From Candidatus Formimonas warabiya (GTDB lineage: Bacteria; Bacillota; Dehalobacteriia; Dehalobacteriales; Dehalobacteriaceae), in assembly GCF_002777255.1 (NCBI RefSeq), contig NZ_CP017634.1, forward strand, positions 5,220,903 through 5,284,902: DNA of 64,000 bases, in the 5' to 3' direction. Below are positions 1-64,000 of this stretch, one piece after another (within the stretch, counting starts at the first letter, position 1; each line of letters starts with the position of its first letter). The notes beneath the pieces were generated by a model. That model worked only from the letters and a program-made list of their open reading frames with translations. It did no database searches and had not been told where the DNA came from. Position numbers and translations under genes: made by a program.

Positions 1-182
1 GTATCTGCGCCTTAGACCGGGCGGTGCTGCCCCCCTTAATGGATTATTGGGTACCCGGGGTCAAGGTATGCGGGATTCATGAACTGGTGGGCAACGCTTT
101 GATCATGAAGGGGGAAAAGGAAAGGGTCCAGGACCTGCGCGGTTCATCCCTTCAAATGACGGGTGGTGAGCAGGATGTATGA
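1..182 (+). CDS. dsrK: DsrK, C-terminal end (partial at window start)
   Basis: The frame starting at base 3 is open from the window edge to a TGA at 180-182 and encodes about 59 residues, including DYWVPGVKVCGIHELVGNA. This resembles the C-terminal tail of DsrK, the HdrD-like iron-sulfur subunit that faces the cytoplasm in the DsrMKJOP complex and is thought to pass electrons toward DsrC/sulfite reductase. The identification rests mainly on position: the next three genes are dsrJ, dsrO and dsrP in canonical order. Its stop overlaps the start of dsrJ by 8 bases, indicating translational coupling. The catalytic cysteine-rich CCG domains lie outside the window. Confidence 0.75.
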   Translation, partial: ICALDRAVLPPLMDYWVPGVKVCGIHELVGNALIMKGEKERVQDLRGSSLQMTGGEQDV

Positions 183-561
183 TAAAAAACTGATCATTCC
201 TTTGTTATTGGTTTTTGCCGCCCTGGTGACCTTTCCCGTGTGGAATATTTTTGGCAAAGAGGCGGCGGCCCCCCAACTGGATCTGAACACCCCGGCTATT
301 CAAGCCCTGGACCAAAAGGTCTGTATAGAAGATGTGGCATACATGCGCACCAACCACATGAAATTATTGAATGAGTGGCGCACTAAGTCCGTCCGGGAAG
401 GAACCAACGTCTATGTATCTTCCAGCGGGGCGGAGTATGAGATGAGCCTGGAAAACACCTGCTTCCAGTGCCATTCCAACAAAACAGAGTTTTGCGACAA
501 GTGCCATACTTACGCCAATGTATCACCGGATTGCTGGCAATGTCATGTGGGAGGTGAGTAA
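175..561 (+). CDS. dsrJ: DsrJ, membrane-anchored triheme cytochrome c
   Basis: A small c-type cytochrome (128 residues from the ATG at 175) with an N-terminal hydrophobic anchor (about residues 5-25) and three CxxCH heme sites near the C-terminus: CFQCH, CDKCH and CWQCH. The block MRTNHMKLLNEWR and the segment EMSLENTCFQCHSNKTEFC are typical of DsrJ. It sits on the outer face of the membrane in the DsrMKJOP complex. A GTG at 163 is in frame, but ATG 175 has GGTGGTGAG just upstream and overlaps the dsrK stop, so 175 is preferred. Heme attachment would need the ResB/ResC system encoded at 14204-16046. Confidence 0.9.
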   Translation: MYDKKLIIPLLLVFAALVTFPVWNIFGKEAAAPQLDLNTPAIQALDQKVCIEDVAYMRTNHMKLLNEWRTKSVREGTNVYVSSSGAEYEMSLENTCFQCHSNKTEFCDKCHTYANVSPDCWQCHVGGE

Positions 562-563
562 AA

Positions 564-1325
564 ATGGACATGGACCGGAGAAAATTTATTAAAGCGTGCG
601 GCTTGGGTCTCCTGGGCTTCGGCATGGTCAAGGCAGAAAACGTTTTTGCCCAGGTAGCCAAAGGGCAGTACCGCAGTGACCTTTCCATGACGGGAAAAAG
701 GTGGGCCATGGTGATTGACTCCCGCAAGTGCGCCGGCTGTAATGATTGCATCAATGCCTGTCATAAAACGCACAATGTGCCGGAGATCAAAAACCAGGAG
801 GAAGAGGTGAAATGGATCTGGAAAGAAAAGTTTGAAAACGCCTTTCCTGATTTAAACCAGCGCTATCTCAGCGCCGACCTAGAAAAACGGCCTTTCCTCC
901 TTTTATGCAACCATTGCGAAAACCCGGCCTGCGTCCGGGTATGCCCCACCAAAGCCACATTCAAAAGGGAAGACGGCATTGTGATGATGGACTATCATCG
1001 CTGCATCGGCTGCCGTTATTGTATGGCGGCCTGTCCTTATGGGGCGAGAAGCTTTAATTTTCAAGATCCCCGCCCCTTTATTCCGGAGATCAATGAAAAA
1101 TATCCCACCCGGACCAAAGGGGTGGTGGAGAAATGCAATTTCTGTACGGAGCAGCTTTCCCAGGGATTGCTTCCCCTGTGCGCCCAGGCGTGCCAAAAGG
1201 GGGCCATTACCTGCGGGGATTTGAATGATCCTGATTCCAACGTGCGCAAGCTTCTGGACGCCCACATCACCATTCAGCGCAAACCGAATTTGGGAACCTT
1301 CCCCGGCATTTATTATATCGTTTAA
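564..1325 (+). CDS. dsrO: DsrO, Tat-exported 4Fe-4S ferredoxin subunit
   Basis: 253 residues. The N-terminus carries a Tat signal (RRKFIKACGLGLLGFG, residues about 5-20), so the protein is exported folded. Four cysteine clusters of the NrfC/DsrO type follow: CAGCNDCINACH, CNHCENPACVRVCP, CIGCRYCMAACP, and a last one with CNFC plus CAQAC, enough for up to four [4Fe-4S] centres. It is expected to pass electrons between DsrJ hemes and the quinone-reactive DsrP. It begins two bases after the dsrJ stop and is followed by dsrP after 11 bases with an AAGGAGG site, so it lies in one operon. Confidence 0.92.
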   Translation: MDMDRRKFIKACGLGLLGFGMVKAENVFAQVAKGQYRSDLSMTGKRWAMVIDSRKCAGCNDCINACHKTHNVPEIKNQEEEVKWIWKEKFENAFPDLNQRYLSADLEKRPFLLLCNHCENPACVRVCPTKATFKREDGIVMMDYHRCIGCRYCMAACPYGARSFNFQDPRPFIPEINEKYPTRTKGVVEKCNFCTEQLSQGLLPLCAQACQKGAITCGDLNDPDSNVRKLLDAHITIQRKPNLGTFPGIYYIV

Positions 1326-1336
1326 GGAGGGCCGCT

Positions 1337-2500
1337 ATGGTAGAGCGTATATTTCATGGAAGCCGAAGATATTGGCAGTGGCTGGCCTTTTTGCTGGTGA
1401 TCATCGCCGCAGGCATGGCCGCCTACCTGTATCAGTTTCAAAAAGGATTAACCGTTACGGGGATGGGCAGGGACGTATCCTGGGGGCTTTATATCGGCCA
1501 GTTCACCTTTTTTGTCGGGGTTGCCGCCTCCGCAGTGATGGTAGTGCTTCCCTATTACCTGCACAATGTGAAAGAGTTCGGCCGCATCACCATTTTTGGA
1601 GAATTCCTCGCCATTGCCGCCGTGATCATGTGCATGCTCTTTATCGTCGTGGATTTGGGCAGACCGGACCGGTTATTGAATATGATTCTCATGGCCACAC
1701 CCCATTCCATTATGTTTTGGGATATGGTGGTTTTGTTCGGCTATTTGCTTTTGAACCTGTTGATCGGGTGGAACATGCTGGAGGCGGAATATAATTCAGT
1801 CCAGCCTGCCCGCTGGGTGAAGAACCTGGTCTATGTTTCCATTCCCTGGGCCGTCAGTATCCATACCGTAACTGCTTTTTTAATCGCCGGATTGCCGGGA
1901 CGCTCTTACTGGCTTACTTCCATCATGGCAGCCCGCTTTCTGGCCTCAGCTTTCGCCAGCGGTCCGGCGCTTCTCCTCCTCTTAATTATGGTGATGCAGC
2001 GTTTTACGGGTTTTAAGGTGGAGGAGGGAGCGATGCGCAAGTTGTCCGTCATTATTACCTATGCCATGACCATCAGCATGTTCTTTATCATTTTAGAATT
2101 TTTCACCCCTTTTTACAGCCAGGTGCCGGAACATATGCACAGCCTGCTCTATCTGTTTTTTGGCCTGGAGGGGTATCACAAAATGGTGCCGGTGATGGGT
2201 ATTTTTGTGATTTTGGCTCTCCTGGCCCTGGTTTTGCTGCTCAATCCCAAGACCAGGAATGATCAGAGATTTCTGGCCCTGGCCTGTGGTGCGGTTTTTT
2301 GCGCCATGATGCTGGAGAAAGGATTGGGCTTAATCGTGGGCGGATTTATTCCCAATGCCTTCGAAAAGATTACGGAATATGGGCCCACCGGGCCGGAAAT
2401 TCTCATTACCGCCGGGGTATGGGCCATTGGGGCCCTGGTTTTAACGCTGCTCTACAAGATGGCAGTTGCGGTGAAAGTAGAAAGCGGCAGCGACCATTGA
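1337..2500 (+). CDS. dsrP: DsrP, NrfD/PsrC-type quinone-interacting membrane subunit
   Basis: 387 residues with roughly ten hydrophobic helices spread over the whole length, as in the NrfD/PsrC/HmcC family. It would exchange electrons between the menaquinone pool and the extracytoplasmic DsrO/DsrJ subunits. The length matches DsrP. Its TGA overlaps the ATG of the next gene in an ATGA arrangement (2498-2502), so the two are translationally coupled. Confidence 0.9.
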   Translation: MVERIFHGSRRYWQWLAFLLVIIAAGMAAYLYQFQKGLTVTGMGRDVSWGLYIGQFTFFVGVAASAVMVVLPYYLHNVKEFGRITIFGEFLAIAAVIMCMLFIVVDLGRPDRLLNMILMATPHSIMFWDMVVLFGYLLLNLLIGWNMLEAEYNSVQPARWVKNLVYVSIPWAVSIHTVTAFLIAGLPGRSYWLTSIMAARFLASAFASGPALLLLLIMVMQRFTGFKVEEGAMRKLSVIITYAMTISMFFIILEFFTPFYSQVPEHMHSLLYLFFGLEGYHKMVPVMGIFVILALLALVLLLNPKTRNDQRFLALACGAVFCAMMLEKGLGLIVGGFIPNAFEKITEYGPTGPEILITAGVWAIGALVLTLLYKMAVAVKVESGSDH

Positions 2501-3528
2501 TGAAAAAAAACCAAAGAATAAGCGAGGGGATAGATATGGGCGTGGGCTTTTCACTCATGGCGATGATCATTTTAATCTTGATTCCCGTTCTAGGAGTTTA
2601 CGCAGGAGGGGAATACATGCTGGGCGTTGTGCTGCCTTACGGGGCATTTGCCCTTTTTGTGCTGGGCGTCATCTACCGGATCGGGGTCTGGGCACGCTCG
2701 CCCGTTCCCTTCCGCATTCCTACTACCTGCGGTCAGCAAAAAACCCTGTCTTGGATCAGGCCCAATGGCATCGAGAATCCCACCTCTGCCCTGGGCGTCT
2801 GGCTGCGCATGGCAGGGGAGATTTTTCTGTTTCGCTCTCTGTTTCGCAATACCAAGCTAAAATTGACGGAAAAGAGAGCGATGGTGACGATTTGGGAAAA
2901 GTGGCTCTGGCTGGCGGCGATCATCTTTCACTGGTCCTTTTTGATCATTATCCTGCGTCATTTGCGCTTTGTCACCGGGGAAGTGCCGGTGCTGGTGCGC
3001 TTGTTGGACGGTCTGGACGGCTTTTTCAGCTTTGGCATGTTCAGCTTCTACCTGACGGATCTGTTGATTGTGGGGGCCCTGGGTTTTCTCCTCATCCGGA
3101 GACTGGTCATCCCCATGGTGCGCTATGTTTCTTTTGCCGCAGATTATTTTCCTCTCTTCCTGATTCTGGGCATTGGGTTAAGCGGGATTTTGATGAAATA
3201 TTTTCTGCGCGCTGACGTCACGGCGGTGAAAGAACTGGCTTTGGGACTGGTGACCTTTCATCCCGCGATTCCCGGAGAAGTCGGCCTGATCTTCTATGTG
3301 CATTTGTTTTTGGTCTGCGTTTTGCTGGCTTATTTTCCCTTCAGTAAATTAATGCATGGACCAGGGCTATTGTTAACCCCGACGCGAAATATGGCCAATA
3401 ACAACCGGATGGCAAGACATGTGAACCCCTGGAATTATCCGGTGCACGTGCACACCTATGAAGAATACGAAGACGAATTCCGGAAAATCATGCAGGGGGC
3501 GGGCCTGCCTTTGGAAAAAGAAGGATGA
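2500..3528 (+). CDS. dsrM: DsrM-like NarI-family cytochrome b membrane subunit
   Basis: 342 residues from the ATG at 2500; an open frame extends further upstream but only within dsrP. Family marks include PFRIPTTCGQQKTL after the first helices, the histidine-bearing helix IIFHWSFLIIILRHLRF, ADYFPLFLILGIG, and the C-terminal NNNRMARHVNPWNYPVHVHT. These match DsrM, which carries b hemes and oxidises menaquinol while pairing with DsrK. In most sulfate reducers dsrM precedes dsrK; here it follows dsrP, giving the order K-J-O-P-M. A second dsrM may lie upstream of the window. The gene ends about 160 bases before the sigma-54 regulator. Confidence 0.88.
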   Translation: MKKNQRISEGIDMGVGFSLMAMIILILIPVLGVYAGGEYMLGVVLPYGAFALFVLGVIYRIGVWARSPVPFRIPTTCGQQKTLSWIRPNGIENPTSALGVWLRMAGEIFLFRSLFRNTKLKLTEKRAMVTIWEKWLWLAAIIFHWSFLIIILRHLRFVTGEVPVLVRLLDGLDGFFSFGMFSFYLTDLLIVGALGFLLIRRLVIPMVRYVSFAADYFPLFLILGIGLSGILMKYFLRADVTAVKELALGLVTFHPAIPGEVGLIFYVHLFLVCVLLAYFPFSKLMHGPGLLLTPTRNMANNNRMARHVNPWNYPVHVHTYEEYEDEFRKIMQGAGLPLEKEG

Positions 3529-3689
3529 GGCTAGCCGATAAAATCGAGAAAGAGAAAAATAGTTAATTTCTGGATAAAGGAAAAATGTTGCCCAAGGTAG
3601 AATCATTAATTAAAAATAATCACCTTCACCCAAGATAGGTTCTTATTTGCCGGTCTGGAAAAAATCTTAAAAAAGATTAGGTGATAAGA

Positions 3690-5126
3690 GTGGAAAAATC
3701 GAAAAAGAAGGCCCCTGCGGCGGAGAAGGCTCCGGAAAGCCGGAACGAATGGGAATTAACTCAGTTTAGGAAAATATTAAACCATTCCTATGATGAGATT
3801 TTTGTCATCAACAACAAAGGGGAAGTTGTGTACGTCAATGAAGCCTGTGAGCGAAATTACGGGCTGAAACCGGAAGAAATTGTGGGGAAAACGGTTTACC
3901 AGCTGATCAACGAGGGATATTATTATCCCTTGATTGCTCCTCTGGTGTTGCAGGAGAAAAAAAGGGCCACCTTTGAACAGGAAACCATTGTGGGGAAAAA
4001 ACTGGTGGTCACCGCTACCCCCATCCTCAACGACCGGGACGAAGTGGACCTGGTGGTGATGAACAGCCGGGATATCACGGAACTGGAAAACCTGAAATAT
4101 AATTTGGAAGAAACCAAAAAACAAATGGAAGAATACAAAAAGGAAGTCGAAGAATTAAAAAAGAGAGAGAACCGCTTTGAAAATTTTATCGTGCGCAGCA
4201 AGGCCATGGGCGATTGTATGGAATTGGCCCAGCGGGTGGCCCTGGCGGATTCCACCATTATCATCCTGGGGGAAACCGGCACGGGGAAAAGCGTTTTAGC
4301 CAAATATATTCATGGCATGAGCCCCCGGAAACAGGGGCCTTTTCAGACGATTAATTGTGCCGCCATTCCGGAGCAGTTGCTGGAGTCGGAATTATTCGGT
4401 TACCAGTCCGGTGCTTTTACCGGGGCCAATAGCAAGGGAAAAGCGGGACTGTTGGAGCTTGCCAATGGAGGGACCCTTTTTTTGGATGAAATTGCGGAGA
4501 TCCCCATTAAACTTCAGGCGAAGATTTTGCAGGTGATCCAGGAAAACAAATTTATTCCGGTAGGCGGGACTAAATACAAAACGGTCAATATCCGGATCAT
4601 TGCGGCCACTAACCGGGATCTGGAACAAATGGTGAAAGAGGGAACCTTCCGGGAGGATCTTTATTACAGACTGAACGTGATTGAACTTCCTATTGCCCCG
4701 CTGCGGGAACGGACGGAAGATATTGTTCCCCTGGCCCAATTTTTTCTCAATAAGTATGATAAGCGTTATCATACCTCTCATTCCTTTTCTCAAGATACTC
4801 TGGACATTTTGATCTGCCATCCCTGGCTGGGAAATGTCCGGGAACTGGAGCATGTCATTGAGCGGTTGGTTTTAACCGTCCAGGAATCAAAAATTCTTCC
4901 CAAACACCTACCCAAGAAATTTCAACAAGTGGAAAAGATGACAGGACCTGTGTCCTTACAGAACATTGCCCCCCTTGACCTGATCGAGAAAGAACTGATT
5001 ATCAAGGCTTATAAACAGCTGGGCAGTTCTTATAAAGTCGCCAAAGTATTAAATATCAGTCAAAGTAAAGCCAATAGAAAAATACGCCAATATTTATCCG
5101 GTTTAAACGCAGCCCCGAAATCATAA
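3690..5126 (+). CDS. PAS-domain sigma-54-dependent transcriptional activator
   Basis: About 480 residues. The order is an N-terminal PAS domain (residues about 20-125, YVNEACERNYG), a coiled linker rich in Glu/Lys (about 130-155), an AAA+ sigma-54 interaction domain (Walker A GETGTGKS; GAFTGA loop, which contacts sigma-54; Walker B LFLDEI), and a C-terminal Fis-type helix-turn-helix (SSYKVAKVLNISQSKANRKI). There is no receiver domain, so it should sense a ligand or redox state through PAS. GTG 3690 follows AGGTGAT; GTG 3681 in the same frame is the alternative. Three -24/-12 promoters lie downstream (5368, 9163, 11075), so it is the likely local activator. Confidence 0.93.
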   Translation: MEKSKKKAPAAEKAPESRNEWELTQFRKILNHSYDEIFVINNKGEVVYVNEACERNYGLKPEEIVGKTVYQLINEGYYYPLIAPLVLQEKKRATFEQETIVGKKLVVTATPILNDRDEVDLVVMNSRDITELENLKYNLEETKKQMEEYKKEVEELKKRENRFENFIVRSKAMGDCMELAQRVALADSTIIILGETGTGKSVLAKYIHGMSPRKQGPFQTINCAAIPEQLLESELFGYQSGAFTGANSKGKAGLLELANGGTLFLDEIAEIPIKLQAKILQVIQENKFIPVGGTKYKTVNIRIIAATNRDLEQMVKEGTFREDLYYRLNVIELPIAPLRERTEDIVPLAQFFLNKYDKRYHTSHSFSQDTLDILICHPWLGNVRELEHVIERLVLTVQESKILPKHLPKKFQQVEKMTGPVSLQNIAPLDLIEKELIIKAYKQLGSSYKVAKVLNISQSKANRKIRQYLSGLNAAPKS

Positions 5127-5162
5127 AGAGCCCATCATATTTTTATATAGGTTTTGTTACCG

Positions 5163-5196
5163 TGCCCTGAATATTAAGGGCATTATTTTTTATTGC
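5163..5196 (+). terminator. Intrinsic terminator of the sigma-54 activator gene
   Basis: TGCCCT (5163-5168) and AGGGCA (5177-5182) form a 6-bp stem with an 8-base loop, followed by ATTATTTTTTATT. It lies 37 bases after the activator stop and separates it from the promoter at 5368. Confidence 0.75.
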
Positions 5197-5245
5197 TTTT
5201 ATATTTAGAATAGTAAGTTTTGTGAGGAGAGTCATGAAATAGATT

Positions 5246-5270
5246 GAGTTACAATGACTCGATATGAGTC
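5246..5270. promoter_or_regulatory. Candidate upstream activator site for the sigma-54 promoter
   Basis: Two overlapping inverted repeats sit about 100 bases upstream of the -24/-12 promoter: GACTC GATAT GAGTC (5256-5270, perfect 5-bp arms) and GAGT-N7-ACTC (5246-5260). Enhancer-type activators bind as dimers at roughly this distance. The PAS activator encoded just upstream is the obvious candidate, but the link is inference. Confidence 0.4.
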
Positions 5271-5367
5271 TAATAGATTTAAAATTTAGCCGGGTTAATC
5301 GCCTCTCCTAGTCCTAAAACAGTAAAATTATCAATAAAAACAGGCATTTTCACAATGATCCTAAAAG

Positions 5368-5383
5368 TGGTATGGAACTTGCT
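5368..5383 (+). promoter_or_regulatory. Sigma-54 (-24/-12) promoter of the phosphodiesterase-trxB-trxA unit
   Basis: TGGTATGGAACTTGCT fits the sigma-54 consensus with GG at 5369-5370 and GC at 5381-5382, exactly 10 bases apart. Transcription should start near 5394, about 50 bases before the ATG at 5443, which has AGGAGGT at 5429-5435. Confidence 0.82.
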
Positions 5384-5442
5384 TAAAATAATGATAGGTT
5401 TTTCAATTCAATAAGTTCACTATTTTAGGAGGTAAAAACAAA

Positions 5443-7443
5443 ATGTGCTGTAGCAATGATGTAAAAACCAAAAAAGTAATGATGGTCGGCCTTGATGGTG
5501 CCGATCCGATGCTGATTAAACGCTTTATTGATGAGGGAAAACTACCTAATTTCAAGAAAATGATTGAAATGGGCGTTGCTACTGAGGACCTGGGGATGCA
5601 GGGCGTGCTGCCGACGATTACCCCGCCCAACTGGGCATCACTGGCCACAGGCGCTTATCCTAATACGCACGGCATCACCTGCTTCTGGAATCATGAACTG
5701 GGCAAACCATTGGATGAACTGGAATACGGATGGGATTCCAATCTTTGTAAAGCTGAGTATATTTGGGACGCTTTTGAACGGGCCGGCAAAAAAAGTATTC
5801 TTATGAATTATCCCACTTCCTGGCCGCCCACAACCAAGAATTCCATTGTAATAGACGGAACCAGCATTTTTACCAATCTTCGCGGCTATACGGATTATGA
5901 AAAATACTTCACCTGTGCAGAAGGTGATTTTGCAATTGAAGAGGTGCCCCATGTGGTGGACAATAGCGGTACGGACTGCCGGGTGGAAACCGAAGTTACC
6001 ACTCAGCAGGCAAAGATCAAACCATTGGATGGTTTTGGATATTCTCAACCGGGCTTGGTCACTGAGGAAGGCGGCAGTGAAGAAGAAGCTGATGCGGCTA
6101 AATGTGATAAAGTAAGAACTCCGATTAAGGCGGCCACAGGCTGGGAAAATGCTCCGGAAGGCGCCAAAGAAGTTGTACTTCCTGTAAACAGCGGCAACAC
6201 CAGGCGCTTTGGTCTGCTTATTGCTTCTGACGGCAAGACCTATGATACTTTCCGGATCTATGTCAGCAAAAATGACGAGCAGCCTATTGGCGAGGCCAAG
6301 GTTGGATGCTGGAGCGAATTTATTTATGATACCTACAATATGAACGGGGAAAACCGGCCGGTTGCTTATAAAATCAAAGTGACCAAGATGCAGGCCGATG
6401 GCAGCTATATGGAATTCTATTACTCCTTCGTCCAGGATATCAAGAATGACAAATATTTTTATCCTAAAGAAGTCTGCAGTGATCTCTTTGAAAATGTGGG
6501 GCCGATGCTTCAGCCATCTAATTACGACCGGCATAATGTCACCGCTGATACCATCGTTATTGAGTCCATGGCTGATTACTACAGCTGGCACGAAAAAGCA
6601 ATTTCTTATTTGCTGGACAACAAGGAATGGGATCTGTTTTACAGCCACATCCATGGTATTGATATGTTAGCCCATTATTACCTGGATTACAACCTGGAGC
6701 AGGTGACTCCGGATTATAAGCGCTATCGAGCATTAACATCTAAAATCTACCAGATTACCGATCATTATATTGGAGAACTTCTCAAACGGGTGGGCGATGA
6801 TGTGGCCATGATTGTAGTTTCCGACCATGCGGCCATTACCCCCGGTATGAAAGTATCGGAATGTCCCTTGATCGGCGACATGTGGGGAATGAATGTGGGC
6901 GTGATGTCTGAACTGGGTTATACCAAACTGAAAGAAGTTGATGGCAATCTGGAAATCGACTGGGCCAACACCAAAGCCGTTGCCCAACGGGCGATGTATA
7001 TTTACATCAATCTCAAAGGCCGTGATCCTCAGGGAATCGTTGATCCCGAGGATTATGACGAACTTGTCAAACAAATCATTTCCGACCTTTACACCTACCG
7101 GGATCCGAAAACCGGCCGCCGGGTGATCTCTTTTGCCTTGAACCGCCATGACATGGAAGATATCGGTTTGGGCGGACCGCACTGCGGGGATATCGTTTAC
7201 TTCATGGAAAATGAATTCTGCCGTACTCATGGCAATGGCCTGAGCAATCAGACCTTCTACGGCTTCTCCACCCGATGCCTGCTTTTGATGGCCGGAGATG
7301 GCTTCAAAAAGGGCGAAGTGCTCAGACGCCGCTGCAAAGTGGTTGACGTGGTACCGACGATCTGCCATATTGCCGGCGCACCAATGCCCAGGGATATTGA
7401 AGGAAGTGTGATTTACCAGGCTTTAGAAAGCTTTGAAGATTAA
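5443..7443 (+). CDS. Alkaline-phosphatase-superfamily phosphodiesterase/nucleotide pyrophosphatase
   Basis: 666 residues, cytoplasmic by appearance (no signal peptide). AlkP/NPP metal and nucleophile motifs are visible: GLDGADP (Asp18), the TITPPNW block with Thr60 as the likely nucleophile, SHIHGIDMLAHYY, VVSDHAAI, and a late GGPHCGD histidine. The family hydrolyses phosphomono- or diesters and sometimes sulfate esters. A central stretch of about residues 170-340 is an insertion not needed for the core fold. It is the first gene behind a sigma-54 promoter and is followed by trxB-like and trxA-like genes and a BCCT transporter. Release of a quaternary amine from a phosphodiester such as glycerophosphocholine would fit the context, but the substrate is not shown by the sequence. 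Confidence 0.82.
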   Translation: MCCSNDVKTKKVMMVGLDGADPMLIKRFIDEGKLPNFKKMIEMGVATEDLGMQGVLPTITPPNWASLATGAYPNTHGITCFWNHELGKPLDELEYGWDSNLCKAEYIWDAFERAGKKSILMNYPTSWPPTTKNSIVIDGTSIFTNLRGYTDYEKYFTCAEGDFAIEEVPHVVDNSGTDCRVETEVTTQQAKIKPLDGFGYSQPGLVTEEGGSEEEADAAKCDKVRTPIKAATGWENAPEGAKEVVLPVNSGNTRRFGLLIASDGKTYDTFRIYVSKNDEQPIGEAKVGCWSEFIYDTYNMNGENRPVAYKIKVTKMQADGSYMEFYYSFVQDIKNDKYFYPKEVCSDLFENVGPMLQPSNYDRHNVTADTIVIESMADYYSWHEKAISYLLDNKEWDLFYSHIHGIDMLAHYYLDYNLEQVTPDYKRYRALTSKIYQITDHYIGELLKRVGDDVAMIVVSDHAAITPGMKVSECPLIGDMWGMNVGVMSELGYTKLKEVDGNLEIDWANTKAVAQRAMYIYINLKGRDPQGIVDPEDYDELVKQIISDLYTYRDPKTGRRVISFALNRHDMEDIGLGGPHCGDIVYFMENEFCRTHGNGLSNQTFYGFSTRCLLLMAGDGFKKGEVLRRRCKVVDVVPTICHIAGAPMPRDIEGSVIYQALESFED

Positions 7444-7464
7444 TAGGAGAAGGGAAGATAGCAA

Positions 7465-8682
7465 TTGGCCGTATACGATCTGATGATCATCGGGGCCGGC
7501 CCGGCCGGACTGGCTGCCGGCATTTACGGAGCCCGGGCTAAATTGCACACACTGATTATTGAAAAAGGGGCAGTGGGCGGCCAGGCTTTTACCACCAGGG
7601 AACTGGTCAATTACCCGGGATTTCCCGATGCTACCGGTCCCCAACTGATGAAAGCAATGGCCGATCATGCAGCCGGTTTTGGCGCGGAAATCATCCGGGA
7701 TGAAGTAGTGGACGTGAATTTTGCCCGTGAAATAAAAGAAATCAGTACCAGAAAAGGCGGCTCGTATCAGGCCAGGGCGGTGATACTGGCAGCGGGGGCC
7801 CAGCCCCGGCTGCTCAATATCCCGGGGGAAAAAGAGTTCCGGGGGTTGGGTGTATCCTATTGTGCCACCTGTGACGCCGAATTCTATGAAGGGCTGGATG
7901 TGGTGGTGGTAGGAAACGGTGACGCGGCCATCGAGGAGGCCCTCTATATCACCAGGTTTGCCCGTAAAGTAACGATGCTTGTGATCCATGACCCGGGGGT
8001 GGTGGACTGCAACCGGACCAGTGCGGAAAAAGCATTTCAGAACGAAAAAATGGCCTTTATCTGGAATTCCGTGCTGGCAGAAATCAAAGGGGATCAAGAA
8101 GTAGAAGCCGTAGTGATAAAAAATATCAAAACCGGGGAACTTAGTCAATTTCCCGTCAACGGAGTTTTTATTTATGTGGGGACGGTGCCGGGGACCGGGT
8201 TCTTGCAGGGCAAGGTGGAACTGGATGATAAAGGCTATATTATCACCAATGAAAGAATGGAAACGGCTGTAGACGGTGTTTTTGCCGCCGGGGATGCCCG
8301 GGTCAAATACCTGCGCCAAGTGATCACGGCGGCCAACGATGGTGCGGTAGCCGCTATCGCCGCAGAAAATTATCTGAGGGAGGAAGAAGAGTTCAGAGGG
8401 CAGGTGGAGGATGCAGGAAAACCTGTCCTGCTGGCCTTTTGGAGCCCGGCTCATGAAGAGAGTATTGCTCTGCTCAGTACCCTGGAAAGTGTGGTCGGCC
8501 AATGCAACGGTCAGGTAAAACTTGTCAAGGTCGATATCTCCCGCAGAAAGAGGATGGCATCTAAATACCATGTCCTACAGGCGCCGGCGATCCTTTTGCT
8601 CAAAAAGGGCGGGGAAAAACGGGACCTGCCGCCAAATTTGACCGCGCGGAGCCTGGAGGCAGCCCTAAGGGAGAAAAACTGA
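7465..8682 (+). CDS. trxB: Thioredoxin reductase with C-terminal degenerate thioredoxin domain
   Basis: 405 residues, against about 310 for ordinary TrxB. Residues 1-305 hold the FAD-binding GAGPAGLAAGIYGAR, the redox pair CATC (Cys133/Cys136), a second nucleotide-binding region around VVVGNGDAAIEEA, and the C-terminal FAD motif GVFAAGDAR. Residues about 310-405 look like a thioredoxin fold (KPVLLAFWSPAHEES, VKVDISRRK, APAILLLKKGG), but the active-site cysteines are absent: SPAHEE stands where WCGPC would be. The start is a TTG at 7465 preceded by AGGAGAAGGGA. The real thioredoxin is the next gene, 19 bases on, so the pair probably works together; the dead domain may dock a partner. Confidence 0.88.
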   Translation: MAVYDLMIIGAGPAGLAAGIYGARAKLHTLIIEKGAVGGQAFTTRELVNYPGFPDATGPQLMKAMADHAAGFGAEIIRDEVVDVNFAREIKEISTRKGGSYQARAVILAAGAQPRLLNIPGEKEFRGLGVSYCATCDAEFYEGLDVVVVGNGDAAIEEALYITRFARKVTMLVIHDPGVVDCNRTSAEKAFQNEKMAFIWNSVLAEIKGDQEVEAVVIKNIKTGELSQFPVNGVFIYVGTVPGTGFLQGKVELDDKGYIITNERMETAVDGVFAAGDARVKYLRQVITAANDGAVAAIAAENYLREEEEFRGQVEDAGKPVLLAFWSPAHEESIALLSTLESVVGQCNGQVKLVKVDISRRKRMASKYHVLQAPAILLLKKGGEKRDLPPNLTARSLEAALREKN

Positions 8683-8701
8683 CCATAAAGGAGGAATCAA
8701 A

Positions 8702-9037
8702 ATGACTCAAGGATCTTTAAACCCTATTTCCCCCGGGGATTTTGATCAGTTAACCTTTGACAGCCCTGTTCCCGTGACGGTTTTCTTCGGTGCGGAACGG
8801 TGTCAGGTCTGTAAAGAGCTGTTGCCTACAGTAGAAGAAATTGCCCGTGATTATGCCGGAAAAATGAATTTTTATTGGGTGGATGTGGATGAATACAAGA
8901 CATTGGCCACCCGGTTCAGGTTAAGGGGAATTCCTCAGATCCTGATCTTTCACCAAGGAGAGATCAAAGAACGCATCGGCGGGCTGGCGGAAAAAGAAGC
9001 CATTCAGGAAAAGATCGACAGTGTGTTGGGCGTATAA
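8702..9037 (+). CDS. trxA: Thioredoxin-family protein with CQVC active site
   Basis: 111 residues with the thioredoxin fold pattern: VTVFFGAERCQVCKELLPTVEEIA near residue 30-50, YWVDVDEY, and the cis-proline segment RGIPQILIFHQGE. The redox motif is CQVC instead of CGPC, which would shift the redox potential, and the usual Trp before the first Cys is replaced. ATG 8702 has AGGAGG just upstream. It is the expected partner of the preceding reductase. Small thioredoxin pairs like this accompany glycine/betaine reductase operons in Clostridia, but no selenoprotein reductase genes are seen here. Confidence 0.88.
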   Translation: MTQGSLNPISPGDFDQLTFDSPVPVTVFFGAERCQVCKELLPTVEEIARDYAGKMNFYWVDVDEYKTLATRFRLRGIPQILIFHQGEIKERIGGLAEKEAIQEKIDSVLGV

Positions 9038-9058
9038 CCCTAAGTTATTATGGGTTTT
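9035..9058 (+). terminator. Weak hairpin after trxA
   Basis: AACCC (9036-9040) and GGGTT (9052-9056) can pair around an 11-base loop and run into TTTT. The stem is short, so termination would be partial. The remainder of the 311-base gap to the BCCT gene holds the promoter at 9163 and no gene that I can see. Confidence 0.4.
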
Positions 9059-9162
9059 AACAAGTTAATGTGACTTAAAAATAGCCTGATCCGTCTGTCC
9101 CGCACGGGAAGAATACGCCGAAAATCCTTTTGCCTATGGGAAAAACAGCAGCTCTTCATTTT

Positions 9163-9178
9163 AGGCATCGTTTTTGCT
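9163..9178 (+). promoter_or_regulatory. Sigma-54 promoter of the BCCT transporter gene
   Basis: AGGCATCGTTTTTGCT has GG at 9164-9165 and GC at 9176-9177 with the required 10 bases between. A start near 9189 would give a leader of about 160 bases before ATG 9349. The -24 element is slightly off consensus (AGGCAT instead of TGGCAC). Confidence 0.68.
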
Positions 9179-9348
9179 ACAAGAGTTAGAGAAGAGGCGA
9201 AATGGGGTATTTCGGGAAAAAAGGGGGGAGAAAAAAACTGATTCATGTTTAGCAGGGAAAAAGAAGTAAAGGTTATACACGGGTATGCTCAACGCAGAAA
9301 GAAGTTGGAATACAGGAATTATCAACTTAATATGTAGGAGGGGTACAA

Positions 9349-10968
9349 ATGGATAATGGAAAGCCACAACCTAAATACGCGAAAATTAATCCAATGGTAT
9401 TTTGGGTATCCATCGGGGTATGTCTGCTGTTTTACGGACCCATGGTGATTTACCAGGAAGGCGCGCAGAATATTATCAATAAAACCTTTGCCTTTGTGAC
9501 CCGTGTCACGGACTGGACCTGGGAGGTTGTTGTTCTGGGCTGTCTGGTTTTCTTAGCCTGGCTGGCCTTTAGCCGGTACGGCAATGTAAAATTGGGCGGA
9601 CCCGACGACAAACCGGAATTCTCTACTTTTACCTGGATTGCCATGATGTTTTGTGGCGGTTCCGGGGCGGGACTTGTTTACTGGGCATTGGTGGAACCGA
9701 TTTGGTATCTGGCCGGGCCGCCCTTTGGCGTGGAGCCTTTTTCTGCCGCATCTGCCCAATGGGCGCTGTCTTACGGGGTCTTCCACTGGGGCTTTAGTGC
9801 ATGGGCTACCTTTGCGGTTCCTGCCCTGGCTTTCGGATATATGTATTATGTGCGCAAAAAGCCTTTTCTTTATCCCAGTTATGCCTGCCGCGGCGTCTTA
9901 GGAAAATGGGTGGACGGTTGGGTAGGAAAATTGATTGATGCTATCGTCATTATTGGTATGGTGGGTGGGATGGCCACCTCCCTGGGATTTGTGATTCCCA
10001 TGATCTCGAAGATCGCGGCGGACTATTTCGGTATTGCTGATGGCATAGGCTTTAAAATGGTTGTTTCTATCATCTTTTTATGTATTTACGGGTGGAGCTG
10101 CTATCAGGGATTAAAGGGCGGGATTGCCAAACTGGCCGATGCCAATATGTATTTATCCTTTCTGATCCTGGCCTTTGTCCTGGTTGTCGGTCCTACTGCT
10201 TTCCTGTTTTCTCTCTTTGCGGACAACATGGGCGTATTGCTGAATAACTTTTTCCGCATGAGCCTATATACCGACCCCATCGCCAAATCCGGCTTCCCCC
10301 AAGACTGGACCACCTTCTACTGGGCCTGGTGGCTGGCTTGGGCTATGTATGTAGGGCTTTTTGTCGCCCGTATTTCCAAGGGCCGCACCATCAAATCCGT
10401 GATTGCCAACTGCGTTTTTTCGGCTACCGGCGGGTGCGCTCTCTTCTTCCTGATTTTCGGCGGTTATCAAGTGGATATGATTATGAATCAAGGGGTAGAC
10501 CTGTTTGCCATTTTGCGAGACCAGGGCGGACCGGCAGTAACCTCCGCATTTTTGCAGTCACTGCCCCTTAACGCCATCGTCATCCCTTTCTTTATCTTTG
10601 TTATGTTCATATCTCAGGCCACCGGTGTGGATGCCGCTTCTTTTACCATGGCAAACATGGCTTGTTATGAAGTGCAGGATGGGGTAGAACCTCCTAAATG
10701 GTCCCGTGTTGTTTGGGCATTGGTACTTTTCTTTGCTACCACGGGTCTGCTGCTGGTGGGCGGTATGGATGCGGTCAAACTATCCTCCGTATTAACGGCG
10801 GTACCGGTGTTGTTCCTGCTGATCATATTGGCTATTTCTTTGGTCAAGTGGCTGCGGGAAGACTTTGGTCATGATGAACCGCTTACTACAAACAAGTATG
10901 ACGCGGTGATCAATGAACAGGGAAAAGCTGCTTATGCGGAAGGAGTTGCCCAGTCCAAAAGCGTGTAA
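9349..10968 (+). CDS. BCCT-family quaternary-amine (betaine/choline/carnitine) transporter
   Basis: 539 residues with about twelve transmembrane helices. It matches the BCCT family: a glycine-rich GGSGAGLVYWALVEPIW segment in helix 3, a tryptophan-rich FHWGFSAWA segment, and the helix-8 region around FYWAWWLAWAMYVGLFVARISKGRT. BCCT carriers import trimethylammonium compounds by ion symport or by exchange. ATG 9349 follows GGAGGGG. The gene lies directly before two MttB-family methyltransferases, so the imported substrate is probably demethylated by them. It has its own sigma-54 promoter and its own terminator. The exact substrate cannot be read from the sequence. Confidence 0.93.
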   Translation: MDNGKPQPKYAKINPMVFWVSIGVCLLFYGPMVIYQEGAQNIINKTFAFVTRVTDWTWEVVVLGCLVFLAWLAFSRYGNVKLGGPDDKPEFSTFTWIAMMFCGGSGAGLVYWALVEPIWYLAGPPFGVEPFSAASAQWALSYGVFHWGFSAWATFAVPALAFGYMYYVRKKPFLYPSYACRGVLGKWVDGWVGKLIDAIVIIGMVGGMATSLGFVIPMISKIAADYFGIADGIGFKMVVSIIFLCIYGWSCYQGLKGGIAKLADANMYLSFLILAFVLVVGPTAFLFSLFADNMGVLLNNFFRMSLYTDPIAKSGFPQDWTTFYWAWWLAWAMYVGLFVARISKGRTIKSVIANCVFSATGGCALFFLIFGGYQVDMIMNQGVDLFAILRDQGGPAVTSAFLQSLPLNAIVIPFFIFVMFISQATGVDAASFTMANMACYEVQDGVEPPKWSRVVWALVLFFATTGLLLVGGMDAVKLSSVLTAVPVLFLLIILAISLVKWLREDFGHDEPLTTNKYDAVINEQGKAAYAEGVAQSKSV

Positions 10969-11020
10969 GCCTAAGAAGTGATCCATAGGGATCCGGCTTG
11001 CCAAACCGGTAACTGATGAT

Positions 11021-11064
11021 GAGAAACGGGTGATGAATTTCTTTCATCACCTGTTTTCTCTAAT
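11021..11064 (+). terminator. Strong stem-loop after the BCCT gene
   Basis: GGTGATGAA (11029-11037) pairs with TTCATCACC (11043-11051) around a 5-base loop. The stem continues outward with GAGAAAC (11021-11027) against GTTTTCTC (11053-11060), so nearly 18 base pairs form. It lies about 50 bases after the transporter stop and before the next sigma-54 promoter. Confidence 0.78.
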
Positions 11065-11074
11065 TATTAAAAGT

Positions 11075-11090
11075 TGGTATGATAATTGCT
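11075..11090 (+). promoter_or_regulatory. Sigma-54 promoter of the mttB unit
   Basis: TGGTATGATAATTGCT places GG at 11076-11077 and GC at 11088-11089, 10 bases apart. Its -24 half (TGGTATG) is identical to that of the promoter at 5368. The predicted start near 11100 leaves a 60-base leader before ATG 11162, which has GGAGGA upstream. Confidence 0.82.
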
Positions 11091-11161
11091 TATATGATAG
11101 CAGATAGCTGGTATCAGCCCGAATTTGTCGATGCAAAATATGAAATAAAGGAGGATAAACG

Positions 11162-12646
11162 ATGCGGACTAATTCTGAGGCAGCTGTGAATTTGACAAGA
11201 GGATTCGGATTAAAAATGTTTTCCGAAGATGAACTCTATGCCATCCATTTAGCAACACTGCAGGTATTGGAAAGAACAGGCATTAAGGTAGAGAGCGAAG
11301 AAGCATTGGAAATTTTTGACGCCGGCGGTGCGAAGGTAAATAAACAAACTCATCTGGTGAAATTCCCGGCTTATATTGTGGAGGACGCTATTCGTTCCGC
11401 CCCCAGCAAGGTGGTGTTGAATGCCAGGAATCCGGTGCATAATGTGATCCTGGAAGGAAAGAGGGTTCATTTTACCAATTTCGGGGAAGGGATTATGGTG
11501 ATTGATCCTTTTACCGGTGCATACAGAAAGTCCACCAAGCAGGATTGCGCCAACGCGGCATTGATCTGTGACGCCCTGGACGAGGTGGATGTCATTTTAA
11601 GAGCGGTAGCGGCCCATGATGTGTTTGTTCCCACCCATGCTCTCCATGAAATGGAAGTGTGCTTTCATAATACGTCCAAACCGGTTTTCAATGGAGGAGT
11701 GAACGCCAGGCTTGCCGAATACTTGTTCCAAATGGGGGCGGCCGTGTGCGGGGGCATGGATAAATTTAAAGAACGTCCCATTCTCTCCCTTAATGTGTGT
11801 CCGACCAGCCCCTTGCAGCTGACCAGTCATTGCACCGACGCCATTATTAAATGTGCGGAATACGGGGTACCGGTGAATATTCTTTCCATGGCCATGGCCG
11901 GAGGCTCTTCGCCCGTTACCTTGGGGGGAACCCTGGTTACCCATAATGCGGAAGTCTTGTCCGGCGTCATTCTGAATCAGTTAACCCGGAAAGGAGCCCC
12001 GGTCATTTACGGCAGTTCCACCACCATGATGGATCTTAAAACCACCACCGCTCCGGTAGGTGCTCCGGAATTGGGCATGATCAATGCCGCCGTGGCTGCT
12101 CTGGCCCAATACTATTTGCTGCCCAGCTGGGTAGCGGGCGGGTAGGTAGACAGCAAGATTGCCGATGCCCAGGCTGCGCACGAAACAACCATGTCTACTC
12201 TTTTAACCGGATTGGCAGGGGCCAACCTGATTTACGGAGTGGGCATGCTGGAATTAGGAATTACCTTTAGCTTTGAGCAGATGGTGATGGATAACGATAT
12301 TATTAAGATGGTGCGCAAGGTACTGAAAGGGATTGAAATCAGCGATGAAACCCTTGCTGTGGATGTGATCGACCAGGTAGGAGCCGGCGGCGACTTCCTC
12401 AGCCAGGAACACACTATTAAATATATGCGCACGGAACAATCCCGCCCCAAGATTCTGGACCGGCAAATGCGCTATGCCTGGAAAGATAAGGGAAGCAAGG
12501 ACCTTACCGCCGTGGCTCATGAAGAAGCGGTTTCCCTGCTGCAGAATCATAAACCGGAGCCGTTGACGGAGAGTGTCCAGGCAGAACTGCAGTCTATTAT
12601 TGCCGAGGCGGAAGCAGAGTTTGCGGCGCAGATGAAAAAAAAGTAG
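11162..12646 (+). CDS. mttB: Trimethylamine methyltransferase MttB, UAG read as pyrrolysine
   Basis: Read through a single in-frame TAG at 12143-12145, the gene encodes 494 residues with pyrrolysine at position 328, close to the usual length and Pyl position of MttB. The residues around the codon are VAGG-Pyl-VDSKIADAQAA. The downstream part continues in the same frame with no indel and retains the family's conserved C-terminal half (GLAGANLIYGVGMLELG). Conventional gene callers would split it at 12145 and restart at the ATG at 12191. MttB moves a methyl group from trimethylamine to the corrinoid of MttC using the Pyl imine ring. No mttC or pyl genes are in the window. It is first in a sigma-54 unit behind a BCCT transporter. 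Confidence 0.93.
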
Positions 12647-12667
12647 TGGTTTAGCACCATACCCGGA

Positions 12668-12698
12668 AGATAAAAGAGATTTCACCTCTCTTTTATCT
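12668..12698 (+). terminator. Perfect 12-bp stem-loop between the two mttB genes
   Basis: AGATAAAAGAGA (12668-12679) and its exact complement (12687-12698) enclose a 7-base loop. No T-run follows, so it may stabilise or process the message instead of ending it. Just downstream, GAGTC-N5-GACTT (12707-12721) resembles the spacing of the candidate activator site near 5256. Confidence 0.5.
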
Positions 12699-12763
12699 GA
12701 GGGGATGAGTCTTAATGACTTAACAAAGAGAACCTGATCTCAGGAGCAAGGGAGGCTTTTTCA

Positions 12764-14170
12764 TTGTCTTTTAACCCGTTTAAACTAATTACCCAAGAAG
12801 ACTATCAAAGAATTCATGATGCTTCACTGCAGATCTTAAGAGAAACCGGTGTGGTTTTCCACTCTCAGGAGGCCCTAGAGATATTCAAGAAACATGGGGC
12901 CCGGGTGAACGGGGAAATTGTCTATCTGGATGCCCCGATGATAGAACATGCCCTGGAGAGCTGTCCCGAGAAGTTTGTGTGGCAGGCGAGAAATCCTGAT
13001 CATTCCGTAACCGTGGGGGAAGGGATTTTGATTCAACCCAATGTGGGGCCGGTGTATATTGAGGACCTGGACCGGGGCCGCCGGCTGGCCACCTTGAAGG
13101 ACTATGCCAATATTATGAAACTGTGCCAGGCCAGCGACGTGATTGACCTGAACGGCAGCATCCCGGTGGATCCCAGCGATGTGGAAGCGGATAAGAAATA
13201 TTTTTATATCATGTATGAAATGTTAAAAAATACGGATAAACCCATTATCGGCGCCTGCGTTTCCCGCCCTGAGGCGAAAAAAATGCTGGAGATGGCGGAA
13301 CTCGCCCTGGGTCAGGAAGGTTTTCTGGAGCAAAATCCCTGCGTAGGGGTTCTGGTCAATTCCCTCAGTCCTTTGGCATATGCTCCGGAAACCCTGGAAA
13401 CAATAATAGAGTATTCCAGAAAAAAACAGATCATTCTTTTGGCCCCCTGCATTATGGCAGGAGTGTCCGGACCCATTAGCCTTCTGGGCACCGCGGTGCT
13501 GCAGAATGTAGAGCTTTTAGCGGGAATTACCTTGACCCAGCTGGTCAATCCCGGTACGCCGGTTGTTTATGCCACGGCTTCTACGGTGGGCTATATGAAG
13601 ACGGCCAGTTACGCCGCCGGTTCACCCGAGGCCATGTTAATCAACACGCCCAACATTCAGATGGGTTTGGATTTTTACCACCTGCCCACCCGGACCATGT
13701 GCGGGATCAACCATGCCAAGGTCTTGGACTGCCAGGCAGGATATGAAACCATGATGAGTTTAATGATGGGATTGATGAGCGGCGCCCATATTTTTGTACA
13801 GTGCTTAGGGGTATTGGATGCCATTATGACCACCTCTTATGAGAAAATCATCATTGATGAGGAATTGATCCGGCGCGTGAAGCGGATCCGGCAAGGGGTG
13901 GATACCTCAGACAAGGCATTGGCGGTTGATGTGATCCAGGAAGTAGGCTATAATGGTACATATCTCACCCATGAAAGTACCTTTGAATCCTTCCGCAACA
14001 TCTGGCTGCCTACGGTATCCAACTGGGAATCTTACCAGGACTGGCGGGCGGAAGGAGGGGAAGATGTCACCGTAAGGGCCCATAGAAGATATAAAGAAAT
14101 CTTAGCAAAGGCCCCGGAATCTCTTTTGGATCCTGAAGTGGAAAAGGCTTTACGCCGTTACCTGGTGTAA
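12764..14170 (+). CDS. MttB-family methyltransferase without pyrrolysine (MtgB-like)
   Basis: 468 residues, a paralogue of the preceding gene by its N-terminal pattern (QILRETGVVFHSQEALEIF, then GARVNGE). Aligning FYHLPTRTMCGINHAK with the Pyl enzyme's YYLLPSWVAGG-Pyl-VDSK puts Ile315 at the pyrrolysine position. Non-Pyl members act on quaternary amines; glycine betaine methyltransferase MtgB of Desulfitobacterium hafniense is the characterised example. With the Pyl enzyme and the BCCT carrier it suggests stepwise use of a quaternary amine and trimethylamine. The start is TTG 12764 after GGGAGG. It has no clear promoter of its own, so it is probably co-transcribed with mttB. Confidence 0.88.
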   Translation: MSFNPFKLITQEDYQRIHDASLQILRETGVVFHSQEALEIFKKHGARVNGEIVYLDAPMIEHALESCPEKFVWQARNPDHSVTVGEGILIQPNVGPVYIEDLDRGRRLATLKDYANIMKLCQASDVIDLNGSIPVDPSDVEADKKYFYIMYEMLKNTDKPIIGACVSRPEAKKMLEMAELALGQEGFLEQNPCVGVLVNSLSPLAYAPETLETIIEYSRKKQIILLAPCIMAGVSGPISLLGTAVLQNVELLAGITLTQLVNPGTPVVYATASTVGYMKTASYAAGSPEAMLINTPNIQMGLDFYHLPTRTMCGINHAKVLDCQAGYETMMSLMMGLMSGAHIFVQCLGVLDAIMTTSYEKIIIDEELIRRVKRIRQGVDTSDKALAVDVIQEVGYNGTYLTHESTFESFRNIWLPTVSNWESYQDWRAEGGEDVTVRAHRRYKEILAKAPESLLDPEVEKALRRYLV

Positions 14171-14203
14171 GGGACCGGTTGATTAATTTGTGGAGTGGTT
14201 CAT

Positions 14204-15268
14204 TTGGCAGAAAGCATCCATCATGACCCGAAGAAAAAAGGCATCGTGCCATATTTGGCTTCTATGAAATTGGGGCTGTGCCTCATCTTTATCCAAGGGG
14301 GATTGATCTCCCTGGGTACCGTGATTCCCCAAGACGCTCCGGCACAGCTTTACCTGATGAATTACGGAGACAGGCTGGGAAAGCTGATTGTACTTACAGG
14401 CTTAGACCATCTGTACCGGTCCTGGTGGTATATTTTCTTTTCCGTATTACTCCTGTTAAACCTGGTGTTTTGTTTGATGCTCCGCGTGAAAAGGCTGAAA
14501 AACCTGCGCGCCTGGGGTTCCTTTTTGATCCATGGCAGCCTTTTGGTCCTTTTCATCGGCTGCCTGATCTCAGGAGCCTGGGGTCACCGGGAGTACGTAG
14601 AACTGGCCGAGGGAGATACCGTCAATCTGGCCACGAAAGGCTTTTCTCCCCATGTGCTTACTTTAAAAGAGTTTAGAATCTCCTATTATGAGAATTATGA
14701 TCCCCAGCAGTATTATTCGGATTTGACTCTTCAGTTGGAAAACCGGCAGGCGATCCAGGGACAGACCAGTGTCAATCACCCCTTTCAGGCGGGCGGATTA
14801 AAAATTTACCAAACCAGCTACGGATGGGTGCTTCAGGGCACTGTCAAGACCGGCCAAAGCAGTACCCCTTTTACCGTACGGGATGGGGACTTTGTGAATC
14901 TGAACGACCGGCAGGATTTAAACATCAGAACCTTTTTTATCCCCGATTATGATGCCCAAACCGGAACCATGTCCTCCAAAACGCCCCTTCCTCAGAATCC
15001 CAGGATGGTATGCGCCATGATTCAGGGAGGGGAAATGACGGACTTTCTGTTGCTCGCCCCCGGTGAAAGCAAGGAGATGGCCGGATGCACCGTGACCTTT
15101 ACTTCCTTTCGCCGTTATTCAGGCTTAGAGATTAAGCAGGATCCAGGGATACCCTATATTTTTGCCGGGTTCGTTTTGGTCGTATTGGGTCTTGTTTTGT
15201 ACTGGTGTGTACCCCATGCCAAGATCAAAAAGGAAGGGAGGGAGCCTGGTGGAGAGCATCTTCAATAG
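14204..15268 (+). CDS. resB: ResB-family cytochrome c biogenesis protein
   Basis: About 354 residues with three N-terminal membrane helices (about 15-35, 65-85, 100-120), a long extracytoplasmic domain and one C-terminal helix (about 325-345), the layout of ResB/Ccs1. Motifs include SMKLGLCLIFIQGGLISLGTVIPQ and GSFLIHGSLLVLFIG. With ResC/CcsA it delivers and attaches heme to apocytochromes c outside the membrane. TTG 14204 has GGAGTGG at good spacing; GTG 14195 is in frame as an alternative. It overlaps the next gene by 20 bases. DsrJ, encoded at 175, is a plausible client. Confidence 0.9.
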   Translation: MAESIHHDPKKKGIVPYLASMKLGLCLIFIQGGLISLGTVIPQDAPAQLYLMNYGDRLGKLIVLTGLDHLYRSWWYIFFSVLLLLNLVFCLMLRVKRLKNLRAWGSFLIHGSLLVLFIGCLISGAWGHREYVELAEGDTVNLATKGFSPHVLTLKEFRISYYENYDPQQYYSDLTLQLENRQAIQGQTSVNHPFQAGGLKIYQTSYGWVLQGTVKTGQSSTPFTVRDGDFVNLNDRQDLNIRTFFIPDYDAQTGTMSSKTPLPQNPRMVCAMIQGGEMTDFLLLAPGESKEMAGCTVTFTSFRRYSGLEIKQDPGIPYIFAGFVLVVLGLVLYWCVPHAKIKKEGREPGGEHLQ

Positions 15269-16046
15269 CGTGGCTTATCTGTTTTTAATCCTGGCCACAT
15301 TCTTCAGCTTATTGTCTCTTTGGAAACCCAATCGGTTTTTGGAAAAGGCGTCTTTTGGCGGTGTGCTCACGGCGTTTATTTTCCTCACCCTATTTCTGGG
15401 CTGGCGCAGCTGGACTTTAGACCGCCTGCCTGTAACCTCCCTTTACGAATTTGTTTTCCTTTTTTCCTGGGGCATTCTGGTACTTTATCTTTTTACCTGG
15501 CGAAAATTAAAATTGAATTTATACACCTTTCTGACCGCTTTTTTTAATGTGCTCATCTTCTCCGTAGGAAATACTTTTTCTGCAGAGGCCAGACCCTTAG
15601 TTCCGGCCCTGCAAAGCGTGTGGCTGCAATTTCATGTGCTGACAGCCATCTTGGCCTATGGAGGGTTCGGTATTGCCTGTTTTTTAGGGATCATTTACTT
15701 AATCAAAGGCTCCAAGGGGGGCACTGAAGCCGCCGTCAGCCTGGGCAAACGGATCGATCATCTCATCTACTGGTCTGTTGCGGTGGGTTTTTCTTTTTTA
15801 ACTTTAGTGATTATTACCGGAGCGGTTTGGGCGGAACAGGTCTGGGGCAGTTGGTGGAACTGGGATCCCAAAGAAACCTGGGCCTTAATTACCTGGCTGA
15901 TTTATGCCGGATACCTGCACGTACGAAAAACCTATGGCTGGCAGGGGAAAAAAGGGGCCATCCTGGTCATCGTCGGCTTTGTGGCGGTCCTGTTCACCCT
16001 GTTTGGGGTAACCCTCTTGCTCCATGGGGTACACAGCTATGGTTAA
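15249..16046 (+). CDS. resC: ResC/CcsA-family heme handling protein
   Basis: 265 residues, eight or so membrane helices. The tryptophan-rich heme signature VWGSWWNWDPKETW (the WWD motif) and flanking conserved histidines identify it as CcsA/ResC, the heme exporter and ligase half of cytochrome c maturation System II. The start GTG 15249 has GGAAGGGAGGGAGCC just upstream and lies inside the end of resB; an upstream TTG/ATG extension to 15162 is unlikely because it would overlap the last ResB helix. The operon appears to end here. Confidence 0.92.
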   Translation: MESIFNSVAYLFLILATFFSLLSLWKPNRFLEKASFGGVLTAFIFLTLFLGWRSWTLDRLPVTSLYEFVFLFSWGILVLYLFTWRKLKLNLYTFLTAFFNVLIFSVGNTFSAEARPLVPALQSVWLQFHVLTAILAYGGFGIACFLGIIYLIKGSKGGTEAAVSLGKRIDHLIYWSVAVGFSFLTLVIITGAVWAEQVWGSWWNWDPKETWALITWLIYAGYLHVRKTYGWQGKKGAILVIVGFVAVLFTLFGVTLLLHGVHSYG

Positions 16047-16105
16047 ATTACTGGAAAAAAAGTTTTTCTGATTCGAAAGGATAATTTAATAAAGGTGGGG
16101 ATAAT

Positions 16106-16978
16106 ATGGCTGACAACAGGGAACTTTGCCAAACATTGAAACATTTTTTAACCGTTGCTCCATATATTAACCAGCTTACGATTGAGGATATGGGATTATT
16201 TGTCTGTGATCAGGAAAGGGTTATTTGGGATGTGACGCCGAAAACCTTTAAATGGCCCAAGGCAAGCTATGTGGGTGACCAGCCGGGGCCGGACTGGGTA
16301 GTCTCCAAGGCCATGCAGCAACAAAAAAGACTCATTGAGGAAGTAGGAAAAGAAGCCTTTGGCGTGCCTTATATGGCGGTGGCTCTGCCCATTTTTGAAA
16401 ACCGCCGGGTGGTAGGGGGCATTGCGGTTCAGGTATCGGTGGAACGAAAAGAAAAGCTTTTGGAAATTGCCCATTCTTTGGATCAGACGATCAGAACTTT
16501 GGATACCACTGTGCAACAAGTAGCGGCGGAAGCAGAGGAGTTATCTGCCACCGGGGAAGAATTGGGCAGCATTTCCCAGGAAACAAATGCCCAGGTGGGA
16601 GAAACCGATGATGTGATTGAGGTGATCCGGAAAATAGCCGGCCAAACCAATTTAATCGGTCTGAATGCAGCCATCGAAGCAGCCCGGGTAGGCGAACACG
16701 GCCGGGGATTTACGGTGGTGGCGGAAGAAGTACGCAAACTGGCCCAAACCAGTTCAACTTCCACGAAAAATATCAAGCAAACCTTGGAAAGAGTGAAAAG
16801 TGCCGTAGAACAAATCAATTCGGCCGTGAAAGAAGTGGCAATCGTGGCCAACCACCAGGCGGAAGTCCTGACCGATATTTCGGCTGCCGTGGATAATCTG
16901 ACGGGTTTAGCTGATTCCATTGTGACCATGGCCCAGGACCTAACAAGAGATGCTTATGCGGCGTATGAAGGAAAATAG
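16106..16978 (+). CDS. Soluble methyl-accepting chemotaxis-type sensor (YfmS-like)
   Basis: 290 residues with no transmembrane segment. Residues 1-115 form a small sensor domain ([20 protein letters not shown], then [20 protein letters not shown]), and residues about 120-290 are a short MCP signalling coiled coil with the hairpin tip [34 protein letters not shown]. It would signal to CheA/CheW from the cytoplasm. It lies directly after resC with its own Shine-Dalgarno site (AGGTGGGGA) and is followed by a strong terminator. The ligand is unknown. Confidence 0.87.
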
Positions 16979-17004
16979 GGCCTAAAAAAGAACATAGTAA
17001 ATTT

Positions 17005-17036
17005 AACCCCTTTTCGTAAGGGGTTTTTATTTTTTT
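17005..17036. terminator. Strong intrinsic terminator
   Basis: AACCCCTT (17005-17012) and AAGGGGTT (17018-17025) form an 8-bp stem with a 5-base loop, then TTTATTTTTTT. It ends the chemoreceptor transcript. The leftward amidase gene ends 25 bases beyond, so the hairpin also sits where a convergent terminator is needed. Confidence 0.85.
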
Positions 17037-17060
17037 CAAAATTTATTACAAAGCCAGACT

Positions 17061-18287
17061 TCAGTCCGAGATCAAATAGCGGGGATTAAAAAAGCGGGCA
17101 TCCGTATTGGCCAGGTCGGAATAATAAACAAAACAGTCGGGCGAATTCTGGGCCAGAAGCAGGGTGGGGGCGTCAACCAGCAACAGGCTATGGCTATATT
17201 CTTCATCGGTATTGCGGAAGCGGCCCGGACGGGTTTGCACAATACCCCCCGGATCAAGCTGGGAAATTGTCTCTACAACCTCGCCGTAAAGGCTTTGTTC
17301 CCCAGGGTTCCGGGATGCTGTGGCATAGTTCCAAAACTGCTCCACACTTTCCCAGGCCGGGGAGCCACCGCCCTGCCCCGCGTACCACTGGGCGGTCATG
17401 TTCTCCCGCCGGGCAATATCAGGCTGGTCACCTGATCCAAAGCCGTACCAGAGGCATTGCGATAAGAAGTTGGAACAGTTGCCCATAAAGTCTTCGATGC
17501 CGTAAAAGGCCGGATTACGCGTTTCGGTGTAGGTCCGGGCATATTGAACTGCCCGTAGGCCATGATAAGGAGAAGCATGGGCCGGCAGGCTTGTTTCCCC
17601 GGAGGATGCGGCCGGAGCGAGCGTCTGGAATTCTCTCATCAAATCCTCCCGCATCTCCTCCTCAGAGGGTAAAACGAGGGGGGTGTTCTGTCTAAATCTG
17701 CTGGAGCCCGGGTAATAGTGAAAGGTGATTTTCCAAACCCCGCCTATCTGTTTAAGCCGCATCGTGTGCTGTCCGTTTATGGCCAAAAAAGGGGGATAGG
17801 CCCGGCCTTTTTCGCCTGTGATGGTGAAGTGGACGATCACCTCGTCTTCATTGTGGATACCCCTGCTGCTCCAGAATTCCATGCGCCCATCCTCCGCTTC
17901 CTCCTCATAGGTGATGCGGTAAGGATACTTGGTTGTTTCCACATAGCAAAGCTGGTGTTGGGCGATCAATCTTCTGCGCTGAATCAGGATTTCCAGCCAG
18001 ATCAGAGGGTTGCGGTTGCGCATTTGGCTCATATCCAAGAGATAGCTGACATCAATGTAGTGCAGGCCGGTATATGCCTGGTATTGCTGTTCAAAAAACT
18101 GTTCAATGGTCTCCTCCTGCGTGAGGGGATGGTCCGGGATATAGACGGTGGGTTCCTGTGCTGTGGAGCTCTTTTCCAAAGACGGCTCTACGGACTGACC
18201 AGAAGGCAGATTGTCTCCGCCCCCTGCAGAACAGGCGGATAAAAACAGCGCTAGGCAGAATAACAGAACAAACTTTGGCATAGGCAC
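17061..18287 (-). CDS. Lipoprotein with C-terminal amidase_6-type domain
   Basis: 408 residues on the minus strand. A lipoprotein signal peptide ends at the lipobox LSAC (Cys at about residue 19). The middle part (about 60-210) has no recognised domain. The C-terminal 160 residues match the putative amidase domain common in spore-forming Firmicutes: AVQYARTYTETRNPAFYGIEDF, then GNCSNFLSQCLWYG with the candidate catalytic cysteine, and a late YSHSLLLVD histidine. It may act on cell wall peptides. It is a single gene, convergent with the chemoreceptor and divergent from the ArsR gene. Confidence 0.82.
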   Translation of the reverse strand: MPMPKFVLLFCLALFLSACSAGGGDNLPSGQSVEPSLEKSSTAQEPTVYIPDHPLTQEETIEQFFEQQYQAYTGLHYIDVSYLLDMSQMRNRNPLIWLEILIQRRRLIAQHQLCYVETTKYPYRITYEEEAEDGRMEFWSSRGIHNEDEVIVHFTITGEKGRAYPPFLAINGQHTMRLKQIGGVWKITFHYYPGSSRFRQNTPLVLPSEEEMREDLMREFQTLAPAASSGETSLPAHASPYHGLRAVQYARTYTETRNPAFYGIEDFMGNCSNFLSQCLWYGFGSGDQPDIARRENMTAQWYAGQGGGSPAWESVEQFWNYATASRNPGEQSLYGEVVETISQLDPGGIVQTRPGRFRNTDEEYSHSLLLVDAPTLLLAQNSPDCFVYYSDLANTDARFFNPRYLISD

Positions 18288-18358
18288 AACCCTTTTTCTT
18301 CTTATTTCCCCTGCATATTCAATTTTACCATATCACCTTATTTTATTCATTAATTAGA

Positions 18359-18410
18359 TTGACATCTAAATCGGCCCAATACTATAATTAAAATTGAACA
18401 ATCGTTCAAT
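18359..18410 (+). promoter_or_regulatory. Sigma-A promoter and ArsR/CadC-type operator
   Basis: TTGACA (18359-18364), 18 bases, TATAAT (18383-18388) form a near-consensus promoter. Right after the -10 box lies ATTGAAC-AATC-GTTCAAT (18393-18410), a perfect 7-4-7 inverted repeat of the kind bound by CadC/SmtB repressors, placed to block elongation or open-complex formation. Autoregulation by the downstream repressor is likely. Confidence 0.82.
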
Positions 18411-18436
18411 CATTCAATTAAGGAGAAGAGATTTTT

Positions 18437-18832
18437 ATGTGCGCATATACGGCGGATTTTGATAAATGTGATTGCAACACCATTCATGAGGCTGTGGTCC
18501 ATGAAGTGAGGGCGCATATGCCGGATGAAGAAGATCTTTTGGATCTGGCGGATCTTTTTAAGATTTTTGGGGATTCCACGCGGGTCAAAATACTCTATGC
18601 CTTATTTAAGGCGGAGATGTGCGTGTGCGATATCGCAGTGCTTTTGGGCATGACCAAGTCTGCCATCTCCCATCAACTAAGGATTCTGAAACAGGCAAAG
18701 CTGGTGAAAAACCGGAGAGACGGCAAAATCGTTTATTATTCCTTTGCCGACGATCATGTAAGAAATATTTTTGCCCAAGGCTTGCTCCACATTTCTGAAG
18801 AACGAGCGTCCATGAGCTTATTTGGCCGCTAA
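18437..18832 (+). CDS. CadC-like ArsR-family metal-responsive repressor
   Basis: 131 residues with a winged helix domain (FKIFGDSTRVKILYAL; recognition helix MTKSAISHQLRILKQA; wing NRRDGKIVYYSF). The cysteine pattern is that of CadC: Cys2/Cys11/Cys13 in the N-terminal arm and Cys62/Cys64 in the helix MCVCDIA, a soft-metal site for Cd(II), Pb(II) or Zn(II). Metal binding releases DNA. The expected partner, a CadA-type P-type ATPase or other exporter, is not next to it; instead a 21-codon fragment and a MocR-type gene follow. AGGAGAAGAG precedes the start at good spacing. Confidence 0.9.
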   Translation: MCAYTADFDKCDCNTIHEAVVHEVRAHMPDEEDLLDLADLFKIFGDSTRVKILYALFKAEMCVCDIAVLLGMTKSAISHQLRILKQAKLVKNRRDGKIVYYSFADDHVRNIFAQGLLHISEERASMSLFGR

Positions 18833-18908
18833 CCTGCGCCTCTATGGAATGGAATCTAAGGGATAGGAAGATAGATTTAAGCCAATTTATGATGAAAGGA
18901 GGGGGACA

Positions 18909-18974
18909 ATGCCATCCGTAATGGTCATGAAAACAATCATTGCGGGGGGTAAAATTTTATCCTTTTTTAGTTGA
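18909..18974 (+). CDS. 21-codon ORF with strong ribosome site, possible gene remnant
   Basis: ATG 18909 follows AAGGAGGGGGACA and opens 21 codons (starting MPSVMVMKTIIAGG, hydrophobic end) before TGA. A near-perfect ribosome site in front of such a short frame suggests either a small membrane peptide or the start of a lost gene controlled by the CadC-like repressor. I do not recognise it. Confidence 0.3.
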   Translation: MPSVMVMKTIIAGGKILSFFS

Positions 18975-18988
18975 TTGGGTAATCAACT
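18969..18988. repeat. Perfect 8-4-8 inverted repeat upstream of the MocR gene
   Basis: AGTTGATT-GGGT-AATCAACT is a perfect inverted repeat with no following T-run on either strand. Its arm-spacer-arm layout resembles the 7-4-7 operator at 18393. It lies about 100 bases before the MocR-type start and could be an operator for either regulator. Confidence 0.45.
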
Positions 18989-19086
18989 GTTCAATCAAGA
19001 TCCAAGAGGAGGAACATCGCGTGAGAGGTCGTATTTGGTGATGGGCATGGAAAAGAAATTTGGATTTATCAGGAGGGGGTGGGTAG

Positions 19087-20481
19087 ATGCTGGTGTTGGA
19101 TGAAAAAAGTAAAACCCCTCTATACGCCCAATTGTATCAGCAGATTAAGGATGATATCGTCAAGGGATGTGTCAAAGCCGGAACAAAGCTGAGGTCGAGC
19201 CGGAAAATATCCCAAGAACTGCATATCAGCAGAAACACGGTGGAATTGGCTTATGAGCAACTGCACGCAGAAGGATTTATTGTCAGCAAACCACGCAAAG
19301 GGTATTTTGTGGAAGCAGGGGCGGAGGAAACCTTTCAGAAAAGTAAAACGGCCCCCAATACCCGGACAGCAGCCATGGAGGATGTGAATCAAAAGGTGGT
19401 TTATGATTTCCGGCCCTGCGCTTTGTATCTGAGGGAGGCCCCTTTTCCTCAATGGCAAAGGCTGATGAACAGGTGCTTTCATGATTTTAAAGAGGGGGTC
19501 ATCCGCTACGGGTCCTCTTTTGGCGAATGGAGTCTGCGTACGGAGATCCAAAGGTATATCTCCGATTACCGCAATGTCCATTGTAAGGTGGACCAGATTA
19601 TGGTCGGCACTGGCACCCAATTTTGCCTGGGTCTTGTCTGCCCGCTTCTGAGAGAGAGGGGCTTCAGCGTGGCCATGGAAGAACCGGGTGATGATCAAGC
19701 GCGCATGACTTTACAGAATAACGGCATCAAAATATCGCCCATCGAAGTTGATAAGGAAGGATTGAATGTACGCGTCTTGGAAGGGGCAGAAGCAAGAGCC
19801 GTTTATGTGACGCCTTCCCACCAGTTTCCCACGGGAACAGTGATGCCTATGACCAGACGGTTAGAATTGGTGGAATGGGCCCGGCGCAGGGATGCCCTGA
19901 TTATTGAGGATGATGATAGCTGCCATTTCCAGTATGATACCAAACCGCTTCCTTCCCTCCAATCTTTGTGCGGCGACCGGGTAATTTACTTAGGCAGCTT
20001 CTCTGAGATGTTGTTTCCCTGCATTCAGGCCTCCTATATGGTGATGCCCGACCCGTATCTGCAGGATCTCTATCAGCGCTTTGAAAATCATACTCCCTTG
20101 GTGCCCTTTTTGATGCAGAAAACGCTGGAGCTTTACATACGTGGAGGCCATTGGGAGAGCCATGTGCGAAAAACCAGAAAGCATCAAAAGGAAAAATGCG
20201 CCTCCCTGGTACAGGCATTGAAAAGTGAATTTGGCAACAACATTTGTATTCTGGGCACCCATGCCGGTTTCCATTTGCTCGTGCAGGTAAAATGGCCCAT
20301 GAATGAAGCGGAGTTGATTCATCGGGCCTGTCAGGCCGGTGTGGGCGTGTGCCCCACATCAAAGTACTGGATCCGGCCCCAAAACAGTGCCTATGGAACG
20401 GTCCTTTTAAGTTTTCGGGGCATCCCCTTGGAGCATATTCCTAGGGCAGTTAAGCTTTTGCGTGAGGCTTGGCTGGGTTAA
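19087..20481 (+). CDS. MocR/PdxR-type GntR-aminotransferase regulator lacking the PLP lysine
   Basis: 464 residues: an N-terminal GntR winged helix (residues 8-75, LYQQIKDDIVKGCVKAGTKLRSSRKISQELHISRNTVELAYEQL read in pieces) and a class I aminotransferase domain (about 115-464). The aminotransferase part keeps the AspX segment IIEDDDSCHFQYDTKPLP, but the Schiff-base motif SFSK reads GSFSE with Glu307 in place of lysine. Without it, PLP cannot be bound covalently, so the effector may differ from that of PdxR, GabR or TauR. ATG 19087 follows GGAGGGGGTGGG. Its target is unknown; the iron operon lies just downstream on the same strand. Confidence 0.85.
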   Translation: MLVLDEKSKTPLYAQLYQQIKDDIVKGCVKAGTKLRSSRKISQELHISRNTVELAYEQLHAEGFIVSKPRKGYFVEAGAEETFQKSKTAPNTRTAAMEDVNQKVVYDFRPCALYLREAPFPQWQRLMNRCFHDFKEGVIRYGSSFGEWSLRTEIQRYISDYRNVHCKVDQIMVGTGTQFCLGLVCPLLRERGFSVAMEEPGDDQARMTLQNNGIKISPIEVDKEGLNVRVLEGAEARAVYVTPSHQFPTGTVMPMTRRLELVEWARRRDALIIEDDDSCHFQYDTKPLPSLQSLCGDRVIYLGSFSEMLFPCIQASYMVMPDPYLQDLYQRFENHTPLVPFLMQKTLELYIRGGHWESHVRKTRKHQKEKCASLVQALKSEFGNNICILGTHAGFHLLVQVKWPMNEAELIHRACQAGVGVCPTSKYWIRPQNSAYGTVLLSFRGIPLEHIPRAVKLLREAWLG

Positions 20482-20530
20482 TCAAAAACTGGAGCCATAC
20501 AGAATATCAAAACTGGACCTTGCATTTTAT

Positions 20531-20546
20531 GTTAGGATATCCTAAC
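20531..20546. promoter_or_regulatory. DtxR/IdeR-like iron box in front of the iron-uptake operon
   Basis: GTTAGGATATCCTAAC is a perfect 16-base palindrome and resembles the DtxR/IdeR box core (TTAGG...CCTAA). It begins 5 bases after a possible -35 (TTGCAT, 20520-20525) and so overlaps the promoter spacer/-10 region, 54 bases before the GTG start at 20600. Iron-dependent repression of the ten-gene operon is the natural reading. Confidence 0.72.
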
Positions 20547-20599
20547 TTATAGATGATACAGCTTATGTATCAATCTTACTTGGAAAGGAGGTATAAAAG

Positions 20600-21823
20600 G
20601 TGCGTAAAACGCTCGTGGCAATTACCCTGATCCTTGTCCTCACAAGTATGCTCCCGCTGACGGCGTTTGCCGCCCATGAAACATGGAATGATGTGGTGGA
20701 CGAAATGGAAACGATCCTGGATAAGTCTTACGAGATATATATTTCAGGTGATGCGGAAGCCGCTAAGGAACAAGTCGATGCTGCCTACTTCGGATATTAT
20801 GAAAAGCTGGGCTTTGAAAAGACGGTAATGGCCCATATTTCGGGCGACCGTGCAGCTGAAGTGGAATACCAGTTCAGCTTTGCCAAAAAGGCCATCAGTG
20901 CCGGTAAGCCGGAGCAGGAAGTCAGAGTCTCGCTGGATACGCTGATCAACCTGCTGCGCGAAGATGCCATCAGATTGGATGGAAAAAAGGAGAGCTCCAT
21001 CGGTGTTCTGCTTGCCTCCCTGCTGATCATCACCAGGGAAGGCTTTGAGGCGATCATCATCGTAGGCGCGATTATCGCTTATCTGATTAAGTCCGGGAAC
21101 AAGCACAAGACCGGTGCGATTTACTGGGGTTCGCTTATTGCGTTGGGTGCCAGTGTTCTGATGGCGATTATTCTGAACAGACTGTCCGGTTTGAGCGGCG
21201 CAAATCAGGAGATCATTGAAGGAGTGACCATGCTGGTTGCCGTGGTAGTTCTCTTTTATGTAAGCAACTGGATGGTTTCCAAGGCAGAAGCAGCCGCCTG
21301 GACCAACTACATAGCAGGAAAGGTGCAGAGTTCCCTGACCAAGGGCAGCCTGTTTTCCCTTGCTTTTGCGGCGTTTCTGGCCGTTTTCCGTGAGGGCGCG
21401 GAAACAATCCTGTTTTATCAGGCGCTGCTTGCCAATACGAAAACCTATATCAACATGGTGTGGCTGGGGCTGGGGATCGGGTGCGTTCTCCTGGTGGTGA
21501 TCTACATCCTGATCCGTGTTTTAAGCATCAAATTGCCCTTAAAGCCCTTCTTCCTGGGCACCAGCATTCTGTTGTTTGTCATGGCCATTTCCTTTACCGG
21601 TTCCGGTATCAAAGAATTGCAGGAAGGGAATGTCATAGGCGTTACATCCGTTCCGGGCATTTCTTCGGTAGACCTGTTAGGGATTTATCCCACGTGGGAA
21701 ACGCTTATTCCCCAAATCTTTTTGCTCATACTGACGGTTGGTACATTCATCATACAGATGAGAAAATGGCGCAAAGCGCCTATGGGGGGCACAACCGCAG
21801 GGACGGGCAATAACAAAGCCTGA
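20600..21823 (+). CDS. FTR1/EfeU-family iron permease
   Basis: 407 residues. A signal peptide (about 1-25) leads to an extracytoplasmic helical domain (about 26-130), then seven membrane helices. Both iron-translocating REXXE motifs of the FTR1 family are present: REGFE (146-150) and REGAE (264-268). The extended N-terminal domain is typical of the bacterial FTR1 proteins that pair with P19-type lipoproteins. GTG 20600 has AAAGGAGGT upstream. It heads an operon with the same gene order as the Campylobacter p19 iron-uptake locus. Confidence 0.93.
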   Translation: MRKTLVAITLILVLTSMLPLTAFAAHETWNDVVDEMETILDKSYEIYISGDAEAAKEQVDAAYFGYYEKLGFEKTVMAHISGDRAAEVEYQFSFAKKAISAGKPEQEVRVSLDTLINLLREDAIRLDGKKESSIGVLLASLLIITREGFEAIIIVGAIIAYLIKSGNKHKTGAIYWGSLIALGASVLMAIILNRLSGLSGANQEIIEGVTMLVAVVVLFYVSNWMVSKAEAAAWTNYIAGKVQSSLTKGSLFSLAFAAFLAVFREGAETILFYQALLANTKTYINMVWLGLGIGCVLLVVIYILIRVLSIKLPLKPFFLGTSILLFVMAISFTGSGIKELQEGNVIGVTSVPGISSVDLLGIYPTWETLIPQIFLLILTVGTFIIQMRKWRKAPMGGTTAGTGNNKA

Positions 21824-21900
21824 ACAGGTAAAGATACCCCTGACCTTCCTGACAAGTTCAAAGGGAATGAAAAATAAACACATTTTTGGAGGGATAGAAT

Positions 21901-22533
21901 ATGAAAACCAATAAAATAACCGTCCTTTTTGGCATCATCGCCATCGTCCTCTCTCTTGGTCTGGCCGGTTGTTCCTCGGACACGAATGCGCCTGCCGATT
22001 CAAACACACCCACGGAAAATAGCGATACTTCCCAAGAAGGGGAAGGCGCGGTGGGACCTGCTGATGTGGCCGGATTTGAGGAATTCCCCATTGGGGATGA
22101 TATTGAGCTGGGGCCTTTGAATGTGGCCGGCGTCTATTTCCAGCCGGTGGATATGGAACCGACGGGCAAGAGCCTCCCCGCCTCTGAGTCCGACATGCAC
22201 ATGGAAGCGGACATTTCCGCCCTGGACAATGATCTGGGTTACGGTGTGGGTGATTTTGTGCCCTATTTGACGGTAAAATATCAGATTACGGGTGATGACG
22301 GCAAAACCATCGAAGGAAACTTCATGCCCATGAACGCCAGCGACGGCCCCCACTATGGGGCAAATATCAAGCTGGGCCCGGCAGGTACCTACAAAGTCCG
22401 CTTTATTATTGAGAACCCGGAGGCACAAGGTTTTCTCCTTCATGTGGATAAGACAACGGGCGTTACCGGACGTTACTGGACCGAACCCCTGGTGGCAGAA
22501 TGGGACTTTGATTACGTGCCCAGGGTTTGGTAA
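21901..22533 (+). CDS. P19/FetP/Tp34-type periplasmic iron-binding lipoprotein
   Basis: 210 residues. Lipobox LAGC near residue 24, then a linker rich in Asp/Ser/Thr and an immunoglobulin-like metal-binding domain (about 60-210). Expected ligands are present: VYFQPVDMEP with a methionine, SDMHMEADI with methionines and histidine, and FLLHVDK near the C-terminus. In Campylobacter P19 and E. coli FetP these bind copper and iron and help feed Fe to the FTR1-like permease. It lies 77 bases after the permease gene and is followed by a strong hairpin that may set its higher dosage. Confidence 0.9.
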   Translation: MKTNKITVLFGIIAIVLSLGLAGCSSDTNAPADSNTPTENSDTSQEGEGAVGPADVAGFEEFPIGDDIELGPLNVAGVYFQPVDMEPTGKSLPASESDMHMEADISALDNDLGYGVGDFVPYLTVKYQITGDDGKTIEGNFMPMNASDGPHYGANIKLGPAGTYKVRFIIENPEAQGFLLHVDKTTGVTGRYWTEPLVAEWDFDYVPRVW

Positions 22534-22582
22534 GGGATCCCTTTTCATTGATCCGGATATCGATATAACAGATCCAACCCGT

Positions 22583-22623
22583 GCCATGGAAGGTCTTGCG
22601 CCGACGGGCGGCCCTTCCATGGC
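22583..22623 (+). terminator. Perfect 11-bp stem-loop after the P19-like gene
   Basis: GCCATGGAAGG (22583-22593) and its exact complement (22613-22623) flank a GC-rich 19-base loop; TTCATTTTG follows. It could act as a partial terminator or 3' stabiliser within the iron operon, favouring the lipoprotein message. Confidence 0.6.
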
Positions 22624-22654
22624 TTCATTTTGAAGCTTGATAGGAGGTGGCTCC

Positions 22655-23905
22655 ATGCTGAAGTACCTCATACAGGTTGTGCAGAGTACGCTGACAACCG
22701 TCCTCCTTTTGGCCATGCTAGGTGCCCTTATGCATCTCGTCGGCGGCAAAAAGCAAAAAAAGTGGCTGCTTTGGGGCTTCGGCGCAGGTATTGCTGCGGC
22801 GTTTGTCCTGGCTGCTTTAGAATTTTCCACCGCGCTGATCAACAGGGAATTTTTTAATATGGGCATTTTGTCGGTCGCCCTCCTGGCGGAAATAATTTTC
22901 TTTCTTCTTGCCTGGGGCGTGCTCGCCCCAAAAGCGCCGGTATTTCATGAAAGGATCTGGAATGGGATAAATTTCCTGATGCTCATGGCGCTTCTTCTTT
23001 ATTGCCTGCCGGATATTTTGCTCTATCCCACAGAGTTTGTCATGGCCGGGGAAAGCGTATTCAGTACGGATTTTTTATTTAAGCTCATCGGCTACTTAGG
23101 GGGGCTTTTCCTGATCGTCCTGACCGGATTTGCTTTATCCAAGGTGGGCAGAAGCTTATCCTTTCAACTGGTGCGGATTTTGCTGACCGCCGGGCTGGCC
23201 ATCCAGCTGGCCAATCAAATGGCCATGATGGTCCAGCTTTTACTGGCAAGACGCATCATCCCCATGTCAAAAGGGCTTTTCGCCCTGATTAAGCCTGTTA
23301 TCAATCATCAGGAATATTTTCTTTATGGGGTTCTGGCGGTCACGGTGGCATTGCCCCTGGTACTGTGGAGAAAAAGCCTGAATCCCCAAGAAACTTATGC
23401 CAATCCGGCCCAGCATCGTAAAATCCGGGCTGCCGCACGCCGGCAACGCCGCTGGTGTACGGTTGTTCTGGCCGGGTATGTTCTGGCGGTGCTGAACCTG
23501 ACGGTGGTGAAGGCCTACGAGGAAAGAGAGGTTGTCCTTTCCCCGGCGGAGCCCATGACCATCTCGGGCCAGGAGATATTGATTCCCCTGGAAAATATCA
23601 GCGACGGCCACCTGCACCGTTTTGTCTATACCGCTTCCGACGGTACGGAAGTGCGCTTTATCGTCATCAAGAAAAATGAAGCTGCTTTTGGCGTGGGCCT
23701 GGATGCCTGCGATATCTGCGGCCCCACGGGCTACTATGAGCGGGATGACGAGGTGGTGTGCAAGCTTTGCGATGTGGTGATGAATATCTCCACCATCGGC
23801 TTTAAAGGGGGCTGCAATCCTGTACCCCTTGCCTATACTTTAAGGGGGGGCACCATGGTGATCCAAACACAAAATCTGGAAAATGAAAAGAATCGGTTTC
23901 AATAG
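22655..23905 (+). CDS. DUF2318 membrane protein with C-terminal cysteine-rich domain
   Basis: 416 residues from ATG 22655, which has AGGAGGTGG at good spacing (TTG 22637 is less likely). Seven or more hydrophobic helices fill residues 1-290; a last anchor at about 270-290 precedes an extracytoplasmic DUF2318 domain with ACDICGPTGYY, VVCKLCDVVMN and GGCNPVPL cysteines, probably a metal or Fe-S site. In p19 iron loci this gene always lies between the P19 gene and the FtsX permeases and is thought to handle electrons for Fe(III)/Fe(II) exchange; the exact role is not established. Confidence 0.87.
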   Translation: MLKYLIQVVQSTLTTVLLLAMLGALMHLVGGKKQKKWLLWGFGAGIAAAFVLAALEFSTALINREFFNMGILSVALLAEIIFFLLAWGVLAPKAPVFHERIWNGINFLMLMALLLYCLPDILLYPTEFVMAGESVFSTDFLFKLIGYLGGLFLIVLTGFALSKVGRSLSFQLVRILLTAGLAIQLANQMAMMVQLLLARRIIPMSKGLFALIKPVINHQEYFLYGVLAVTVALPLVLWRKSLNPQETYANPAQHRKIRAAARRQRRWCTVVLAGYVLAVLNLTVVKAYEEREVVLSPAEPMTISGQEILIPLENISDGHLHRFVYTASDGTEVRFIVIKKNEAAFGVGLDACDICGPTGYYERDDEVVCKLCDVVMNISTIGFKGGCNPVPLAYTLRGGTMVIQTQNLENEKNRFQ

Positions 23906-23916
23906 GAGGTGATCCC

Positions 23917-25200
23917 ATGTTCTGGAGAATGGTCAAGGGTGCCCTGTTCCGGCAAAAAGGGAAAATGCTGATGATTGCCTTCACCATTGCCTTAGGGGCC
24001 TCTCTTGCTACCGCCATGCTGAATGTGATGCTGGATGTGGGAGACAAGGTCAATCAGGAGTTGAAAACTTACGGCGCCAATATCAACGTCGTGCCCAAAG
24101 AAGCTTCCCTGCTGGGTGACCTTTACGGCGTTGAGGAAGGCTCCGGTGTATCGGATAAATATTTACAGGAAAGGGAGCTGGGGAAGATCAAAACCATCTT
24201 TTGGGCCTTTAACATCGTGGATTTTGCTCCTTACCTGGAAACAAGGGTCCGCTTAAATGCCCGGACAGACAGCGTGGAGCTCGCGGGAACCTGGTTTGAA
24301 CACCACCTGGACCTGCCCACGGGGGAATCCCTTGATACGGGCATGAAAAACATGAAAAATTGGTGGGAGGTGGACGGCGCCTGGCTGGCCGATGCAGATG
24401 AAAATGATGCTATGGTAGGCAGCCTGGTGGCAGGCAGAAACAATATCAAGGTTGGTGATACCATTACTGTTCAGGCAAAAAGTCAAAGGAAAGAATTGGT
24501 GGTCAAGGGTATTTTTAATTCCGGCAGTGAGGAGGATGATCAGATCTATGTGCCTTTGCAGGTGGCCCAAGCGCTGACAGGGCGGCCGGGACTGGTGAGC
24601 CGGGTGGAAGTCAGCGCCCTCACCACCCCCGACAATGAGCTGGCCCGCCGGGCGGCCCAGAACCCCCAAAGTCTCTCCATCAAAGAATGGGAAACCTGGT
24701 ATTGTACGGCTTATGTCAGTGCCATTTGCTATCAGATCGCAGAAGTGATCACCGATTCTGTGGCCAAACCCATTCGCCAGGTTGCGGAAGCGGAAGGCGC
24801 CATTCTGGAAAAAACCCAGCTGCTGATGCTGCTCATGACAATTTTGAGCTTGATCGGTTCCGCCCTGGGCATTTCCAATCTGGTTACGGCCAGCGTGATG
24901 GAGCGCAGTCCTGAGATCGGCCTGTTAAAGGCGGTCGGCGCCCATGACGCCCCCATCTCCTTATTAATTTTAACAGAGATACTGATCACCGGAATCATCG
25001 GCGGCATGGCGGGATATTTTGCCGGGCTGGGCTTTGCCCAGATCATTGGGCAGTCCGTTTTCGGGTCCGCCATCGAAATCAAGCCCATGGTCATTCCCCT
25101 GGTGGCGGTTCTGGTGTTTCTCGTCATCTTGGCAGGAAGCATACCTGCCATCCGGCTTTTGCTGTCCCTGCGTCCGGCGGAAGTATTGCATGGCAGGTGA
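23917..25200 (+). CDS. FtsX/MacB-family ABC transporter permease, first of pair
   Basis: 427 residues: one N-terminal helix (about 15-40, AFTIALGASLATAMLNVML), a large extracytoplasmic MacB-type periplasmic core domain (about 45-290), and three C-terminal helices with the FtsX signature (EIGLLKAVGAHDAPISLL). AGGAGGTGATCCC precedes ATG 23917. It corresponds to Cj1661 of the Campylobacter p19 locus. The pair of permeases plus ATPase at 26355 would form one mechanotransmission-type ABC complex acting on the P19/DUF2318 partners. Confidence 0.88.
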   Translation: MFWRMVKGALFRQKGKMLMIAFTIALGASLATAMLNVMLDVGDKVNQELKTYGANINVVPKEASLLGDLYGVEEGSGVSDKYLQERELGKIKTIFWAFNIVDFAPYLETRVRLNARTDSVELAGTWFEHHLDLPTGESLDTGMKNMKNWWEVDGAWLADADENDAMVGSLVAGRNNIKVGDTITVQAKSQRKELVVKGIFNSGSEEDDQIYVPLQVAQALTGRPGLVSRVEVSALTTPDNELARRAAQNPQSLSIKEWETWYCTAYVSAICYQIAEVITDSVAKPIRQVAEAEGAILEKTQLLMLLMTILSLIGSALGISNLVTASVMERSPEIGLLKAVGAHDAPISLLILTEILITGIIGGMAGYFAGLGFAQIIGQSVFGSAIEIKPMVIPLVAVLVFLVILAGSIPAIRLLLSLRPAEVLHGR

Positions 25201-25204
25201 GAAA

Positions 25205-26341
25205 ATGAAAAAACAATCCATGTATTTTAAGATGGTGATGAGTTCCCTGATCCGCCGCCGGTCCAGAATGGTGGTGGCCCTTTTGGCCGTTGCCATCGGC
25301 GCTACCATCCTTTCCGGGCTGATTACCATTTACTACGATATTCCCCGGCAGATGGGCAAAGAATTCCGGTCCTACGGCGCCAATCTTATCTTAGTTCCGG
25401 CCGGAGAGCAATCGTCTTTGAACACTGCCGCCATGGAAAAAGCGGCAAGCGTCTTCCCGGCTGACAATATCGTGGGCATGGCGCCCTACCGCTATGAGAC
25501 GGTAAAGATCAATGAGCAGCCCTTTATGGCGGCGGGAACAGATTTGGCAGAAGTAAAAAAAGTCAGCCCCTACTGGTATATTGCCGGGCAGTGGCCGGAA
25601 GGCAAAGATGCCGTGCTCCTGGGCCAGGAGGTGGCCGATCTCATTCGCCTTTCGCCCGGCGATACTTTCACCGCTACCGGCACGGATGCCCAGGGAGAGA
25701 ATTTCAGCCATGACTTTACGGTAGCCGGCATCGTTCAGACCGGGGGAGCGGAGGAAGCATTTATTTTCATGTCCCTGGCCGATCTGGAGGGCATCATGGG
25801 GAACCGTGATGAAGTGGACGTGGTGGAATGCAGCATTGCCGCTGACGAGGAGGCCCTGAGCAGCATGGCGGAACAGATTGGCGCCCATGACCCGGAGGTT
25901 ACTCCCCGCCTGGTCAAACGGGTCACCCAGTCGGAGCAAACCGTATTGGGCAAGCTTCAGGCCCTGGTCTATCTGGTCACGGTAGTGGTCCTGCTCCTCA
26001 CCATGATCTGCGTTTCCACGACGATGATGGCAGTTGTTACGGAGCGGCGCAAAGAGATCGGTTTGAAAAAAGCACTGGGTGCGGCCAATCAAAGCATTGT
26101 GCTGGAGTTTCTGGGCGAAGGCCTGTTTCTGGGCGGTTCAGGGGGCGTGCTGGGCGTGCTGTTCGGTTTTTTGTTCGCCCAGTCTGTCAGTGTGAATGTC
26201 TTCAGCCGCAGCATCTCCTTCCAGCCCCTTTTGATTCCGGTGACCCTGGTGGTATCCATCGGCATTACCGGATTGGCCTGCCTGATTCCCGTGAGAAGCG
26301 CAACAGACATCGAGCCGGCAATCGTATTGCGCGGCGAGTAG
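25205..26341 (+). CDS. FtsX/MacB-family ABC transporter permease, second of pair
   Basis: 378 residues from ATG 25205, four bases after the previous stop. Same architecture as the preceding gene: N-terminal helix (RMVVALLAVAIGATILSGLI), periplasmic core, three C-terminal helices with KEIGLKKALGAANQSIVLEF. It corresponds to Cj1662 in order. An open frame extends upstream to 25019 inside the preceding gene and is not used. Confidence 0.88.
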   Translation: MKKQSMYFKMVMSSLIRRRSRMVVALLAVAIGATILSGLITIYYDIPRQMGKEFRSYGANLILVPAGEQSSLNTAAMEKAASVFPADNIVGMAPYRYETVKINEQPFMAAGTDLAEVKKVSPYWYIAGQWPEGKDAVLLGQEVADLIRLSPGDTFTATGTDAQGENFSHDFTVAGIVQTGGAEEAFIFMSLADLEGIMGNRDEVDVVECSIAADEEALSSMAEQIGAHDPEVTPRLVKRVTQSEQTVLGKLQALVYLVTVVVLLLTMICVSTTMMAVVTERRKEIGLKKALGAANQSIVLEFLGEGLFLGGSGGVLGVLFGFLFAQSVSVNVFSRSISFQPLLIPVTLVVSIGITGLACLIPVRSATDIEPAIVLRGE

Positions 26342-26354
26342 AGGAGGCTCAGCG

Positions 26355-27041
26355 ATGAATTTATTAGAACTGAAGGATATTTCCAAAATTTACGGCAATG
26401 TGAAAGCTTTGCAAAATATCGATCTTACCGTCCGGCAGGGGGAATGGTTAGCCATCATGGGACCGTCCGGCTCCGGGAAGACCACCATGATGAACATTAT
26501 CGGCTGCATGGACCGGCCTTCCCATGGTGCGGTCATTTTGGACGGCAAGGATATTTCCAAGGAAGGGCCAAAGAGTCTGACCGCCGTCCGCCGTGATAAA
26601 ATCGGCTTGATCTTTCAGCAGTTCCATCTGATCAACTATCTCACAGCCCTGGAAAATGTGATGATCGCCCAATATTATCACAGCATGCCGGATGAAAAGG
26701 AAGCCCTGCAGGCGCTGGAGCGGGTAGGTTTACAAGAACGGGCGAAGCACCTGCCCAGCCAGCTGTCCGGGGGGGAACAGCAAAGGGTCTGTATTGCCCG
26801 GGCCCTGATCAACTATCCCATGCTGATTTTAGCGGATGAGCCCACGGGAAATCTGGATGAAGCCAATGAGAATATTGTGCTGGACATTTTTAAGCAGCTG
26901 CACGGGGAGGGCAGCACCATCATTGTGGTCACCCATGATGCCGAGGTCGCCGAGGAAGCCCAGCGTACGGTAATATTGGAGCATGGCCGTATTGCAAAAA
27001 TCACGCACAATCAAAATGACCAAAGGGGGTGCGAACGATGA
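26355..27041 (+). CDS. ABC transporter ATP-binding protein (MacB/LolD type)
   Basis: 228 residues with Walker [10 protein letters not shown]-loop FQQFHLINY, signature LSGGEQQR, Walker [10 protein letters not shown]-loop and the switch histidine VVTHD. It powers the two FtsX permeases just upstream. GAGGAGGC precedes the ATG. Its stop overlaps the start of the FMN-binding lipoprotein gene by four bases (ATGA). Confidence 0.93.
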
Positions 27042-27472
27042 GGGAAAAAACCATCCACCTGATAGGGGTCCTTGCCCTAACTTTGCTTTTGTTGTCCGGA
27101 TGCGGCAATGGTTCTGATTCCAGTGCTTATCAAGACGGCACCTATACCGGGAAAAGCAGCCCGGATGACCGGGGCGCTTACGGAGAGGCCACTGTCACCA
27201 TTGCTGACCACAAAATCACGGCGTGCACCTATGTGACCCGGCAAAAGGACGGCACGGTGAAAGATGAAGAGTACGGCAAGGTCAATGGAGAAATTTCCAA
27301 CCAGGACTATTATGACAAGGCCCAGCTGGCCGTAAAAGCAATGCAGCAATATGCCCGGCAGCTGGTGGAGGTTCAAAAGCCGGAAGATGTGGATGCGGTA
27401 TCCGGGGCGACCATTGCCTATGACCAGTTCATGGAAGCGGTAAAAAATGCTTTGGAGGCAGCAAAAGAATGA
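27038..27472 (+). CDS. FMN-binding-domain lipoprotein
   Basis: 144 residues from ATG 27038 (SD AAAGGGGG). Lipobox LLSGC around residue 22 anchors it outside the membrane. The rest is a single FMN_bind domain ending in DAVSGATIAY (119-128), the ApbE flavinylation motif in which the Thr of SGAT receives FMN through a phosphoester. It probably passes electrons across the surface to reduce iron, with DUF2318 as neighbour. No ApbE gene is in the window. Confidence 0.9.
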   Translation: MREKTIHLIGVLALTLLLLSGCGNGSDSSAYQDGTYTGKSSPDDRGAYGEATVTIADHKITACTYVTRQKDGTVKDEEYGKVNGEISNQDYYDKAQLAVKAMQQYARQLVEVQKPEDVDAVSGATIAYDQFMEAVKNALEAAKE

Positions 27473-27583
27473 TCTCCGGATATTTGATGTGTGCCATTTG
27501 TCCTGGGATAGGAAAAGCTTGCATTCAGCAAAAAGATGAGGATTCCTGTACGCAAAACAGGAACCATTCAGGAGGTAATTCAC

Positions 27584-28021
27584 GTGAAAAACAGATTTTT
27601 GTCCGGGCTTGTGCTTGCTGTTTTCGGGCTGCTCATTGCCCTGATCCCGGTGTGCATATTTCCCACCTGTGCCAAAGTAATTGAAACCGCCGCAGGGGGA
27701 ACGGTGCCCATGAAATGCTTTTGGTCCGGGCGGGCGGAGATAGGAATCGGTTTATTGATCCTGTGCGGGGGCGGCTTGCTGGCTTTTGTCAAATCCCCCT
27801 TGACCCGGATCGGCATCAGCATCATGACCGCCTTGACGGGTATTCTGGCGATTTTAGTTCCTACTCTGTTGATTGGAGGATGTGAGATGGCCACCATGCC
27901 GTGCCGGATGACCACTTTTCCCGCATTAATGCTGTTGGGTGGCCTGACGGCGGCGGTCGCTTTGGTTAACGCCGCCTATTTAGGGAGCCAAAACAAAAAA
28001 ACGGCGGAGACCGGCCAATGA
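27584..28021 (+). CDS. DUF4418 four-helix membrane protein
   Basis: 145 residues with four hydrophobic helices and conserved cysteines (VCIFPTCAKV, CEMATMPCRM), matching the DUF4418 family. The start is GTG 27584 with AGGAGGT at 27570-27576; the in-frame ATG 27536 is too far upstream of any ribosome site. It overlaps the next permease by four bases. The family is found beside FtsX-type ABC genes; its role is not known. Confidence 0.82.
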   Translation: MKNRFLSGLVLAVFGLLIALIPVCIFPTCAKVIETAAGGTVPMKCFWSGRAEIGIGLLILCGGGLLAFVKSPLTRIGISIMTALTGILAILVPTLLIGGCEMATMPCRMTTFPALMLLGGLTAAVALVNAAYLGSQNKKTAETGQ

Positions 28022-29229
28022 ATAATAAGCCTCTCACTGTTTTTACCCTTGCCGCCCGTAATCTCAAAGGCAAGCCCTTTCGGAGCGGCGGCCTTATTTT
28101 CCTGGTCGCCCTTTTCGCTTTCACCCTTTTCGGGGGTACCATTTTAGCGAAGAGCCTGGAGAGCGGTATGGATAGCCTGTCCAAAAGACTGGGCGCGGAT
28201 ATTCTGGTGGTGCCCTACGGTTATGAGGCGGATATTCAAGGCGCCCTGCTCCGGGGAGAACCCAGCACCTTCTATTTTGACGCTCAAATCACCGGTAAAA
28301 TTGCCGGTCTGGAAGGCATTGACCGGGTCTCTCCCCAGCTTTATATCGCCACGCTGAACGCCGGGTGCTGTGCCTATCCTCTCCAGTTGATCGGCTACGA
28401 TCCGGAAACGGATTTCATCATCCAACCCTGGTTATCCTCCATGCTGAAACACCCTCTCGGGGATGGGGAAATCCTGGTGGGCAGCAGTATTAATGCCCAA
28501 GCAGGACAAAAACTGAAATTTTTTAACCGGATTTTTACTGTGGCCGCCCGGCTGGAAAAAACCGGGATGGGATTTGACACCTCCGTTTTTATGAATTTCA
28601 CCACAGCCAAACAGCTGGCCCGGGAATCTGAGCGCATCCAGTCCCATCCGGTAGCCCAGGATGATCGTCTCATTTCCTCCGTGATGGTCAGAATCAAAAA
28701 GGATGCCGACGTAAAGGGCGTGGCAAACGGCATCCTGCAGGCTTACGCAAGAGAAGGCGTGGCGGTTGTGGTTGCGAAGAACATGCTTAGTGAGATCTCC
28801 GGGAGTTTAACCGGGCTTTCTCTCTTTATATATCTCCTGGCCGGTATTTTATGGCTCTTAGCCATTCTTGTTCTGATGATAGTATTTTCCATTTCCTTAA
28901 ACGCGCGGAAAAAAGAATTCAGCATATTTCGGGTTCTGGGCGCGCCCAGGAGCATGCTGGTAAAATTAATCCTCAGTGAGTCCTTTCTGATCAGCCTTTT
29001 GGGGACGGTGGCGGGAACGATGGGGGCCGCCTGCCTGGTATTTCCTTTCCGCGCCTACATCGGTTCCTTGCTGAACCTGCCCTATTTGCAGCCGGCTTAT
29101 GGAATGATAGGGATGGTTGCCTTGACCAGCTTTTTCCTATCTCTGACGGTAGGTCCCCTGGCCTCCATTTATGCGGCTCTCAAAATCGGTCATTCCGAAA
29201 CCTATACCACGATGAGGGAGAACGAATAA
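28018..29229 (+). CDS. FtsX-family ABC transporter permease, third in operon
   Basis: 403 residues: N-terminal helix (GGLIFLVALFAFTLFGGTIL), extracytoplasmic domain with cysteines (LNAGCCAYPLQL), and three C-terminal helices (KKEFSIFRVLGAPRSMLVKLIL). It is more distant from the first two permeases than they are from each other. Paired with the ATPase at 29229 (one-base overlap) and the DUF4418 protein, it forms a second ABC module in the same operon. Confidence 0.87.
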   Translation: MNNKPLTVFTLAARNLKGKPFRSGGLIFLVALFAFTLFGGTILAKSLESGMDSLSKRLGADILVVPYGYEADIQGALLRGEPSTFYFDAQITGKIAGLEGIDRVSPQLYIATLNAGCCAYPLQLIGYDPETDFIIQPWLSSMLKHPLGDGEILVGSSINAQAGQKLKFFNRIFTVAARLEKTGMGFDTSVFMNFTTAKQLARESERIQSHPVAQDDRLISSVMVRIKKDADVKGVANGILQAYAREGVAVVVAKNMLSEISGSLTGLSLFIYLLAGILWLLAILVLMIVFSISLNARKKEFSIFRVLGAPRSMLVKLILSESFLISLLGTVAGTMGAACLVFPFRAYIGSLLNLPYLQPAYGMIGMVALTSFFLSLTVGPLASIYAALKIGHSETYTTMRENE

Positions 29230-29912
29230 TGCTTTTAGAAATAAAGGAACTGAGCAAAGAATACAAACGGGGAGAACGGCCATTTGCCGCGGTTGACCAG
29301 ATTAATTTATCCGTAGCCCAGGGCGACTTCGTGACCATTACGGGGCGTTCCGGGAGCGGCAAAAGTACTCTTCTGAATATGGTGGCCGGGCTTTTGACCC
29401 CCACTTCCGGCACGATCAGCCTTAAGGGCAGGAAGCTGGATACTTTGAATGACAAGGAAATGTCGGCATGGAGAAATTTTCGGCTGGGCTATGTGCCGCA
29501 AGGAACCAGTGCCCTTGCCCATCTCACCGTTTTCGATAATGTACGTCTTCCTTTTTATCTGGCCAAAAGGCAGGGCGATCCATGCGGACGGGCCGTCTTT
29601 CTTTTGGAGGAGGTGGGCCTGCCTCACCTGGCCCATCTCTATCCCCCCCAGTTGTCCGGGGGAGAATTGCGGCGGGTTTTCATCGCCCGGGCGCTGATGA
29701 ACGAGCCGGATCTTTTGATGGCGGATGAACCTACGGCAGATTTGGATCAGGAAACTACCAGGGAAATGATGGCGCTCTTTTGCCGCATCAACAAAAACGG
29801 CACTACGGTGATCATCGTTAGCCATGAACGGGATACGGGGAAATTCGGCAATCGGGTGCTGACCATGTCTGCCGGCAAACTGAGGGAAAACTTGCCCGCG
29901 GATGAAAAGTAG
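29229..29912 (+). CDS. ABC transporter ATP-binding protein, second module
   Basis: 227 residues with Walker A GRSGSGKST, signature LSGGELRR, Walker B LLMADEPTADLD and switch histidine VSHE. It begins on the last base of the preceding permease stop. Last gene of the iron operon; a hairpin follows at 29997. Confidence 0.92.
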   Translation: MLLEIKELSKEYKRGERPFAAVDQINLSVAQGDFVTITGRSGSGKSTLLNMVAGLLTPTSGTISLKGRKLDTLNDKEMSAWRNFRLGYVPQGTSALAHLTVFDNVRLPFYLAKRQGDPCGRAVFLLEEVGLPHLAHLYPPQLSGGELRRVFIARALMNEPDLLMADEPTADLDQETTREMMALFCRINKNGTTVIIVSHERDTGKFGNRVLTMSAGKLRENLPADEK

Positions 29913-29996
29913 AAAATAGATTTCTGGTGCTTTGCTACCTGTGAAAACATGTTGTTGGCTTTTGGCGTTAATAAACGAATATGGGTTTAATCACGA

Positions 29997-30028
29997 CAAC
30001 AGCGAGGCGGTTTGCAGCTTCGCTGTTG
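29997..30028 (+). terminator. Stem-loop at the end of the iron-uptake operon
   Basis: CAACAGCGA (29997-30005) and TCGCTGTTG (30020-30028) form a 9-bp stem with a 14-base loop, followed by CCTTTAT. The T-run is poor but the stem is strong. The remaining sequence to 30195 shows no gene. Confidence 0.6.
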
Positions 30029-30195
30029 CCTTTATAGCGGGTATATTATTGGAATGGAAGGCATATCCTGCCCGGATAAGCTTCTAGTTAGGATTGCCTG
30101 AAGAAGATAAATTTATCAAATCCTTAACAAAGAGATGCTATAATAGACGGAAACAGCCAATGGATGGCAATGATAATGAAAAAGGAGGACGGAGA

Positions 30196-31416
30196 ATGAT
30201 GCCCACAATATTGGAAAAGATCGTCAAGAAACCAAAGATATCGAACAATCAAATCACCCAAGGCGAAAGAAAAAAGGCTATTAAAAAAGATTATCTTCAG
30301 ATGGCTATTTCCTACTTTGTACTTGCGCACACAGAACTTATTGCGAAACAAACGGAGTTAAAAGTTGCAGATATTACGAAAAGTGCCCACGACCTTGCCG
30401 CGAATAGTGAAGAAACCTCGGCAACAGCAGAAGAAACCAGTGCCACGACACAGGAATTTAGTGCCATCATGCAGACACTGGACAACAGTTCTGCGCAAAA
30501 TATTGAAAGATTAAACGCTTTGCAAAAAAAAGGTGTTGAAGTAAATGATAATTTAACAATCGCCAAAGAAAATATGGAAGAATTGGGACGAAGCTTAGAA
30601 AACATTGATAGTATCAACCAAACAGTAGAGGGAATTGCGGACCAAACAAATCTTTTGGCCTTAAATGCCGCTATTGAAGCAGCCCGCGTGGGGGATGCCG
30701 GACGAGGATTCGCCGTGGTGGCTGATGAAGTTCGAAAACTTGCCGCACAAACGAAAGACGCCGTCAAAGAAGTGAAGAAGGTCTCCGGGGAAATCGACAG
30801 AATCACTGCCGACACGAAATCAATCAATCATACTATTTTCCAAGATTTCGACGAATATTTTCATGAATCTAGGGCCATTGCCGATACGATACAAGAGCAT
30901 ACGGAAAAAATAAAAAATGCCACCGAGGCCACCAGGAATATTAATATGGCGATGGAACAATTAGCCGGGGCATCGGAGGAAATCGCCGGTCTTGCGGCAG
31001 ATTTATCAAATACGGCGGATTTTGGTTCTGTGGTGATGAAAGAAATCCAAGAGTTATCCACCATTGTGAAGCCTTACATCCATATTGAAGCCGATGACAG
31101 TTCCCTGACCAATATTTTAGCCCGGCGCTTAGTGGATCATGCCAATTACCTTTTGGATGTAGTAGCAAAAGGGGGAAGTAAAACCAGGACGAAAAACCAT
31201 CACGAATGCGCTTTTGGTCTTTGGTATGACAAAGCCAAAGACCGCTACGGACACATTCCGGAATTTGTCTCCCTGGACAAGCCTCATGAAATGGTGCATG
31301 TTGCCGGCCAAAAAGTAGCTGAGGAAATCACCATCAGGAATCTGGAGCTATTAATCGAAGCATCCGGAGAAATTTTAAAAGCATTTTTAAGTTTTGCCAA
31401 AACTATCGATGAATGA
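30196..31416 (+). CDS. Soluble chemoreceptor with C-terminal CZB zinc-binding domain
   Basis: 406 residues without transmembrane segments. A short N-terminal part (1-55) leads into an MCP signalling domain with tip [34 protein letters not shown]; residues about 310-405 form a chemoreceptor zinc-binding domain with the 3-His/1-Cys pattern: [29 protein letters not shown] domains sense zinc or hypochlorite-type oxidation of the cysteine-zinc centre. The ATG at 30196 (or 30199) has AAAGGAGGA upstream; the open frame reaches back to 30094 but without a ribosome site. Confidence 0.87.
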
Positions 31417-31452
31417 AGAGAATCTTTTGTCGGTATAATTTCCCCAAAAGCC

Positions 31453-31481
31453 TTGACAAAGAAGTGGTGTAAAGCTATTAT
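31453..31481 (+). promoter_or_regulatory. Sigma-A promoter in the gap before prpD
   Basis: TTGACA (31453-31458), 17 bases, TATTAT (31476-31481). A start near 31488 would run into the terminator at 31583 after about 100 bases, well before prpD. It could drive a small RNA or an attenuated leader. Confidence 0.6.
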
Positions 31482-31582
31482 TTAAAGTAATTAAATCATA
31501 TCAGAATAGTATGCTTAAGTAGGAAATTACTCTGAAATTTGTTCCCATGAAAAAAACTTTTTCAGTTGACCAGAAACACTGG

Positions 31583-31648
31583 AGACTAAGTTTTCTTCTT
31601 GCATCTTTAAGGATGCGCAAGAGGATGAAACTTAGTCTTTTTTATTTT
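31583..31648 (+). terminator. Nested terminator hairpin in leader copy A
   Basis: AGACTAAGTTT (31583-31593) pairs with AAACTTAGTCT (31628-31638); inside, TTGCATC pairs with GATGCGCAA. TTTTTTATTTT follows. It ends transcripts coming from the chemoreceptor gene or from the promoter at 31453. Confidence 0.82.
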
Positions 31649-31664
31649 GGGTCCGATGATAAAA

Positions 31665-31723
31665 AATACCTATTGCGTATTCAAAGATTTCGATTTGTCT
31701 GACTATATTAAGGAGACTTATAC
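31665..31723 (+). promoter_or_regulatory. Promoter with LysR-type box in front of prpD
   Basis: AATAC-N7-GTATT (31665-31681) contains a T-N11-A motif typical of LysR-type regulators and lies just upstream of TTGTCT (31695-31700), 17 bases, TTATAC (31718-31723). Both the box and promoter are conserved in copy B, where the -10 is TATACT. A regulator has not been shown; the LysR genes at 43990 and 54992 are candidates. Confidence 0.65.
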
Positions 31724-31758
31724 TTGAACTATAAAAATTTATTTGGAGTGTATATTTT

Positions 31759-33135
31759 ATGAATGATACCCATGTTTTATCAAGTTATGTGGCTGGTTTG
31801 AGATGGGAGGATATCCCTGAGGAGGTGATTTCCCGGAGTAAAATTAATATCCTGGATACCTTAGGGGTGGCTGTGCGTGGTTCTCTGACAAATCATGCCA
31901 AGGCCGCTTTTCAGACCATCAGTGAACTTGACGGTCCAGACCAAGCGTCGGTGATTGGTCAGGAAAGGGGTCTGAATGTGACACAAGCGGCCTTTTTAAA
32001 CGCCTTGTCCGCCCATGCCATTGATTTTGACGATGCCCACAAATTTGTTCATCCTGGTTGTGTCGTGATTCCGTCCGCCTTATGTCTGGCAGAAAAGCTA
32101 AACCGATCCGGCAAAAGTTTTATCTTAGCCGTAATTGCCGGATATGACATATCCGTGCGCGTAAGCCAGGCTGCCGGGGTAGAGCACCGAAAGCGGGGCT
32201 TCCACCCTACGGGGACATGCAATTTTTTGGGTGCCGCCGCTGCTGCCGCCCGCGCCCTGGGATTGGAAGCAAGCCAGGTGGAAGCGGCTTTCGGCATCGC
32301 GGGCACGCAGGCGGCGGGGCTAACCCAGTATCGCTTTGACGGCAGCGCCGACAAGCATTTTCACGCCGGTATGGCTGCTCAGGGAGGGGTTCTCTCTGCC
32401 TTACTGGCCCAATCCGGTTTCCAGGGAACCAAGGAAATACTGGAAGGAAAATTTGGCTTTTTAAATGTCTTGGGGAATGGGGGAAGTCCGGAAAAACTGG
32501 TGCAGGGACTGGGAGAAGTCTTTCCCATCAGTGAAACAGATATTAAGCCCTATCCTTCATGCCGCCAAACCCATACGGTGGTTGATTTGGCTTTACAAGC
32601 AGCCCAAAAAAATATGGCAGAAGGTGATATCAAGGAAATACTGGTGGAAATTTATGATTATGCTACGGAAAGCTGGCTGGTGGACACATCCCCTCCAGAG
32701 TCGGGGCTGCAAGGAATGCTGAACATTCCTTATTGTTTGGCAAGTGCCCTGGTTTATGGAAAGTTATCCTTGGAGCATTTTCAACCGGAGATGTTGCGGG
32801 AGCCTGTGGTGCATAGACTGGCGCGCAAGGTAAAAGTTGTGCCCAACAGTGATTTTTCCCGGAAATTTCCCGAGAAAAAATGTGCCCGGCTTCAGATTAA
32901 ATTGGTACAGGGTGCGGACCTTTGTTTGATGGCGGAAAACCCCAGAGGGAGCGCCGACGCTCCTTTTACCTTTGGGGATGTGGAAGAAAAATTCCATCAA
33001 TTAGCCGATCAAGTGATTGGTCAAAGCAACACTGATGAGATCGTCAAACAGGTAAAAGAGCTGGAGGCGGTGGGGGATATGGCGGCTGTTGCCCGGCTGC
33101 TGAGAAAAGATAGAAAAACCTGTCATAACGGTTAA
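31759..33135 (+). CDS. prpD: MmgE/PrpD-family protein (dehydratase/decarboxylase of tricarboxylates)
   Basis: 458 residues, full length for the MmgE/PrpD family. Recognisable blocks are AHAIDFDDAHKFVHPGCVVIPSA read in part, GYDISVRVSQAAG, GFHPTGTCNFLGAAAAAARALGL, and KPYPSCRQTH. The family includes 2-methylcitrate dehydratase, cis-aconitate decarboxylase and iminodisuccinate epimerase, so the reaction is not fixed by homology. It heads a cluster with a tripartite tricarboxylate transporter, a PrpF isomerase, isocitrate dehydrogenase and (in the sister copy) aconitase; a citrate- or aconitate-like substrate is likely. No prpB or prpC is present, arguing against a plain methylcitrate cycle. Confidence 0.88.
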   Translation: MNDTHVLSSYVAGLRWEDIPEEVISRSKINILDTLGVAVRGSLTNHAKAAFQTISELDGPDQASVIGQERGLNVTQAAFLNALSAHAIDFDDAHKFVHPGCVVIPSALCLAEKLNRSGKSFILAVIAGYDISVRVSQAAGVEHRKRGFHPTGTCNFLGAAAAAARALGLEASQVEAAFGIAGTQAAGLTQYRFDGSADKHFHAGMAAQGGVLSALLAQSGFQGTKEILEGKFGFLNVLGNGGSPEKLVQGLGEVFPISETDIKPYPSCRQTHTVVDLALQAAQKNMAEGDIKEILVEIYDYATESWLVDTSPPESGLQGMLNIPYCLASALVYGKLSLEHFQPEMLREPVVHRLARKVKVVPNSDFSRKFPEKKCARLQIKLVQGADLCLMAENPRGSADAPFTFGDVEEKFHQLADQVIGQSNTDEIVKQVKELEAVGDMAAVARLLRKDRKTCHNG

Positions 33136-33215
33136 TGGAGGTGAGAGCTAAGAACAGTGATTTTCTAAGGTCCTTTGAATCAAAGATTTAAGATGGTGAG
33201 AAAGGAGAAAGAAGG

Positions 33216-34253
33216 ATGAAAATTAAAGGGTACATGGGTTGGGTTGTGGTGATGGTGTTGATGGTCTGTCTTGTCCTTGGGTTAGGAGGCTGCGGGGGGC
33301 AGAAGGAGGTTCCCGATTCTGCTGCCAATACCGGAGAAACGGAAAAATGGCAGCCGGAAAAAATTGAAATCGTCTTGCCTCATGCTGTGGGGAGTAATCA
33401 GGATATGACCACCCGGATTCTAGGGGAAGTGTGGTCGGAGAAATTAGGGATCCCTTTTGTTTACAACAATAAAGACGGAGCCAGCGGTCAAGTGGGCTAT
33501 ACCTACTTTTTAACCTTGCCCAAGGACGGCACCGCCCTGCTTTCTACCAACCTGGCTTCGGCTTCCATTATGTATAAAGAGCAGAAACCCGATTTTGACT
33601 GGGAAAAGGATCTGGAATGGATGGGGATATTTGGTATTGACCCGGGGACCTTCTTTGTACAAAAGGATTCTCCCTTTCAGACCCTTAATGATGTGATTGA
33701 AGCGGCCAAGAAGGAAAAGGTGACCGTGGCCATCTCCTATTGGGCCAGCCCGGATAACTTGCTGCTCCAGCAGATCATGGAACAGACCGGTGCTCAGTTT
33801 GAAATCATTCCCTATGGCAGCGGCAATGACCTGGTGACCCAGGTACTGGGCGGTCATGTGCAACTGGGATTCACCAAAGTATCCGGTGTGGAAAAGGCGG
33901 GAGACACCTTAAGACACCTGGCGATTTCCATGTCGGAAAACCCGGTTCCCGACATGACCAACAATGCCCCCACGGTGGATAGCGCTTTAGGAACCAAAAC
34001 CCTGGTGGTAGCCTCTTACCGCGCCATCAATGTGCCGAAGGAATTAAGAGAAAAATACCCGGAACGGTTCAAAATGATTCAAGAGGCTTTTGAAGAGGCG
34101 AAAGATGATCCCCGGGTGATTGAAAGCATGAAAAAAGCGGGAGTGGATCCCGGTTTAATAGTCGATTGGACCCCGGAGCAATTGAATGAGCAGACCAAAA
34201 TATACTGGGATGTGTTTGAACAATACAAGGACATCTATATGCAAAAGAAATAA
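33216..34253 (+). CDS. tctC: Tripartite tricarboxylate transporter substrate-binding lipoprotein
   Basis: 345 residues. Lipobox LGGC near residue 25, then a Bug-family binding protein: EKIEIVLPHAVGSNQDMTTR at the first lobe, DVIEAAKKEKVTVAISY and a GHVQLGFTK segment. Bug proteins bind carboxylates through two water-bridged loops. It delivers substrate to TctA/TctB, encoded next. AAAGGAG precedes the start at 33216. Confidence 0.9.
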   Translation: MKIKGYMGWVVVMVLMVCLVLGLGGCGGQKEVPDSAANTGETEKWQPEKIEIVLPHAVGSNQDMTTRILGEVWSEKLGIPFVYNNKDGASGQVGYTYFLTLPKDGTALLSTNLASASIMYKEQKPDFDWEKDLEWMGIFGIDPGTFFVQKDSPFQTLNDVIEAAKKEKVTVAISYWASPDNLLLQQIMEQTGAQFEIIPYGSGNDLVTQVLGGHVQLGFTKVSGVEKAGDTLRHLAISMSENPVPDMTNNAPTVDSALGTKTLVVASYRAINVPKELREKYPERFKMIQEAFEEAKDDPRVIESMKKAGVDPGLIVDWTPEQLNEQTKIYWDVFEQYKDIYMQKK

Positions 34254-34321
34254 AGAAGGCCGTCTTCAAAAACCGGTGTAAACCGAGCAGTGCCAATTTA
34301 TTTTAAGGTAGTGATCACATA

Positions 34322-34777
34322 ATGAAAAGTTCCGGCAGGGTAGATCCGGGAGAATTTGTGATTCCCCTGATCGCCATACTTTATGGGTGCTACAGTATCA
34401 GTTCCCAGGTTGTAAAAGGGTATCAGACCTCCACAATCGGATACGGGCTGGTAATTGCCCTTCCCATGCTGCTTTGTGCAGGAGTCGTTTTATTTAAAGC
34501 GGTGAAAAACCGGAAACAGGAGGTCCGAACAGAAAAGAAACACAGTCTCAGGCCTCTGGGACTGTTAGGCGGCATGATTGTCTTTATTGCCTTGCTTCCC
34601 ATTTTAGGCTATTTTCTAGATATTTTTCTCTATTTAATTATCCTGATGTGGTTCTTTCAGGTCCGGCGCTGGTCAAAGCTTGTGGCTGTTGCTCTCGGCA
34701 CGACCCTGGTGATTCACGTGATCTTTGTCTTGTGGCTCCAATTGCCGCTGCCGCAAGGCTTGATTACGGGCTTGTAA
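34322..34777 (+). CDS. tctB: Tripartite tricarboxylate transporter small subunit TctB
   Basis: 151 residues with four hydrophobic helices, the size and layout of TctB. It lies between tctC and tctA. The helix pair PLGLLGGMIVFIALLPILGYF and LFLYLIILMWFF type is usual for the family. Ends 16 bases before tctA. Confidence 0.85.
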   Translation: MKSSGRVDPGEFVIPLIAILYGCYSISSQVVKGYQTSTIGYGLVIALPMLLCAGVVLFKAVKNRKQEVRTEKKHSLRPLGLLGGMIVFIALLPILGYFLDIFLYLIILMWFFQVRRWSKLVAVALGTTLVIHVIFVLWLQLPLPQGLITGL

Positions 34778-34793
34778 TGAAGGGGGTGAACGA

Positions 34794-36314
34794 ATGGATC
34801 ATCATGCGATTTTTGCGGGACTGGAAATGTTGTTGAGCAATTTGTGGATCGTACCCATCGGTGTTCTGGTGGGCATCATTATTGGGGCCATTCCCGGGCT
34901 AAGCTCCAGCAATTCTTTGGCGATTCTGCTGCCCATGATGCTGGGGCTCCCGGTGGAAACAGCCCTGATCTTTGGAGTATCGTTATACTGCGGGGCGGAA
35001 GTAGGCAATTCCTATCCGGCGATTCTGGTCAATATCCCGGGCACCGGGTCGGCGGCAGTGACAACCTTTGACGGCTATCCGATGGCGCAAAACAAACAGG
35101 CGGCGGAGGCCATGGGTTTGTCCATTTTTTCTTCTTTTATCGGCGGCGTGATCGGCGGGCTGGTCTGCCTTACCTCGGCCCCTTTGATCAGTAAAGTGGC
35201 CCTCAAATTTAGCTCCGTGGAAATGACGATTATTATTCTTTTCGGTGTGGCAGTGCTGGCCCAGTTATCTTCCGGCGGGCTGGCCAAGGGTCTCATGGCG
35301 GGTTTTTTTGGCCTGCTCCTGTCTACCACGGGGGTAGACCCCATCTGGGGGCAAATCCGGGCTACCTTCGGCAGTATGTATCTCATGGACGGCATGCCTG
35401 TGATCCCGGCTTTAATCGGGCTCCTGGCCTTTTCCGAATTACTGATTTCTTTGGAAAAGAATGAGGCTGTTTCCCTGGTGGAAGACTCTCAGAGCTTAGG
35501 CTTAAAGGGAATTTTTCAGGGCTTCCGGTATACGATCAAGAGCTGGGTAAACACCTTGCGCTCATCTTTAATCGGGGTAATTGTGGGTGCGATCCCGGGT
35601 GCCGGGGCTTCTATCGCCAGCTTTATTTCTTACCAGCAGACAGTGGCTTTTGCCCCTTCCGAAGAGAAGAAAACCTTCGGCAAAGGGAATCCGGAGGGGG
35701 TCATTGCTTCCGAAGCCGCCAACAACGGGGTTGTAGGGGGCAGCCTGATCCCTTTGCTTACTCTGGGCGTTCCCGGTAGCGCCAGTATGGCTGTGCTCAT
35801 GGTGGTGATGGCGTACCAGGGCTTGGCCCTGGGACCCCGGCTCTTTGTGCAGAATGGGGATGTAGCCTATGCCGTCTTGTGGTCCCAGTTTGCCGCCGCG
35901 GTTTTCATGCTGGTTATTGGTACGGCCTGCGCCTACAGTTTCTATCGGCTGGCCTATATTCCCATGACCCTGCTGGTTCCGGTGGTCTCGGTGATCTCCA
36001 TTATCGGGGGATATGCGCCCCGCCAGTACATTTTTGATATGGGCTTAGTGATCATTTTCGGCATCCTGGGGTATGTGATGAAGAAATATGAATACCCGCC
36101 CGCCGCCATGCTTTTAGGGCTGATTTTAGGCCCCCTGCTGGAGGCCAATGCCTTCCGGGGCCTGAAAATAGGTTTAGGCTCCCCGAGCATATTTTTTACC
36201 CGGCCCCTGGCTGTTTTGTTATGGATTTTGCTCATTATTACCTTTGTGGGACCGGAAATAAAACGAAAATTGGCCCGGAATAAAGAAGGCAAAAATTCTT
36301 TCCGCATAGATTGA
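34794..36314 (+). CDS. tctA: Tripartite tricarboxylate transporter large subunit TctA (divergent)
   Basis: 506 residues, about eleven helices. The two inverted-repeat signature loops of TctA are visible: GAIPGLSSSNSLAILLP near residue 27 and GAIPGAGASIASFISYQ near residue 265. The first periplasmic loop reads YCGAEVGNSYPAILVNIPGTGSAA, unlike the more usual YGGSITSILLGLPG of the second TctA at 52500, so the two transporters probably take different substrates. Starts ATG 34794 after AGGGGGTG. Confidence 0.9.
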   Translation: MDHHAIFAGLEMLLSNLWIVPIGVLVGIIIGAIPGLSSSNSLAILLPMMLGLPVETALIFGVSLYCGAEVGNSYPAILVNIPGTGSAAVTTFDGYPMAQNKQAAEAMGLSIFSSFIGGVIGGLVCLTSAPLISKVALKFSSVEMTIIILFGVAVLAQLSSGGLAKGLMAGFFGLLLSTTGVDPIWGQIRATFGSMYLMDGMPVIPALIGLLAFSELLISLEKNEAVSLVEDSQSLGLKGIFQGFRYTIKSWVNTLRSSLIGVIVGAIPGAGASIASFISYQQTVAFAPSEEKKTFGKGNPEGVIASEAANNGVVGGSLIPLLTLGVPGSASMAVLMVVMAYQGLALGPRLFVQNGDVAYAVLWSQFAAAVFMLVIGTACAYSFYRLAYIPMTLLVPVVSVISIIGGYAPRQYIFDMGLVIIFGILGYVMKKYEYPPAAMLLGLILGPLLEANAFRGLKIGLGSPSIFFTRPLAVLLWILLIITFVGPEIKRKLARNKEGKNSFRID

Positions 36315-36348
36315 GGTCCGGAAAGCAATTTTCCTGGAGGTTTATTTT

Positions 36349-36900
36349 TTGAGCTGGAATACGCTGGTAGTTTTTTGCCTGGGTTTTTTAGGGGGCGTGG
36401 CGGGGCAAAAAACCCGCATCCCGGGAGGAGTTCTGATCGGGGCGATGCTCTTTGCGGCATCGGCAAATTTTGTCGGCATGCCGCCTGCATCCCTGCCCCC
36501 CTTTTATAATCTCAGCTTGCAGATCATGGCGGGCTGCCTGGTGGGCATCGGCATTACCACAAAGACCTTAAAAGATTTAAAGAAAATTGTTGCTCCGGTG
36601 CTGCTCAATGCCTTGATTATTTTAACAGGAGGAATAGTGGTAGCCGTTGTGATATCCCATCTGTTTTTCTGGGGCCGGATCACTTCCTGGCTGGCCTCAT
36701 CACCGGGCCGCATGCAGGATATGGTGATTTTTTCCGACAGCCTGGGAGCGGATACCACAAAGGTGGCGGGGGTGCATATTATGCGCACCATTTCCGTGGT
36801 AATACTTACTCCCCTGATTCTAAAAGGACATGACAGGTTACGGAAGCAAAAAAATTTACCGTCACAAAACGATGGGGAAAAGAAAAAAGGAGGACATTAA
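36349..36900 (+). CDS. AbrB-family half-size membrane protein, first copy
   Basis: 183 residues with five or six hydrophobic helices and the AbrB-family marks GGVAGQKTRIPGGVLIGAML and SSPGRMQDMVIFSDSLGAD. Full AbrB proteins are about twice this length and contain two such units; here two half-size genes flank comA (this one and 37719), suggesting a heterodimer. The start is a TTG after CTGGAGG. The 3' end overlaps the ribosome site of comA. Confidence 0.82.
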   Translation: MSWNTLVVFCLGFLGGVAGQKTRIPGGVLIGAMLFAASANFVGMPPASLPPFYNLSLQIMAGCLVGIGITTKTLKDLKKIVAPVLLNALIILTGGIVVAVVISHLFFWGRITSWLASSPGRMQDMVIFSDSLGADTTKVAGVHIMRTISVVILTPLILKGHDRLRKQKNLPSQNDGEKKKGGH

Positions 36901-36901
36901 A

Positions 36902-37714
36902 GTGAAGAGAGCATTAGAGTTTTTGGAAATACCAACCAGGAGTGTAAAACCCCGAAAGCAAGGGCTGACCATTGTGCGGGATCACAATATCGGCTGGAAT
37001 TGTGCCGTGGATATGGTAGATGCGGTAGGCCCGGTGATTGATTATGTGAAAATGCGCCATATTACCGTGTGTGTGGCGCCCCTCGATGAAAACGATTTAA
37101 CGATCAAAAAAATTCAGTTGTATAAAGACAACCAGATGGACGTCTTTCCCGGCGGCATTGTCTTTGAAAACGCCTTTGTTCAAAGGAAGGTGGAACCCAC
37201 TTTTGATACACTGGTAAAAATGGGTTTCACGGCGGTGGAATGTTCGGAAAATATTATTAATATTAATATGGAAGATAAAATTAACTCCGTTAAGACGGCC
37301 AAAAAAGCGGGATTAAAAGTGCTTTTTGAAGTGGGGGAAAAATATCCGGAGGGTCCCCTGGATGTGGATTTGTGTGTAAAAGAATGTCATACTTTGATTG
37401 AGGCGGGGGCGGATCTGGTGATCGTGGAAAAATCCCTCCTGGAAACCAGCCTGGGTACGGCAGGAGAGCATGCCGATGCTTATCGCATTGAAGAACTGGT
37501 CAAAAGAGTCGGGCTGCAGTATCTCACCTTTGAAGCGGAGTCCAAGTTGCACCAGGGCTGGCTGTTTAATACCTTTGGACCTGATGTCAATATTGGCCCC
37601 AATCTGCATCCCGATGAAATTGCCAAGCTGGATGCCACCAGGCTCACCTGGAGCCGTGAGGGGGGCTATACCTGGCTGATTGAGCGGGCAAAAGCAGCGG
37701 GCTGCCTGGCCTAA
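36902..37714 (+). CDS. ComA-family (phosphosulfolactate synthase-like) protein, copy 1
   Basis: 270 residues from GTG 36902; AAAGGAGGACATTAAA precedes the GTG in all three copies, so this start is preferred over the in-frame ATG 36872. The TIM-barrel family marks of ComA are clear: PRKQGLTIVRDHNIG, DYVKMRHIT, VFPGGIVFENAF, GFTAVECSENI, VLFEVGEKYPEGP, EAGADLVIVEKS, TFEAESKLHQ. Known ComA joins sulfite to phosphoenolpyruvate to make phosphosulfolactate for coenzyme M. No comB, comC or comDE is nearby; the neighbours handle tricarboxylates, so the substrate is open. Copy 1 differs from copies 2 and 3 at about 18 residues. Confidence 0.88.
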   Translation: MKRALEFLEIPTRSVKPRKQGLTIVRDHNIGWNCAVDMVDAVGPVIDYVKMRHITVCVAPLDENDLTIKKIQLYKDNQMDVFPGGIVFENAFVQRKVEPTFDTLVKMGFTAVECSENIININMEDKINSVKTAKKAGLKVLFEVGEKYPEGPLDVDLCVKECHTLIEAGADLVIVEKSLLETSLGTAGEHADAYRIEELVKRVGLQYLTFEAESKLHQGWLFNTFGPDVNIGPNLHPDEIAKLDATRLTWSREGGYTWLIERAKAAGCLA

Positions 37715-37718
37715 ACCG

Positions 37719-38231
37719 ATGCGAAAGCCGGACAGGAAGCACATCACATCCTTGGTGTGGGTGGCGGTTCTAGGCATCTTAGGCGGTGGAATGGGGGAGA
37801 TTTCACATGTTCCGGGAGGCATCATCCTGGGCGCCATGCTGACTATCGCGGCGGGAAACCTGTTAGGGTTTCCCGCTAACTGGTTACCGTCCCGGTCCGG
37901 CTTTATCCTTCAGGTCTTAGCAGGGATCATGCTGGGCATCAAAATCACCGGGGAGGAATTGTCTACGCTGGGAGAGATCCTGATTCCGGTGCTGATCATT
38001 ACCGGGGTGCTGAATCTCATGGGCATCCTGTCCTCCCTGTTGGTGTGGAAGGTATTTGACTGGGACCTGCTCACCGCCTGGTTGTCTACTTCTCCGGGAC
38101 GGATGCAGGATATGGTGATCCTGGCCAAGAATCTGGAGGCAGACAGCGAAAAAGTAGTCACCACCCATGTGATGCGGATTACCCTGGTGGTGATAGTGAC
38201 CCCGCTGATCCTTTTATTCTGGGGCAAATAA
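37719..38231 (+). CDS. AbrB-family half-size membrane protein, second copy
   Basis: 170 residues from ATG 37719; an in-frame TTG at 37680 lies inside comA. Hydrophobic helices with GGGMGEISHVPGGIILGAML and STSPGRMQDMVILAKNLEAD mark it as a second AbrB half. It overlaps nothing and ends 36 bases before prpF. A 40-base piece of this gene (GCGGGAAACC...GTTACCGT) recurs at 54907 as a remnant. Confidence 0.8.
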   Translation: MRKPDRKHITSLVWVAVLGILGGGMGEISHVPGGIILGAMLTIAAGNLLGFPANWLPSRSGFILQVLAGIMLGIKITGEELSTLGEILIPVLIITGVLNLMGILSSLLVWKVFDWDLLTAWLSTSPGRMQDMVILAKNLEADSEKVVTTHVMRITLVVIVTPLILLFWGK

Positions 38232-38267
38232 ATGCCCACAACGAATACCAGCAAGGAGGGTTTTAAA

Positions 38268-39464
38268 ATGAGTGATTTGTTTCGTTTTCCTGTAACTATC
38301 TACCGGGGAGGAACCAGTAAAGCCCTGGTTTTTCGTCCGGAAGACCTGCCGGAGGATGCCGATGAAAGGGATAAGGTGATCCTTGCTGCTTACGGCAGCC
38401 CGGATCCTCGGCAGATTGACGGCATGGGGGGCGCGGATTCGCTGACAAGTAAAATGGCCATTATCGGCAAGTCCCGGCGCCCAGATGCCGATGTGGATTA
38501 TACCTTTGGTCAGGTCAGCCTGTTTAACGCCACGGTGGATTATTCAGGGAACTGCGGCAATATCTCTTCCGCAGTGGGTCCCTACGCGGTGGACGAAGGG
38601 CTCATTCCTGCGGTAGAGCCGGTAACAACAGTGCGCATATTTAATACTAATACCAATAAAATCATCGTCGCGGAAGTGCCTGTGGAACAGGGCAAACCAA
38701 AGGTGGACGGGGATTTTGCCATTGACGGGGTGCCGGGCACAGGGGCCAGGATTGTCCTCAATTTTCTGGATTCGGCCGGTTCCGTGACAGGCCGGCTGCT
38801 GCCGACGGGAAATGTGCAGGATGTGATTGAAACCAGCCGGGGAAAATTCACCGTTTCTTTTGTCGATTCCGCCAACCCCGTGGTTTTTGTGGGCGCGGAG
38901 GAATTAGGCCTGCAGGGTACGGAACTGCCCGATGCGGTGAATGCCTATCCCGATTTATCCGAGACTCTGGAAGAAATACGCGCTATTTTCGCGGTAAAAA
39001 TCGGCCGTGTGGACGACTGGAAAAAGGCCCAGGCCGTCAGTCCAGCCATACCGAAGATTTGTTTTGTGGCAAAGGCCCAAACCTATTGTGCTTCCGACGG
39101 GCGCATGATCCAGGAAGATGAAATTGATCTGGTGGGGCGAATGATGTCCATGCAGAAGCCCCATAAGGCTTATGCGGTGACAGGGGCTGTTTGTACAGGA
39201 ACCGCCGCCAAGATTCCCGGCAGTGTGGTTTACAATTTGCTTTCTGCCCAAGCCCAAGAGGGGAACCGGATTCGCATCGGCCACCCCTCCGGCAAGCTGG
39301 AGGTGGAGGTTGATGTGGCCCAGGAAGAAGGCCGCATCATTTTACATAAGGCGGCATTGGCAAGAACAGCACGACGTTTAATGGATGGGCAGGTTTATGT
39401 GTCCCGGGCCAAGGTCGCCTCTACCAAACTGGAAACAGCGCCCCGGAAAAAATCCCCGGAATAA
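38268..39464 (+). CDS. prpF: PrpF-family isomerase (2-methylaconitate/aconitate isomerase-like)
   Basis: 398 residues from ATG 38268, which has AAGGAGG at good spacing; an ATG at 38232 lacks one. It matches the PrpF family of the diaminopimelate-epimerase fold: IYRGGTSKALVF, DPRQIDGMGGADSLTSK, DYSGNCGNISSAVGPYAV with the catalytic cysteine, and KICFVAKAQTY. PrpF proteins move double bonds in (methyl)aconitates, for example trans- to cis-aconitate. In this cluster it would feed aconitase. A broken copy lies at 43690. Confidence 0.9.
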   Translation: MSDLFRFPVTIYRGGTSKALVFRPEDLPEDADERDKVILAAYGSPDPRQIDGMGGADSLTSKMAIIGKSRRPDADVDYTFGQVSLFNATVDYSGNCGNISSAVGPYAVDEGLIPAVEPVTTVRIFNTNTNKIIVAEVPVEQGKPKVDGDFAIDGVPGTGARIVLNFLDSAGSVTGRLLPTGNVQDVIETSRGKFTVSFVDSANPVVFVGAEELGLQGTELPDAVNAYPDLSETLEEIRAIFAVKIGRVDDWKKAQAVSPAIPKICFVAKAQTYCASDGRMIQEDEIDLVGRMMSMQKPHKAYAVTGAVCTGTAAKIPGSVVYNLLSAQAQEGNRIRIGHPSGKLEVEVDVAQEEGRIILHKAALARTARRLMDGQVYVSRAKVASTKLETAPRKKSPE

Positions 39465-39471
39465 GACAAGG

Positions 39472-39936
39472 GAATGGGGCGGAAACCGGCACCACATCTT
39501 CCCTTTTCCCAGCGATGAGGTGACCCGGAAATTTTTACAAGCCAAGGCCGGGAAAATGCCTGGATACCCCTTGACGCGGATGCGGATGCCATATATGATC
39601 AGGAATTAGAAATTAATTTAAGCGCATTGGAACCTCTGGCCGCGTGCCCCCATAGTCCGGATCATGTCAAGACGGTGAAAGAACCGGAACTTTAAAAGGC
39701 GTTCGGGAGCGAAAGACGCTCAGGTTTATCTGGTCAGTTCGGAGACGGCTGCGGCCAGTGCTCTTTCCGGGGTGATCACCGATCCCCGGAGTTTAGGCGA
39801 ACCGGTAGTTATGTCCCTACCGGCGAAATTTGCCATTGATGACAGCATGTTTATTTTCCCGGCCTATGGCCGTCAGGAAGTCCGGCGCGACCCCAACATC
39901 AAGGCCCTGCCCTTGAAGAAGGGAACTGGGATCCTG
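39472..39936 (+). pseudogene. Aconitase remnant with internal deletion
   Basis: This stretch aligns with two separate parts of the intact aconitase gene at 47190: 39472-39695 with about 47825-48046, and 39696-39936 with about 48331-48565. The N-terminal third, the CTNS cysteine region between the two blocks, and the C-terminal domain are missing. Small indels break the frame as well. The sequence after it, AAAAAGTTGCAAACTAAG (from 39942), also matches the acn-icd spacer of copy B at 49135. Confidence 0.92.
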
Positions 39937-39980
39937 TTTCAAAAAAGTTGCAAACTAAGTCAAAGTAAAGGAGGCATACG

Positions 39981-41192
39981 ATGAGGGAAAAAATTTACAT
40001 GAAGACGCCCTTAGTGGAGATGGACGGGGACGAGATGACCAGGATTATCTGGCATTTTATTAAAGAGATCCTGATCGGGCCCTATGTTGATTTAAAAACA
40101 GCCTATTATGACCTGGGCTTGAAACATCGGGACGAAACCAACGACCAGGTGACTATTGACGCGGCAATGGCAACCAAAAAATATGGCGTGGCTGTAAAGT
40201 GCGCGACCATTACACCCAATGCCCAGCGGGTGGAGGAGTATCACTTAAAGCAAATGTGGAAAAGTCCGAACGGCACCATTCGGGCGATTCTGGACGGCAC
40301 CGTTTTCCGTACGCCCATTATTGTCAACAATATCCGGCCTTTTGTGAAATCCTGGGCCAAATCCATTTCCATTGCCCGGCATGCTTACGGGGATATTTAT
40401 AAGAATGTGGAGATGCGCATCCCAGGAGCGGGAAAAGCGGAGCTGGTATTTACCGGGGAGAATGGGGAAGTGGTGCGGGAAACTGTTTTCGATTTTCAGG
40501 GACCCGGGGTGATCATGGGCATGCATAATATCGATAAATCCATTGAAAGTTTCGCCAGGTCCTGTTTCAACTTTGCCCTTGACCAAAAAAAGGATCTTTG
40601 GTTCGGCACTAAGGACACCATCTCCAAGACCTATGACCACCGGTTTAAAGACATCTTCCAGGAGATTTTTGATAAGGAGTATCAAGACAGATTTGCGGCC
40701 AGGAAAATTAGCTATTTCTACACCTTAATCGACGATGTAGTAGCCCGGGTGGTGCGTTCGGAAGGGGGTATGATCTGGGCATGCAAGAACTATGACGGGG
40801 ATGTGATGTCCGATATGCTGGCTTCGGCCTTCGGCAGCCTGGCCATGATGACCTCCGTCCTGGTTTCGCCGGATGGGTACTTTGAATATGAGGCTGCTCA
40901 CGGCACGGTGACCAGGCACTATTACCAGCATTTAGCAGGCAAAGAGACCTCCACCAATTCTATGGCCACTTTGTTTGCCTGGTCGGGCGCCTTGAAGAAG
41001 CGGGGAGAATTAGACGGCATTTCAGCACTTGCCGATTTTGCCGAAAAACTGGAGAAGGCTGCCCTTCAAACCATTGAAGAAGGCGTCATGACCAAAGATT
41101 TGGCCCAGCTGGCAGAGACGGCCGATAAAAAGGTTGTGCATACGGAAGATTTTCTCAGAGAAGTAGACTTGCGTTTGCAGGCCATGCTCTGA
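39981..41192 (+). CDS. icd: NADP-type isocitrate dehydrogenase (eukaryote-like subfamily)
   Basis: 403 residues, matching the homodimeric subfamily found in eukaryotes and some anaerobes: [66 protein letters not shown] and [11 protein letters not shown]. It oxidises isocitrate to 2-oxoglutarate. AAAGGAGGCATACG precedes ATG 39981. The gene sits directly behind the acn remnant, where in copy B acn is intact and icd is a remnant; the two copies would complement each other. Confidence 0.93.
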
Positions 41193-41259
41193 TTCTCCAC
41201 CAGTGACTGCTCCACCCTTTACCGGGACGGAAGCTCATGACAGACGAGGGGGAGGACAT

Positions 41260-42477
41260 ATGGAAGGATACAAACTGCTCATCACACTTTTTCTCATGAT
41301 ACTCCTGATTTGGCGGCACGTCCCGATCAGCTGGGTGATGCTGGGCTGTTCGGCCTTATTGGCGTTCATGTACCATACCGGGTTGATCGCTTTCGGGAAG
41401 ATGCTATGGCGGGGGATGGCCAATCCAGTGACCATTGAACTGGTGATTATTCTGATGGCCATTATGATGCTGGAATTCCTTTTGAGGAAAGAAGGATACC
41501 TGCAGCGCATGCTGGCGGCATTGCAGGCGATCATTCCCAATCCCCGCTTTGTGATGGCCCTATTGCCTTCCTTTATTGGTCTGATGCCCTCCGCAGGAGG
41601 GGCGGTGTTTTCCGCTCCCCTGGTGGAGCATGCGGCCAAAGGTCTTGCCATTTCCCCGGAACAGAAAAGCTTTGTCAACTTCTATTATCGTCATGTGACC
41701 GAGTATTTTCTGCCTATCTACCCCAGCATTCTCTTGATCGCTCAATTGTCCGGGATCCCTGTGCAAAAGCTGATCCTGGCTTTGATTCCCTATGGGGTGC
41801 TGGCCATTTTGCTGGGGATTCCGGTATTGAAAAAAATCCCCCGGGATCGGGCAGACGGAATAGTTCGGGAGGAAAGCTACGAGGGCCCGGAGCGGAAGAA
41901 GATGATCCGGGAGCTGGTCCTTAGTGCGCTGCCCATGCTGGTGGTGGTCTTGATGGTGCTGGCCCTGCAGGCGGAAGTCTGGTTGGCTGTCGGCCTGGTG
42001 ATTCTGTTTCTTTTGATTTACCACCGCTATACGCCGCCAAAATTGCTGGAGCTTTTTCGCGAAATTAAAATTCAGACCATTATTCTGGTCTTTACGGTGA
42101 TGATTTTTAAGCAGGTATTGGAGGATACCGATGCGGTGGCTGGCTTGCCCCTGCTTCTGGAACATCTCCCCGTACCCTCTTATTTTGTTTTTATCGCCAT
42201 TAATTTTCTCGTGGCGGTGATGACCGGTCACATGGTGGCCCTTGTGGGCATAGGGTTTCCCGTTGCCCTGGCGGCGATGGGATCCAGCTTTGACCTTCCT
42301 ACCGCCGTGCTGCTCTTTATTGCCGGTTTTACCGGGCAGATGATCACGCCTGTGCATCTTTGTTTAACCTTGACGGTGAATTTCTTTAAAGCCGATTTAA
42401 ATCAGGTCGTGAAGATGTTGATTGGTCCGGAGGCGGTCTTGCTGGCCTCAGCAATAGCGGCCTACGTCCTGTTTTGA
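41260..42477 (+). CDS. DUF401-family carboxylate-type permease, copy A
   Basis: 405 residues from ATG 41260 (SD GGGGGAGGAC), about ten to twelve helices. Marks: PSFIGLMPSAGGAVFSAPLVEHAA, NFYYRHVTEYFLPIYPS, FTGQMITPVHLCLTLTVNFF. DUF401 proteins resemble the CitM/ion-transporter superfamily. Its position at the end of an aconitate/isocitrate cluster fits di- or tricarboxylate transport. A close paralogue is at 49389. Confidence 0.85.
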   Translation: MEGYKLLITLFLMILLIWRHVPISWVMLGCSALLAFMYHTGLIAFGKMLWRGMANPVTIELVIILMAIMMLEFLLRKEGYLQRMLAALQAIIPNPRFVMALLPSFIGLMPSAGGAVFSAPLVEHAAKGLAISPEQKSFVNFYYRHVTEYFLPIYPSILLIAQLSGIPVQKLILALIPYGVLAILLGIPVLKKIPRDRADGIVREESYEGPERKKMIRELVLSALPMLVVVLMVLALQAEVWLAVGLVILFLLIYHRYTPPKLLELFREIKIQTIILVFTVMIFKQVLEDTDAVAGLPLLLEHLPVPSYFVFIAINFLVAVMTGHMVALVGIGFPVALAAMGSSFDLPTAVLLFIAGFTGQMITPVHLCLTLTVNFFKADLNQVVKMLIGPEAVLLASAIAAYVLF

Positions 42478-42601
42478 GGTCCCTTTTATATTCCGGTTAT
42501 GCGGGGTTAAATCAAGCTCAGTCCGGTTATTAAACAATAAGGCTAAAGAATTGCCCTTAAAAAGCAATAAAAATCTTCTTTAAGTTGACCAGAAACACAG
42601 G

Positions 42602-42665
42602 AGACTAAGTTTTCTTCTTGCATCTTTAAGGATGTGCAAGAGGATTAAGCTTAGTCTTTTTTATT
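42602..42665 (+). terminator. Terminator hairpin in leader copy B
   Basis: AGACTAAG (42602-42609) pairs with CTTAGTCT (42650-42657), with an inner TTGCATC/GATGTGCAA stem and a TTTTTTATT tail. It closes transcription from the DUF401 gene before the copy B promoter. Confidence 0.8.
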
Positions 42666-42684
42666 CTGGATCCGAGTGATAAAA

Positions 42685-42743
42685 AATACCTATTGAGTAT
42701 TCAAAGATTTCGATTTGTCTGACTATAAAAGGGGATCTATACT
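42685..42743 (+). promoter_or_regulatory. Promoter with LysR-type box, copy B
   Basis: AATAC-CTATTGA-GTATT (42685-42701) followed by TTGTCT (42715-42720), 17 bases, TATACT (42738-42743). Conservation of box, spacing and promoter while the prpD gene behind it was lost suggests continued use. Confidence 0.68.
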
Positions 42744-42777
42744 TTAACTATAAAAATTGATCTGGAGTGTATATTTT

Positions 42778-42871
42778 ATGGATTATACAAATGTTGATAG
42801 ATAGGACAAAATACTAAAACAAAAAAATTTGCCATCACAAAACGATGGAGAAAAGAAAAAAGGAGGACATT
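42778..42871 (+). pseudogene. Fused stubs of prpD start and abrB end
   Basis: ATG 42778 opens with codons like those of prpD (M-D-Y-T-N-V, against M-N-D-T-H-V in copy A) but stops at once. From about 42820 (AAAAAAATTTGCCATCACAAAACGATGG) the sequence matches the last bases of abrB copy 1 at 36848-36876. A deletion therefore removed most of prpD, all of tctCBA and nearly all of abrB. Confidence 0.85.
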
Positions 42872-42874
42872 AAA

Positions 42875-43687
42875 GTGAAGAGAGCGTTAAATTTTTTAGA
42901 AATTCCTACCAGGAGTGTGAAACCCCGGAAACAGGGACTAACCATTGTGCGGGATCACAATATCGGCTGGAACTGTGCCGTGGATATGGTGGAGGCGGTG
43001 GGGCCGGTAATCGACTATGTGAAAATGCGCCATATTACCGTATGCGTGGCACCCCTCGATGAAAACGATTTAACGATCAAAAAAATCCGGCTGTATAAAG
43101 AGAACGAGATGGACGTTTTCCCCGGGGGCATTGTTTTTGAAAACGCCTTTGTCCAAAATAAAGTGGAGCCGACTTTTGAAACATTGGTAAAAATGGGGTT
43201 CACGGCGGTGGAGTGCTCGGAAAATATCATCAATATTGATATTGAAGAAAAAATCAATTCCATTAGAATGGCGAAAAAAGCAGGGTTGAAAGTACTTTTT
43301 GAAGTAGGGGAAAAGTATCCCGAAGGCCCCCTGGACGTAGAACTGTGCGTAAAAGAATGCCATACCCTGATTGAGGCGGGGGCGGATCTGGTCATTGTAG
43401 AAAAATCCCTGCTGGAGACCAGTCTGGGTGCAGCAGGAGAGCACAAGGATGCCTATCGTATTGAGGAACTGATCAAAAGAGTGGGATTGCAGTATCTGAC
43501 CTTTGAAGCGGAGTCCAAATTGCACCAGGGATGGTTGTTTAACACCTTTGGACCGGATGTCAATATCGGGCCCAATTTACATCCGGATGATATTGCCAAG
43601 ATGGATGCCACCAGGCTTACCTGGAGCCGTGAGGGGGGCTATACCTGGCTGATTGAGCGGGCAAAAGCAGCGGGCTGCCTGGCTTAA
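42875..43687 (+). CDS. ComA-family protein, copy 2
   Basis: 270 residues from GTG 42875 with the same AAAGGAGGACATTAAA ribosome site as copy 1. All ComA motifs are intact (VFPGGIVFENAF, VLFEVGEKYPEGP, EAGADLVIVEKS, TFEAESKLHQ). It differs from copy 3 at only four residues (N/D, E/K, R/K, E/D) and is the first gene behind the copy B promoter. Retention through heavy decay of its neighbours argues that it is useful. Confidence 0.87.
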   Translation: MKRALNFLEIPTRSVKPRKQGLTIVRDHNIGWNCAVDMVEAVGPVIDYVKMRHITVCVAPLDENDLTIKKIRLYKENEMDVFPGGIVFENAFVQNKVEPTFETLVKMGFTAVECSENIINIDIEEKINSIRMAKKAGLKVLFEVGEKYPEGPLDVELCVKECHTLIEAGADLVIVEKSLLETSLGAAGEHKDAYRIEELIKRVGLQYLTFEAESKLHQGWLFNTFGPDVNIGPNLHPDDIAKMDATRLTWSREGGYTWLIERAKAAGCLA

Positions 43688-43689
43688 AC

Positions 43690-43961
43690 CAGGATGCCGA
43701 TGTGGATTGTACCTTTGGCCAGGTCAGCTTGTTTAACGCACGGTGGACTATTCCGGGAACTGCGGCAATATCTCTTCCGCAGTAGATCCTTATGCGATTG
43801 ACGAAGGACTCATTCCGGCGGTAGAGGGCCGGATTATTTTACATAAGGCAGCATTGGCAAGAACAGCCCGGCGTTTAATGGACGGGCAGGTTTATATGTC
43901 CCGGACCAAGGCTGCCTCCCTAAAACTGGAGACGTCAGCTAAGAAACAATCGGATCAATAG
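43690..43961 (+). pseudogene. prpF remnant with frameshift and internal deletion
   Basis: Aligns with prpF at 38483-38615 and then, after a jump of about 700 bases, with 39333-39464. One base is lost near 43738 (AACGCACGG against AACGCCACGG), breaking the frame, and the N-terminus is missing. The deletion joins GTAGAG to GGCCG. It retains the prpF C-terminus but cannot encode a working enzyme. Confidence 0.92.
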
Positions 43962-43989
43962 AAGAATGCCCTTATGCGTTAAGGATCTG

Positions 43990-44877
43990 TCAAGGACAGC
44001 TTAACTTAGCGATCTTGAGGAAACCTTTTAAAGGACCGGAAAGATGCTTGTTTCTGTTGAAAAAAACGTATGTAGCCCGGGAGAGCCCCGGTGGGTTTGA
44101 TATTTTTATTGCCCGAAGCATGCCGTGATCCAGTTCTTCTTGGATGGCCAGCTGGGGCAATAGGGCAATGCCGAGGGCTTTGGAGACCATTTTTTTGGTC
44201 GCTTCCATGCTATCTAACTTCATGAACACCGTTGGGGTAAATCCAATGGTGCTGAAAGCATTATTAATAAAGCTCCAATAGTCTGAGCCTTTTTGATAGG
44301 AGATTAAGGGATAATTCTCCAGATCCTTCAAATCGACAAAGGGTAAATGAGCAAGAGGATGTTCCGGATATACACAAAGTACAAGGGGATCTTGGGAAAT
44401 TTTAATTGATGTCATTAAGGGATCCGACAAAGGGCTGCGGCTTAGACCAATCTGGGCTTCGTAATTACGAACCATGTTTATGACGTCGGAACTGCGGCCC
44501 ACGTGAACGTTAAGTTCCACATGGGGATAAGCAGATTTGAATGAACATAGGATGTGGGGTAATTGATAACAGCTGATATAATTTGATGCGGCAATCGAGA
44601 TGCTTCCTTTAGCACAGGATGACCATTCATTTAGTGTTTGCCGGGCCTCACGCAGGAGAAAAAGGGTCTTTTCCACATAAGGCAGGAGAAGGTAGCCTTC
44701 TTCAGATAGTGTAACCCCTTTGGGCCCCCTTTCAAAAAGACGTGCGCCCACTTCTGCTTCTAGGTTTTTTATCCGGGCTGACAGGGTAGATTCCGTACAG
44801 TGCAATATTTCCGCGGCGGATGAGAATTTTTTTGCTTTATAGATTTCATAGAAAGAGGCTAAATCTCTCAATTCCAT
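43990..44877 (-). CDS. LysR-type transcriptional regulator, first
   Basis: 295 residues on the minus strand. N-terminal winged helix (MELRDLASFYEIYKAKKFSSAAEILHC in part, TESTLSARIKNLEAEVGARLFERGPKG) and a C-terminal periplasmic-binding-like effector domain (about 90-295). It is divergent from the enolase-superfamily gene at 45117, with a palindrome between them, so it probably controls that gene. Its effector is likely a carboxylate but cannot be read from sequence. It resembles the second LysR at 54992 in the DNA-binding helix. Confidence 0.92.
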   Translation of the reverse strand: MELRDLASFYEIYKAKKFSSAAEILHCTESTLSARIKNLEAEVGARLFERGPKGVTLSEEGYLLLPYVEKTLFLLREARQTLNEWSSCAKGSISIAASNYISCYQLPHILCSFKSAYPHVELNVHVGRSSDVINMVRNYEAQIGLSRSPLSDPLMTSIKISQDPLVLCVYPEHPLAHLPFVDLKDLENYPLISYQKGSDYWSFINNAFSTIGFTPTVFMKLDSMEATKKMVSKALGIALLPQLAIQEELDHGMLRAIKISNPPGLSRATYVFFNRNKHLSGPLKGFLKIAKLSCP

Positions 44878-44947
44878 ATTGTTTACACCTCGTCCAAAGC
44901 TTTGTATTACCCTATTCGGTGTGTTTAAAAAGAACCCTTTTTAGGGC

Positions 44948-44962
44948 TTCGAAATTTTCGAA
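44948..44962. promoter_or_regulatory. LysR-type operator between divergent genes
   Basis: TTCGAAATTTTCGAA is a perfect 7-1-7 palindrome containing the T-N11-A motif of LysR-family sites. It lies 70 bases upstream of the LysR start and 155 bases upstream of the enolase-superfamily start, the usual place for an activation/autorepression site. Confidence 0.68.
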
Positions 44963-45116
44963 CTGCTAGTCTTAATCTTTCAATTAGATTAAAGGGGAAC
45001 GATATTGTATTCTATTACTGGGCCCATTAGTTCAATATTTTCATTAAGGTTAAGCATGCTTAAACTCAAAATCCTCATTTGCTTCAATCAGTTTAAATGA
45101 AAAAGGAGTGCTTAAT

Positions 45117-46241
45117 TTGAAAATTGTAGACGTCAAAACCCAAATGGTTTCTCTTCCCTTGATTTCGCCTTACAGAATTGCCCCCGGAACCTGTAGATAT
45201 GCTACCAGTGTTTTAGTAAAAATAATAACCGATGAAGGCGCCGAAGGTGTTGGGGAAACTGCTGTAACCGTACCTGAAAGAGGCGGCGAAACACAGGAAA
45301 GTATTAAAATCTCTTTGGAAAAATATATTGTACCGCAAATTATCGGCATGGATCCCCGTGATATTGGTTTGGTCATTAAGAAAATTGAAGATTTTCACTG
45401 GGGAAAAACAGGGTTTCTTTGCGCCAAAGCAGGTATTGATAATGCCCTTTATGATCTTGTCGGTAAGTATTATGGTCTGCCCGTCTATCAGTTGTTAGGC
45501 GGGGCACACAGAAAGAGCTTCAGTCTTACAAGAAGCTTAGGAGTTAGGACTCCTGAGGAAATGGCAGAAGAAGCGGTGCAGCTTAAATCCCTGGGATATA
45601 AAATGCTGACCATTAAAGCCGGTTTTGATCCCCAGCAAGACATTGAACGTGTCGCCGCCGTCCGGGACGCAGTCGGTCAGGATTTTCCCCTGGAGGTTGA
45701 TGTAAATGGCGGTTATACAATAGATGTAGCGATTCCTACTTTGCGTAAGATGGTGAAGTATGGCATTGAAAATGTTGAGCAGCCGGTACCCTGGTGGGAT
45801 CTGGAAGGGATGGCCGAAGTAAGAAGATTGGTGGAAATTTCTGTTACGGCTGATGAAAGTGCTTGGACGCCTTATGATGTGATAGAAATCATTAGAAAAA
45901 GAGCAGCAGATAGAATCTGTATCAAACCTATTAAGAGCGGCGGTTTGTATTGCAGCAGCAGGATTGCGGATGTTGCGGAAGCGGGCGGATTGAGATGCGT
46001 AATGGGAAGCAAGCATCCCCTCGGTCCGGGCACTGCTGCCATTCTTCATTTTGCGGCGGCGAAAAGTTGTGTAGACGAAGTTTTGGGATATGGCTCTCCC
46101 CTGGAAAGATTTACAGATGATATCGCTGTTAATCCTGTACAAATTGTGGATGGTATCGTAACCATATCCGACGCTCCCGGTTTGGGGGTTGTTTTAGATG
46201 AAGAAAAACTCAAGCGGTATGATGGGGCACCGAAAGAGTGA
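45117..46241 (+). CDS. Enolase-superfamily (mandelate racemase/muconate lactonizing) enzyme
   Basis: 374 residues from TTG 45117 (SD AAAGGAG; GTG 45108 overlaps the SD). The capping domain is at 1-125 and the barrel follows. Metal ligands are Asp195 (EVDVNGG), Glu221 (VEQPV) and Asp246 (TADES); Lys270 stands as the base on the far side. The usual KxK motif reads T165-I-K167, so one lysine is missing and Lys167 remains. This is the MLE subgroup pattern; reactions include cycloisomerisation, racemisation and dehydration of carboxylates. It and the divergent LysR look inserted between the two halves of copy B. The base composition looks more AT-rich than that of copy A. Confidence 0.87.
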   Translation: MKIVDVKTQMVSLPLISPYRIAPGTCRYATSVLVKIITDEGAEGVGETAVTVPERGGETQESIKISLEKYIVPQIIGMDPRDIGLVIKKIEDFHWGKTGFLCAKAGIDNALYDLVGKYYGLPVYQLLGGAHRKSFSLTRSLGVRTPEEMAEEAVQLKSLGYKMLTIKAGFDPQQDIERVAAVRDAVGQDFPLEVDVNGGYTIDVAIPTLRKMVKYGIENVEQPVPWWDLEGMAEVRRLVEISVTADESAWTPYDVIEIIRKRAADRICIKPIKSGGLYCSSRIADVAEAGGLRCVMGSKHPLGPGTAAILHFAAAKSCVDEVLGYGSPLERFTDDIAVNPVQIVDGIVTISDAPGLGVVLDEEKLKRYDGAPKE

Positions 46242-46312
46242 GGATTGGTAAAGTACGTATCGGAAACGTATGATTGATATTTATGCTATCATTGAAAAAG
46301 GAGGACATTAAA

Positions 46313-47125
46313 GTGAAAAGAGCATTGGATTTTTTAGAAATTCCTACTAGGAGTGTGAAGCCTCGGAAGCAGGGGCTAACCATTGTGCGGGATCACAATA
46401 TCGGCTGGAACTGTGCCGTGGATATGGTGGAGGCGGTGGGGCCGGTAATCGACTATGTGAAAATGCGCCATATTACCGTATGCGTGGCACCCCTCGATGA
46501 AAACGATTTAACGATCAAAAAAATCCGGCTGTATAAAGAGAACGAGATGGACGTTTTTCCCGGGGGCATTGTTTTTGAAAACGCCTTTGTCCAAAATAAA
46601 GTGGAGCCGACTTTTGAAACATTGGTAAAAATGGGGTTCACGGCGGTGGAGTGCTCGGAAAATATCATCAATATTGATATTAAAGAAAAAATCAATTCCA
46701 TTAAGATGGCGAAAAAAGCAGGGTTGAAAGTGCTTTTTGAAGTAGGGGAAAAGTATCCCGAAGGTCCCCTGGACGTAGATCTGTGCGTAAAAGAATGCCA
46801 TACCCTGATTGAGGCGGGGGCGGATCTGGTCATTGTAGAAAAATCCCTGCTGGAGACCAGTTTGGGTGCAGCAGGAGAGCATAAGGATGCCTATCGTATT
46901 GAGGAACTGATCAAAAGAGTGGGATTGCAGTATCTGACCTTTGAAGCGGAGTCCAAATTGCACCAGGGATGGTTGTTTAACACCTTTGGACCGGATGTCA
47001 ATATCGGGCCCAATTTACATCCGGATGATATTGCCAAGATGGATGCCACCAGGCTTACCTGGAGCCGTGAGGGGGGCTATACCTGGCTGATTGAGCGGGC
47101 AAAAGCAGCGGGCTGCCTGGCTTAA
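46313..47125 (+). CDS. ComA-family protein, copy 3
   Basis: 270 residues from GTG 46313 with the conserved AAAGGAGGACATTAAA site. Upstream of that site the sequence differs from copies 1 and 2, which supports the GTG as the true start. Nearly identical to copy 2 at the DNA level over most of its length (four residue differences), pointing to recent duplication or gene conversion. It follows the enolase-superfamily gene by 71 bases and precedes acn by 64 bases, and could be co-transcribed with both. Confidence 0.87.
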   Translation: MKRALDFLEIPTRSVKPRKQGLTIVRDHNIGWNCAVDMVEAVGPVIDYVKMRHITVCVAPLDENDLTIKKIRLYKENEMDVFPGGIVFENAFVQNKVEPTFETLVKMGFTAVECSENIINIDIKEKINSIKMAKKAGLKVLFEVGEKYPEGPLDVDLCVKECHTLIEAGADLVIVEKSLLETSLGAAGEHKDAYRIEELIKRVGLQYLTFEAESKLHQGWLFNTFGPDVNIGPNLHPDDIAKMDATRLTWSREGGYTWLIERAKAAGCLA

Positions 47126-47189
47126 GCGAACGAGACAGCAGGCAGATCAGAGATAAGATTTATGGGAGTTCATTAAAGGAGGGGCTTTC

Positions 47190-49115
47190 GTGGCTTTAAC
47201 AGCAGCACAAAAAATTATTCAAGAACACTTAGTGAGCGGAGAAATGACAGCTGGTAAAGAAATCAGCCTCAAAGTGGATCACACATTAGTCCAGGATGCC
47301 ACAGGGACCATGGCGTTCCTCCAGTTTGAAGCAATGGGCATTTCCCGGGTCAAGACAGAAAAAAGTTTGATCTATGTTGACCACAATACTTTACAGACTG
47401 GGTTCGAAAACCCGGATGACCATATTTTCCTCCAGGATATGGCTTCAAACATTGGGGTGATTTATTCCCGACCGGGAAACGGTATTTGCCACCAGGTAAA
47501 CCTGGAACGTTTTGCTGAACCAGGAAAGATTCTGTTGGGGGCAGATAGCCATACACCTACAGCGGGAGGATTGGGCATGCTGGCGATAGGAGTAGGCGGT
47601 TTGGATGTGGCGGTAGCAATGGGCGGAGGTGATTTTTGTCTCATGATGCCCAAAATAATCAATGTAAAGCTGACCGGCGCATTGGCACCCTGGGCCAGTG
47701 CAAAAGATATTGTCTTGGAAGTGCTCAGAAGACTTTCCGTAAAAGGAGGCCTGAAGACCATTTTAGAATACACCGGTGACGGTATAAAACACCTTACTGT
47801 ACCGGAACGGGCGACCATTACCAATATGGGTGCGGAAACCGGTGCGACCGCTTCCCTATTTCCCAGCGATGAGATTACTCTGGAATTTTTAAAAGCGCAA
47901 GGCCGGGAAGACGTGTGGAGACCTCTGGCGGCGGACAAAAATGCCGTATATGATCAGGAATTGGAAATTAATTTATGTAAATTAGAACCTTTGGCAGCAT
48001 GTCCTCATAGCCCCGACAATGTAAAGCCTGTGAAAGAACTGGAGGGCATGAAAATTAACCAGGTCGTAATCGGCAGCTGTACTAATTCTTCCTATTTGGA
48101 TTTAATGAAAGTGGCTGAGATCTTGAAAGGGAAAAAAGTACACCCTGACGTTAGCCTGGTTCTCGCTTGCGGGTCTAGACAGGTGTTTCAGATGCTGGCG
48201 GATAACGGTAGTCTGGCAGAGATTATCAAATCCGGGGCCCGGGTTTTGGAATGTGCCTGTGGTCCCTGTATCGGTATGGGACAGTCGCCTAAGTCGGCGG
48301 GGATCTCCTTACGTACGATCAACAGAAATTTTAAAGGACGCTCGGGAACGAAAGACGCTCAGGTATATTTAGTCAGTCCGGAAACGGCTGCAGCCAGTGC
48401 TGTTTCAGGGGTCATGACTGATCCGCGGAGTCTAGGCGAGCCGTTTGTTGTGCCCAACCCGGAGAAGTTTTCTATTGATGACAGTATGTTTATTTTCCCG
48501 GCCTATGGCGATAAGGAAATCCGGCGCGGCCCCAACATCAAGGCCCTTCCCTTAAAGTGTGAGCTGGATAGAGATCTTCAGGGGGAAGTGCTGTTGAAAG
48601 TAGGGGATAATATTACCACCGATCATATTATGCCTGCGGGGGCCAAAATCCTCCCCCTGCGGTCCAACATTCCTGCCATGGCGGAATATGTATTTGAACC
48701 CGTTGATCCGGACTTTGCCCGGCGTGCTAAAGAAAAAAGGGGTGGTATCGTCTTGGGCGGTGATAATTATGGTCAAGGATCCAGCCGGGAGCATGCTGCT
48801 TTGGCCCCTATGTATCTTGGCGTAACGGCGGTGATTGCCAAGTCGATTGCCCGGATTCATTACGATAACTTGATCAACTTCGGTATTGTACCTCTTATTT
48901 TCATGGATCCGGCCACGTATGATACCATTGGCCAGGGCGATCGACTGGAGATTTGCGGTATGAAAGAGTCCGTTGAAAGAGGGGATGAAGAGTTAACCGC
49001 CCGGAACTTGACCTCAGGGCAGAAATTCTCCGTGAAGCTTCTGCTTTCCGATCGGCAGCGCCGTGTTCTTTCCGCCGGGGGGACACTAAACTTTATGAAA
49101 GCAGAAAATAGTTAA
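47190..49115 (+). CDS. acn: Aconitate hydratase
   Basis: 641 residues, the shorter aconitase form of many anaerobes. Iron-sulfur ligands are in GSCTNSSYLDLMKVAEIL and CACGPCIGMGQSP; the swivel domain carries DNYGQGSSREHAAL. Substrate motifs DSHTPTAGGLGMLAIGVGG and GRSGTKDAQVYLVSPETAA are intact. It interconverts citrate, cis-aconitate and isocitrate. The start is GTG 47190 after AAAGGAGGGGC. It is the intact counterpart of the wreck at 39472. Confidence 0.95.
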   Translation: MALTAAQKIIQEHLVSGEMTAGKEISLKVDHTLVQDATGTMAFLQFEAMGISRVKTEKSLIYVDHNTLQTGFENPDDHIFLQDMASNIGVIYSRPGNGICHQVNLERFAEPGKILLGADSHTPTAGGLGMLAIGVGGLDVAVAMGGGDFCLMMPKIINVKLTGALAPWASAKDIVLEVLRRLSVKGGLKTILEYTGDGIKHLTVPERATITNMGAETGATASLFPSDEITLEFLKAQGREDVWRPLAADKNAVYDQELEINLCKLEPLAACPHSPDNVKPVKELEGMKINQVVIGSCTNSSYLDLMKVAEILKGKKVHPDVSLVLACGSRQVFQMLADNGSLAEIIKSGARVLECACGPCIGMGQSPKSAGISLRTINRNFKGRSGTKDAQVYLVSPETAAASAVSGVMTDPRSLGEPFVVPNPEKFSIDDSMFIFPAYGDKEIRRGPNIKALPLKCELDRDLQGEVLLKVGDNITTDHIMPAGAKILPLRSNIPAMAEYVFEPVDPDFARRAKEKRGGIVLGGDNYGQGSSREHAALAPMYLGVTAVIAKSIARIHYDNLINFGIVPLIFMDPATYDTIGQGDRLEICGMKESVERGDEELTARNLTSGQKFSVKLLLSDRQRRVLSAGGTLNFMKAENS

Positions 49116-49177
49116 GCATCAGATCTTTCTTTTTAAAAAGTTGCAAACCAAGTTCAAGAAAAGCAGGAGGCAAAAGG

Positions 49178-49322
49178 ACTGGAGGAGGCTGCCATTCAGA
49201 CCATCGAAGAGGGAGTCATGACGAAAGATTTGGCCCAACTTGCAGAGACCACCGATAAAAAGGTTGTTAATACCCAAGGCTTTCTTAGAGAAATAGACTT
49301 GCGTTTAAAGGGAATGCTGTAG
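49178..49322 (+). pseudogene. Isocitrate dehydrogenase C-terminal remnant
   Basis: From CTGGAGGAGGCTGCCATTCAG the sequence matches the last 48 or so codons of icd (41047-41192) in frame to the TAG at 49320-49322. The preceding bases (49135-49172) match the acn-icd spacer of copy A, so a clean deletion removed about 1.07 kb of icd. No start codon with a ribosome site supports translation. Confidence 0.93.
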
Positions 49323-49388
49323 TCTTCCATTGGGACTCTTCCATCTTTGAACGGGAATGAAGTTCATGACTGACGTGAGGGAGGACAT

Positions 49389-50597
49389 ATGGAAGGATAT
49401 AAACTGCTCATCACACTTTTTCTCATGATATTTCTAATTTGGCGGCATGTTCCGCTAAGCTTCGTAATGATTGGCTGCTCGGCTTTATTGGCCTTCATGT
49501 ACCAGGCCGGTTTAGGCGCTTTTGGGCTGATGCTGTGGAGGGGTGTGATCAACTCTGAAACGATTGAACTGGTGATTATTCTGATACTAATTATGGTCTT
49601 GGAGTCTCTGTTGCGGAAAGAAGGATACCTTAATCGCCTGCTGTCGGGATTGCAGGCGATCGTTCCCAACCCGCGTTTTGTGATGGCCGTATTGCCTTCC
49701 CTGATTGGATTAATGCCCTCGGTAGGGGGAGCAATGTTTTCCGCTCCCCTGGTAGAGCATGCGGCCCAAGGTCTTTCCGCTTCACCGGAGCAGAAAAGCT
49801 TTGTCAATTTTTATTATCGCCATGTGACAGAGTATTTTCTTCCTATCTACCCCAGCCTTTTATTGGTAGCTCAACTGTCCGGAATACCTGTACAGAAGTT
49901 GATTCTGGCCCTCATTCCCTACGGTGTGCTGGCGATTTTGCTGGGGATTCCGGTATTGAAAAAAATTCCTCTGAATCCGGCTGTGGAAGACAGTCCCAAG
50001 TGCCTGGACCGGAAAAAGATTACCAGGGAACTGCTCGTCAGTGCCCTACCCCTGTTAGTGGTCGTGTTTCTGGTGTTGGTAATGCAGGCGGAAGTTTGGC
50101 TGTCTGTTGGCGGCGTGATCGTATTCCTCTTGTTGTATCACCGGTATAAGCCGGCAAAAGTGCTGGACCTGTTTCGTGAGATCAAATTTCCGATCATTAT
50201 GATCGTATTTACTGTGATGATTTTTAAGCAAGTACTGCAGGATACGAATGCAGTTGCCGGGTTACCCCAGATGCTGGATCGATTGCCTGTGCCCTCTTAT
50301 GTTATTTTTATGTCCGTTAATTTTCTCGTGGCAGTCATGACCGGTTACATGGTGGCCGTTGTGGGCATCGGGTTTCCCATTGCCCTCGCCGCCATGGGAT
50401 CAAGTTTTGACCTTTATACAGCGGTGCTCTTGTTTATCGCGGGTTTTACCGGGCAAATGCTTACGCCGATGCACCTGTGCTTAACTTTGACCGTGAATTT
50501 CTTTAAAGCTGATCTTAATCGGGTGGTGAAACTGTTGATAGGTCCGGAAGCAGTGCTCCTGGCGGCAACTTTAACAGCATACTGGATTTTTGCGTGA
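49389..50597 (+). CDS. DUF401-family carboxylate-type permease, copy B
   Basis: 402 residues, paralogous to 41260 with the same signature segments (PSLIGLMPSVGGAMFSAPLVEHAA, NFYYRHVTEYFLPIYPS, FTGQMLTPMHLCLTLTVNFF). The upstream 60 bases, including the ribosome site GGAGGAC, are also shared with copy A. Both copies stayed intact, in contrast to acn and icd. Confidence 0.85.
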   Translation: MEGYKLLITLFLMIFLIWRHVPLSFVMIGCSALLAFMYQAGLGAFGLMLWRGVINSETIELVIILILIMVLESLLRKEGYLNRLLSGLQAIVPNPRFVMAVLPSLIGLMPSVGGAMFSAPLVEHAAQGLSASPEQKSFVNFYYRHVTEYFLPIYPSLLLVAQLSGIPVQKLILALIPYGVLAILLGIPVLKKIPLNPAVEDSPKCLDRKKITRELLVSALPLLVVVFLVLVMQAEVWLSVGGVIVFLLLYHRYKPAKVLDLFREIKFPIIMIVFTVMIFKQVLQDTNAVAGLPQMLDRLPVPSYVIFMSVNFLVAVMTGYMVAVVGIGFPIALAAMGSSFDLYTAVLLFIAGFTGQMLTPMHLCLTLTVNFFKADLNRVVKLLIGPEAVLLAATLTAYWIFA

Positions 50598-50681
50598 ATG
50601 TTTTGATGAAGATGAAGCAGATTTGGCTATGAAGCGTGACTAAGAGTTATTCATGAAACCTACGAATAGGAGGTGAGAAAA

Positions 50682-50750
50682 ATGAGAAATGCACAGAGTG
50701 ACCAGGAAAACTCTGGTGAAGTTGGTAAAAAGGAGTCACGATATGGCTAA
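50682..50750 (+). CDS. 22-codon ORF with strong ribosome site
   Basis: ATG 50682 follows AGGAGGTGAGAAA at ideal spacing and encodes 22 mostly polar residues (MRNAQSDQENSG...) before TAA. It lies in the 235-base gap before tctC copy 2. It could be a leader peptide or the stub of a lost gene. I do not recognise it. Confidence 0.3.
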   Translation: MRNAQSDQENSGEVGKKESRYG

Positions 50751-50832
50751 GTAAAATTTCAGGTTATTATCCTTAGGTGAATGTCAAGTATAGTCGCGTG
50801 AAGGATAAACTCAAAATAGGGGAGGTAATAAA

Positions 50833-51858
50833 ATGCGAAGAAATAGATGGTATCTTTTTGGAATGTTGGCGCTGATCCTTGTTTTGTCAATGACCCTGTT
50901 CGGGTGCGGGGGAAACAGCAATAAAGGGGATACCTCAACGGATTCTAGTAATCAACAGGAACAATCTAATGTAGCAGACAGCTATCCGAAAGGCCCAGTT
51001 ACTATTTTAGTCCCATTTGCGCCGGGGTCTACAGTTGACGTTACTGCCCGGACATTAGCCGAAATGCTGCAGAAAAAACTTGGACAACCGTTTATTGTTG
51101 AAAACCAAGAGGTCGCCAATGGAGCGGAAGCTTTGAATACGATGATGAATAAGCCGGCCGACGGTCAAACGATGCTAATTCACACGCGCACATTTACGTT
51201 TTTAATCGCGGGGAAACAGGTTCCATATACCATGGATAACATTATACCTGTTGTGAGACTTATGGGTGAACCGGCGGCCTTTTTCGTGAAGAAAGACAGT
51301 CCCTATAAAGATATGGCAGATGTAATGAAGGCGGCTCAAGGTAAACCGGGCTCGATCAGTATCGGAGGACCGGGCGTTAAATCAATTAATCAGCAAGTAA
51401 TGATGCAAGTAGAAAAAGCAACGGGAGGAAAACTTAATTGGGTTCCTTTTGACGGGGGCTCGAAAGTGGTAACTGCTGTTTTAGGGGGACATGTTGAACT
51501 AGGCTCGGCAGCAGCAAGTAATGCCCGGTCACAGGTCAAAGCAGGGGAGATGCGTTATTTAGGAATTGCCGCTGATACAAAATTACCCGATATTGATGCA
51601 ACTACCCTCAAAGAACAGGGAATTGACGTATCGGAAACTGTATGGCGCGGTATTTTCATGAAGGAAGGAACTCCGCAGGAAATTGTAGACAAAGTTGCGA
51701 ATGCTTTTGAAGAGATCTCGCAAGATCAAGAATGGATAGATTTTTGTAAAAAGAACGGACAAGAAATTTTATTCTTAGGCTCAAATGAATTCTCCGACTA
51801 TCTTACGGGAGAAATCGATAAAACCGCTAAATTCCTTGATGAAGCAGCGGCACAATAA
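50833..51858 (+). CDS. tctC: TTT substrate-binding lipoprotein, second system
   Basis: 341 residues. Lipobox LFGC near residue 25, then a Bug-family fold: YPKGPVTILVPFAPGSTVDVTAR, a GSISIGGPGVKSINQQ segment, and GHVELGSAAASN. It shares only family features with the protein at 33216, so this is an independent transporter and not part of the duplication. GGGGAGGTAATAAA precedes the start. A hairpin follows before tctB. Confidence 0.9.
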   Translation: MRRNRWYLFGMLALILVLSMTLFGCGGNSNKGDTSTDSSNQQEQSNVADSYPKGPVTILVPFAPGSTVDVTARTLAEMLQKKLGQPFIVENQEVANGAEALNTMMNKPADGQTMLIHTRTFTFLIAGKQVPYTMDNIIPVVRLMGEPAAFFVKKDSPYKDMADVMKAAQGKPGSISIGGPGVKSINQQVMMQVEKATGGKLNWVPFDGGSKVVTAVLGGHVELGSAAASNARSQVKAGEMRYLGIAADTKLPDIDATTLKEQGIDVSETVWRGIFMKEGTPQEIVDKVANAFEEISQDQEWIDFCKKNGQEILFLGSNEFSDYLTGEIDKTAKFLDEAAAQ

Positions 51859-51904
51859 ACCTTTCATTATAATTGCTTGGAAATCAATAAATTATATTCT
51901 CTGG

Positions 51905-51935
51905 TGGCCGGAGCTGGATCATGCAATTCCGGCCA
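51905..51935 (+). terminator. Stem-loop between tctC2 and tctB2
   Basis: TGGCCGGA (51905-51912) and TCCGGCCA (51928-51935) form a GC-rich 8-bp stem with a 15-base loop and no T-run. It probably protects the tctC message 3' end, giving more binding protein than permease. Confidence 0.5.
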
Positions 51936-52033
51936 TCGGAACAATCTTTGTGAAAATTTAATTTTAGCATGGTTCTAAAAGTACTTATTAGTACAATATC
52001 AGCTACATTTGTTAGAAGGGGAGGTGCATGTAG

Positions 52034-52486
52034 ATGAGGCGAGCTAACATAATAACAGCAGCCCTTCTTTTAATCAGCAGTATCTACATCATATGGGAAG
52101 CGACGCGAATGGAGTATATGGTTGATAATGTTCCCGGACCGGGGTTTCTTCCCTTGTGGTGTGGCGTGCTGTTATGTTTTTTAGCAGTATTGCTACTTTT
52201 GACCAATATTAAGAAAAGTACTTATAATGCTGCTCCCATGTTTAACAAGAAGATTTATAAAAATATGGGGGCGGTAATTGGAGCCTCGTCCATTGCCATG
52301 TTTCTGGTAAAATTTCTTGGCATGTTGGTTTGCATTGGTTTGTTAACCGGAGTCCTTTGCTGGGCTTTTGGCAACAAAAATCTTAAAACCTGTGTAATGA
52401 TCACGATATTTCTCCCTTTGGGCTTCTGGCTTCTTTTTATAAAAGCACTAGGAGTAATCCTTCCACAGGGATTACTCGGATTTTAG
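52034..52486 (+). CDS. tctB: TTT small membrane subunit TctB, second system
   Basis: 150 residues with four hydrophobic helices and the typical VPGPGFLPLWCGVLLCFLAVLLL segment of TctB (read in pieces). GGGGAGGTG precedes the start. It ends 13 bases before tctA. Confidence 0.87.
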   Translation: MRRANIITAALLLISSIYIIWEATRMEYMVDNVPGPGFLPLWCGVLLCFLAVLLLLTNIKKSTYNAAPMFNKKIYKNMGAVIGASSIAMFLVKFLGMLVCIGLLTGVLCWAFGNKNLKTCVMITIFLPLGFWLLFIKALGVILPQGLLGF

Positions 52487-52499
52487 GGGGGATATTTTC

Positions 52500-54008
52500 T
52501 TGGATACATTAAGTAATCTTTTAAATGGATTAGTTATCGCTTTACACCCGACGAGTGTGATTTTTTGTTTCTTTGGAGCAGTTGCAGGGTTACTGATCGG
52601 TGCTTTGCCTGGATTAGGCCCTTCAGCTGGATTAACGATTATTTTGCCGATCACTTTTAGTTTGCCTCCCATTCAAGGAGTAATTTTTCTAGCTGGTATT
52701 TATTACGGGGCCATGTATGGTGGTTCTATTACATCTATTCTTCTTGGTTTACCTGGAGATCCTGCCTCAGTGGTGACTGTGACGGACGGATATCCTTTAG
52801 CCAAGCAGGGGCGGGGCGGCCCGGCATTGGGTATTACGGCTATCGGGTCATTTGTTGGCGGCACGATATGTGTCATACTCTTTACCTTCTTAGGGCCCGT
52901 TCTGGCCAAAGTAGCCCTGAGCTTCGGACCGCCTGAATACTTTGCCTTAATGTTTTTAGGGCTGACATTAGTCTCCAATTTTATGGAGAAAAGTATTATC
53001 AAAGGTTTTATATCCGCGTTCGTGGGACTCTTTGTTTCGGTAATCGGCTTAGATTTGGTAACCGGGTTGACGCGTTTTTCCTTTGGGACCATTGAGCTTT
53101 ATGATGGGATTGATTTTGTGGTGGTAGCTTTAGGAATATTTGGCATTACCGAAATACTGATATCGCTGGAAGATGATATAACCTCGTTTAAATTTAACCG
53201 AAAAGAATTGCGTTTACGTAATCTATTCCCAGATGCCAAAGATTGGGCTGTATCTAAATGGCATATTGTCAGAAGCACCTTTATTGGATTTTTTATGGGT
53301 CTGATGCCTGGGTGCGGGGCCGCCATCTGTTCCTTTATTGCTTATGCAGCTGCAAAAAATTCTGCTCCGCCGGAAAGGAAAAAACTCTTTGGTAATGGCG
53401 CCATAGAAGGGGTAGCGGCACCTGAGACCGCAAATAATGCTGCTTCCATTGCAGCTTTTGTACCTTTGCTCACCCTTGGCATACCTGGTACTGCCAGTGC
53501 CGCTGTAATCATGGGTGCTTTGCTGATGTTTGGCTTGGAGCCGGGTCCTCTGCTTTGGACGAAAAATCCTGATTTTGTCTGGGGGCTAATCGGCAGTATG
53601 TATATTGGAAATGCGATGCTTTTGGTTTTATCCACTGTCGGTATCCCGTTTTTTGTCAGGATGTTAGAAGTTCCGTTTCCCATACTAAACGCATCGGTAA
53701 TGGCGTTTATCCTGGTTGGCGGTTACAGTTTGAATAATAGTATGTTTGATGTAGGCCTGGTAATCCTATTTGGCCTGATCGGGTATCTGATGAGAAAAAT
53801 GGAGTATCCCGCACCTCCCATGATTCTGGCCCTTATTTTGGGTAATACGCTTGAAATCTCTCTGCGTCAAACGATGATTATTTCCCAGGGACATATAGGG
53901 GTTATTTTTACACGGCCAGTTTCCGGTACGATTATGGTCATTGCCATTGCTTTTATTTTATGGTCAGTCTACAAATCTTTGCGTAAAACTAACAAGACAC
54001 AGGAATAA
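52500..54008 (+). CDS. tctA: TTT large membrane subunit TctA, second system
   Basis: 502 residues, about eleven helices, with the canonical TctA loops GALPGLGPSAGLTIILP and GLMPGCGAAICSFIAY, and YGGSITSILLGLPGDPASVV. The start is TTG 52500 after AGGGGGG. More conventional than the TctA at 34794. Confidence 0.92.
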   Translation: MDTLSNLLNGLVIALHPTSVIFCFFGAVAGLLIGALPGLGPSAGLTIILPITFSLPPIQGVIFLAGIYYGAMYGGSITSILLGLPGDPASVVTVTDGYPLAKQGRGGPALGITAIGSFVGGTICVILFTFLGPVLAKVALSFGPPEYFALMFLGLTLVSNFMEKSIIKGFISAFVGLFVSVIGLDLVTGLTRFSFGTIELYDGIDFVVVALGIFGITEILISLEDDITSFKFNRKELRLRNLFPDAKDWAVSKWHIVRSTFIGFFMGLMPGCGAAICSFIAYAAAKNSAPPERKKLFGNGAIEGVAAPETANNAASIAAFVPLLTLGIPGTASAAVIMGALLMFGLEPGPLLWTKNPDFVWGLIGSMYIGNAMLLVLSTVGIPFFVRMLEVPFPILNASVMAFILVGGYSLNNSMFDVGLVILFGLIGYLMRKMEYPAPPMILALILGNTLEISLRQTMIISQGHIGVIFTRPVSGTIMVIAIAFILWSVYKSLRKTNKTQE

Positions 54009-54040
54009 AGCCTATTTTAAGAAGGAAAGGTGTTTGATAG

Positions 54041-54886
54041 ATGAAAGCTGAAATTGTCTTAACTCCGACGGAAAGCAAGAAATTAATTTGCCTGGGAGTT
54101 CAGCAACTACCTTCTTTTAAAAAAAACCTAAGCAACGGGATCATTGCTATTCATCCCAGCAGCACAACTTACTTCTTAACGGAAACAATGGGATTCTCTC
54201 CGACTGGCACTTGGTTGCTAGGGGCAATCAGGGAAAAAGGGCTTTGCGTCAGCTGGGAAAGGCAACAAGCAGCTAAACTAGGTCATCAATTTGGTCAACC
54301 CGCAAATTTTCCCTTCACTTGGGTACTTGAAGACGGAAAATGGATTACGGAGCAGAGAAAGTTAATAGACATTTTAGATCGGATGGGTCCCGGTGATATC
54401 TACATTAAAGGGTGCAATGCTTTAGATATTAATAGAAATGCGGGGGTTTTATTCGCCAATCGGGCTGCAGGAACGATTGGTGTGGTTAATCGTTTATCGC
54501 GCAAAAGGGGTTTTCAGATTTTATCACTGGTGGGATTAGAAAAACTGATTCCCGTTCCCCTGACTGTTGCGGTACGAGCGGCGGCTTTTTCATCAATTGA
54601 CTTGTCCTTGGGGCAAAAAGTCGGCCTGTTGCCTCTCCGGGGAGAGGTAATGACCGAGGATCGAGCGCTTTCCCTGCTGACTGGAGCAAAAGTAACTCCC
54701 ATAGCGGCAGGCGGCCTACTCGGTGCCCAAGGTGCTACAACCATGGTGCTGGAAGGAGATAAGCCGGTTGTGGAAGATGCACTTTCTGTTGTTCAGGGGG
54801 TTAAAGGTGCAAAGCTTCCCCCCATTCGCGAGCCGGAATGTAAGGATTGCAGTATATTAAAATGTGACCTGCGGTTCTCAGAATAA
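54041..54886 (+). CDS. Unknown protein of the second TTT cluster
   Basis: 281 residues, soluble, no signal peptide. I do not recognise the family. Visible features are an N-terminal strand-rich part (TPTESKKLICLGVQQLP), a central GDIYIKGCNALDINRNAGVLF segment, a Gly/Ala-rich stretch (AAGGLLGAQGATTMVLEG) and a C-terminal cysteine group C267-x2-C270-x4-C275, which could bind a metal. AAGGAAAGGTG precedes ATG 54041, and the gene follows tctA by 32 bases, so it belongs to the same operon. It may act on the imported substrate or on regulation. Confidence 0.6.
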   Translation: MKAEIVLTPTESKKLICLGVQQLPSFKKNLSNGIIAIHPSSTTYFLTETMGFSPTGTWLLGAIREKGLCVSWERQQAAKLGHQFGQPANFPFTWVLEDGKWITEQRKLIDILDRMGPGDIYIKGCNALDINRNAGVLFANRAAGTIGVVNRLSRKRGFQILSLVGLEKLIPVPLTVAVRAAAFSSIDLSLGQKVGLLPLRGEVMTEDRALSLLTGAKVTPIAAGGLLGAQGATTMVLEGDKPVVEDALSVVQGVKGAKLPPIREPECKDCSILKCDLRFSE

Positions 54887-54905
54887 ATCAGGACTTTGCG
54901 TGCAT

Positions 54906-54958
54906 AGCGGGAAACCTCTTAGGGTTTCCCGCTAACCGGTTACCGTTCAATACCGGTT
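54906..54958. pseudogene. abrB fragment now forming hairpins between convergent genes
   Basis: Bases 54907-54945 match abrB copy 2 at about 37850-37889 with two mismatches, so this is a stub of a further cluster copy. AGCGGGAAACC (54906-54916) pairs perfectly with GGTTTCCCGCT (54923-54933), and AACCGGT (54934-54940) with ACCGGTT (54952-54958), followed by TT. It lies exactly between the convergent 54041 gene and the LysR gene, where a two-way terminator is needed. Confidence 0.7.
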
Positions 54959-54991
54959 TTGCTCATAGTGAGTGCCGCCCCGGTCATCTTT

Positions 54992-55906
54992 TTATTCCGG
55001 GTTAAATGAAGTTTTGTCCGGTTCGCAATAGATCATCTTCACCATTTCCACGAAAGCCTTTGTCGGTTTGCTGATCTTATTCAGGGGACCGGAGTAAAGA
55101 TAGGTATCCCGGGTTAATCCCGGATTTACAATATTTAAAGCGTGAATTTGTTTTTGGGCAATTTCTTCTTGCACGGCTGCATACGGTAAAAGGGAAGCTC
55201 CCACTGTTTGCATAATCATTTTTTTGATGGCTTCGATACTGTCTAATTCCATCATAATAACGGGTTTGAGGGAAAAATTCTCAAAGGCTTTTTCCACCAC
55301 AACCCAATAACCCCGGCCCCGCTGATAGGCGATTAAAGGAATGGACCCGATGTCTTGCAGTGAAATACGGGTGAGGGTGCTTAAAGGGTGGGACGGGTGC
55401 GTACAGAGCACAATCGGTTCCTCACTGAGCTTAATCTTTTCTAAGCTGGCCGAGGCTACGACTCCCCGGGCAATGGCCAGCTGGATTTCGTTTCTTTCCA
55501 CCATGGGCACAATTTCCGTACTTCTGGCTGTGCGCACATGAAGACATATTTGGGGGTAATGCTTTCTAAAAGTCGACAAAAGGGAAGGCAGTTCATAGCA
55601 GCTGACAAAAAAGGAAGCGCCGATGAGCAGATTGGTGGTCAGGTCGTTTTTCAGTAAAATTAAGGCGTCTGTTGCTTCTTCCGCCGTCTTGATGATTTTC
55701 TGCACATAGGGGAGAAAAAGCTCTCCCGCCTTGGTCAAATTTACCCCTTGTGACGTGCGGTCCAGCAGCGCAATACCCAGCTCATCCTCTAGATTCTTGA
55801 TCCGGGCAGTTAAGGTAGGTTGCGTATAATTTAATATTTCCGATGCGTGACGAAATTTTTTGGTTTCCGCAATGACCTTAAAGGTATTCAGATCTCGTAA
55901 TTCCAT
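54992..55906 (-). CDS. LysR-type transcriptional regulator, second
   Basis: 304 residues on the minus strand, with the N-terminal helix-turn-helix (SEILNYTQPTLTARIKNLEDELGIALLDR in part) and the effector-binding domain (about 90-300). It resembles the LysR at 43990. It is convergent with the second TTT operon and could control that operon or the duplicated clusters, whose promoters carry a T-N11-A box. Confidence 0.92.
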   Translation of the reverse strand: MELRDLNTFKVIAETKKFRHASEILNYTQPTLTARIKNLEDELGIALLDRTSQGVNLTKAGELFLPYVQKIIKTAEEATDALILLKNDLTTNLLIGASFFVSCYELPSLLSTFRKHYPQICLHVRTARSTEIVPMVERNEIQLAIARGVVASASLEKIKLSEEPIVLCTHPSHPLSTLTRISLQDIGSIPLIAYQRGRGYWVVVEKAFENFSLKPVIMMELDSIEAIKKMIMQTVGASLLPYAAVQEEIAQKQIHALNIVNPGLTRDTYLYSGPLNKISKPTKAFVEMVKMIYCEPDKTSFNPE

Positions 55907-55942
55907 TACCCATTCCTCCGGTCTTTCTACCTTATTTATCTC

Positions 55943-55981
55943 ATAAACTATTCTTTATCTATTATATAAACTATTCTTTAT
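55943..55981. promoter_or_regulatory. Two direct 16-base repeats upstream of the second LysR
   Basis: ATAAACTATTCTTTAT occurs at 55943-55958 and exactly again at 55966-55981, 23 bases apart (about two helical turns). Each copy has ATAAA/TTTAT arms. The placement 36-75 bases upstream of the LysR start suggests an autoregulatory site. Confidence 0.6.
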
Positions 55982-56013
55982 GACGGCCGGGATTCCTCCC
56001 CCGTCTTTTTTTT
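55982..56013 (+). terminator. Plus-strand terminator before the metallophosphoesterase
   Basis: GACGG (55982-55986) and CCGTC (56001-56005) with inner GGGA/TCCC pairing, followed by eight T. No plus-strand gene ends nearby; the closest is 54886, so it may stop readthrough against the LysR gene. Confidence 0.6.
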
Positions 56014-56124
56014 ACTTCACATCACCTTTGCCTGGTGCTATGATTTTTATGTACTGATTTTTTCCTGAAGAAATCGGCCTGTTTTTTGGATATGAGATTA
56101 AATTAGCGAAATGGGGGTGGGGAA

Positions 56125-57273
56125 TTGTTCCGGTACTTTTTTACTTTAGTCATTTCCATTTATGTACCCGCAGTAATCTATACGGGTTATCGCCTTTGGC
56201 AGATGACAAAATATTTTTTTCCTTCTGCACCCAGGATAGGATACTGGTTTTTTTTCTTGCTCTTCTCATTGGCATTCTTCTTATCCCGCTCAGTGGGCAG
56301 TGTGTTGCCCGATTCGATCAGTGAGTCGATTAATCTATTCAGTTATTATTGGCTGGTTGCCTTGCTCTATCTTTTTGTGTTTTTACTTGGACTGGATTTA
56401 ATTCGTTTCATAAATAAACTAACCGGTATATCTTCCGGATTTGATAAACTAACCCCCCATATTCTTTTAGGTGCTGTTATTTTAGTAGGAGTGATTCTCC
56501 TTTATGGAACCTGGAACGCACGCCATCCCCGTATCATGAATTACGAAATAACCATCAATAAGGATGCGGGCAGCTTTAAACAGCTTCATGTGGTTATGGT
56601 GAGCGACCTGCACCTGGGTGCAGTGGTTGATCGCAGCCGCCTGGAAAAAATGGTCAACATGATTAACGCTTTGAAACCTGATTTAATCCTGATGCCCGGC
56701 GACATTATCGAAGATGAAGAGACGTTTTCAGAGCAGAACATGTTGGCAACCTTTGGCAAGCTGCAATCTAAATTAGGCACCTTTGTCTCCCCGGGCAACC
56801 ATGAATATTACCGGGGGACGACGAAAAAATCATTTGACCGGCTGAAAGAAGTGGGCATAAGTGTTCTCGAGGATGACTACGTAAAGATCGCAGACAGCTT
56901 TTATATCGTAGGCCGGGAAGATCCCGCGGTGGAACGGTCTCAGGGAAAGAAAAGGAAGGATCTAGGGGAGATTCTGGATGATGTTGATAAAAAATTGCCC
57001 ATCATCCTGTTAAACCATCAACCCACAGAACTGGAAACCGCAGAAAAAGAAGGGGTCGATTTGCAGCTTTCCGGCCACACCCACAGAGGTCAGGTATTTC
57101 CCGCGAATCTGATCACGTCGCGTATCTTTGAACAGGATTGGGGGTACCTGAAAAAAGGAGGCCTGCAATTGATCGTCTCCTGCGGCTATGGCACCTGGGG
57201 ACCACCCTTCCGGATCGGGAATAAACCTGAAATAGTAAACATAGTCATAAACTTTCACGGGGGTCAGGCTTGA
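56125..57273 (+). CDS. Membrane-anchored calcineurin-like metallophosphoesterase
   Basis: 382 residues: four N-terminal helices (1-135), then a metallophosphoesterase domain with MVSDLHLGAVVDRSRLEKM, LMPGDIIEDEE, SPGNHEYYRG, LNHQPTEL and LSGHTHRGQVFP, all five metal-binding blocks intact. Similar proteins (YkuE/YaeI-like) are thought to hydrolyse phosphoesters at the membrane. The start is TTG 56125 after GGGGGTGGGGA. It seems to be a single gene. Confidence 0.88.
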   Translation: MFRYFFTLVISIYVPAVIYTGYRLWQMTKYFFPSAPRIGYWFFFLLFSLAFFLSRSVGSVLPDSISESINLFSYYWLVALLYLFVFLLGLDLIRFINKLTGISSGFDKLTPHILLGAVILVGVILLYGTWNARHPRIMNYEITINKDAGSFKQLHVVMVSDLHLGAVVDRSRLEKMVNMINALKPDLILMPGDIIEDEETFSEQNMLATFGKLQSKLGTFVSPGNHEYYRGTTKKSFDRLKEVGISVLEDDYVKIADSFYIVGREDPAVERSQGKKRKDLGEILDDVDKKLPIILLNHQPTELETAEKEGVDLQLSGHTHRGQVFPANLITSRIFEQDWGYLKKGGLQLIVSCGYGTWGPPFRIGNKPEIVNIVINFHGGQA

Positions 57274-57498
57274 CTTATTTTAGATCAAGGCAGATACAAG
57301 CAGAGATCTGAAAGAAGGATACTAATATAGATTAGGTGTAAACAAAACCATCTATTGAAAAATTGAATCGATAAAGATTTGCCATAAATATTATTAATTA
57401 GACAATCTATCTCCAAGCGTATATAGTGTTACCCGTCAAGAAGCTAAAAACGGAATTGTGTTTTGGTACCTACAATCTAAGTAATGGAGATGTGCTAA

Positions 57499-58590
57499 AT
57501 GAGATATCAGGATTCAATGACGCCTATGGAAAGAGCAGCCGCTATTGCCAAGGGTGAGGCAGCCGACAGATTGCCTTGTAACCCTAATATTGCTAACGGG
57601 GTAGCGCGGATTTATGGGTGCAAGGTATCTCAGTTTAATACCGACGCCAGGACCCTAGCGGCAGCACAAATTGCTGCTTACCGCAAATTTGGTTCCGACG
57701 GCGTACGGATTTTTACCGATCTTTTCCCTTGGGCAGAGGCCATGGGTGCGGAGGTTATCTGCCCCGACGACGCTACGGTAGATTTAAAAAGGCCTGCTGT
57801 CGCTGAGATCAGTGAGATCAACCGGCTCCGCCCGGCTAATCCCTATCAAGATGGCCGGCTTCCTGTCCATTTGGAGGCTATGAAATATTTGCTGGATGAG
57901 CTGGGGAGTGAGGTAGGCTGCTCCGGGGGGATTGTCGGTCCGTTCACAAACGCTTTTTTTCTCATGGGAATAGACAAGACGCTTAGGCTGTTGCGTAAAA
58001 ATCCCGAAGCTATGCATCAACTCTGTCAAGTGTCCTTAGAAACTTGCATAAATTATGCGGAAGCAGTCATCGATATCGGCTTGACCCCCACCATTTCCGA
58101 ACCTATGTCTTCCTGTTCTGTGGTGAATCCGAAAGTATTCCGGGAATTTTCCTTGCCGTATTTGCAAAAGCTGGTGGATTATATTAAAGGCAGGGGTAAG
58201 GGCGTTGTCATTCATATATGTGGGCTGACCCACAAAATTTGGGATGATATTGCGGCTATGGGTATAAGCGGCTTTAGCATTGATAATGTAAGCGGCTTAA
58301 AGGATTGTTGCCGGCAAATCGGGGATAAGGTAAAAATTATGGGTAATGTTGATCCCGGCGGCATCATGTATGCAGGCTCCGTCCAAGAGGTGCGGCAAAA
58401 AACTCTGGAATGCATCCGGGATGGATATGATTCGCCGAAAGGCTATACTGTTATGTCCGGCTGCAGCCTGCCTATCGAAACTCCAATCGAAAATATTGTA
58501 ATGATGATGGATACCGTCCGTGAGGTAGGGTATCCTGTGGATATTGATAAGGTAAATCACATGCTCCGGAGTATGGAAGAAGCTGGTTAA
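57499..58590 (+). CDS. URO-D-family corrinoid methyltransferase (MtaA/MtbA-like)
   Basis: 363 residues with the uroporphyrinogen decarboxylase fold. The zinc-thiolate site of MtaA/MtbA/CmuA enzymes is present: His and Cys in VVIHICGLTH and a further Cys in VMSGCSLPIE, which separates it from true HemE. Such enzymes move a methyl group from a methyl-corrinoid protein to a thiol or pterin acceptor. With mttB at 11162 in the same region it may serve methylamine metabolism, though it is 43 kb away and paired with a DUF1638 gene. GGAGATGTG precedes ATG 57499. Confidence 0.85.
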   Translation: MRYQDSMTPMERAAAIAKGEAADRLPCNPNIANGVARIYGCKVSQFNTDARTLAAAQIAAYRKFGSDGVRIFTDLFPWAEAMGAEVICPDDATVDLKRPAVAEISEINRLRPANPYQDGRLPVHLEAMKYLLDELGSEVGCSGGIVGPFTNAFFLMGIDKTLRLLRKNPEAMHQLCQVSLETCINYAEAVIDIGLTPTISEPMSSCSVVNPKVFREFSLPYLQKLVDYIKGRGKGVVIHICGLTHKIWDDIAAMGISGFSIDNVSGLKDCCRQIGDKVKIMGNVDPGGIMYAGSVQEVRQKTLECIRDGYDSPKGYTVMSGCSLPIETPIENIVMMMDTVREVGYPVDIDKVNHMLRSMEEAG

Positions 58591-58608
58591 TTAAGGGGAG
58601 ATCTTGGT

Positions 58609-59265
58609 ATGACACAAAAGATAATCGCCTGTGAAGTATTGAAGGAAGAACTGCTCGCCGTGACATCAGGCCGTGAGATCGAATTTGAATTTCTTCCTCA
58701 GGGGCGGCATAATTATCCGGAAAAATTGGGCCGGGAATTGCAGGACATACTGGACGGTTTAACCGGCTATGAGCGGGTTGTACTGGCGTTCGGGCTATGC
58801 GGCGGTGCGGCAAAAAATTTGCGGGCGGGTGATTTCACGCTAACCATACCACGGGTCCATGACTGTATTCCCTTGTTGCTAGGTTCTAAGGCCAGGTTTG
58901 CTGAACATCAGTCGGAAGGAACAGGCACATTGTATATGTCACGCGGCTGGACGAGTAGTGACGGGTCTATTGTTTCAGAGTATCAGCGCACTTATGAAAA
59001 GTTTGGGGAAAAAAAGGCGGCGAGAATTTTTGAGATAATGTTTAATGGCTATCGGCGTGTCTTGTTTATCAGCGCCGGCTTGCCGGATGAAGAAAAATAT
59101 GTGCAGCGATCTAAAGAAATAGGGCAATTACTAAAATTGGATCATCAAATCACCCAGGGTAATTTAACGTATATTGATAAGCTGGTCAACGGACCTTGGC
59201 CGGAAGACGAGTTTATCAATATTGCTCCTCACGAAGTTATCAAAGAATCTTATTTTTTGGTTTAA
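58609..59265 (+). CDS. DUF1638-family protein
   Basis: 218 residues, soluble. DUF1638 marks: IIACEVLKEELLA at the N-terminus, VVLAFGLCGGAAKNL, IPRVHDCIPLLLGSKARF, and TLYMSRGW. The conserved cysteines suggest a metal or cofactor site. The family is commonly encoded beside corrinoid methyltransferases, as here (18 bases after the URO-D-type gene). Function not established. GGGGAGA precedes ATG 58609. Confidence 0.85.
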   Translation: MTQKIIACEVLKEELLAVTSGREIEFEFLPQGRHNYPEKLGRELQDILDGLTGYERVVLAFGLCGGAAKNLRAGDFTLTIPRVHDCIPLLLGSKARFAEHQSEGTGTLYMSRGWTSSDGSIVSEYQRTYEKFGEKKAARIFEIMFNGYRRVLFISAGLPDEEKYVQRSKEIGQLLKLDHQITQGNLTYIDKLVNGPWPEDEFINIAPHEVIKESYFLV

Positions 59266-59328
59266 TACCGGAAGGTGTAACAGCCAAGTGAAACCGGCCC
59301 CCCGGAAAAATACTAAATTTGATTAATC

Positions 59329-59358
59329 AGCACTGCTAAATTTCGGCAGTGCTTTTTA
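59329..59358 (+). terminator. Intrinsic terminator after DUF1638
   Basis: AGCACTGC (59329-59336) and GCAGTGCT (59346-59353) form a perfect 8-bp stem with a 9-base loop, running into TTTTA. It ends the methyltransferase-DUF1638 unit. Confidence 0.85.
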
Positions 59359-59465
59359 TGTGATCAGGTTGGGGCCTATGTGGTTCGGGAGTTTAGTAAA
59401 CCTTTTTGGTTCAGGTCATCTAGAAAGCAGTTTTTATCATTAGGAGTATGCTCTTGCAATTGAGG

Positions 59466-59475
59466 CATAATTATG
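59466..59475. promoter_or_regulatory. Palindrome in the toxin-antitoxin promoter region
   Basis: CATAATTATG is a perfect 10-base palindrome 39 bases before the antitoxin ATG, where Phd/YefM antitoxins usually bind their own promoter. Confidence 0.45.
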
Positions 59476-59513
59476 GCACAATAATACCATAGAGTTAGAG
59501 AGGAGTGCTGATT

Positions 59514-59774
59514 ATGCCGCGAATCATCCCGATTCGAGATTTGAAAAATACAAGTGAAATCTCTCAAATGTGCCACGAGGCAACCGAGCCGATCTATATT
59601 ACCAAAAACGGCTATGGCGATATGGTTATCATGAGCATAAAAATGTACGAAGAAAAATTGTTTATGTTGGATGTGTATAACAAATTGGTTGCAGCCGAGG
59701 CACAGATAGCAGAAGGAAAGGTGTTGGATGGAGACACCTCTTTGAAAAGCATAAGAGAAAAATACAATGTATAG
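59514..59774 (+). CDS. Phd/YefM-family antitoxin
   Basis: 86 residues from ATG 59514 (SD GAGAGGAG). The N-terminal DNA-binding part (IIPIRDLKNTSEISQMCHEATEPIYITKNGYGDMVIMS read in pieces) is typical of Phd/YefM; the C-terminal tail would wrap the toxin. Overlaps the toxin gene by 8 bases. Confidence 0.88.
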   Translation: MPRIIPIRDLKNTSEISQMCHEATEPIYITKNGYGDMVIMSIKMYEEKLFMLDVYNKLVAAEAQIAEGKVLDGDTSLKSIREKYNV

Positions 59775-60075
59775 ACTGGTTGTTTCGGAGCTTGCCCACC
59801 AAGATTTGGATAATATTGTCTCGTACATTGCGGTTGAGCTTGCAAACCCCATAGCAGCTACCAATTTCCTCGATGAAGTAGAAAAATGCTACGGTTATTT
59901 AAAAAGCAATCCGCTTATGTATGAACGGTGTCATGATGCCCGCTTGGAAAAAGAAGGCTATCATAAGGCGACCATTAAAAACTATATCTTGGTTTATAAG
60001 GTTGATGAAGCAGTTAAGGAGGTTATCATTCATCGTTTTTTCTATGGGGCACAGAACTATGTAAAATTGATATAA
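59767..60075 (+). CDS. RelE/ParE-family toxin
   Basis: 102 residues with the RelE/ParE fold pattern: LVVSELAHQDLDNIVSYIA at the start, RLEKEGYHKATIKNYILVYKV and VIIHRFFYGAQNY at the end. Could cut mRNA at the ribosome (RelE) or poison gyrase (ParE); the family alone does not decide. Translationally coupled to the antitoxin. Confidence 0.87.
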   Translation: MYRLVVSELAHQDLDNIVSYIAVELANPIAATNFLDEVEKCYGYLKSNPLMYERCHDARLEKEGYHKATIKNYILVYKVDEAVKEVIIHRFFYGAQNYVKLI

Positions 60076-60188
60076 AGAAATTTTGTTTTTATAGGGGGCT
60101 ATGTATAGGGGAATCTTGAGGACGACCTTAGCGATGTCATAGTAAAAGTCAAATTTGCCCACATATGCAACAGAATGTCTGCGGAGAT

Positions 60189-60223
60189 AATGCACCAAAG
60201 AAGAAATTGGAGGTGCATTTTTT
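60189..60223 (+). terminator. Intrinsic terminator between TA pair and CRISPR operon
   Basis: AATGCACC (60189-60196) and GGTGCATT (60212-60219) with a 15-base loop, then TTTTC. A clear stem followed by a T-run. Confidence 0.75.
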
Positions 60224-60619
60224 CATGATAATTGAATTATAGTTGAATAGAAAACTATGGTAGGGACGTGCTAGTACATCCTTTCATCCTGAAAGAGGTT
60301 TCAGACAAAAAACGTAGCCAGTTGGAATGGTTTAAAAAGCGTACAGAAGAAAACAATAACCAATGCCTTGATCATCCAAAAGAAAAGGGTAACATCTGTA
60401 CGAATGGGAATTTAAAAAAGATTAGCAGACAATCAGGGAGTAGTATGATCCAATAGATTTTATTTAAACAAATATTGGCATATAATAATATTTTTATTTT
60501 ATATCATGTCAAATAATGGTATAATTTTGATAATAATGTATTTCTAAATTTAATCTACAAAATTCCTCATTTATAGGCTGGGTTATAAAACGTATAAATA
60601 TATTGAGGAGGAACAAAAG
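60224..60619. other. AT-rich region upstream of cas6, no gene recognised
   Basis: A 62-codon frame from GTG 60268 has no ribosome site and no resemblance to a known protein. Bases 60460-60600 are very AT-rich and probably hold the cas operon promoter (TATAAAACGTATAAATATATT just before the ribosome site, read as a candidate -10 area). Nothing else is visible. Confidence 0.5.
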
Positions 60620-61351
60620 GTGCATATTTTTGCAACATTGAAATCAGACTCTGAGATGGAGTTGCCAATTACATACAATCATCTTTTGCAGGCTGCTATT
60701 TATAGGATCATTGATCCGGAATTGGCAGCCTTTTTACATGAGCGGGGTTTTGAGACTGGTAACCGAATTTTTAAGTTATTTGCTTTTTCCCGTTTATCCG
60801 GTCGTTTTTCCATCGACAAAGAAAAAGGGACAATTAAGTTTTTAGAAGAAGTAAAATTGGTCCTGTCATCTCCGGTTGACCGGTTTTGCCAGTCTATTGC
60901 CAATGGTCTATTAACTAAGGATGATATTTACTTAAACCATAACAATGTGAAAGTAGAAAAAATTGTTGTCCAAAATTTCCGTATTGATCGAGAAAGAGTA
61001 GTCTTAAAAACTTTATCCCCGGTTGTGGTATACAGCACTTTATTAAGACCGGAGGGGAGAAAGTATACCTGTTATTTTCAGCCCGGAGAACCGGATTATG
61101 ATTCTTTGATTACAAATAATTTACGAAAGAAATATCAGGCTCTTTATGGGAAGGACGCCCCAGAAGGTAAGGTAAAAGTGAGAAGACTTGGAGAAATGCG
61201 TCTGCACGTGGTTAACTATAAAGATACGGTAATTAAAGGGTATTCGGGAAAATTGGAACTAACTGGGCCAGTGGAACTTTTGCAAATGGCAATAGATGCC
61301 GGGTTTGGTGGAAAAAATTCCCATGGATTTGGATGCATGATAATTAAATGA
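60620..61351 (+). CDS. cas6: Cas6 CRISPR RNA endonuclease
   Basis: 243 residues from GTG 60620 (SD GAGGAGGAAC). Two RRM-like halves; the C-terminal glycine-rich loop DAGFGGKNSHGFGCMIIK is the Cas6 hallmark. An N-terminal histidine-containing region (YNHLLQAAIYRI) resembles that of type I-A/I-B Cas6. It cuts the CRISPR transcript within repeats such as those just downstream. The gene ends at the edge of a degenerate repeat (61350). Confidence 0.93.
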   Translation: MHIFATLKSDSEMELPITYNHLLQAAIYRIIDPELAAFLHERGFETGNRIFKLFAFSRLSGRFSIDKEKGTIKFLEEVKLVLSSPVDRFCQSIANGLLTKDDIYLNHNNVKVEKIVVQNFRIDRERVVLKTLSPVVVYSTLLRPEGRKYTCYFQPGEPDYDSLITNNLRKKYQALYGKDAPEGKVKVRRLGEMRLHVVNYKDTVIKGYSGKLELTGPVELLQMAIDAGFGGKNSHGFGCMIIK

Positions 61352-61634
61352 ACTAATTCCTTATAGATAGACTAAAGGGCTTTGCTGCCTATACCACTGC
61401 ATAAGTTTTAATTCCTCATAGGAAGTCTAAAAACACAGGATCACCGGATCACCACAGGCTGCCTGTCGGAGTTTCAATCCCTCATAGGGAGTCTACAAAT
61501 TCGGGTTTTACTACTATACCAATCATGATTGTATGTAGTTTCAATTCCTCATAGGAAGTCTAAAAACTGGCGGGTATGGGGCTGTTATCTCCCTATCTCC
61601 AGGAGTTTCAATTCCTCATAGGCAATCTAAAGAC
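61350..61634 (+). CRISPR. Small degenerate CRISPR array inside the cas operon
   Basis: Four 30-base repeats at 61405-61434, 61471-61500, 61538-61567 and 61605-61634, of the form GTTTCAATTCCTCATAGGAA followed by GTCTAAAAAC. Only the third matches this form exactly; the first has one change, the second and fourth several. Spacers are 36, 37 and 37 bases (61435-61470, 61501-61537, 61568-61604). A further 20-of-30 match at 61350-61379 overlaps the cas6 stop. The repeats lie between cas6 and cas8, not at the operon edge. The 270 bases from 61635 to the cas8 start hold no other repeat or gene that I can see. Confidence 0.92.
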
Positions 61635-61907
61635 ACCCCGAGCGTTCTGGGCGATGTTATGTTTCGATGCTGATAAAGGTAGATTGGTAATTGTTATTAT
61701 CCTAACATATCTTAATGAAAATATAAATATGAGATCTCTAAGTTATTATGGAAAGATTGCTGAGTTTTATGCCATGAGAAGATTATCATAATAAAGTTGA
61801 AAATATATTTTTGCAAAGAGAGGTGTTGGAGAATTTAATAAAAATACAAAAAATAGTTTTAGTGGAGGAATATTTACCGGCTATTGGAAAGAGGTGAGTC
61901 TGAAATT

Positions 61908-63620
61908 GTGGAAATGAAATTCACGAAGCTTGGACATTTTTGGTTTGACTCAGGATTGGTAGGCCTGATTAAAATGGTGGAGCAAGTCGGATCTTCAGAT
62001 ATTGCAGTGAGGCTAAACGACCAAGAATACGTCTTGACGGGAAAGGCAGAGGATGTCCAATCAGTTCTTGAAAAGGCGTATGATTTATTAACGGAAAAAT
62101 TTTATAATTTATCTTCCCAAAAACAAAAAGAAGAAAAGACTTCATACAACTTTTTCTATGACAGCCGGACTGATTGTTTTAAAAGTTTTCCTAAACGAAA
62201 ATCCGTGGGCATTGCGGAAGTCATCTATAATAAAGCCGCCCGGCCGACCGGAAGTATGGTCAAGTGGGAGAAAAAAGAGAAACGCAATGTGAATTTTGCC
62301 GGAAAGGTTGTTAGAAGAACGAGAGGGATACTGCCGGATGAATTTCGCCATCTGCAGGCAAGACTGGATGATTTTTTGGACAGTAACGGGTTGGATGTTA
62401 CCACTGCCGGCCTTCTCGTGGATGGCCCAAATGCCGTAAAGCCCAATGTAAAAATCAAAGTAGACGATCAAAATAGCAAAGGGATTTGTTATCTGTGTGG
62501 AGAGGAATCCGGGATTCTGGATGAAGCGAATCAAACCGTATTTCCCCTTATTACCGGGTCTTCCGGTGTGCTGTCTTTTAATTCAGCAGCGGGAAAACCG
62601 GAAAAAGTCTGCTGGAAGTGTGCTTTGTTAGGAAAGTTTGTTCCAGCTACGGGGTTTTATTTATCCGCCGGAGAGCATTTATTTGCATTTTTACCTTACT
62701 CTCTTTCGCTGGAAAAGATGTGCACGGTTTATGATGCTTTGCAGGCGGCAAAATACGATGATCCAAGCCTTTACCGAAATTTTCAGCACCCCCTGGGCGG
62801 GTATTACCAGCACCCCTTTGAGGTGACCGTTGCCTTTCTGTACACGCTTTATGGAAAAATTCTGCTGCAAGAAAAAGCGGATGCTGCCCATGAGGATACC
62901 TATTTTGCGGAACTGGACTTGGACAAGTTTTTTGATATTACTCTTGCAAAAGCTCCTCTGGAATTTGTGGTAGTCCATACCAAAGACGAAGGGAGCACCT
63001 TTGCCGGAAAAATGGTTTGGCCGTTTAAAGAAACTGTATATTTTTTTAAGTTGGTAAGGGAAATTGAGGTTAGAACCAACACTTCTATAAAGGAAATTTT
63101 TGCTTATTTAGTGGATTATAGCCAATCGAAAAATGAGAATAAGACATTGACAAGAAACCGGGTTTGTGAACGGATTTTAAAAAAGCAAACCATTCTCGAT
63201 TTAGTGGAAAAACATGTGTTTCATGCTGATTTGACTTATTTCAAACCTTTGCTGGACATGCTGTTGATCTATGAGTTGCTGATAAAGGAGGAGAATGCGA
63301 TGTTTAAAGATGAGCAAGAGACAGCCGTAACTTTAGGGAGAAATGTGGGAATGGCGGTAGGCAAAAGCTCCGGAGGCAAAAAGGGCGATTTATTCGCCTT
63401 GCGGAAAAGCCGCCGTAAGGTGGATTTCCTGGAGCAGTTGAATCGGCTTCAGTTTAAGCTGGGTAATGACTTTATCGTTCCGGCAGATGTCTATACAGGA
63501 AAACTAACGGATGAAAATTTTCAAGAGTTCAAGCAGTTTTGCATGGTGGCGGCTCTCAACAGTTATAATTATGCCAAAAACGGGCCGAACAAGGAGAAGA
63601 AAAAGGAGGACAATAAATAA
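61908..63620 (+). CDS. Cas8-type large subunit (Cst1-like) of type I CRISPR-Cas
   Basis: About 570 residues; GTG 61908 (or ATG 61914) follows AGAGGTGAG, and TTG 61884 is an in-frame alternative. A zinc-ribbon is visible: CYLC at about residue 194 and CWKC at about 235. The identification rests on this zinc ribbon, the size, and its place between cas6 and a Cst2/DevR-like cas7, as in the Tneap branch of subtype I-B. It would recognise the PAM and hold the Cascade complex on target DNA. It ends on the first base of the cas7 start. Confidence 0.8.
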   Translation: MEMKFTKLGHFWFDSGLVGLIKMVEQVGSSDIAVRLNDQEYVLTGKAEDVQSVLEKAYDLLTEKFYNLSSQKQKEEKTSYNFFYDSRTDCFKSFPKRKSVGIAEVIYNKAARPTGSMVKWEKKEKRNVNFAGKVVRRTRGILPDEFRHLQARLDDFLDSNGLDVTTAGLLVDGPNAVKPNVKIKVDDQNSKGICYLCGEESGILDEANQTVFPLITGSSGVLSFNSAAGKPEKVCWKCALLGKFVPATGFYLSAGEHLFAFLPYSLSLEKMCTVYDALQAAKYDDPSLYRNFQHPLGGYYQHPFEVTVAFLYTLYGKILLQEKADAAHEDTYFAELDLDKFFDITLAKAPLEFVVVHTKDEGSTFAGKMVWPFKETVYFFKLVREIEVRTNTSIKEIFAYLVDYSQSKNENKTLTRNRVCERILKKQTILDLVEKHVFHADLTYFKPLLDMLLIYELLIKEENAMFKDEQETAVTLGRNVGMAVGKSSGGKKGDLFALRKSRRKVDFLEQLNRLQFKLGNDFIVPADVYTGKLTDENFQEFKQFCMVAALNSYNYAKNGPNKEKKKEDNK

Positions 63621-64000
63621 TGAAAAATGCAAAGGCGTTGACGATCACCTTTTTAACGTCGGTTTCTCTGGGGAGTTTAAACGGATCGGATAAAGAAGCC
63701 GATAATATTGTCAGTATCAAAAAATTTTCCAAGGGAACGGAGCAATTTCCCTATGGATCTTCCCAATGGTTAAGGCGGGCGTTAAGGGACCAGATGGCAT
63801 CGCTGGGCTGGACTACCTCTGAAGGGGTTGCCGCCAGCATTGCCAAAGGGGCATCAACTACTGCGCAAAAACCGGATCAATATTTTGATGATGACCTCTT
63901 TGGGTTTATGGGAACGGAAAAAGGCGATGAAGAAAAAAAGGGCTCAGCAAATAAAAGAACTTCCCCGGTACGGGTGTCTCCTCTGATCTCCCTGCATAAA
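63620..64000 (+). CDS. cas7: Cas7 (Cst2/DevR-like), N-terminal part, runs off the window
   Basis: ATG 63620 overlaps the cas8 stop (TAATG). The 127 codons visible include SLGSLNGSDKEADNIVSIKK, YGSSQWLRRALRDQM and YFDDDLFGFMG, the start of a Cst2/DevR-type Cas7 backbone subunit. Open to the end of the window; cas5 and cas3 are expected beyond. Confidence 0.88.
   Translation, partial: MKNAKALTITFLTSVSLGSLNGSDKEADNIVSIKKFSKGTEQFPYGSSQWLRRALRDQMASLGWTTSEGVAASIAKGASTTAQKPDQYFDDDLFGFMGTEKGDEEKKGSANKRTSPVRVSPLISLHK

Follow-up and report, generated by a model that had tools for sequence, protein, structure and literature searches.

The gene at 11162-12646 is interrupted by an in-frame TAG codon, and the question raised by this locus is whether this codon marks a broken gene or encodes pyrrolysine (Pyl) in a methyltransferase of the MttB family. 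The window, i.e. the whole stretch of 64,000 nucleotides that was analysed, corresponds to positions 5,220,903-5,284,902 of the genome of 'Candidatus Formimonas warabiya' strain DCMF, a single contig of 6,441,270 bases. Coordinates of the gene and of its neighbours refer to the window.

Reading frame and pyrrolysine position

11162-12646, + strand: Pyl-MttB (trimethylamine methyltransferase family), 494 residues with UAG taken as pyrrolysine (PF06253, TIGR02369, M. barkeri MttB)
12143-12145, + strand: TAG, codon 328, almost certainly specifying pyrrolysine; it corresponds to Pyl334 of the M. barkeri protein (modified-residue column of 7XCL)
12143-12242, + strand: match to Rfam RF02510 (PYLIS_3), 71.3 bits, with no evidence of a functional RNA element
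12644-12646, + strand: terminal stop of Pyl-MttB, likewise TAG, with an in-frame TAA 8 codons further

The frame was re-derived and is composed of an ATG, 327 codons, one internal TAG and 166 sense codons, without any change of frame, and a ribosome-binding site, GGAGG, is found before the ATG at about 11151. These are the positions and the 166-residue continuation described in the first-pass annotation, which had also predicted that automated annotation would split the gene; indeed, standard ORF calling yields exactly the two pieces expected, 11162-12145 (327 aa) and 12191-12646 (151 aa). Read through, the protein is a complete member of the MttB family (PF06253, 345 bits) and scores 744 bits against the NCBIfam model TIGR02369 (trimeth_pyl), whose equivalog cut-off is 525. 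It is the sole TAG-interrupted frame found in the window with both halves in one protein family. Other TAG-joined frames of the window, e.g. those at 15266 and 26339, were rejected, no evidence of recoding being found; the continuation after 15266 lies inside another gene, in a different frame. As for the terminal TAG of Pyl-MttB, some read-through is possible and would add a C-terminal extension, WFSTIPGR.

The MttB of Methanosarcina barkeri (PDB 7XCL, 7XCM, 7XCN; PMC9842639) belongs to the same fold family and carries a UAG-encoded Pyl at the same position. Indeed, in the alignment with 7XCL, TAG codon 328 falls exactly on the modified residue Pyl334, which agrees with the earlier expectation of a Pyl near residue 334, and identity is 48.0% overall, 47.4% before the TAG and 49.1% after it. 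The equivalents of Gly110, Met249, Tyr364 and Gly372, which take part in activating Pyl or in contacting the corrinoid (PMC9842639), are all present, Gly110 and Tyr364 being the residues that activate Pyl in M. barkeri MttB (PMC9842639). In contrast to the archaeal enzyme, the protein studied here is bacterial and has Gln for Glu225 and Glu for Thr111, the latter counting against the explanation preferred below. The glycine betaine methyltransferase MtgB (PDB 2QNE, 9YCE) is a member of the same superfamily without pyrrolysine, and Pyl-MttB scores 262 bits against it versus 450 bits against MttB.

The first-pass annotation had further supposed that the organism possesses PylS, PylT and PylBCD, and the genome search found pylT, pylSc, pylSn, pylB, pylC and pylD. 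A tRNA-Pyl with anticodon CUA (pylT) is encoded at positions 2333-2404 of locus L025 (genome positions 6,236,000-6,250,000) and is followed by pylSc (373 bits), pylB (502 bits), pylC (464 bits) and pylSn (142 bits), all above their equivalog cut-offs. A pylD gene (250 bits; cut-off 150) is present at 5,056,941-5,057,729 (locus L075). The Pyl set is therefore complete, in two places. The pylD gene is unlinked, 1.2 Mb from the pylT-Sc-B-C-Sn group, and adjoins a cluster containing a Pyl-MttB and a Pyl-MtbB.

Pyl-MttB has an ortholog with 87% identity in a related genus (L078/L144); it retains the TAG and is followed by an ortholog (83%) of the gene that comes after Pyl-MttB in the window. Between the two Pyl-MttB genes, the part after the TAG has a dN of 0.10, a dS of 1.58 and a dN/dS of about 0.06; translation and constraint thus extend past the TAG, which has persisted while synonymous sites approached saturation. 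Furthermore, an in-frame TAG is present in 36 of 37 related loci of named genomes, from Firmicutes to Desulfobacterota, the remaining one ending before the site.

These data bear directly on the possibility of a genuine nonsense mutation, the TAG leaving a pseudogene or a truncated protein of 327 residues. Such an accident would fit the splitting of the gene by ORF calling, the use of TAG as an ordinary stop in other MttB genes of the genome and the apparent breakage of another MttB (at about 475.8-477.1 kb) by a frameshift and a TGA. It is nevertheless strongly disfavoured and highly improbable, given the constraint past the TAG, the retention of this codon in the ortholog, its column being common to 13 paralogs, and the pyl genes of the genome; in addition, a truncated form would be devoid of the equivalents of Tyr364 and Gly372. 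Suppression of the UAG by an ordinary tRNA, with insertion of a standard amino acid, appears more remote still, since the genome encodes a dedicated tRNA-Pyl(CUA) together with its synthetase and the position is that of the catalytic Pyl of a solved homolog. The internal UAG of Pyl-MttB almost certainly encodes pyrrolysine, as first proposed; the pyl genes, the TIGR02369 score and the alignment to Pyl334 all support this assignment. In the best explanation, which the sequence evidence makes very probable, the gene product would be a full-length methyltransferase, dependent on a corrinoid and belonging to the MttB clade that contains pyrrolysine.

A PYLIS RNA element located after the UAG could also be thought to direct the insertion of Pyl, as the PYLIS_3 match of the feature list might suggest. 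This is very unlikely: over 36 Pyl-MttB sequences, folding energies do not differ from those of synonymous-codon controls (mean z 0.07), three of the eight consensus pairs are broken in at least half of them, and a published study saw no common RNA structure in mttB (PMC3639795). The match reflects protein conservation and not RNA structure. For the reading as pyrrolysine, by analogy with work on M. barkeri MttB, PylSn and PylSc would charge tRNA-Pyl(CUA), and this tRNA would decode the UAG in competition with release factor 1, an RNA element probably not being needed.

The MttB family of the genome and loss of the Pyl codon

Internal TAG codons are found in 13 of the 80 MttB genes of the genome and all 13 fall in one alignment column, a placement well beyond chance; no second internal-TAG site was found among the 80. 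In this column, the other members carry Cys, Leu, Gly or other residues, and never Lys. Together with seven Pyl-MtbB and one Pyl-MtmB, the 13 Pyl-MttB bring the Pyl genes counted to 21. There is no avoidance of TAG as a stop, as 15 of the 80 MttB genes, including 3 of the 13 Pyl-MttBs, end in TAG, and backup stops after the TAG are no closer in MttB genes (Mann-Whitney p = 0.85).

In the tree, the Pyl-MttB clade is supported at 98/98, and Pyl-MttB of the window is sister to its ortholog at 100/100. In four members of this clade (5753705, 5060277, 1655649 and L091), the Pyl position is occupied by a sense codon (Leu, Val, Trp and Ile), and these Pyl-less members retain Met249 and a Tyr or Phe at 364. 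Their positions in the tree require at least three independent losses of the Pyl codon.

Several other apparent irregularities were considered. A putative MttB with both TGA and TAG (Sec plus Pyl) at 5606115 was rejected, as it vanished once the gene start was properly set, and single in-frame TAA or TAG flags in other MttBs were likewise rejected after correction of the gene starts; these spurious flags arose because the stops sit at the ends of the HMM alignments, outside the gene. The mttB at 475787-477071 (L026), in which a frameshift and an in-frame TGA appear to break the gene, is probably a real pseudogene. A pyrrolysine-free MttB (L044, 5855722-5858508) ends in a TAG that is in frame with the next MttB, without any other stop; its read-through would yield a protein of double length, and this arrangement is probably due to chance. 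In Syntrophaceticus schinkii, a pyrrolysine-free MttB adjoining a Pyl-MttB (L146:7621-9027) carries one additional in-frame TAG, codon 301, ahead of the usual YY motif; this inserted codon reflects either recoding or faulty assembly.

Gene neighbourhood, promoter and candidate substrates

3681-5126, + strand: regulator with PAS and sigma-54-interaction domains (PF00158, 235 bits)
9349-10968, + strand: BCCT family transporter (betaine/carnitine/choline type), upstream of Pyl-MttB (PF02028, 501 bits; TIGR00842 above cut-off)
11075-11090, + strand: probable sigma-54 (-24/-12) promoter, TGGTATGATAATTGCT, 87 nt before the Pyl-MttB start codon
12764-14170, + strand: MttB2, a pyrrolysine-free MttB paralogue with Ile at the Pyl column, downstream of Pyl-MttB (PF06253, 418 bits)

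The best equivalog of the BCCT transporter is a carnitine/butyrobetaine antiporter, although with a sub-threshold score. MttB2 scores about 342 bits against 9yce/2qne versus 165 bits against MttB 7xcl, its closest solved relative thus being the glycine betaine methyltransferase MtgB. A second copy of the pairing is present in the genome at 5.317-5.323 Mb, in the order BCCT, Pyl-MttB, MttB2, BCCT, and the pairing recurs in several further genera within the family or phylum, where the Pyl-MttBs are 74-87% identical and each contain one TAG; in one genome (G377) the pairing involves a different Pyl-MttB. PylS is present in every genome with the Pyl-MttB/MttB2 pairing.

With regard to transcription, rpoN is present in the genome and a -24/-12 site also precedes the Pyl-MttB orthologs. 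Such sites are found upstream of 16 of the 80 MttB genes, versus about 1.8 expected from shuffles. Across the window, sigma-54-like sites show no excess over chance (25 vs 34), so only their placement before MttB genes and orthologs is informative. Further sigma-54-like sites lie at 9163-9178, before the BCCT gene, and at 5368-5383, before the 5443 operon. The regulator at 3681-5126 is a candidate activator of the Pyl-MttB locus, and in L136 and L138 a similar PAS/sigma-54 regulator separates the orthologs of Pyl-MttB and MttB2. Sigma-54 would drive transcription within the module.

No homolog of the corrinoid protein (mttC) was found within the window, such genes being present elsewhere in the genome. 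Contrary to M. barkeri MttB, no corrinoid gene adjoins Pyl-MttB, this neighbour being customary and not strictly defining. For 7 of the other 12 Pyl-MttBs, a Pyl-mtbB is found at a distance of no more than 5.3 kb; for Pyl-MttB of the window, the nearest one is at 169 kb. Pyl-MttB thus belongs to a conserved module composed of a BCCT transporter, Pyl-MttB, an MtgB-like MttB and a sigma-54 promoter, without mttC or mtbB. A second conserved pairing, of a Pyl-MttB with a YSGA-type pyrrolysine-free MttB, was observed at other loci (L031, L038, L141, L145, L146, L152, L154, L176), with mttC in between at several of them, in both cultured and uncultured Firmicutes.

By analogy with M. barkeri MttB, the pyrroline ring of Pyl328 would bind a tertiary amine and render it quaternary-like, and the methyl group would then be transferred to the Co(I) of a corrinoid protein encoded elsewhere in the genome and on to tetrahydrofolate, the expected methyl acceptor, in place of the coenzyme M of M. 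barkeri MttB. The substrate could be trimethylamine or another tertiary amine, possibly one made by the partner enzyme MttB2.

Two readings of the substrate, both compatible with UAG as pyrrolysine, can be set side by side. Pyl-MttB may take only trimethylamine, as in M. barkeri, with MttB2 and the BCCT transporter forming a separate quaternary-amine pathway that is merely located next to it. The conserved active site and the match to TIGR02369, an equivalog model named for trimethylamine activity, speak for this reading, the chances of which are about even. Trimethylamine is nonetheless not assured as the substrate, because no corrinoid-protein homolog was found in the window and mtbB is distant. 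Against a trimethylamine-only enzyme, moreover, (i) the Pyl-MttB and MttB2 pair is also found in genera from three or more other families, with a BCCT transporter at most loci, (ii) the gene order of the pair varies, with a sigma-54 regulator in between in some cases, and (iii) neither mtbB nor mttC is adjacent, unlike the Pyl-mtbB proximity of most other Pyl-MttBs. This conserved pairing hints at another substrate. In a tentative two-step scheme, suggested by gene order and rather doubtful at present, the BCCT transporter would import a quaternary amine, MttB2 would demethylate it and Pyl-MttB would remove a second methyl group from the tertiary amine so formed. Among the full texts searched, no mention of the tertiary-amine idea for pyrrolysine MttB was found.

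Published work on strain DCMF and biological meaning

The genome of strain DCMF was reported to contain 82 mttB genes and pylTSBCD; of its 96 methylamine methyltransferase genes, 23 were found to encode Pyl, and the JGI annotation had split 28 Pyl/Sec genes that were later fused by hand (PMC6778437, 2019). The 21 Pyl genes counted here are close to the 23 of that study, and Pyl-MttB of the window should belong to this published set. Subsequently, seven Pyl-MttBs of the strain were detected as proteins in a metaproteome (PMC9768040, 2022); none of their locus tags is at the tag estimated for this gene (~4890). Since Pyl-MttBs were already published for strain DCMF, the pyrrolysine finding is not new. 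The published Pyl-MttBs come from the same genome, and the portions of text available from these two papers do not discuss the module context. Relative to the literature searched, the module, the repeated loss of the Pyl codon and the attribution of the PYLIS match to protein conservation appear to be new; besides the module and the repeated codon loss, the analysis adds the separate location of pylD.

In summary, column identity, selection downstream of the TAG and the presence of the pyl genes are the decisive evidence that an apparently broken gene is almost certainly a working gene for a protein containing the 22nd amino acid. The substrates of bacterial Pyl-MttBs are an open question (PMC9768040), for which the Pyl-MttB/MttB2/BCCT pairing leads to a specific and testable hypothesis. 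If it were true, Pyl-MttBs would be general tertiary-amine demethylases and not trimethylamine enzymes alone, and, under the two-step scheme, they would become candidates for steps such as the conversion of dimethylglycine to sarcosine, for which the enzyme is unassigned in strain DCMF (PMC9768040). Finally, the independent losses of the Pyl codon within the clade, as read from the tree, would constitute a natural test of what pyrrolysine is required for.

Follow-up and report, generated by a model that had tools for sequence, protein, structure and literature searches.

Three genes of the ComA family, whose ordinary members are phosphosulfolactate synthases acting on PEP and sulfite, lie among genes for tricarboxylate uptake and catabolism in a 64,000-nucleotide stretch of the Candidatus Formimonas warabiya genome (contig NZ_CP017634.1, positions 5,220,903 to 5,284,902; hereafter, the window), which raises the question of what reaction their products might catalyze there. 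The clade to which they belong is well supported as being tied to tricarboxylate catabolism and, judging from sequence and gene context, might represent an undescribed enzyme, probably one releasing sulfite from a sulfonated tricarboxylic acid.

ComA-like genes and their neighbours in the window

Each of the three copies is a full open frame with a full-length PF02679 domain scoring 172-175 bits (cutoff 25.2), which bears out the initial annotation of three intact ComA homologues; that count holds for the window but not for the genome (one 6.44-Mb contig), where two further genes bring the family to five. The start of copy 1, formerly placed at 36902, is a GTG internal to the first frame; judged by its alignment with copy 2, the gene more likely starts at the ATG at 36872. 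The three proteins are 93-98% identical, and dN/dS among the genes is 0.05-0.08, with dS of about 0.7 between copy 1 and copies 2 and 3. By these ratios, purifying selection on every copy is strong, whereas adjacent prpF, aconitase and icd copies have decayed. Chance annotation of the three genes was ruled out by the profile scores together with dN/dS. The PrpD, PrpF, isocitrate dehydrogenase, aconitase, LysR and MR/MLE genes, both TctCBA sets and both DUF401 carriers were all found where they had been placed before (Table 1).

Table 1. Features of the ComA-like gene cluster, in window coordinates
Feature	Coordinates	Strand	Remarks
5' leader of prpD operon	31551..31758	+	self-BLAST; hairpin then T run
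MmgE/PrpD-family protein	31759..33135	+	closest structures in text
TctC, periplasmic binding protein	33216..34253	+	54% identical to TctC of the L007 ComA-aconitase cluster
TctB	34322..34777	+	profile match
TctA	34794..36314	+	62% identical to L007-cluster TctA
Half-length AbrB-family (PF05145) membrane protein 1	36349..36900	+	
ComA-like copy 1	36830..37714	+	probable start 36872; Pfam ComA profile
Half-length AbrB-family membrane protein 2	37680..38231	+	
PrpF-family isomerase	38232..39464	+	closest solved relative 3-methylitaconate isomerase
Aconitase gene remnant	39474..39918	+	decayed; between prpF and icd
NADP-dependent isocitrate dehydrogenase	39981..41192	+	674 bits, cutoff 335
DUF401 membrane carrier, copy 1	41203..42477	+	
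ComA-like copy 2	42845..43687	+	Pfam ComA profile
prpF remnant	43689..43918	+	decayed
LysR regulator	43990..44877	-	divergent from MLE-ComA3-aconitase unit
Enolase-superfamily (MR/MLE) enzyme	45108..46241	+	
ComA-like copy 3	46274..47125	+	97.8% DNA identity to copy 2
Aconitase, PRK07229 type	47190..49115	+	944 bits, cutoff 612
Remnant of icd 3' end	49178..49320	+	
DUF401 membrane carrier, copy 2	49389..50597	+	
Second TctC-TctB-TctA set	50833..54008	+	

The leader of the prpD operon is repeated at 42569-42795, upstream of ComA-like copy 2, with 90% identity by self-BLAST; considered as an RNA leader, it had no match in an Rfam search. The PrpD-family protein is far from 2-methylcitrate dehydratase (about 55 bits against a model cutoff of 950), and among solved structures it comes closest to the B. 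subtilis IRG1 homologue, cis-aconitate decarboxylase and iminodisuccinate epimerase. The MmgE/PrpD family includes cis-aconitate decarboxylase, iminodisuccinate epimerase and methylsuccinate isomerase.

The PrpF, aconitase and isocitrate dehydrogenase set of tricarballylate/aconitate catabolism is present in the window unit, while a dehydrogenase converting tricarballylate to aconitate was absent from the annotated window cluster. In the same genome, a tricarballylate/aconitate-type operon (L097) shares with the window the PrpF-aconitase-isocitrate dehydrogenase-DUF401 genes at 72-81% DNA identity, the two PrpF proteins being 82% identical. The other genes of L097 encode a 2-oxoacid oxidoreductase and a fumarate-reductase-like complex, the latter providing the dehydrogenase that is missing from the window cluster, so the ComA module, with ComA-like and PrpD genes at the aconitate-producing position, would replace the aconitate-making step in the window.

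Divergence from phosphosulfolactate synthase

The window proteins resemble the characterized ComA structures (M. jannaschii 1QWG and B. subtilis 1U83) in a nearly full-length family match (E 1e-25) but differ from them in their tricarboxylate gene neighbours and in scoring 147.7 bits against TIGR03849, the curated NCBI equivalog for phosphosulfolactate synthase, below its cutoff of 280. The window copies group with proteins of a Soudan mine MAG, Bradyrhizobium and Paracoccus in a clade of six members with 97/95 support. In M. jannaschii ComA numbering, T76, G107, R170, S172, G173 and P207, which are nearly invariant in a reference set of 56 ordinary ComAs, are lost in all six members; the signature of this divergent group is I76, N107, neither R170 nor S172, and an acidic residue at 207. 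In all three window copies these positions and K136, likewise nearly invariant in the reference set, are replaced, so that relative to 1QWG and 1U83 the changes cover T76, D/G106-107, K136, R170-x-S172-G173 and P207. On the other hand, K137, E103, E133, E168 and E205 are retained throughout the clade, and D20, K43, E79, E103, E133, K137, E168 and E205 are all present in the window copies. The lost residues may be phosphate-binding positions, and the subfamily probably no longer uses PEP.

An AlphaFold2 model of copy 2, built from a four-row alignment and with a mean pLDDT of 59, a quality too low for reading the pocket, had 1QWG as its best Foldseek match; this low-confidence model also resembles the barrels of oxaloacetate decarboxylase and sialic acid lyase.

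The window copies could alternatively be ordinary phosphosulfolactate synthases for coenzyme M or spore sulfolactate, in line with their Pfam ComA scores above the cutoff and with the presence of a comB homologue in another part of the genome. This has the smallest chance of the readings weighed here, given the equivalog score, the loss of residues invariant in PEP-type ComAs, and a canonical ComA (294 bits, above the same cutoff) already encoded elsewhere in the genome. The earlier statement that no other coenzyme M genes are present is right for the surroundings of the window copies, beside which comB, comC, comDE or a fumarate-lyase-type set were not found; genome-wide it fails, with the canonical ComA and a single comB homologue outside the window.

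Recurrence of the neighbourhood in other genomes

The Bradyrhizobium clade member lies in the order PrpD-PrpF-ComA, and its region also holds TctC, the tricarballylate dehydrogenase TcuA, a YeiH-family exporter, and CoA-transferase and CoA-ester-lyase genes. In Paracoccus, ComA-TcuA occurs with PrpD, PrpF, TctCBA and AbrB, and an obvious sulfite gene was absent from that stretch. TcuA near the clade member is a likeness to known tricarballylate utilisation and aconitate oxidation operons, from which the window differs in having no dehydrogenase. The Soudan relative adjoins a homocitrate-synthase-like gene and Tct. Moreover, a second divergent ComA type was found together with aconitase and TctCBA in two genomes, while no such tricarboxylate partner lay within 1.5 kb at any of 57 other loci, those of the 56 ordinary ComAs plus the Soudan one. 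PrpD, PrpF and Tct genes therefore accompany the clade outside this strain as well, in Bradyrhizobium and Paracoccus, a recurrence that the initial annotation had proposed to check, and the loss of PEP-type residues, the retained Lys/Glu set and the recurring context support its placing of these genes in the breakdown of tricarboxylates and not in coenzyme M synthesis.

A search of genome contigs for clade members recovered the Soudan MAG alone, and no further members turned up when the class of this genome and those of the two other carriers were scanned. A literature search for ComA paired with aconitate, tricarballylate, itaconate or PrpF found nothing on such a pairing.

Candidate reaction and leaving group

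The account favoured here, tentatively and with not quite an even chance, is that the subfamily acts as a carboxylate-specific lyase converting a substituted tricarballylate to aconitate by beta-elimination; the group expelled would most likely be sulfite, which the Dsr system would respire. TctCBA would bring in the substituted tricarballylate, and the PrpD-family protein might act on it as an epimerase, an activity that its family shows towards methylsuccinate and iminodisuccinate. The ComA-like enzyme would then take the carboxylate-adjacent proton via its Lys/Glu set and eject the substituent. Subsequently, PrpF would yield cis-aconitate, which aconitase and isocitrate dehydrogenase, like PrpF well identified here, would carry on to 2-oxoglutarate. 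Chemically, cis-aconitate and itaconate may be regarded as PEP analogues in which CH2COO- stands for phosphate, which could be why the R-x-S-G stretch was lost while the core was retained. The narrower version, a sulfite-lyase for sulfonated tricarboxylates (aconitate-sulfite adducts) that are imported by TctCBA, desulfonated and degraded by the isocitrate route, with sulfite passed to Dsr in anaerobes or exported in aerobes, is possible but doubtful; for both versions, we infer the sulfite step and the substrate.

The proposed logic, in which sulfite leaves a carboxylate by beta-elimination and goes on to sulfite respiration, is shared with the sulfolactate sulfo-lyase SuyAB and other desulfonating lyases, from which the enzyme would differ in protein family and substrate. 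A complete-looking dsr operon reaches the left edge of the window (dsrA 574.5 bits, cutoff 392.85, adjoined by dsrB, dsrC and dsr electron-transfer genes), and released sulfite might be respired by this system, about 47 kb away. No AprA gene above the cutoff was found in this genome. DsrA is also encoded in both other Bacillota genomes with divergent ComA types, and its presence in three of three Bacillota carriers is weak evidence. We know of no sulfonated tricarboxylate as a natural metabolite, and none was found in the literature. Also against the favoured account, published tests of strain DCMF with sulfite as electron acceptor reported growth with methanol, choline and betaine only (PMC8163858). 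In its favour, YeiH has been reported to confer sulfite resistance in Salmonella (PMC12880088). Further observations weigh against it: Bradyrhizobium and Paracoccus are, to our knowledge, not sulfite reducers, the Bradyrhizobium YeiH-family gene is separated from ComA by 17 kb with IS elements in between, the Paracoccus stretch has no obvious sulfite gene, and the Soudan context is without aconitase or PrpF.

A lyase of tricarboxylate catabolism with another leaving group, is rather unlikely; it would break either a C-C bond, taking over from methylisocitrate lyase in a PrpD-PrpF-aconitase pathway, or, in a substituted tricarballylate, a C-N or thioether bond. The Bradyrhizobium gene order is reminiscent of a methylcitrate-type pathway in which the barrel lyase has been swapped, the low-confidence model recalls the two lyase-type barrels named above, iminodisuccinate epimerase brings C-N chemistry into the MmgE/PrpD family, and aerobic hosts do not need sulfite. 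However, Dsr is encoded by all Bacillota carriers of the divergent types, a YeiH-family gene occurs in the Bradyrhizobium region, and we know of no C-C or C-N activity in the ComA family.

The acid might also be a C5 compound, 2-(sulfomethyl)succinate yielding itaconate and sulfite, with PrpF and PrpD processing the itaconate. The closest relatives of PrpF (3-methylitaconate isomerase) and PrpD (the IRG1/cis-aconitate decarboxylase group) fit this, as do the CoA-transferase and CoA-ester-lyase genes in Bradyrhizobium, and itaconate, with its terminal CH2, is the nearest PEP analogue; what makes it improbable is that C6 acids are indicated by the aconitase and isocitrate dehydrogenase of the window and, in the other genomes, by tricarballylate dehydrogenase. 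Still less probable is the reverse reaction, addition of sulfite to aconitate or itaconate for sulfite detoxification or sulfonate synthesis: sulfite addition is the known direction of ComA and an organism with Dsr forms sulfite as an intermediate, but importers, aconitase and isocitrate dehydrogenase fit acid consumption, and no product-specific exporter was evident.

If the release of sulfite is true, the sulfur cycle would gain another family of desulfonating enzymes, along with a new class of sulfonate substrates, and a DsrAB-bearing organism lacking AprA would have a sulfite source; even with another leaving group, a defined ComA subfamily would have a different substrate. The PrpD-PrpF-TcuA context makes the substrate question directly testable with a few acids. 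At present, the subfamily is annotated as phosphosulfolactate synthase across phyla.

ComA-like genes and their cluster

Ca. Formimonas warabiya carries, in a window lying within one contig of 6,441,270 bases, three open frames with a full-length PF02679 domain (172-175 bits, cutoff 25.2). These ComA-like genes stand amid genes for an MmgE/PrpD protein, two TctCBA sets, PrpF, isocitrate dehydrogenase and aconitase, together with a LysR regulator, an MR/MLE enzyme, two DUF401 carriers and two AbrB-type membrane proteins of half length. The initial annotation had described the cluster in substantially correct form. Self-comparison of the window showed that segment duplication enlarged the cluster, and the prpD leader is duplicated 5' of ComA copy 2 with 90% identity. 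ComA copies 2 and 3 share 97.8% DNA identity, and copy 1 shares 87% with either. Among the copies, dN/dS lies in the range 0.05-0.08 and dS reaches 0.7, suggesting that all three proteins were retained by selection, in contrast to the decay of adjoining prpF, aconitase and icd copies. Within the duplicated leader, a hairpin is followed by a T run, about 110 bases 5' of prpD and farther upstream in the case of ComA copy 2, which might function as a terminator or attenuator.

Features of the window and related loci, with their positions
Feature	Position	Context
ComA-like copy 1	window 36830-37714
ComA-like copy 2	window 42845-43687
ComA-like copy 3	window 46274-47125
Decayed prpF		3' of ComA copy 2 (self-comparison)
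Decayed aconitase		between prpF and icd (self-comparison)
icd 3' end, then second DUF401		downstream of intact aconitase (self-comparison)
Leader hairpin and T run	window 31570-31650 and 42590-42670	duplicated leader
dsr genes	L083 and window 564-2500	complete-looking operon
mttB	window 11162-12646	ends at TAG
cas6, then CRISPR-DR2 type repeats	window 60620-61567
L097	genome C1:2213000-2232000	PrpF and aconitase operon
L099	genome C1:4953000-4972000	PrpF and aconitase unit
L006	genome C1:103000-122900, 7511-18553	canonical ComA
L102	9722-12959	distant Bacillota genome
L108	2373-6831	Halorussus aquaticus plasmid

Divergence from ordinary ComA and recurring tricarboxylate context

On the NCBI phosphosulfolactate synthase equivalog model (cutoff 280), ComA copy 2 scored 147.7 bits, below the cutoff, and another ComA of the same genome, at locus L006, scored 294 bits. 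Residues were aligned across M. jannaschii ComA, the divergent proteins and 56 ordinary ComAs sampled across the phylum; the window copies keep D20, K43, E79, E103, E133, K137, E168 and E205, and T76, G107, K136, R170, S172, G173 and P207 are replaced. By these available tests, equivalog score and residue alignment, the window proteins do not appear to be phosphosulfolactate synthases. The signature I76, N107, R170 and S172 absent and an acid at 207 is common to the window copies and the proteins of Soudan_17 (a Soudan mine MAG), Bradyrhizobium and Paracoccus, and these six rows form one clade in the tree (support 97/95). M. jannaschii ComA and the plasmid ComA homologues of Xanthobacter, Nocardioides and Methylocystis all conserve the R-x-S-G stretch that this clade has lost, which makes it plausible that this stretch holds the PEP phosphate. 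The AlphaFold model of the ComA-like protein is poor (pLDDT 59), with 1QWG as top Foldseek match.

In Bradyrhizobium guangxiense, and likewise in six plasmids that are nearly identical, PrpF abuts or is overlapped by the ComA relative; the one annotated plasmid has the order PrpD-PrpF-ComA with TctC, and the same region contains, across IS elements, genes for an ABC importer, a YeiH-family exporter and TcuA, the tricarballylate dehydrogenase. In Paracoccus versutus, the ComA relative overlaps TcuA, and PrpD, PrpF, two TctCBA sets and a full-length AbrB-type protein are nearby. Sequence divergence indicates that these two relatives are not from a single recent transfer, because they share just 54% protein identity. 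The Soudan_17 relative adjoins a homocitrate-synthase-like gene, an acyl-CoA synthetase and TctCBA, while the second divergent type is accompanied by aconitase and TctCBA both in this genome (L007) and in another Bacillota genome (L074). As a limited control, 58 loci were scanned over flanks no longer than 1.5 kb; no tricarboxylate partners were found beside the 56 ordinary ComAs or the Soudan locus, and the sole partner-bearing locus, L045, is of the second divergent type. The window proteins very probably represent a distinct ComA subfamily linked to tricarboxylate catabolism. A haloarchaeal ComA relative (L108), with an MmgE/PrpD gene 2.3 kb off, forms a long branch that clusters with the second divergent type.

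Putative lyase route and sulfite metabolism

Elsewhere in the genome, the L097 operon has genes for a DASS carrier, PrpF, aconitase, isocitrate dehydrogenase, 2-oxoacid oxidoreductase and DUF401, and also for a fumarate-reductase-like flavoprotein accompanied by iron-sulfur and cytochrome-type membrane subunits; it looks like an operon for tricarballylate/aconitate oxidation or aconitate reduction. Its PrpF, aconitase, isocitrate dehydrogenase and DUF401 genes share 72-81% DNA identity with those of the window (82-84% protein identity for the first three), so that both units share a route from aconitate to 2-oxoglutarate. Aconitate would come from the redox complex in L097, whereas in the window it would come from the ComA-like protein with PrpD; of the indirect arguments for aconitate or a close relative as the ComA-like product, this comparison is the strongest. 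Another PrpF and aconitase unit, L099, is accompanied by molybdopterin hydroxylases and probably serves to break down some other compound.

The ComA reaction is the addition of a nucleophile to an alkene carboxylate at its beta carbon; in reverse, the proton next to the carboxylate is abstracted and the nucleophile is lost. Cis-aconitate and itaconate correspond to PEP with the phosphate replaced by CH2COO-, and a ComA with its core retained and other invariant residues changed would suit such acids. The leaving group would most economically be sulfite. A C-C or C-N lyase is a serious alternative, chiefly because the Alphaproteobacteria that carry clade members are, to our knowledge, not known as sulfite respirers. 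PrpD-family enzymes, among them iminodisuccinate epimerase and methylsuccinate isomerase, have been proposed to handle substituted succinates through enolates (PMC12290011), and this would suit a role of the PrpD-family protein as epimerase for a substituted tricarballylate. The reading given in the initial annotation is partly supported, in its tie to tricarboxylates, and its sulfite step stands as a proposal: that the ComA-like enzyme is a lyase giving aconitate and sulfite from a substituted tricarballylate is tentative, at somewhat below even chances. Such a variant within a known enzyme family might provide an undescribed desulfonation route.

As for sulfite metabolism, DsrA (574.5 bits, cutoff 392.85) is encoded some 10 kb to the left of the window, and the adjoining DsrB, DsrC and electron-transfer genes extend into it; no AprA match above cutoff was found in the genome. 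DsrA is also above cutoff in both other Bacillota genomes with divergent types, where the phylum base rate may be high, and was not found above cutoff in G149, a carrier of ordinary-type ComA. A YeiH-family gene adjoins dsr here, as another lies in the Bradyrhizobium region, and YeiH confers sulfite resistance in Salmonella (PMC12880088). Sulfite was among the electron acceptors tested with Ca. Formimonas warabiya DCMF, and only methanol, choline or glycine betaine were reported to support growth (PMC8163858), which counts against the sulfite link.

Canonical ComA locus and other window features

The canonical ComA of L006 occurs with a nickel-pincer (LarA-type) isomerase and an HPrK-like P-loop protein, and pyruvate kinase and two Tct sets are near. 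The LarA-like, HPrK-like and ComA proteins are found together again in L102, and this set could be a sulfolactate racemase, a sulfolactate kinase and ComA reversed to PEP and sulfite. The mttB frame of the window stops exactly where Rfam places a PYLIS_3 element, which points to a pyrrolysine-type trimethylamine methyltransferase. As well, the window carries cas6 followed by CRISPR repeats.
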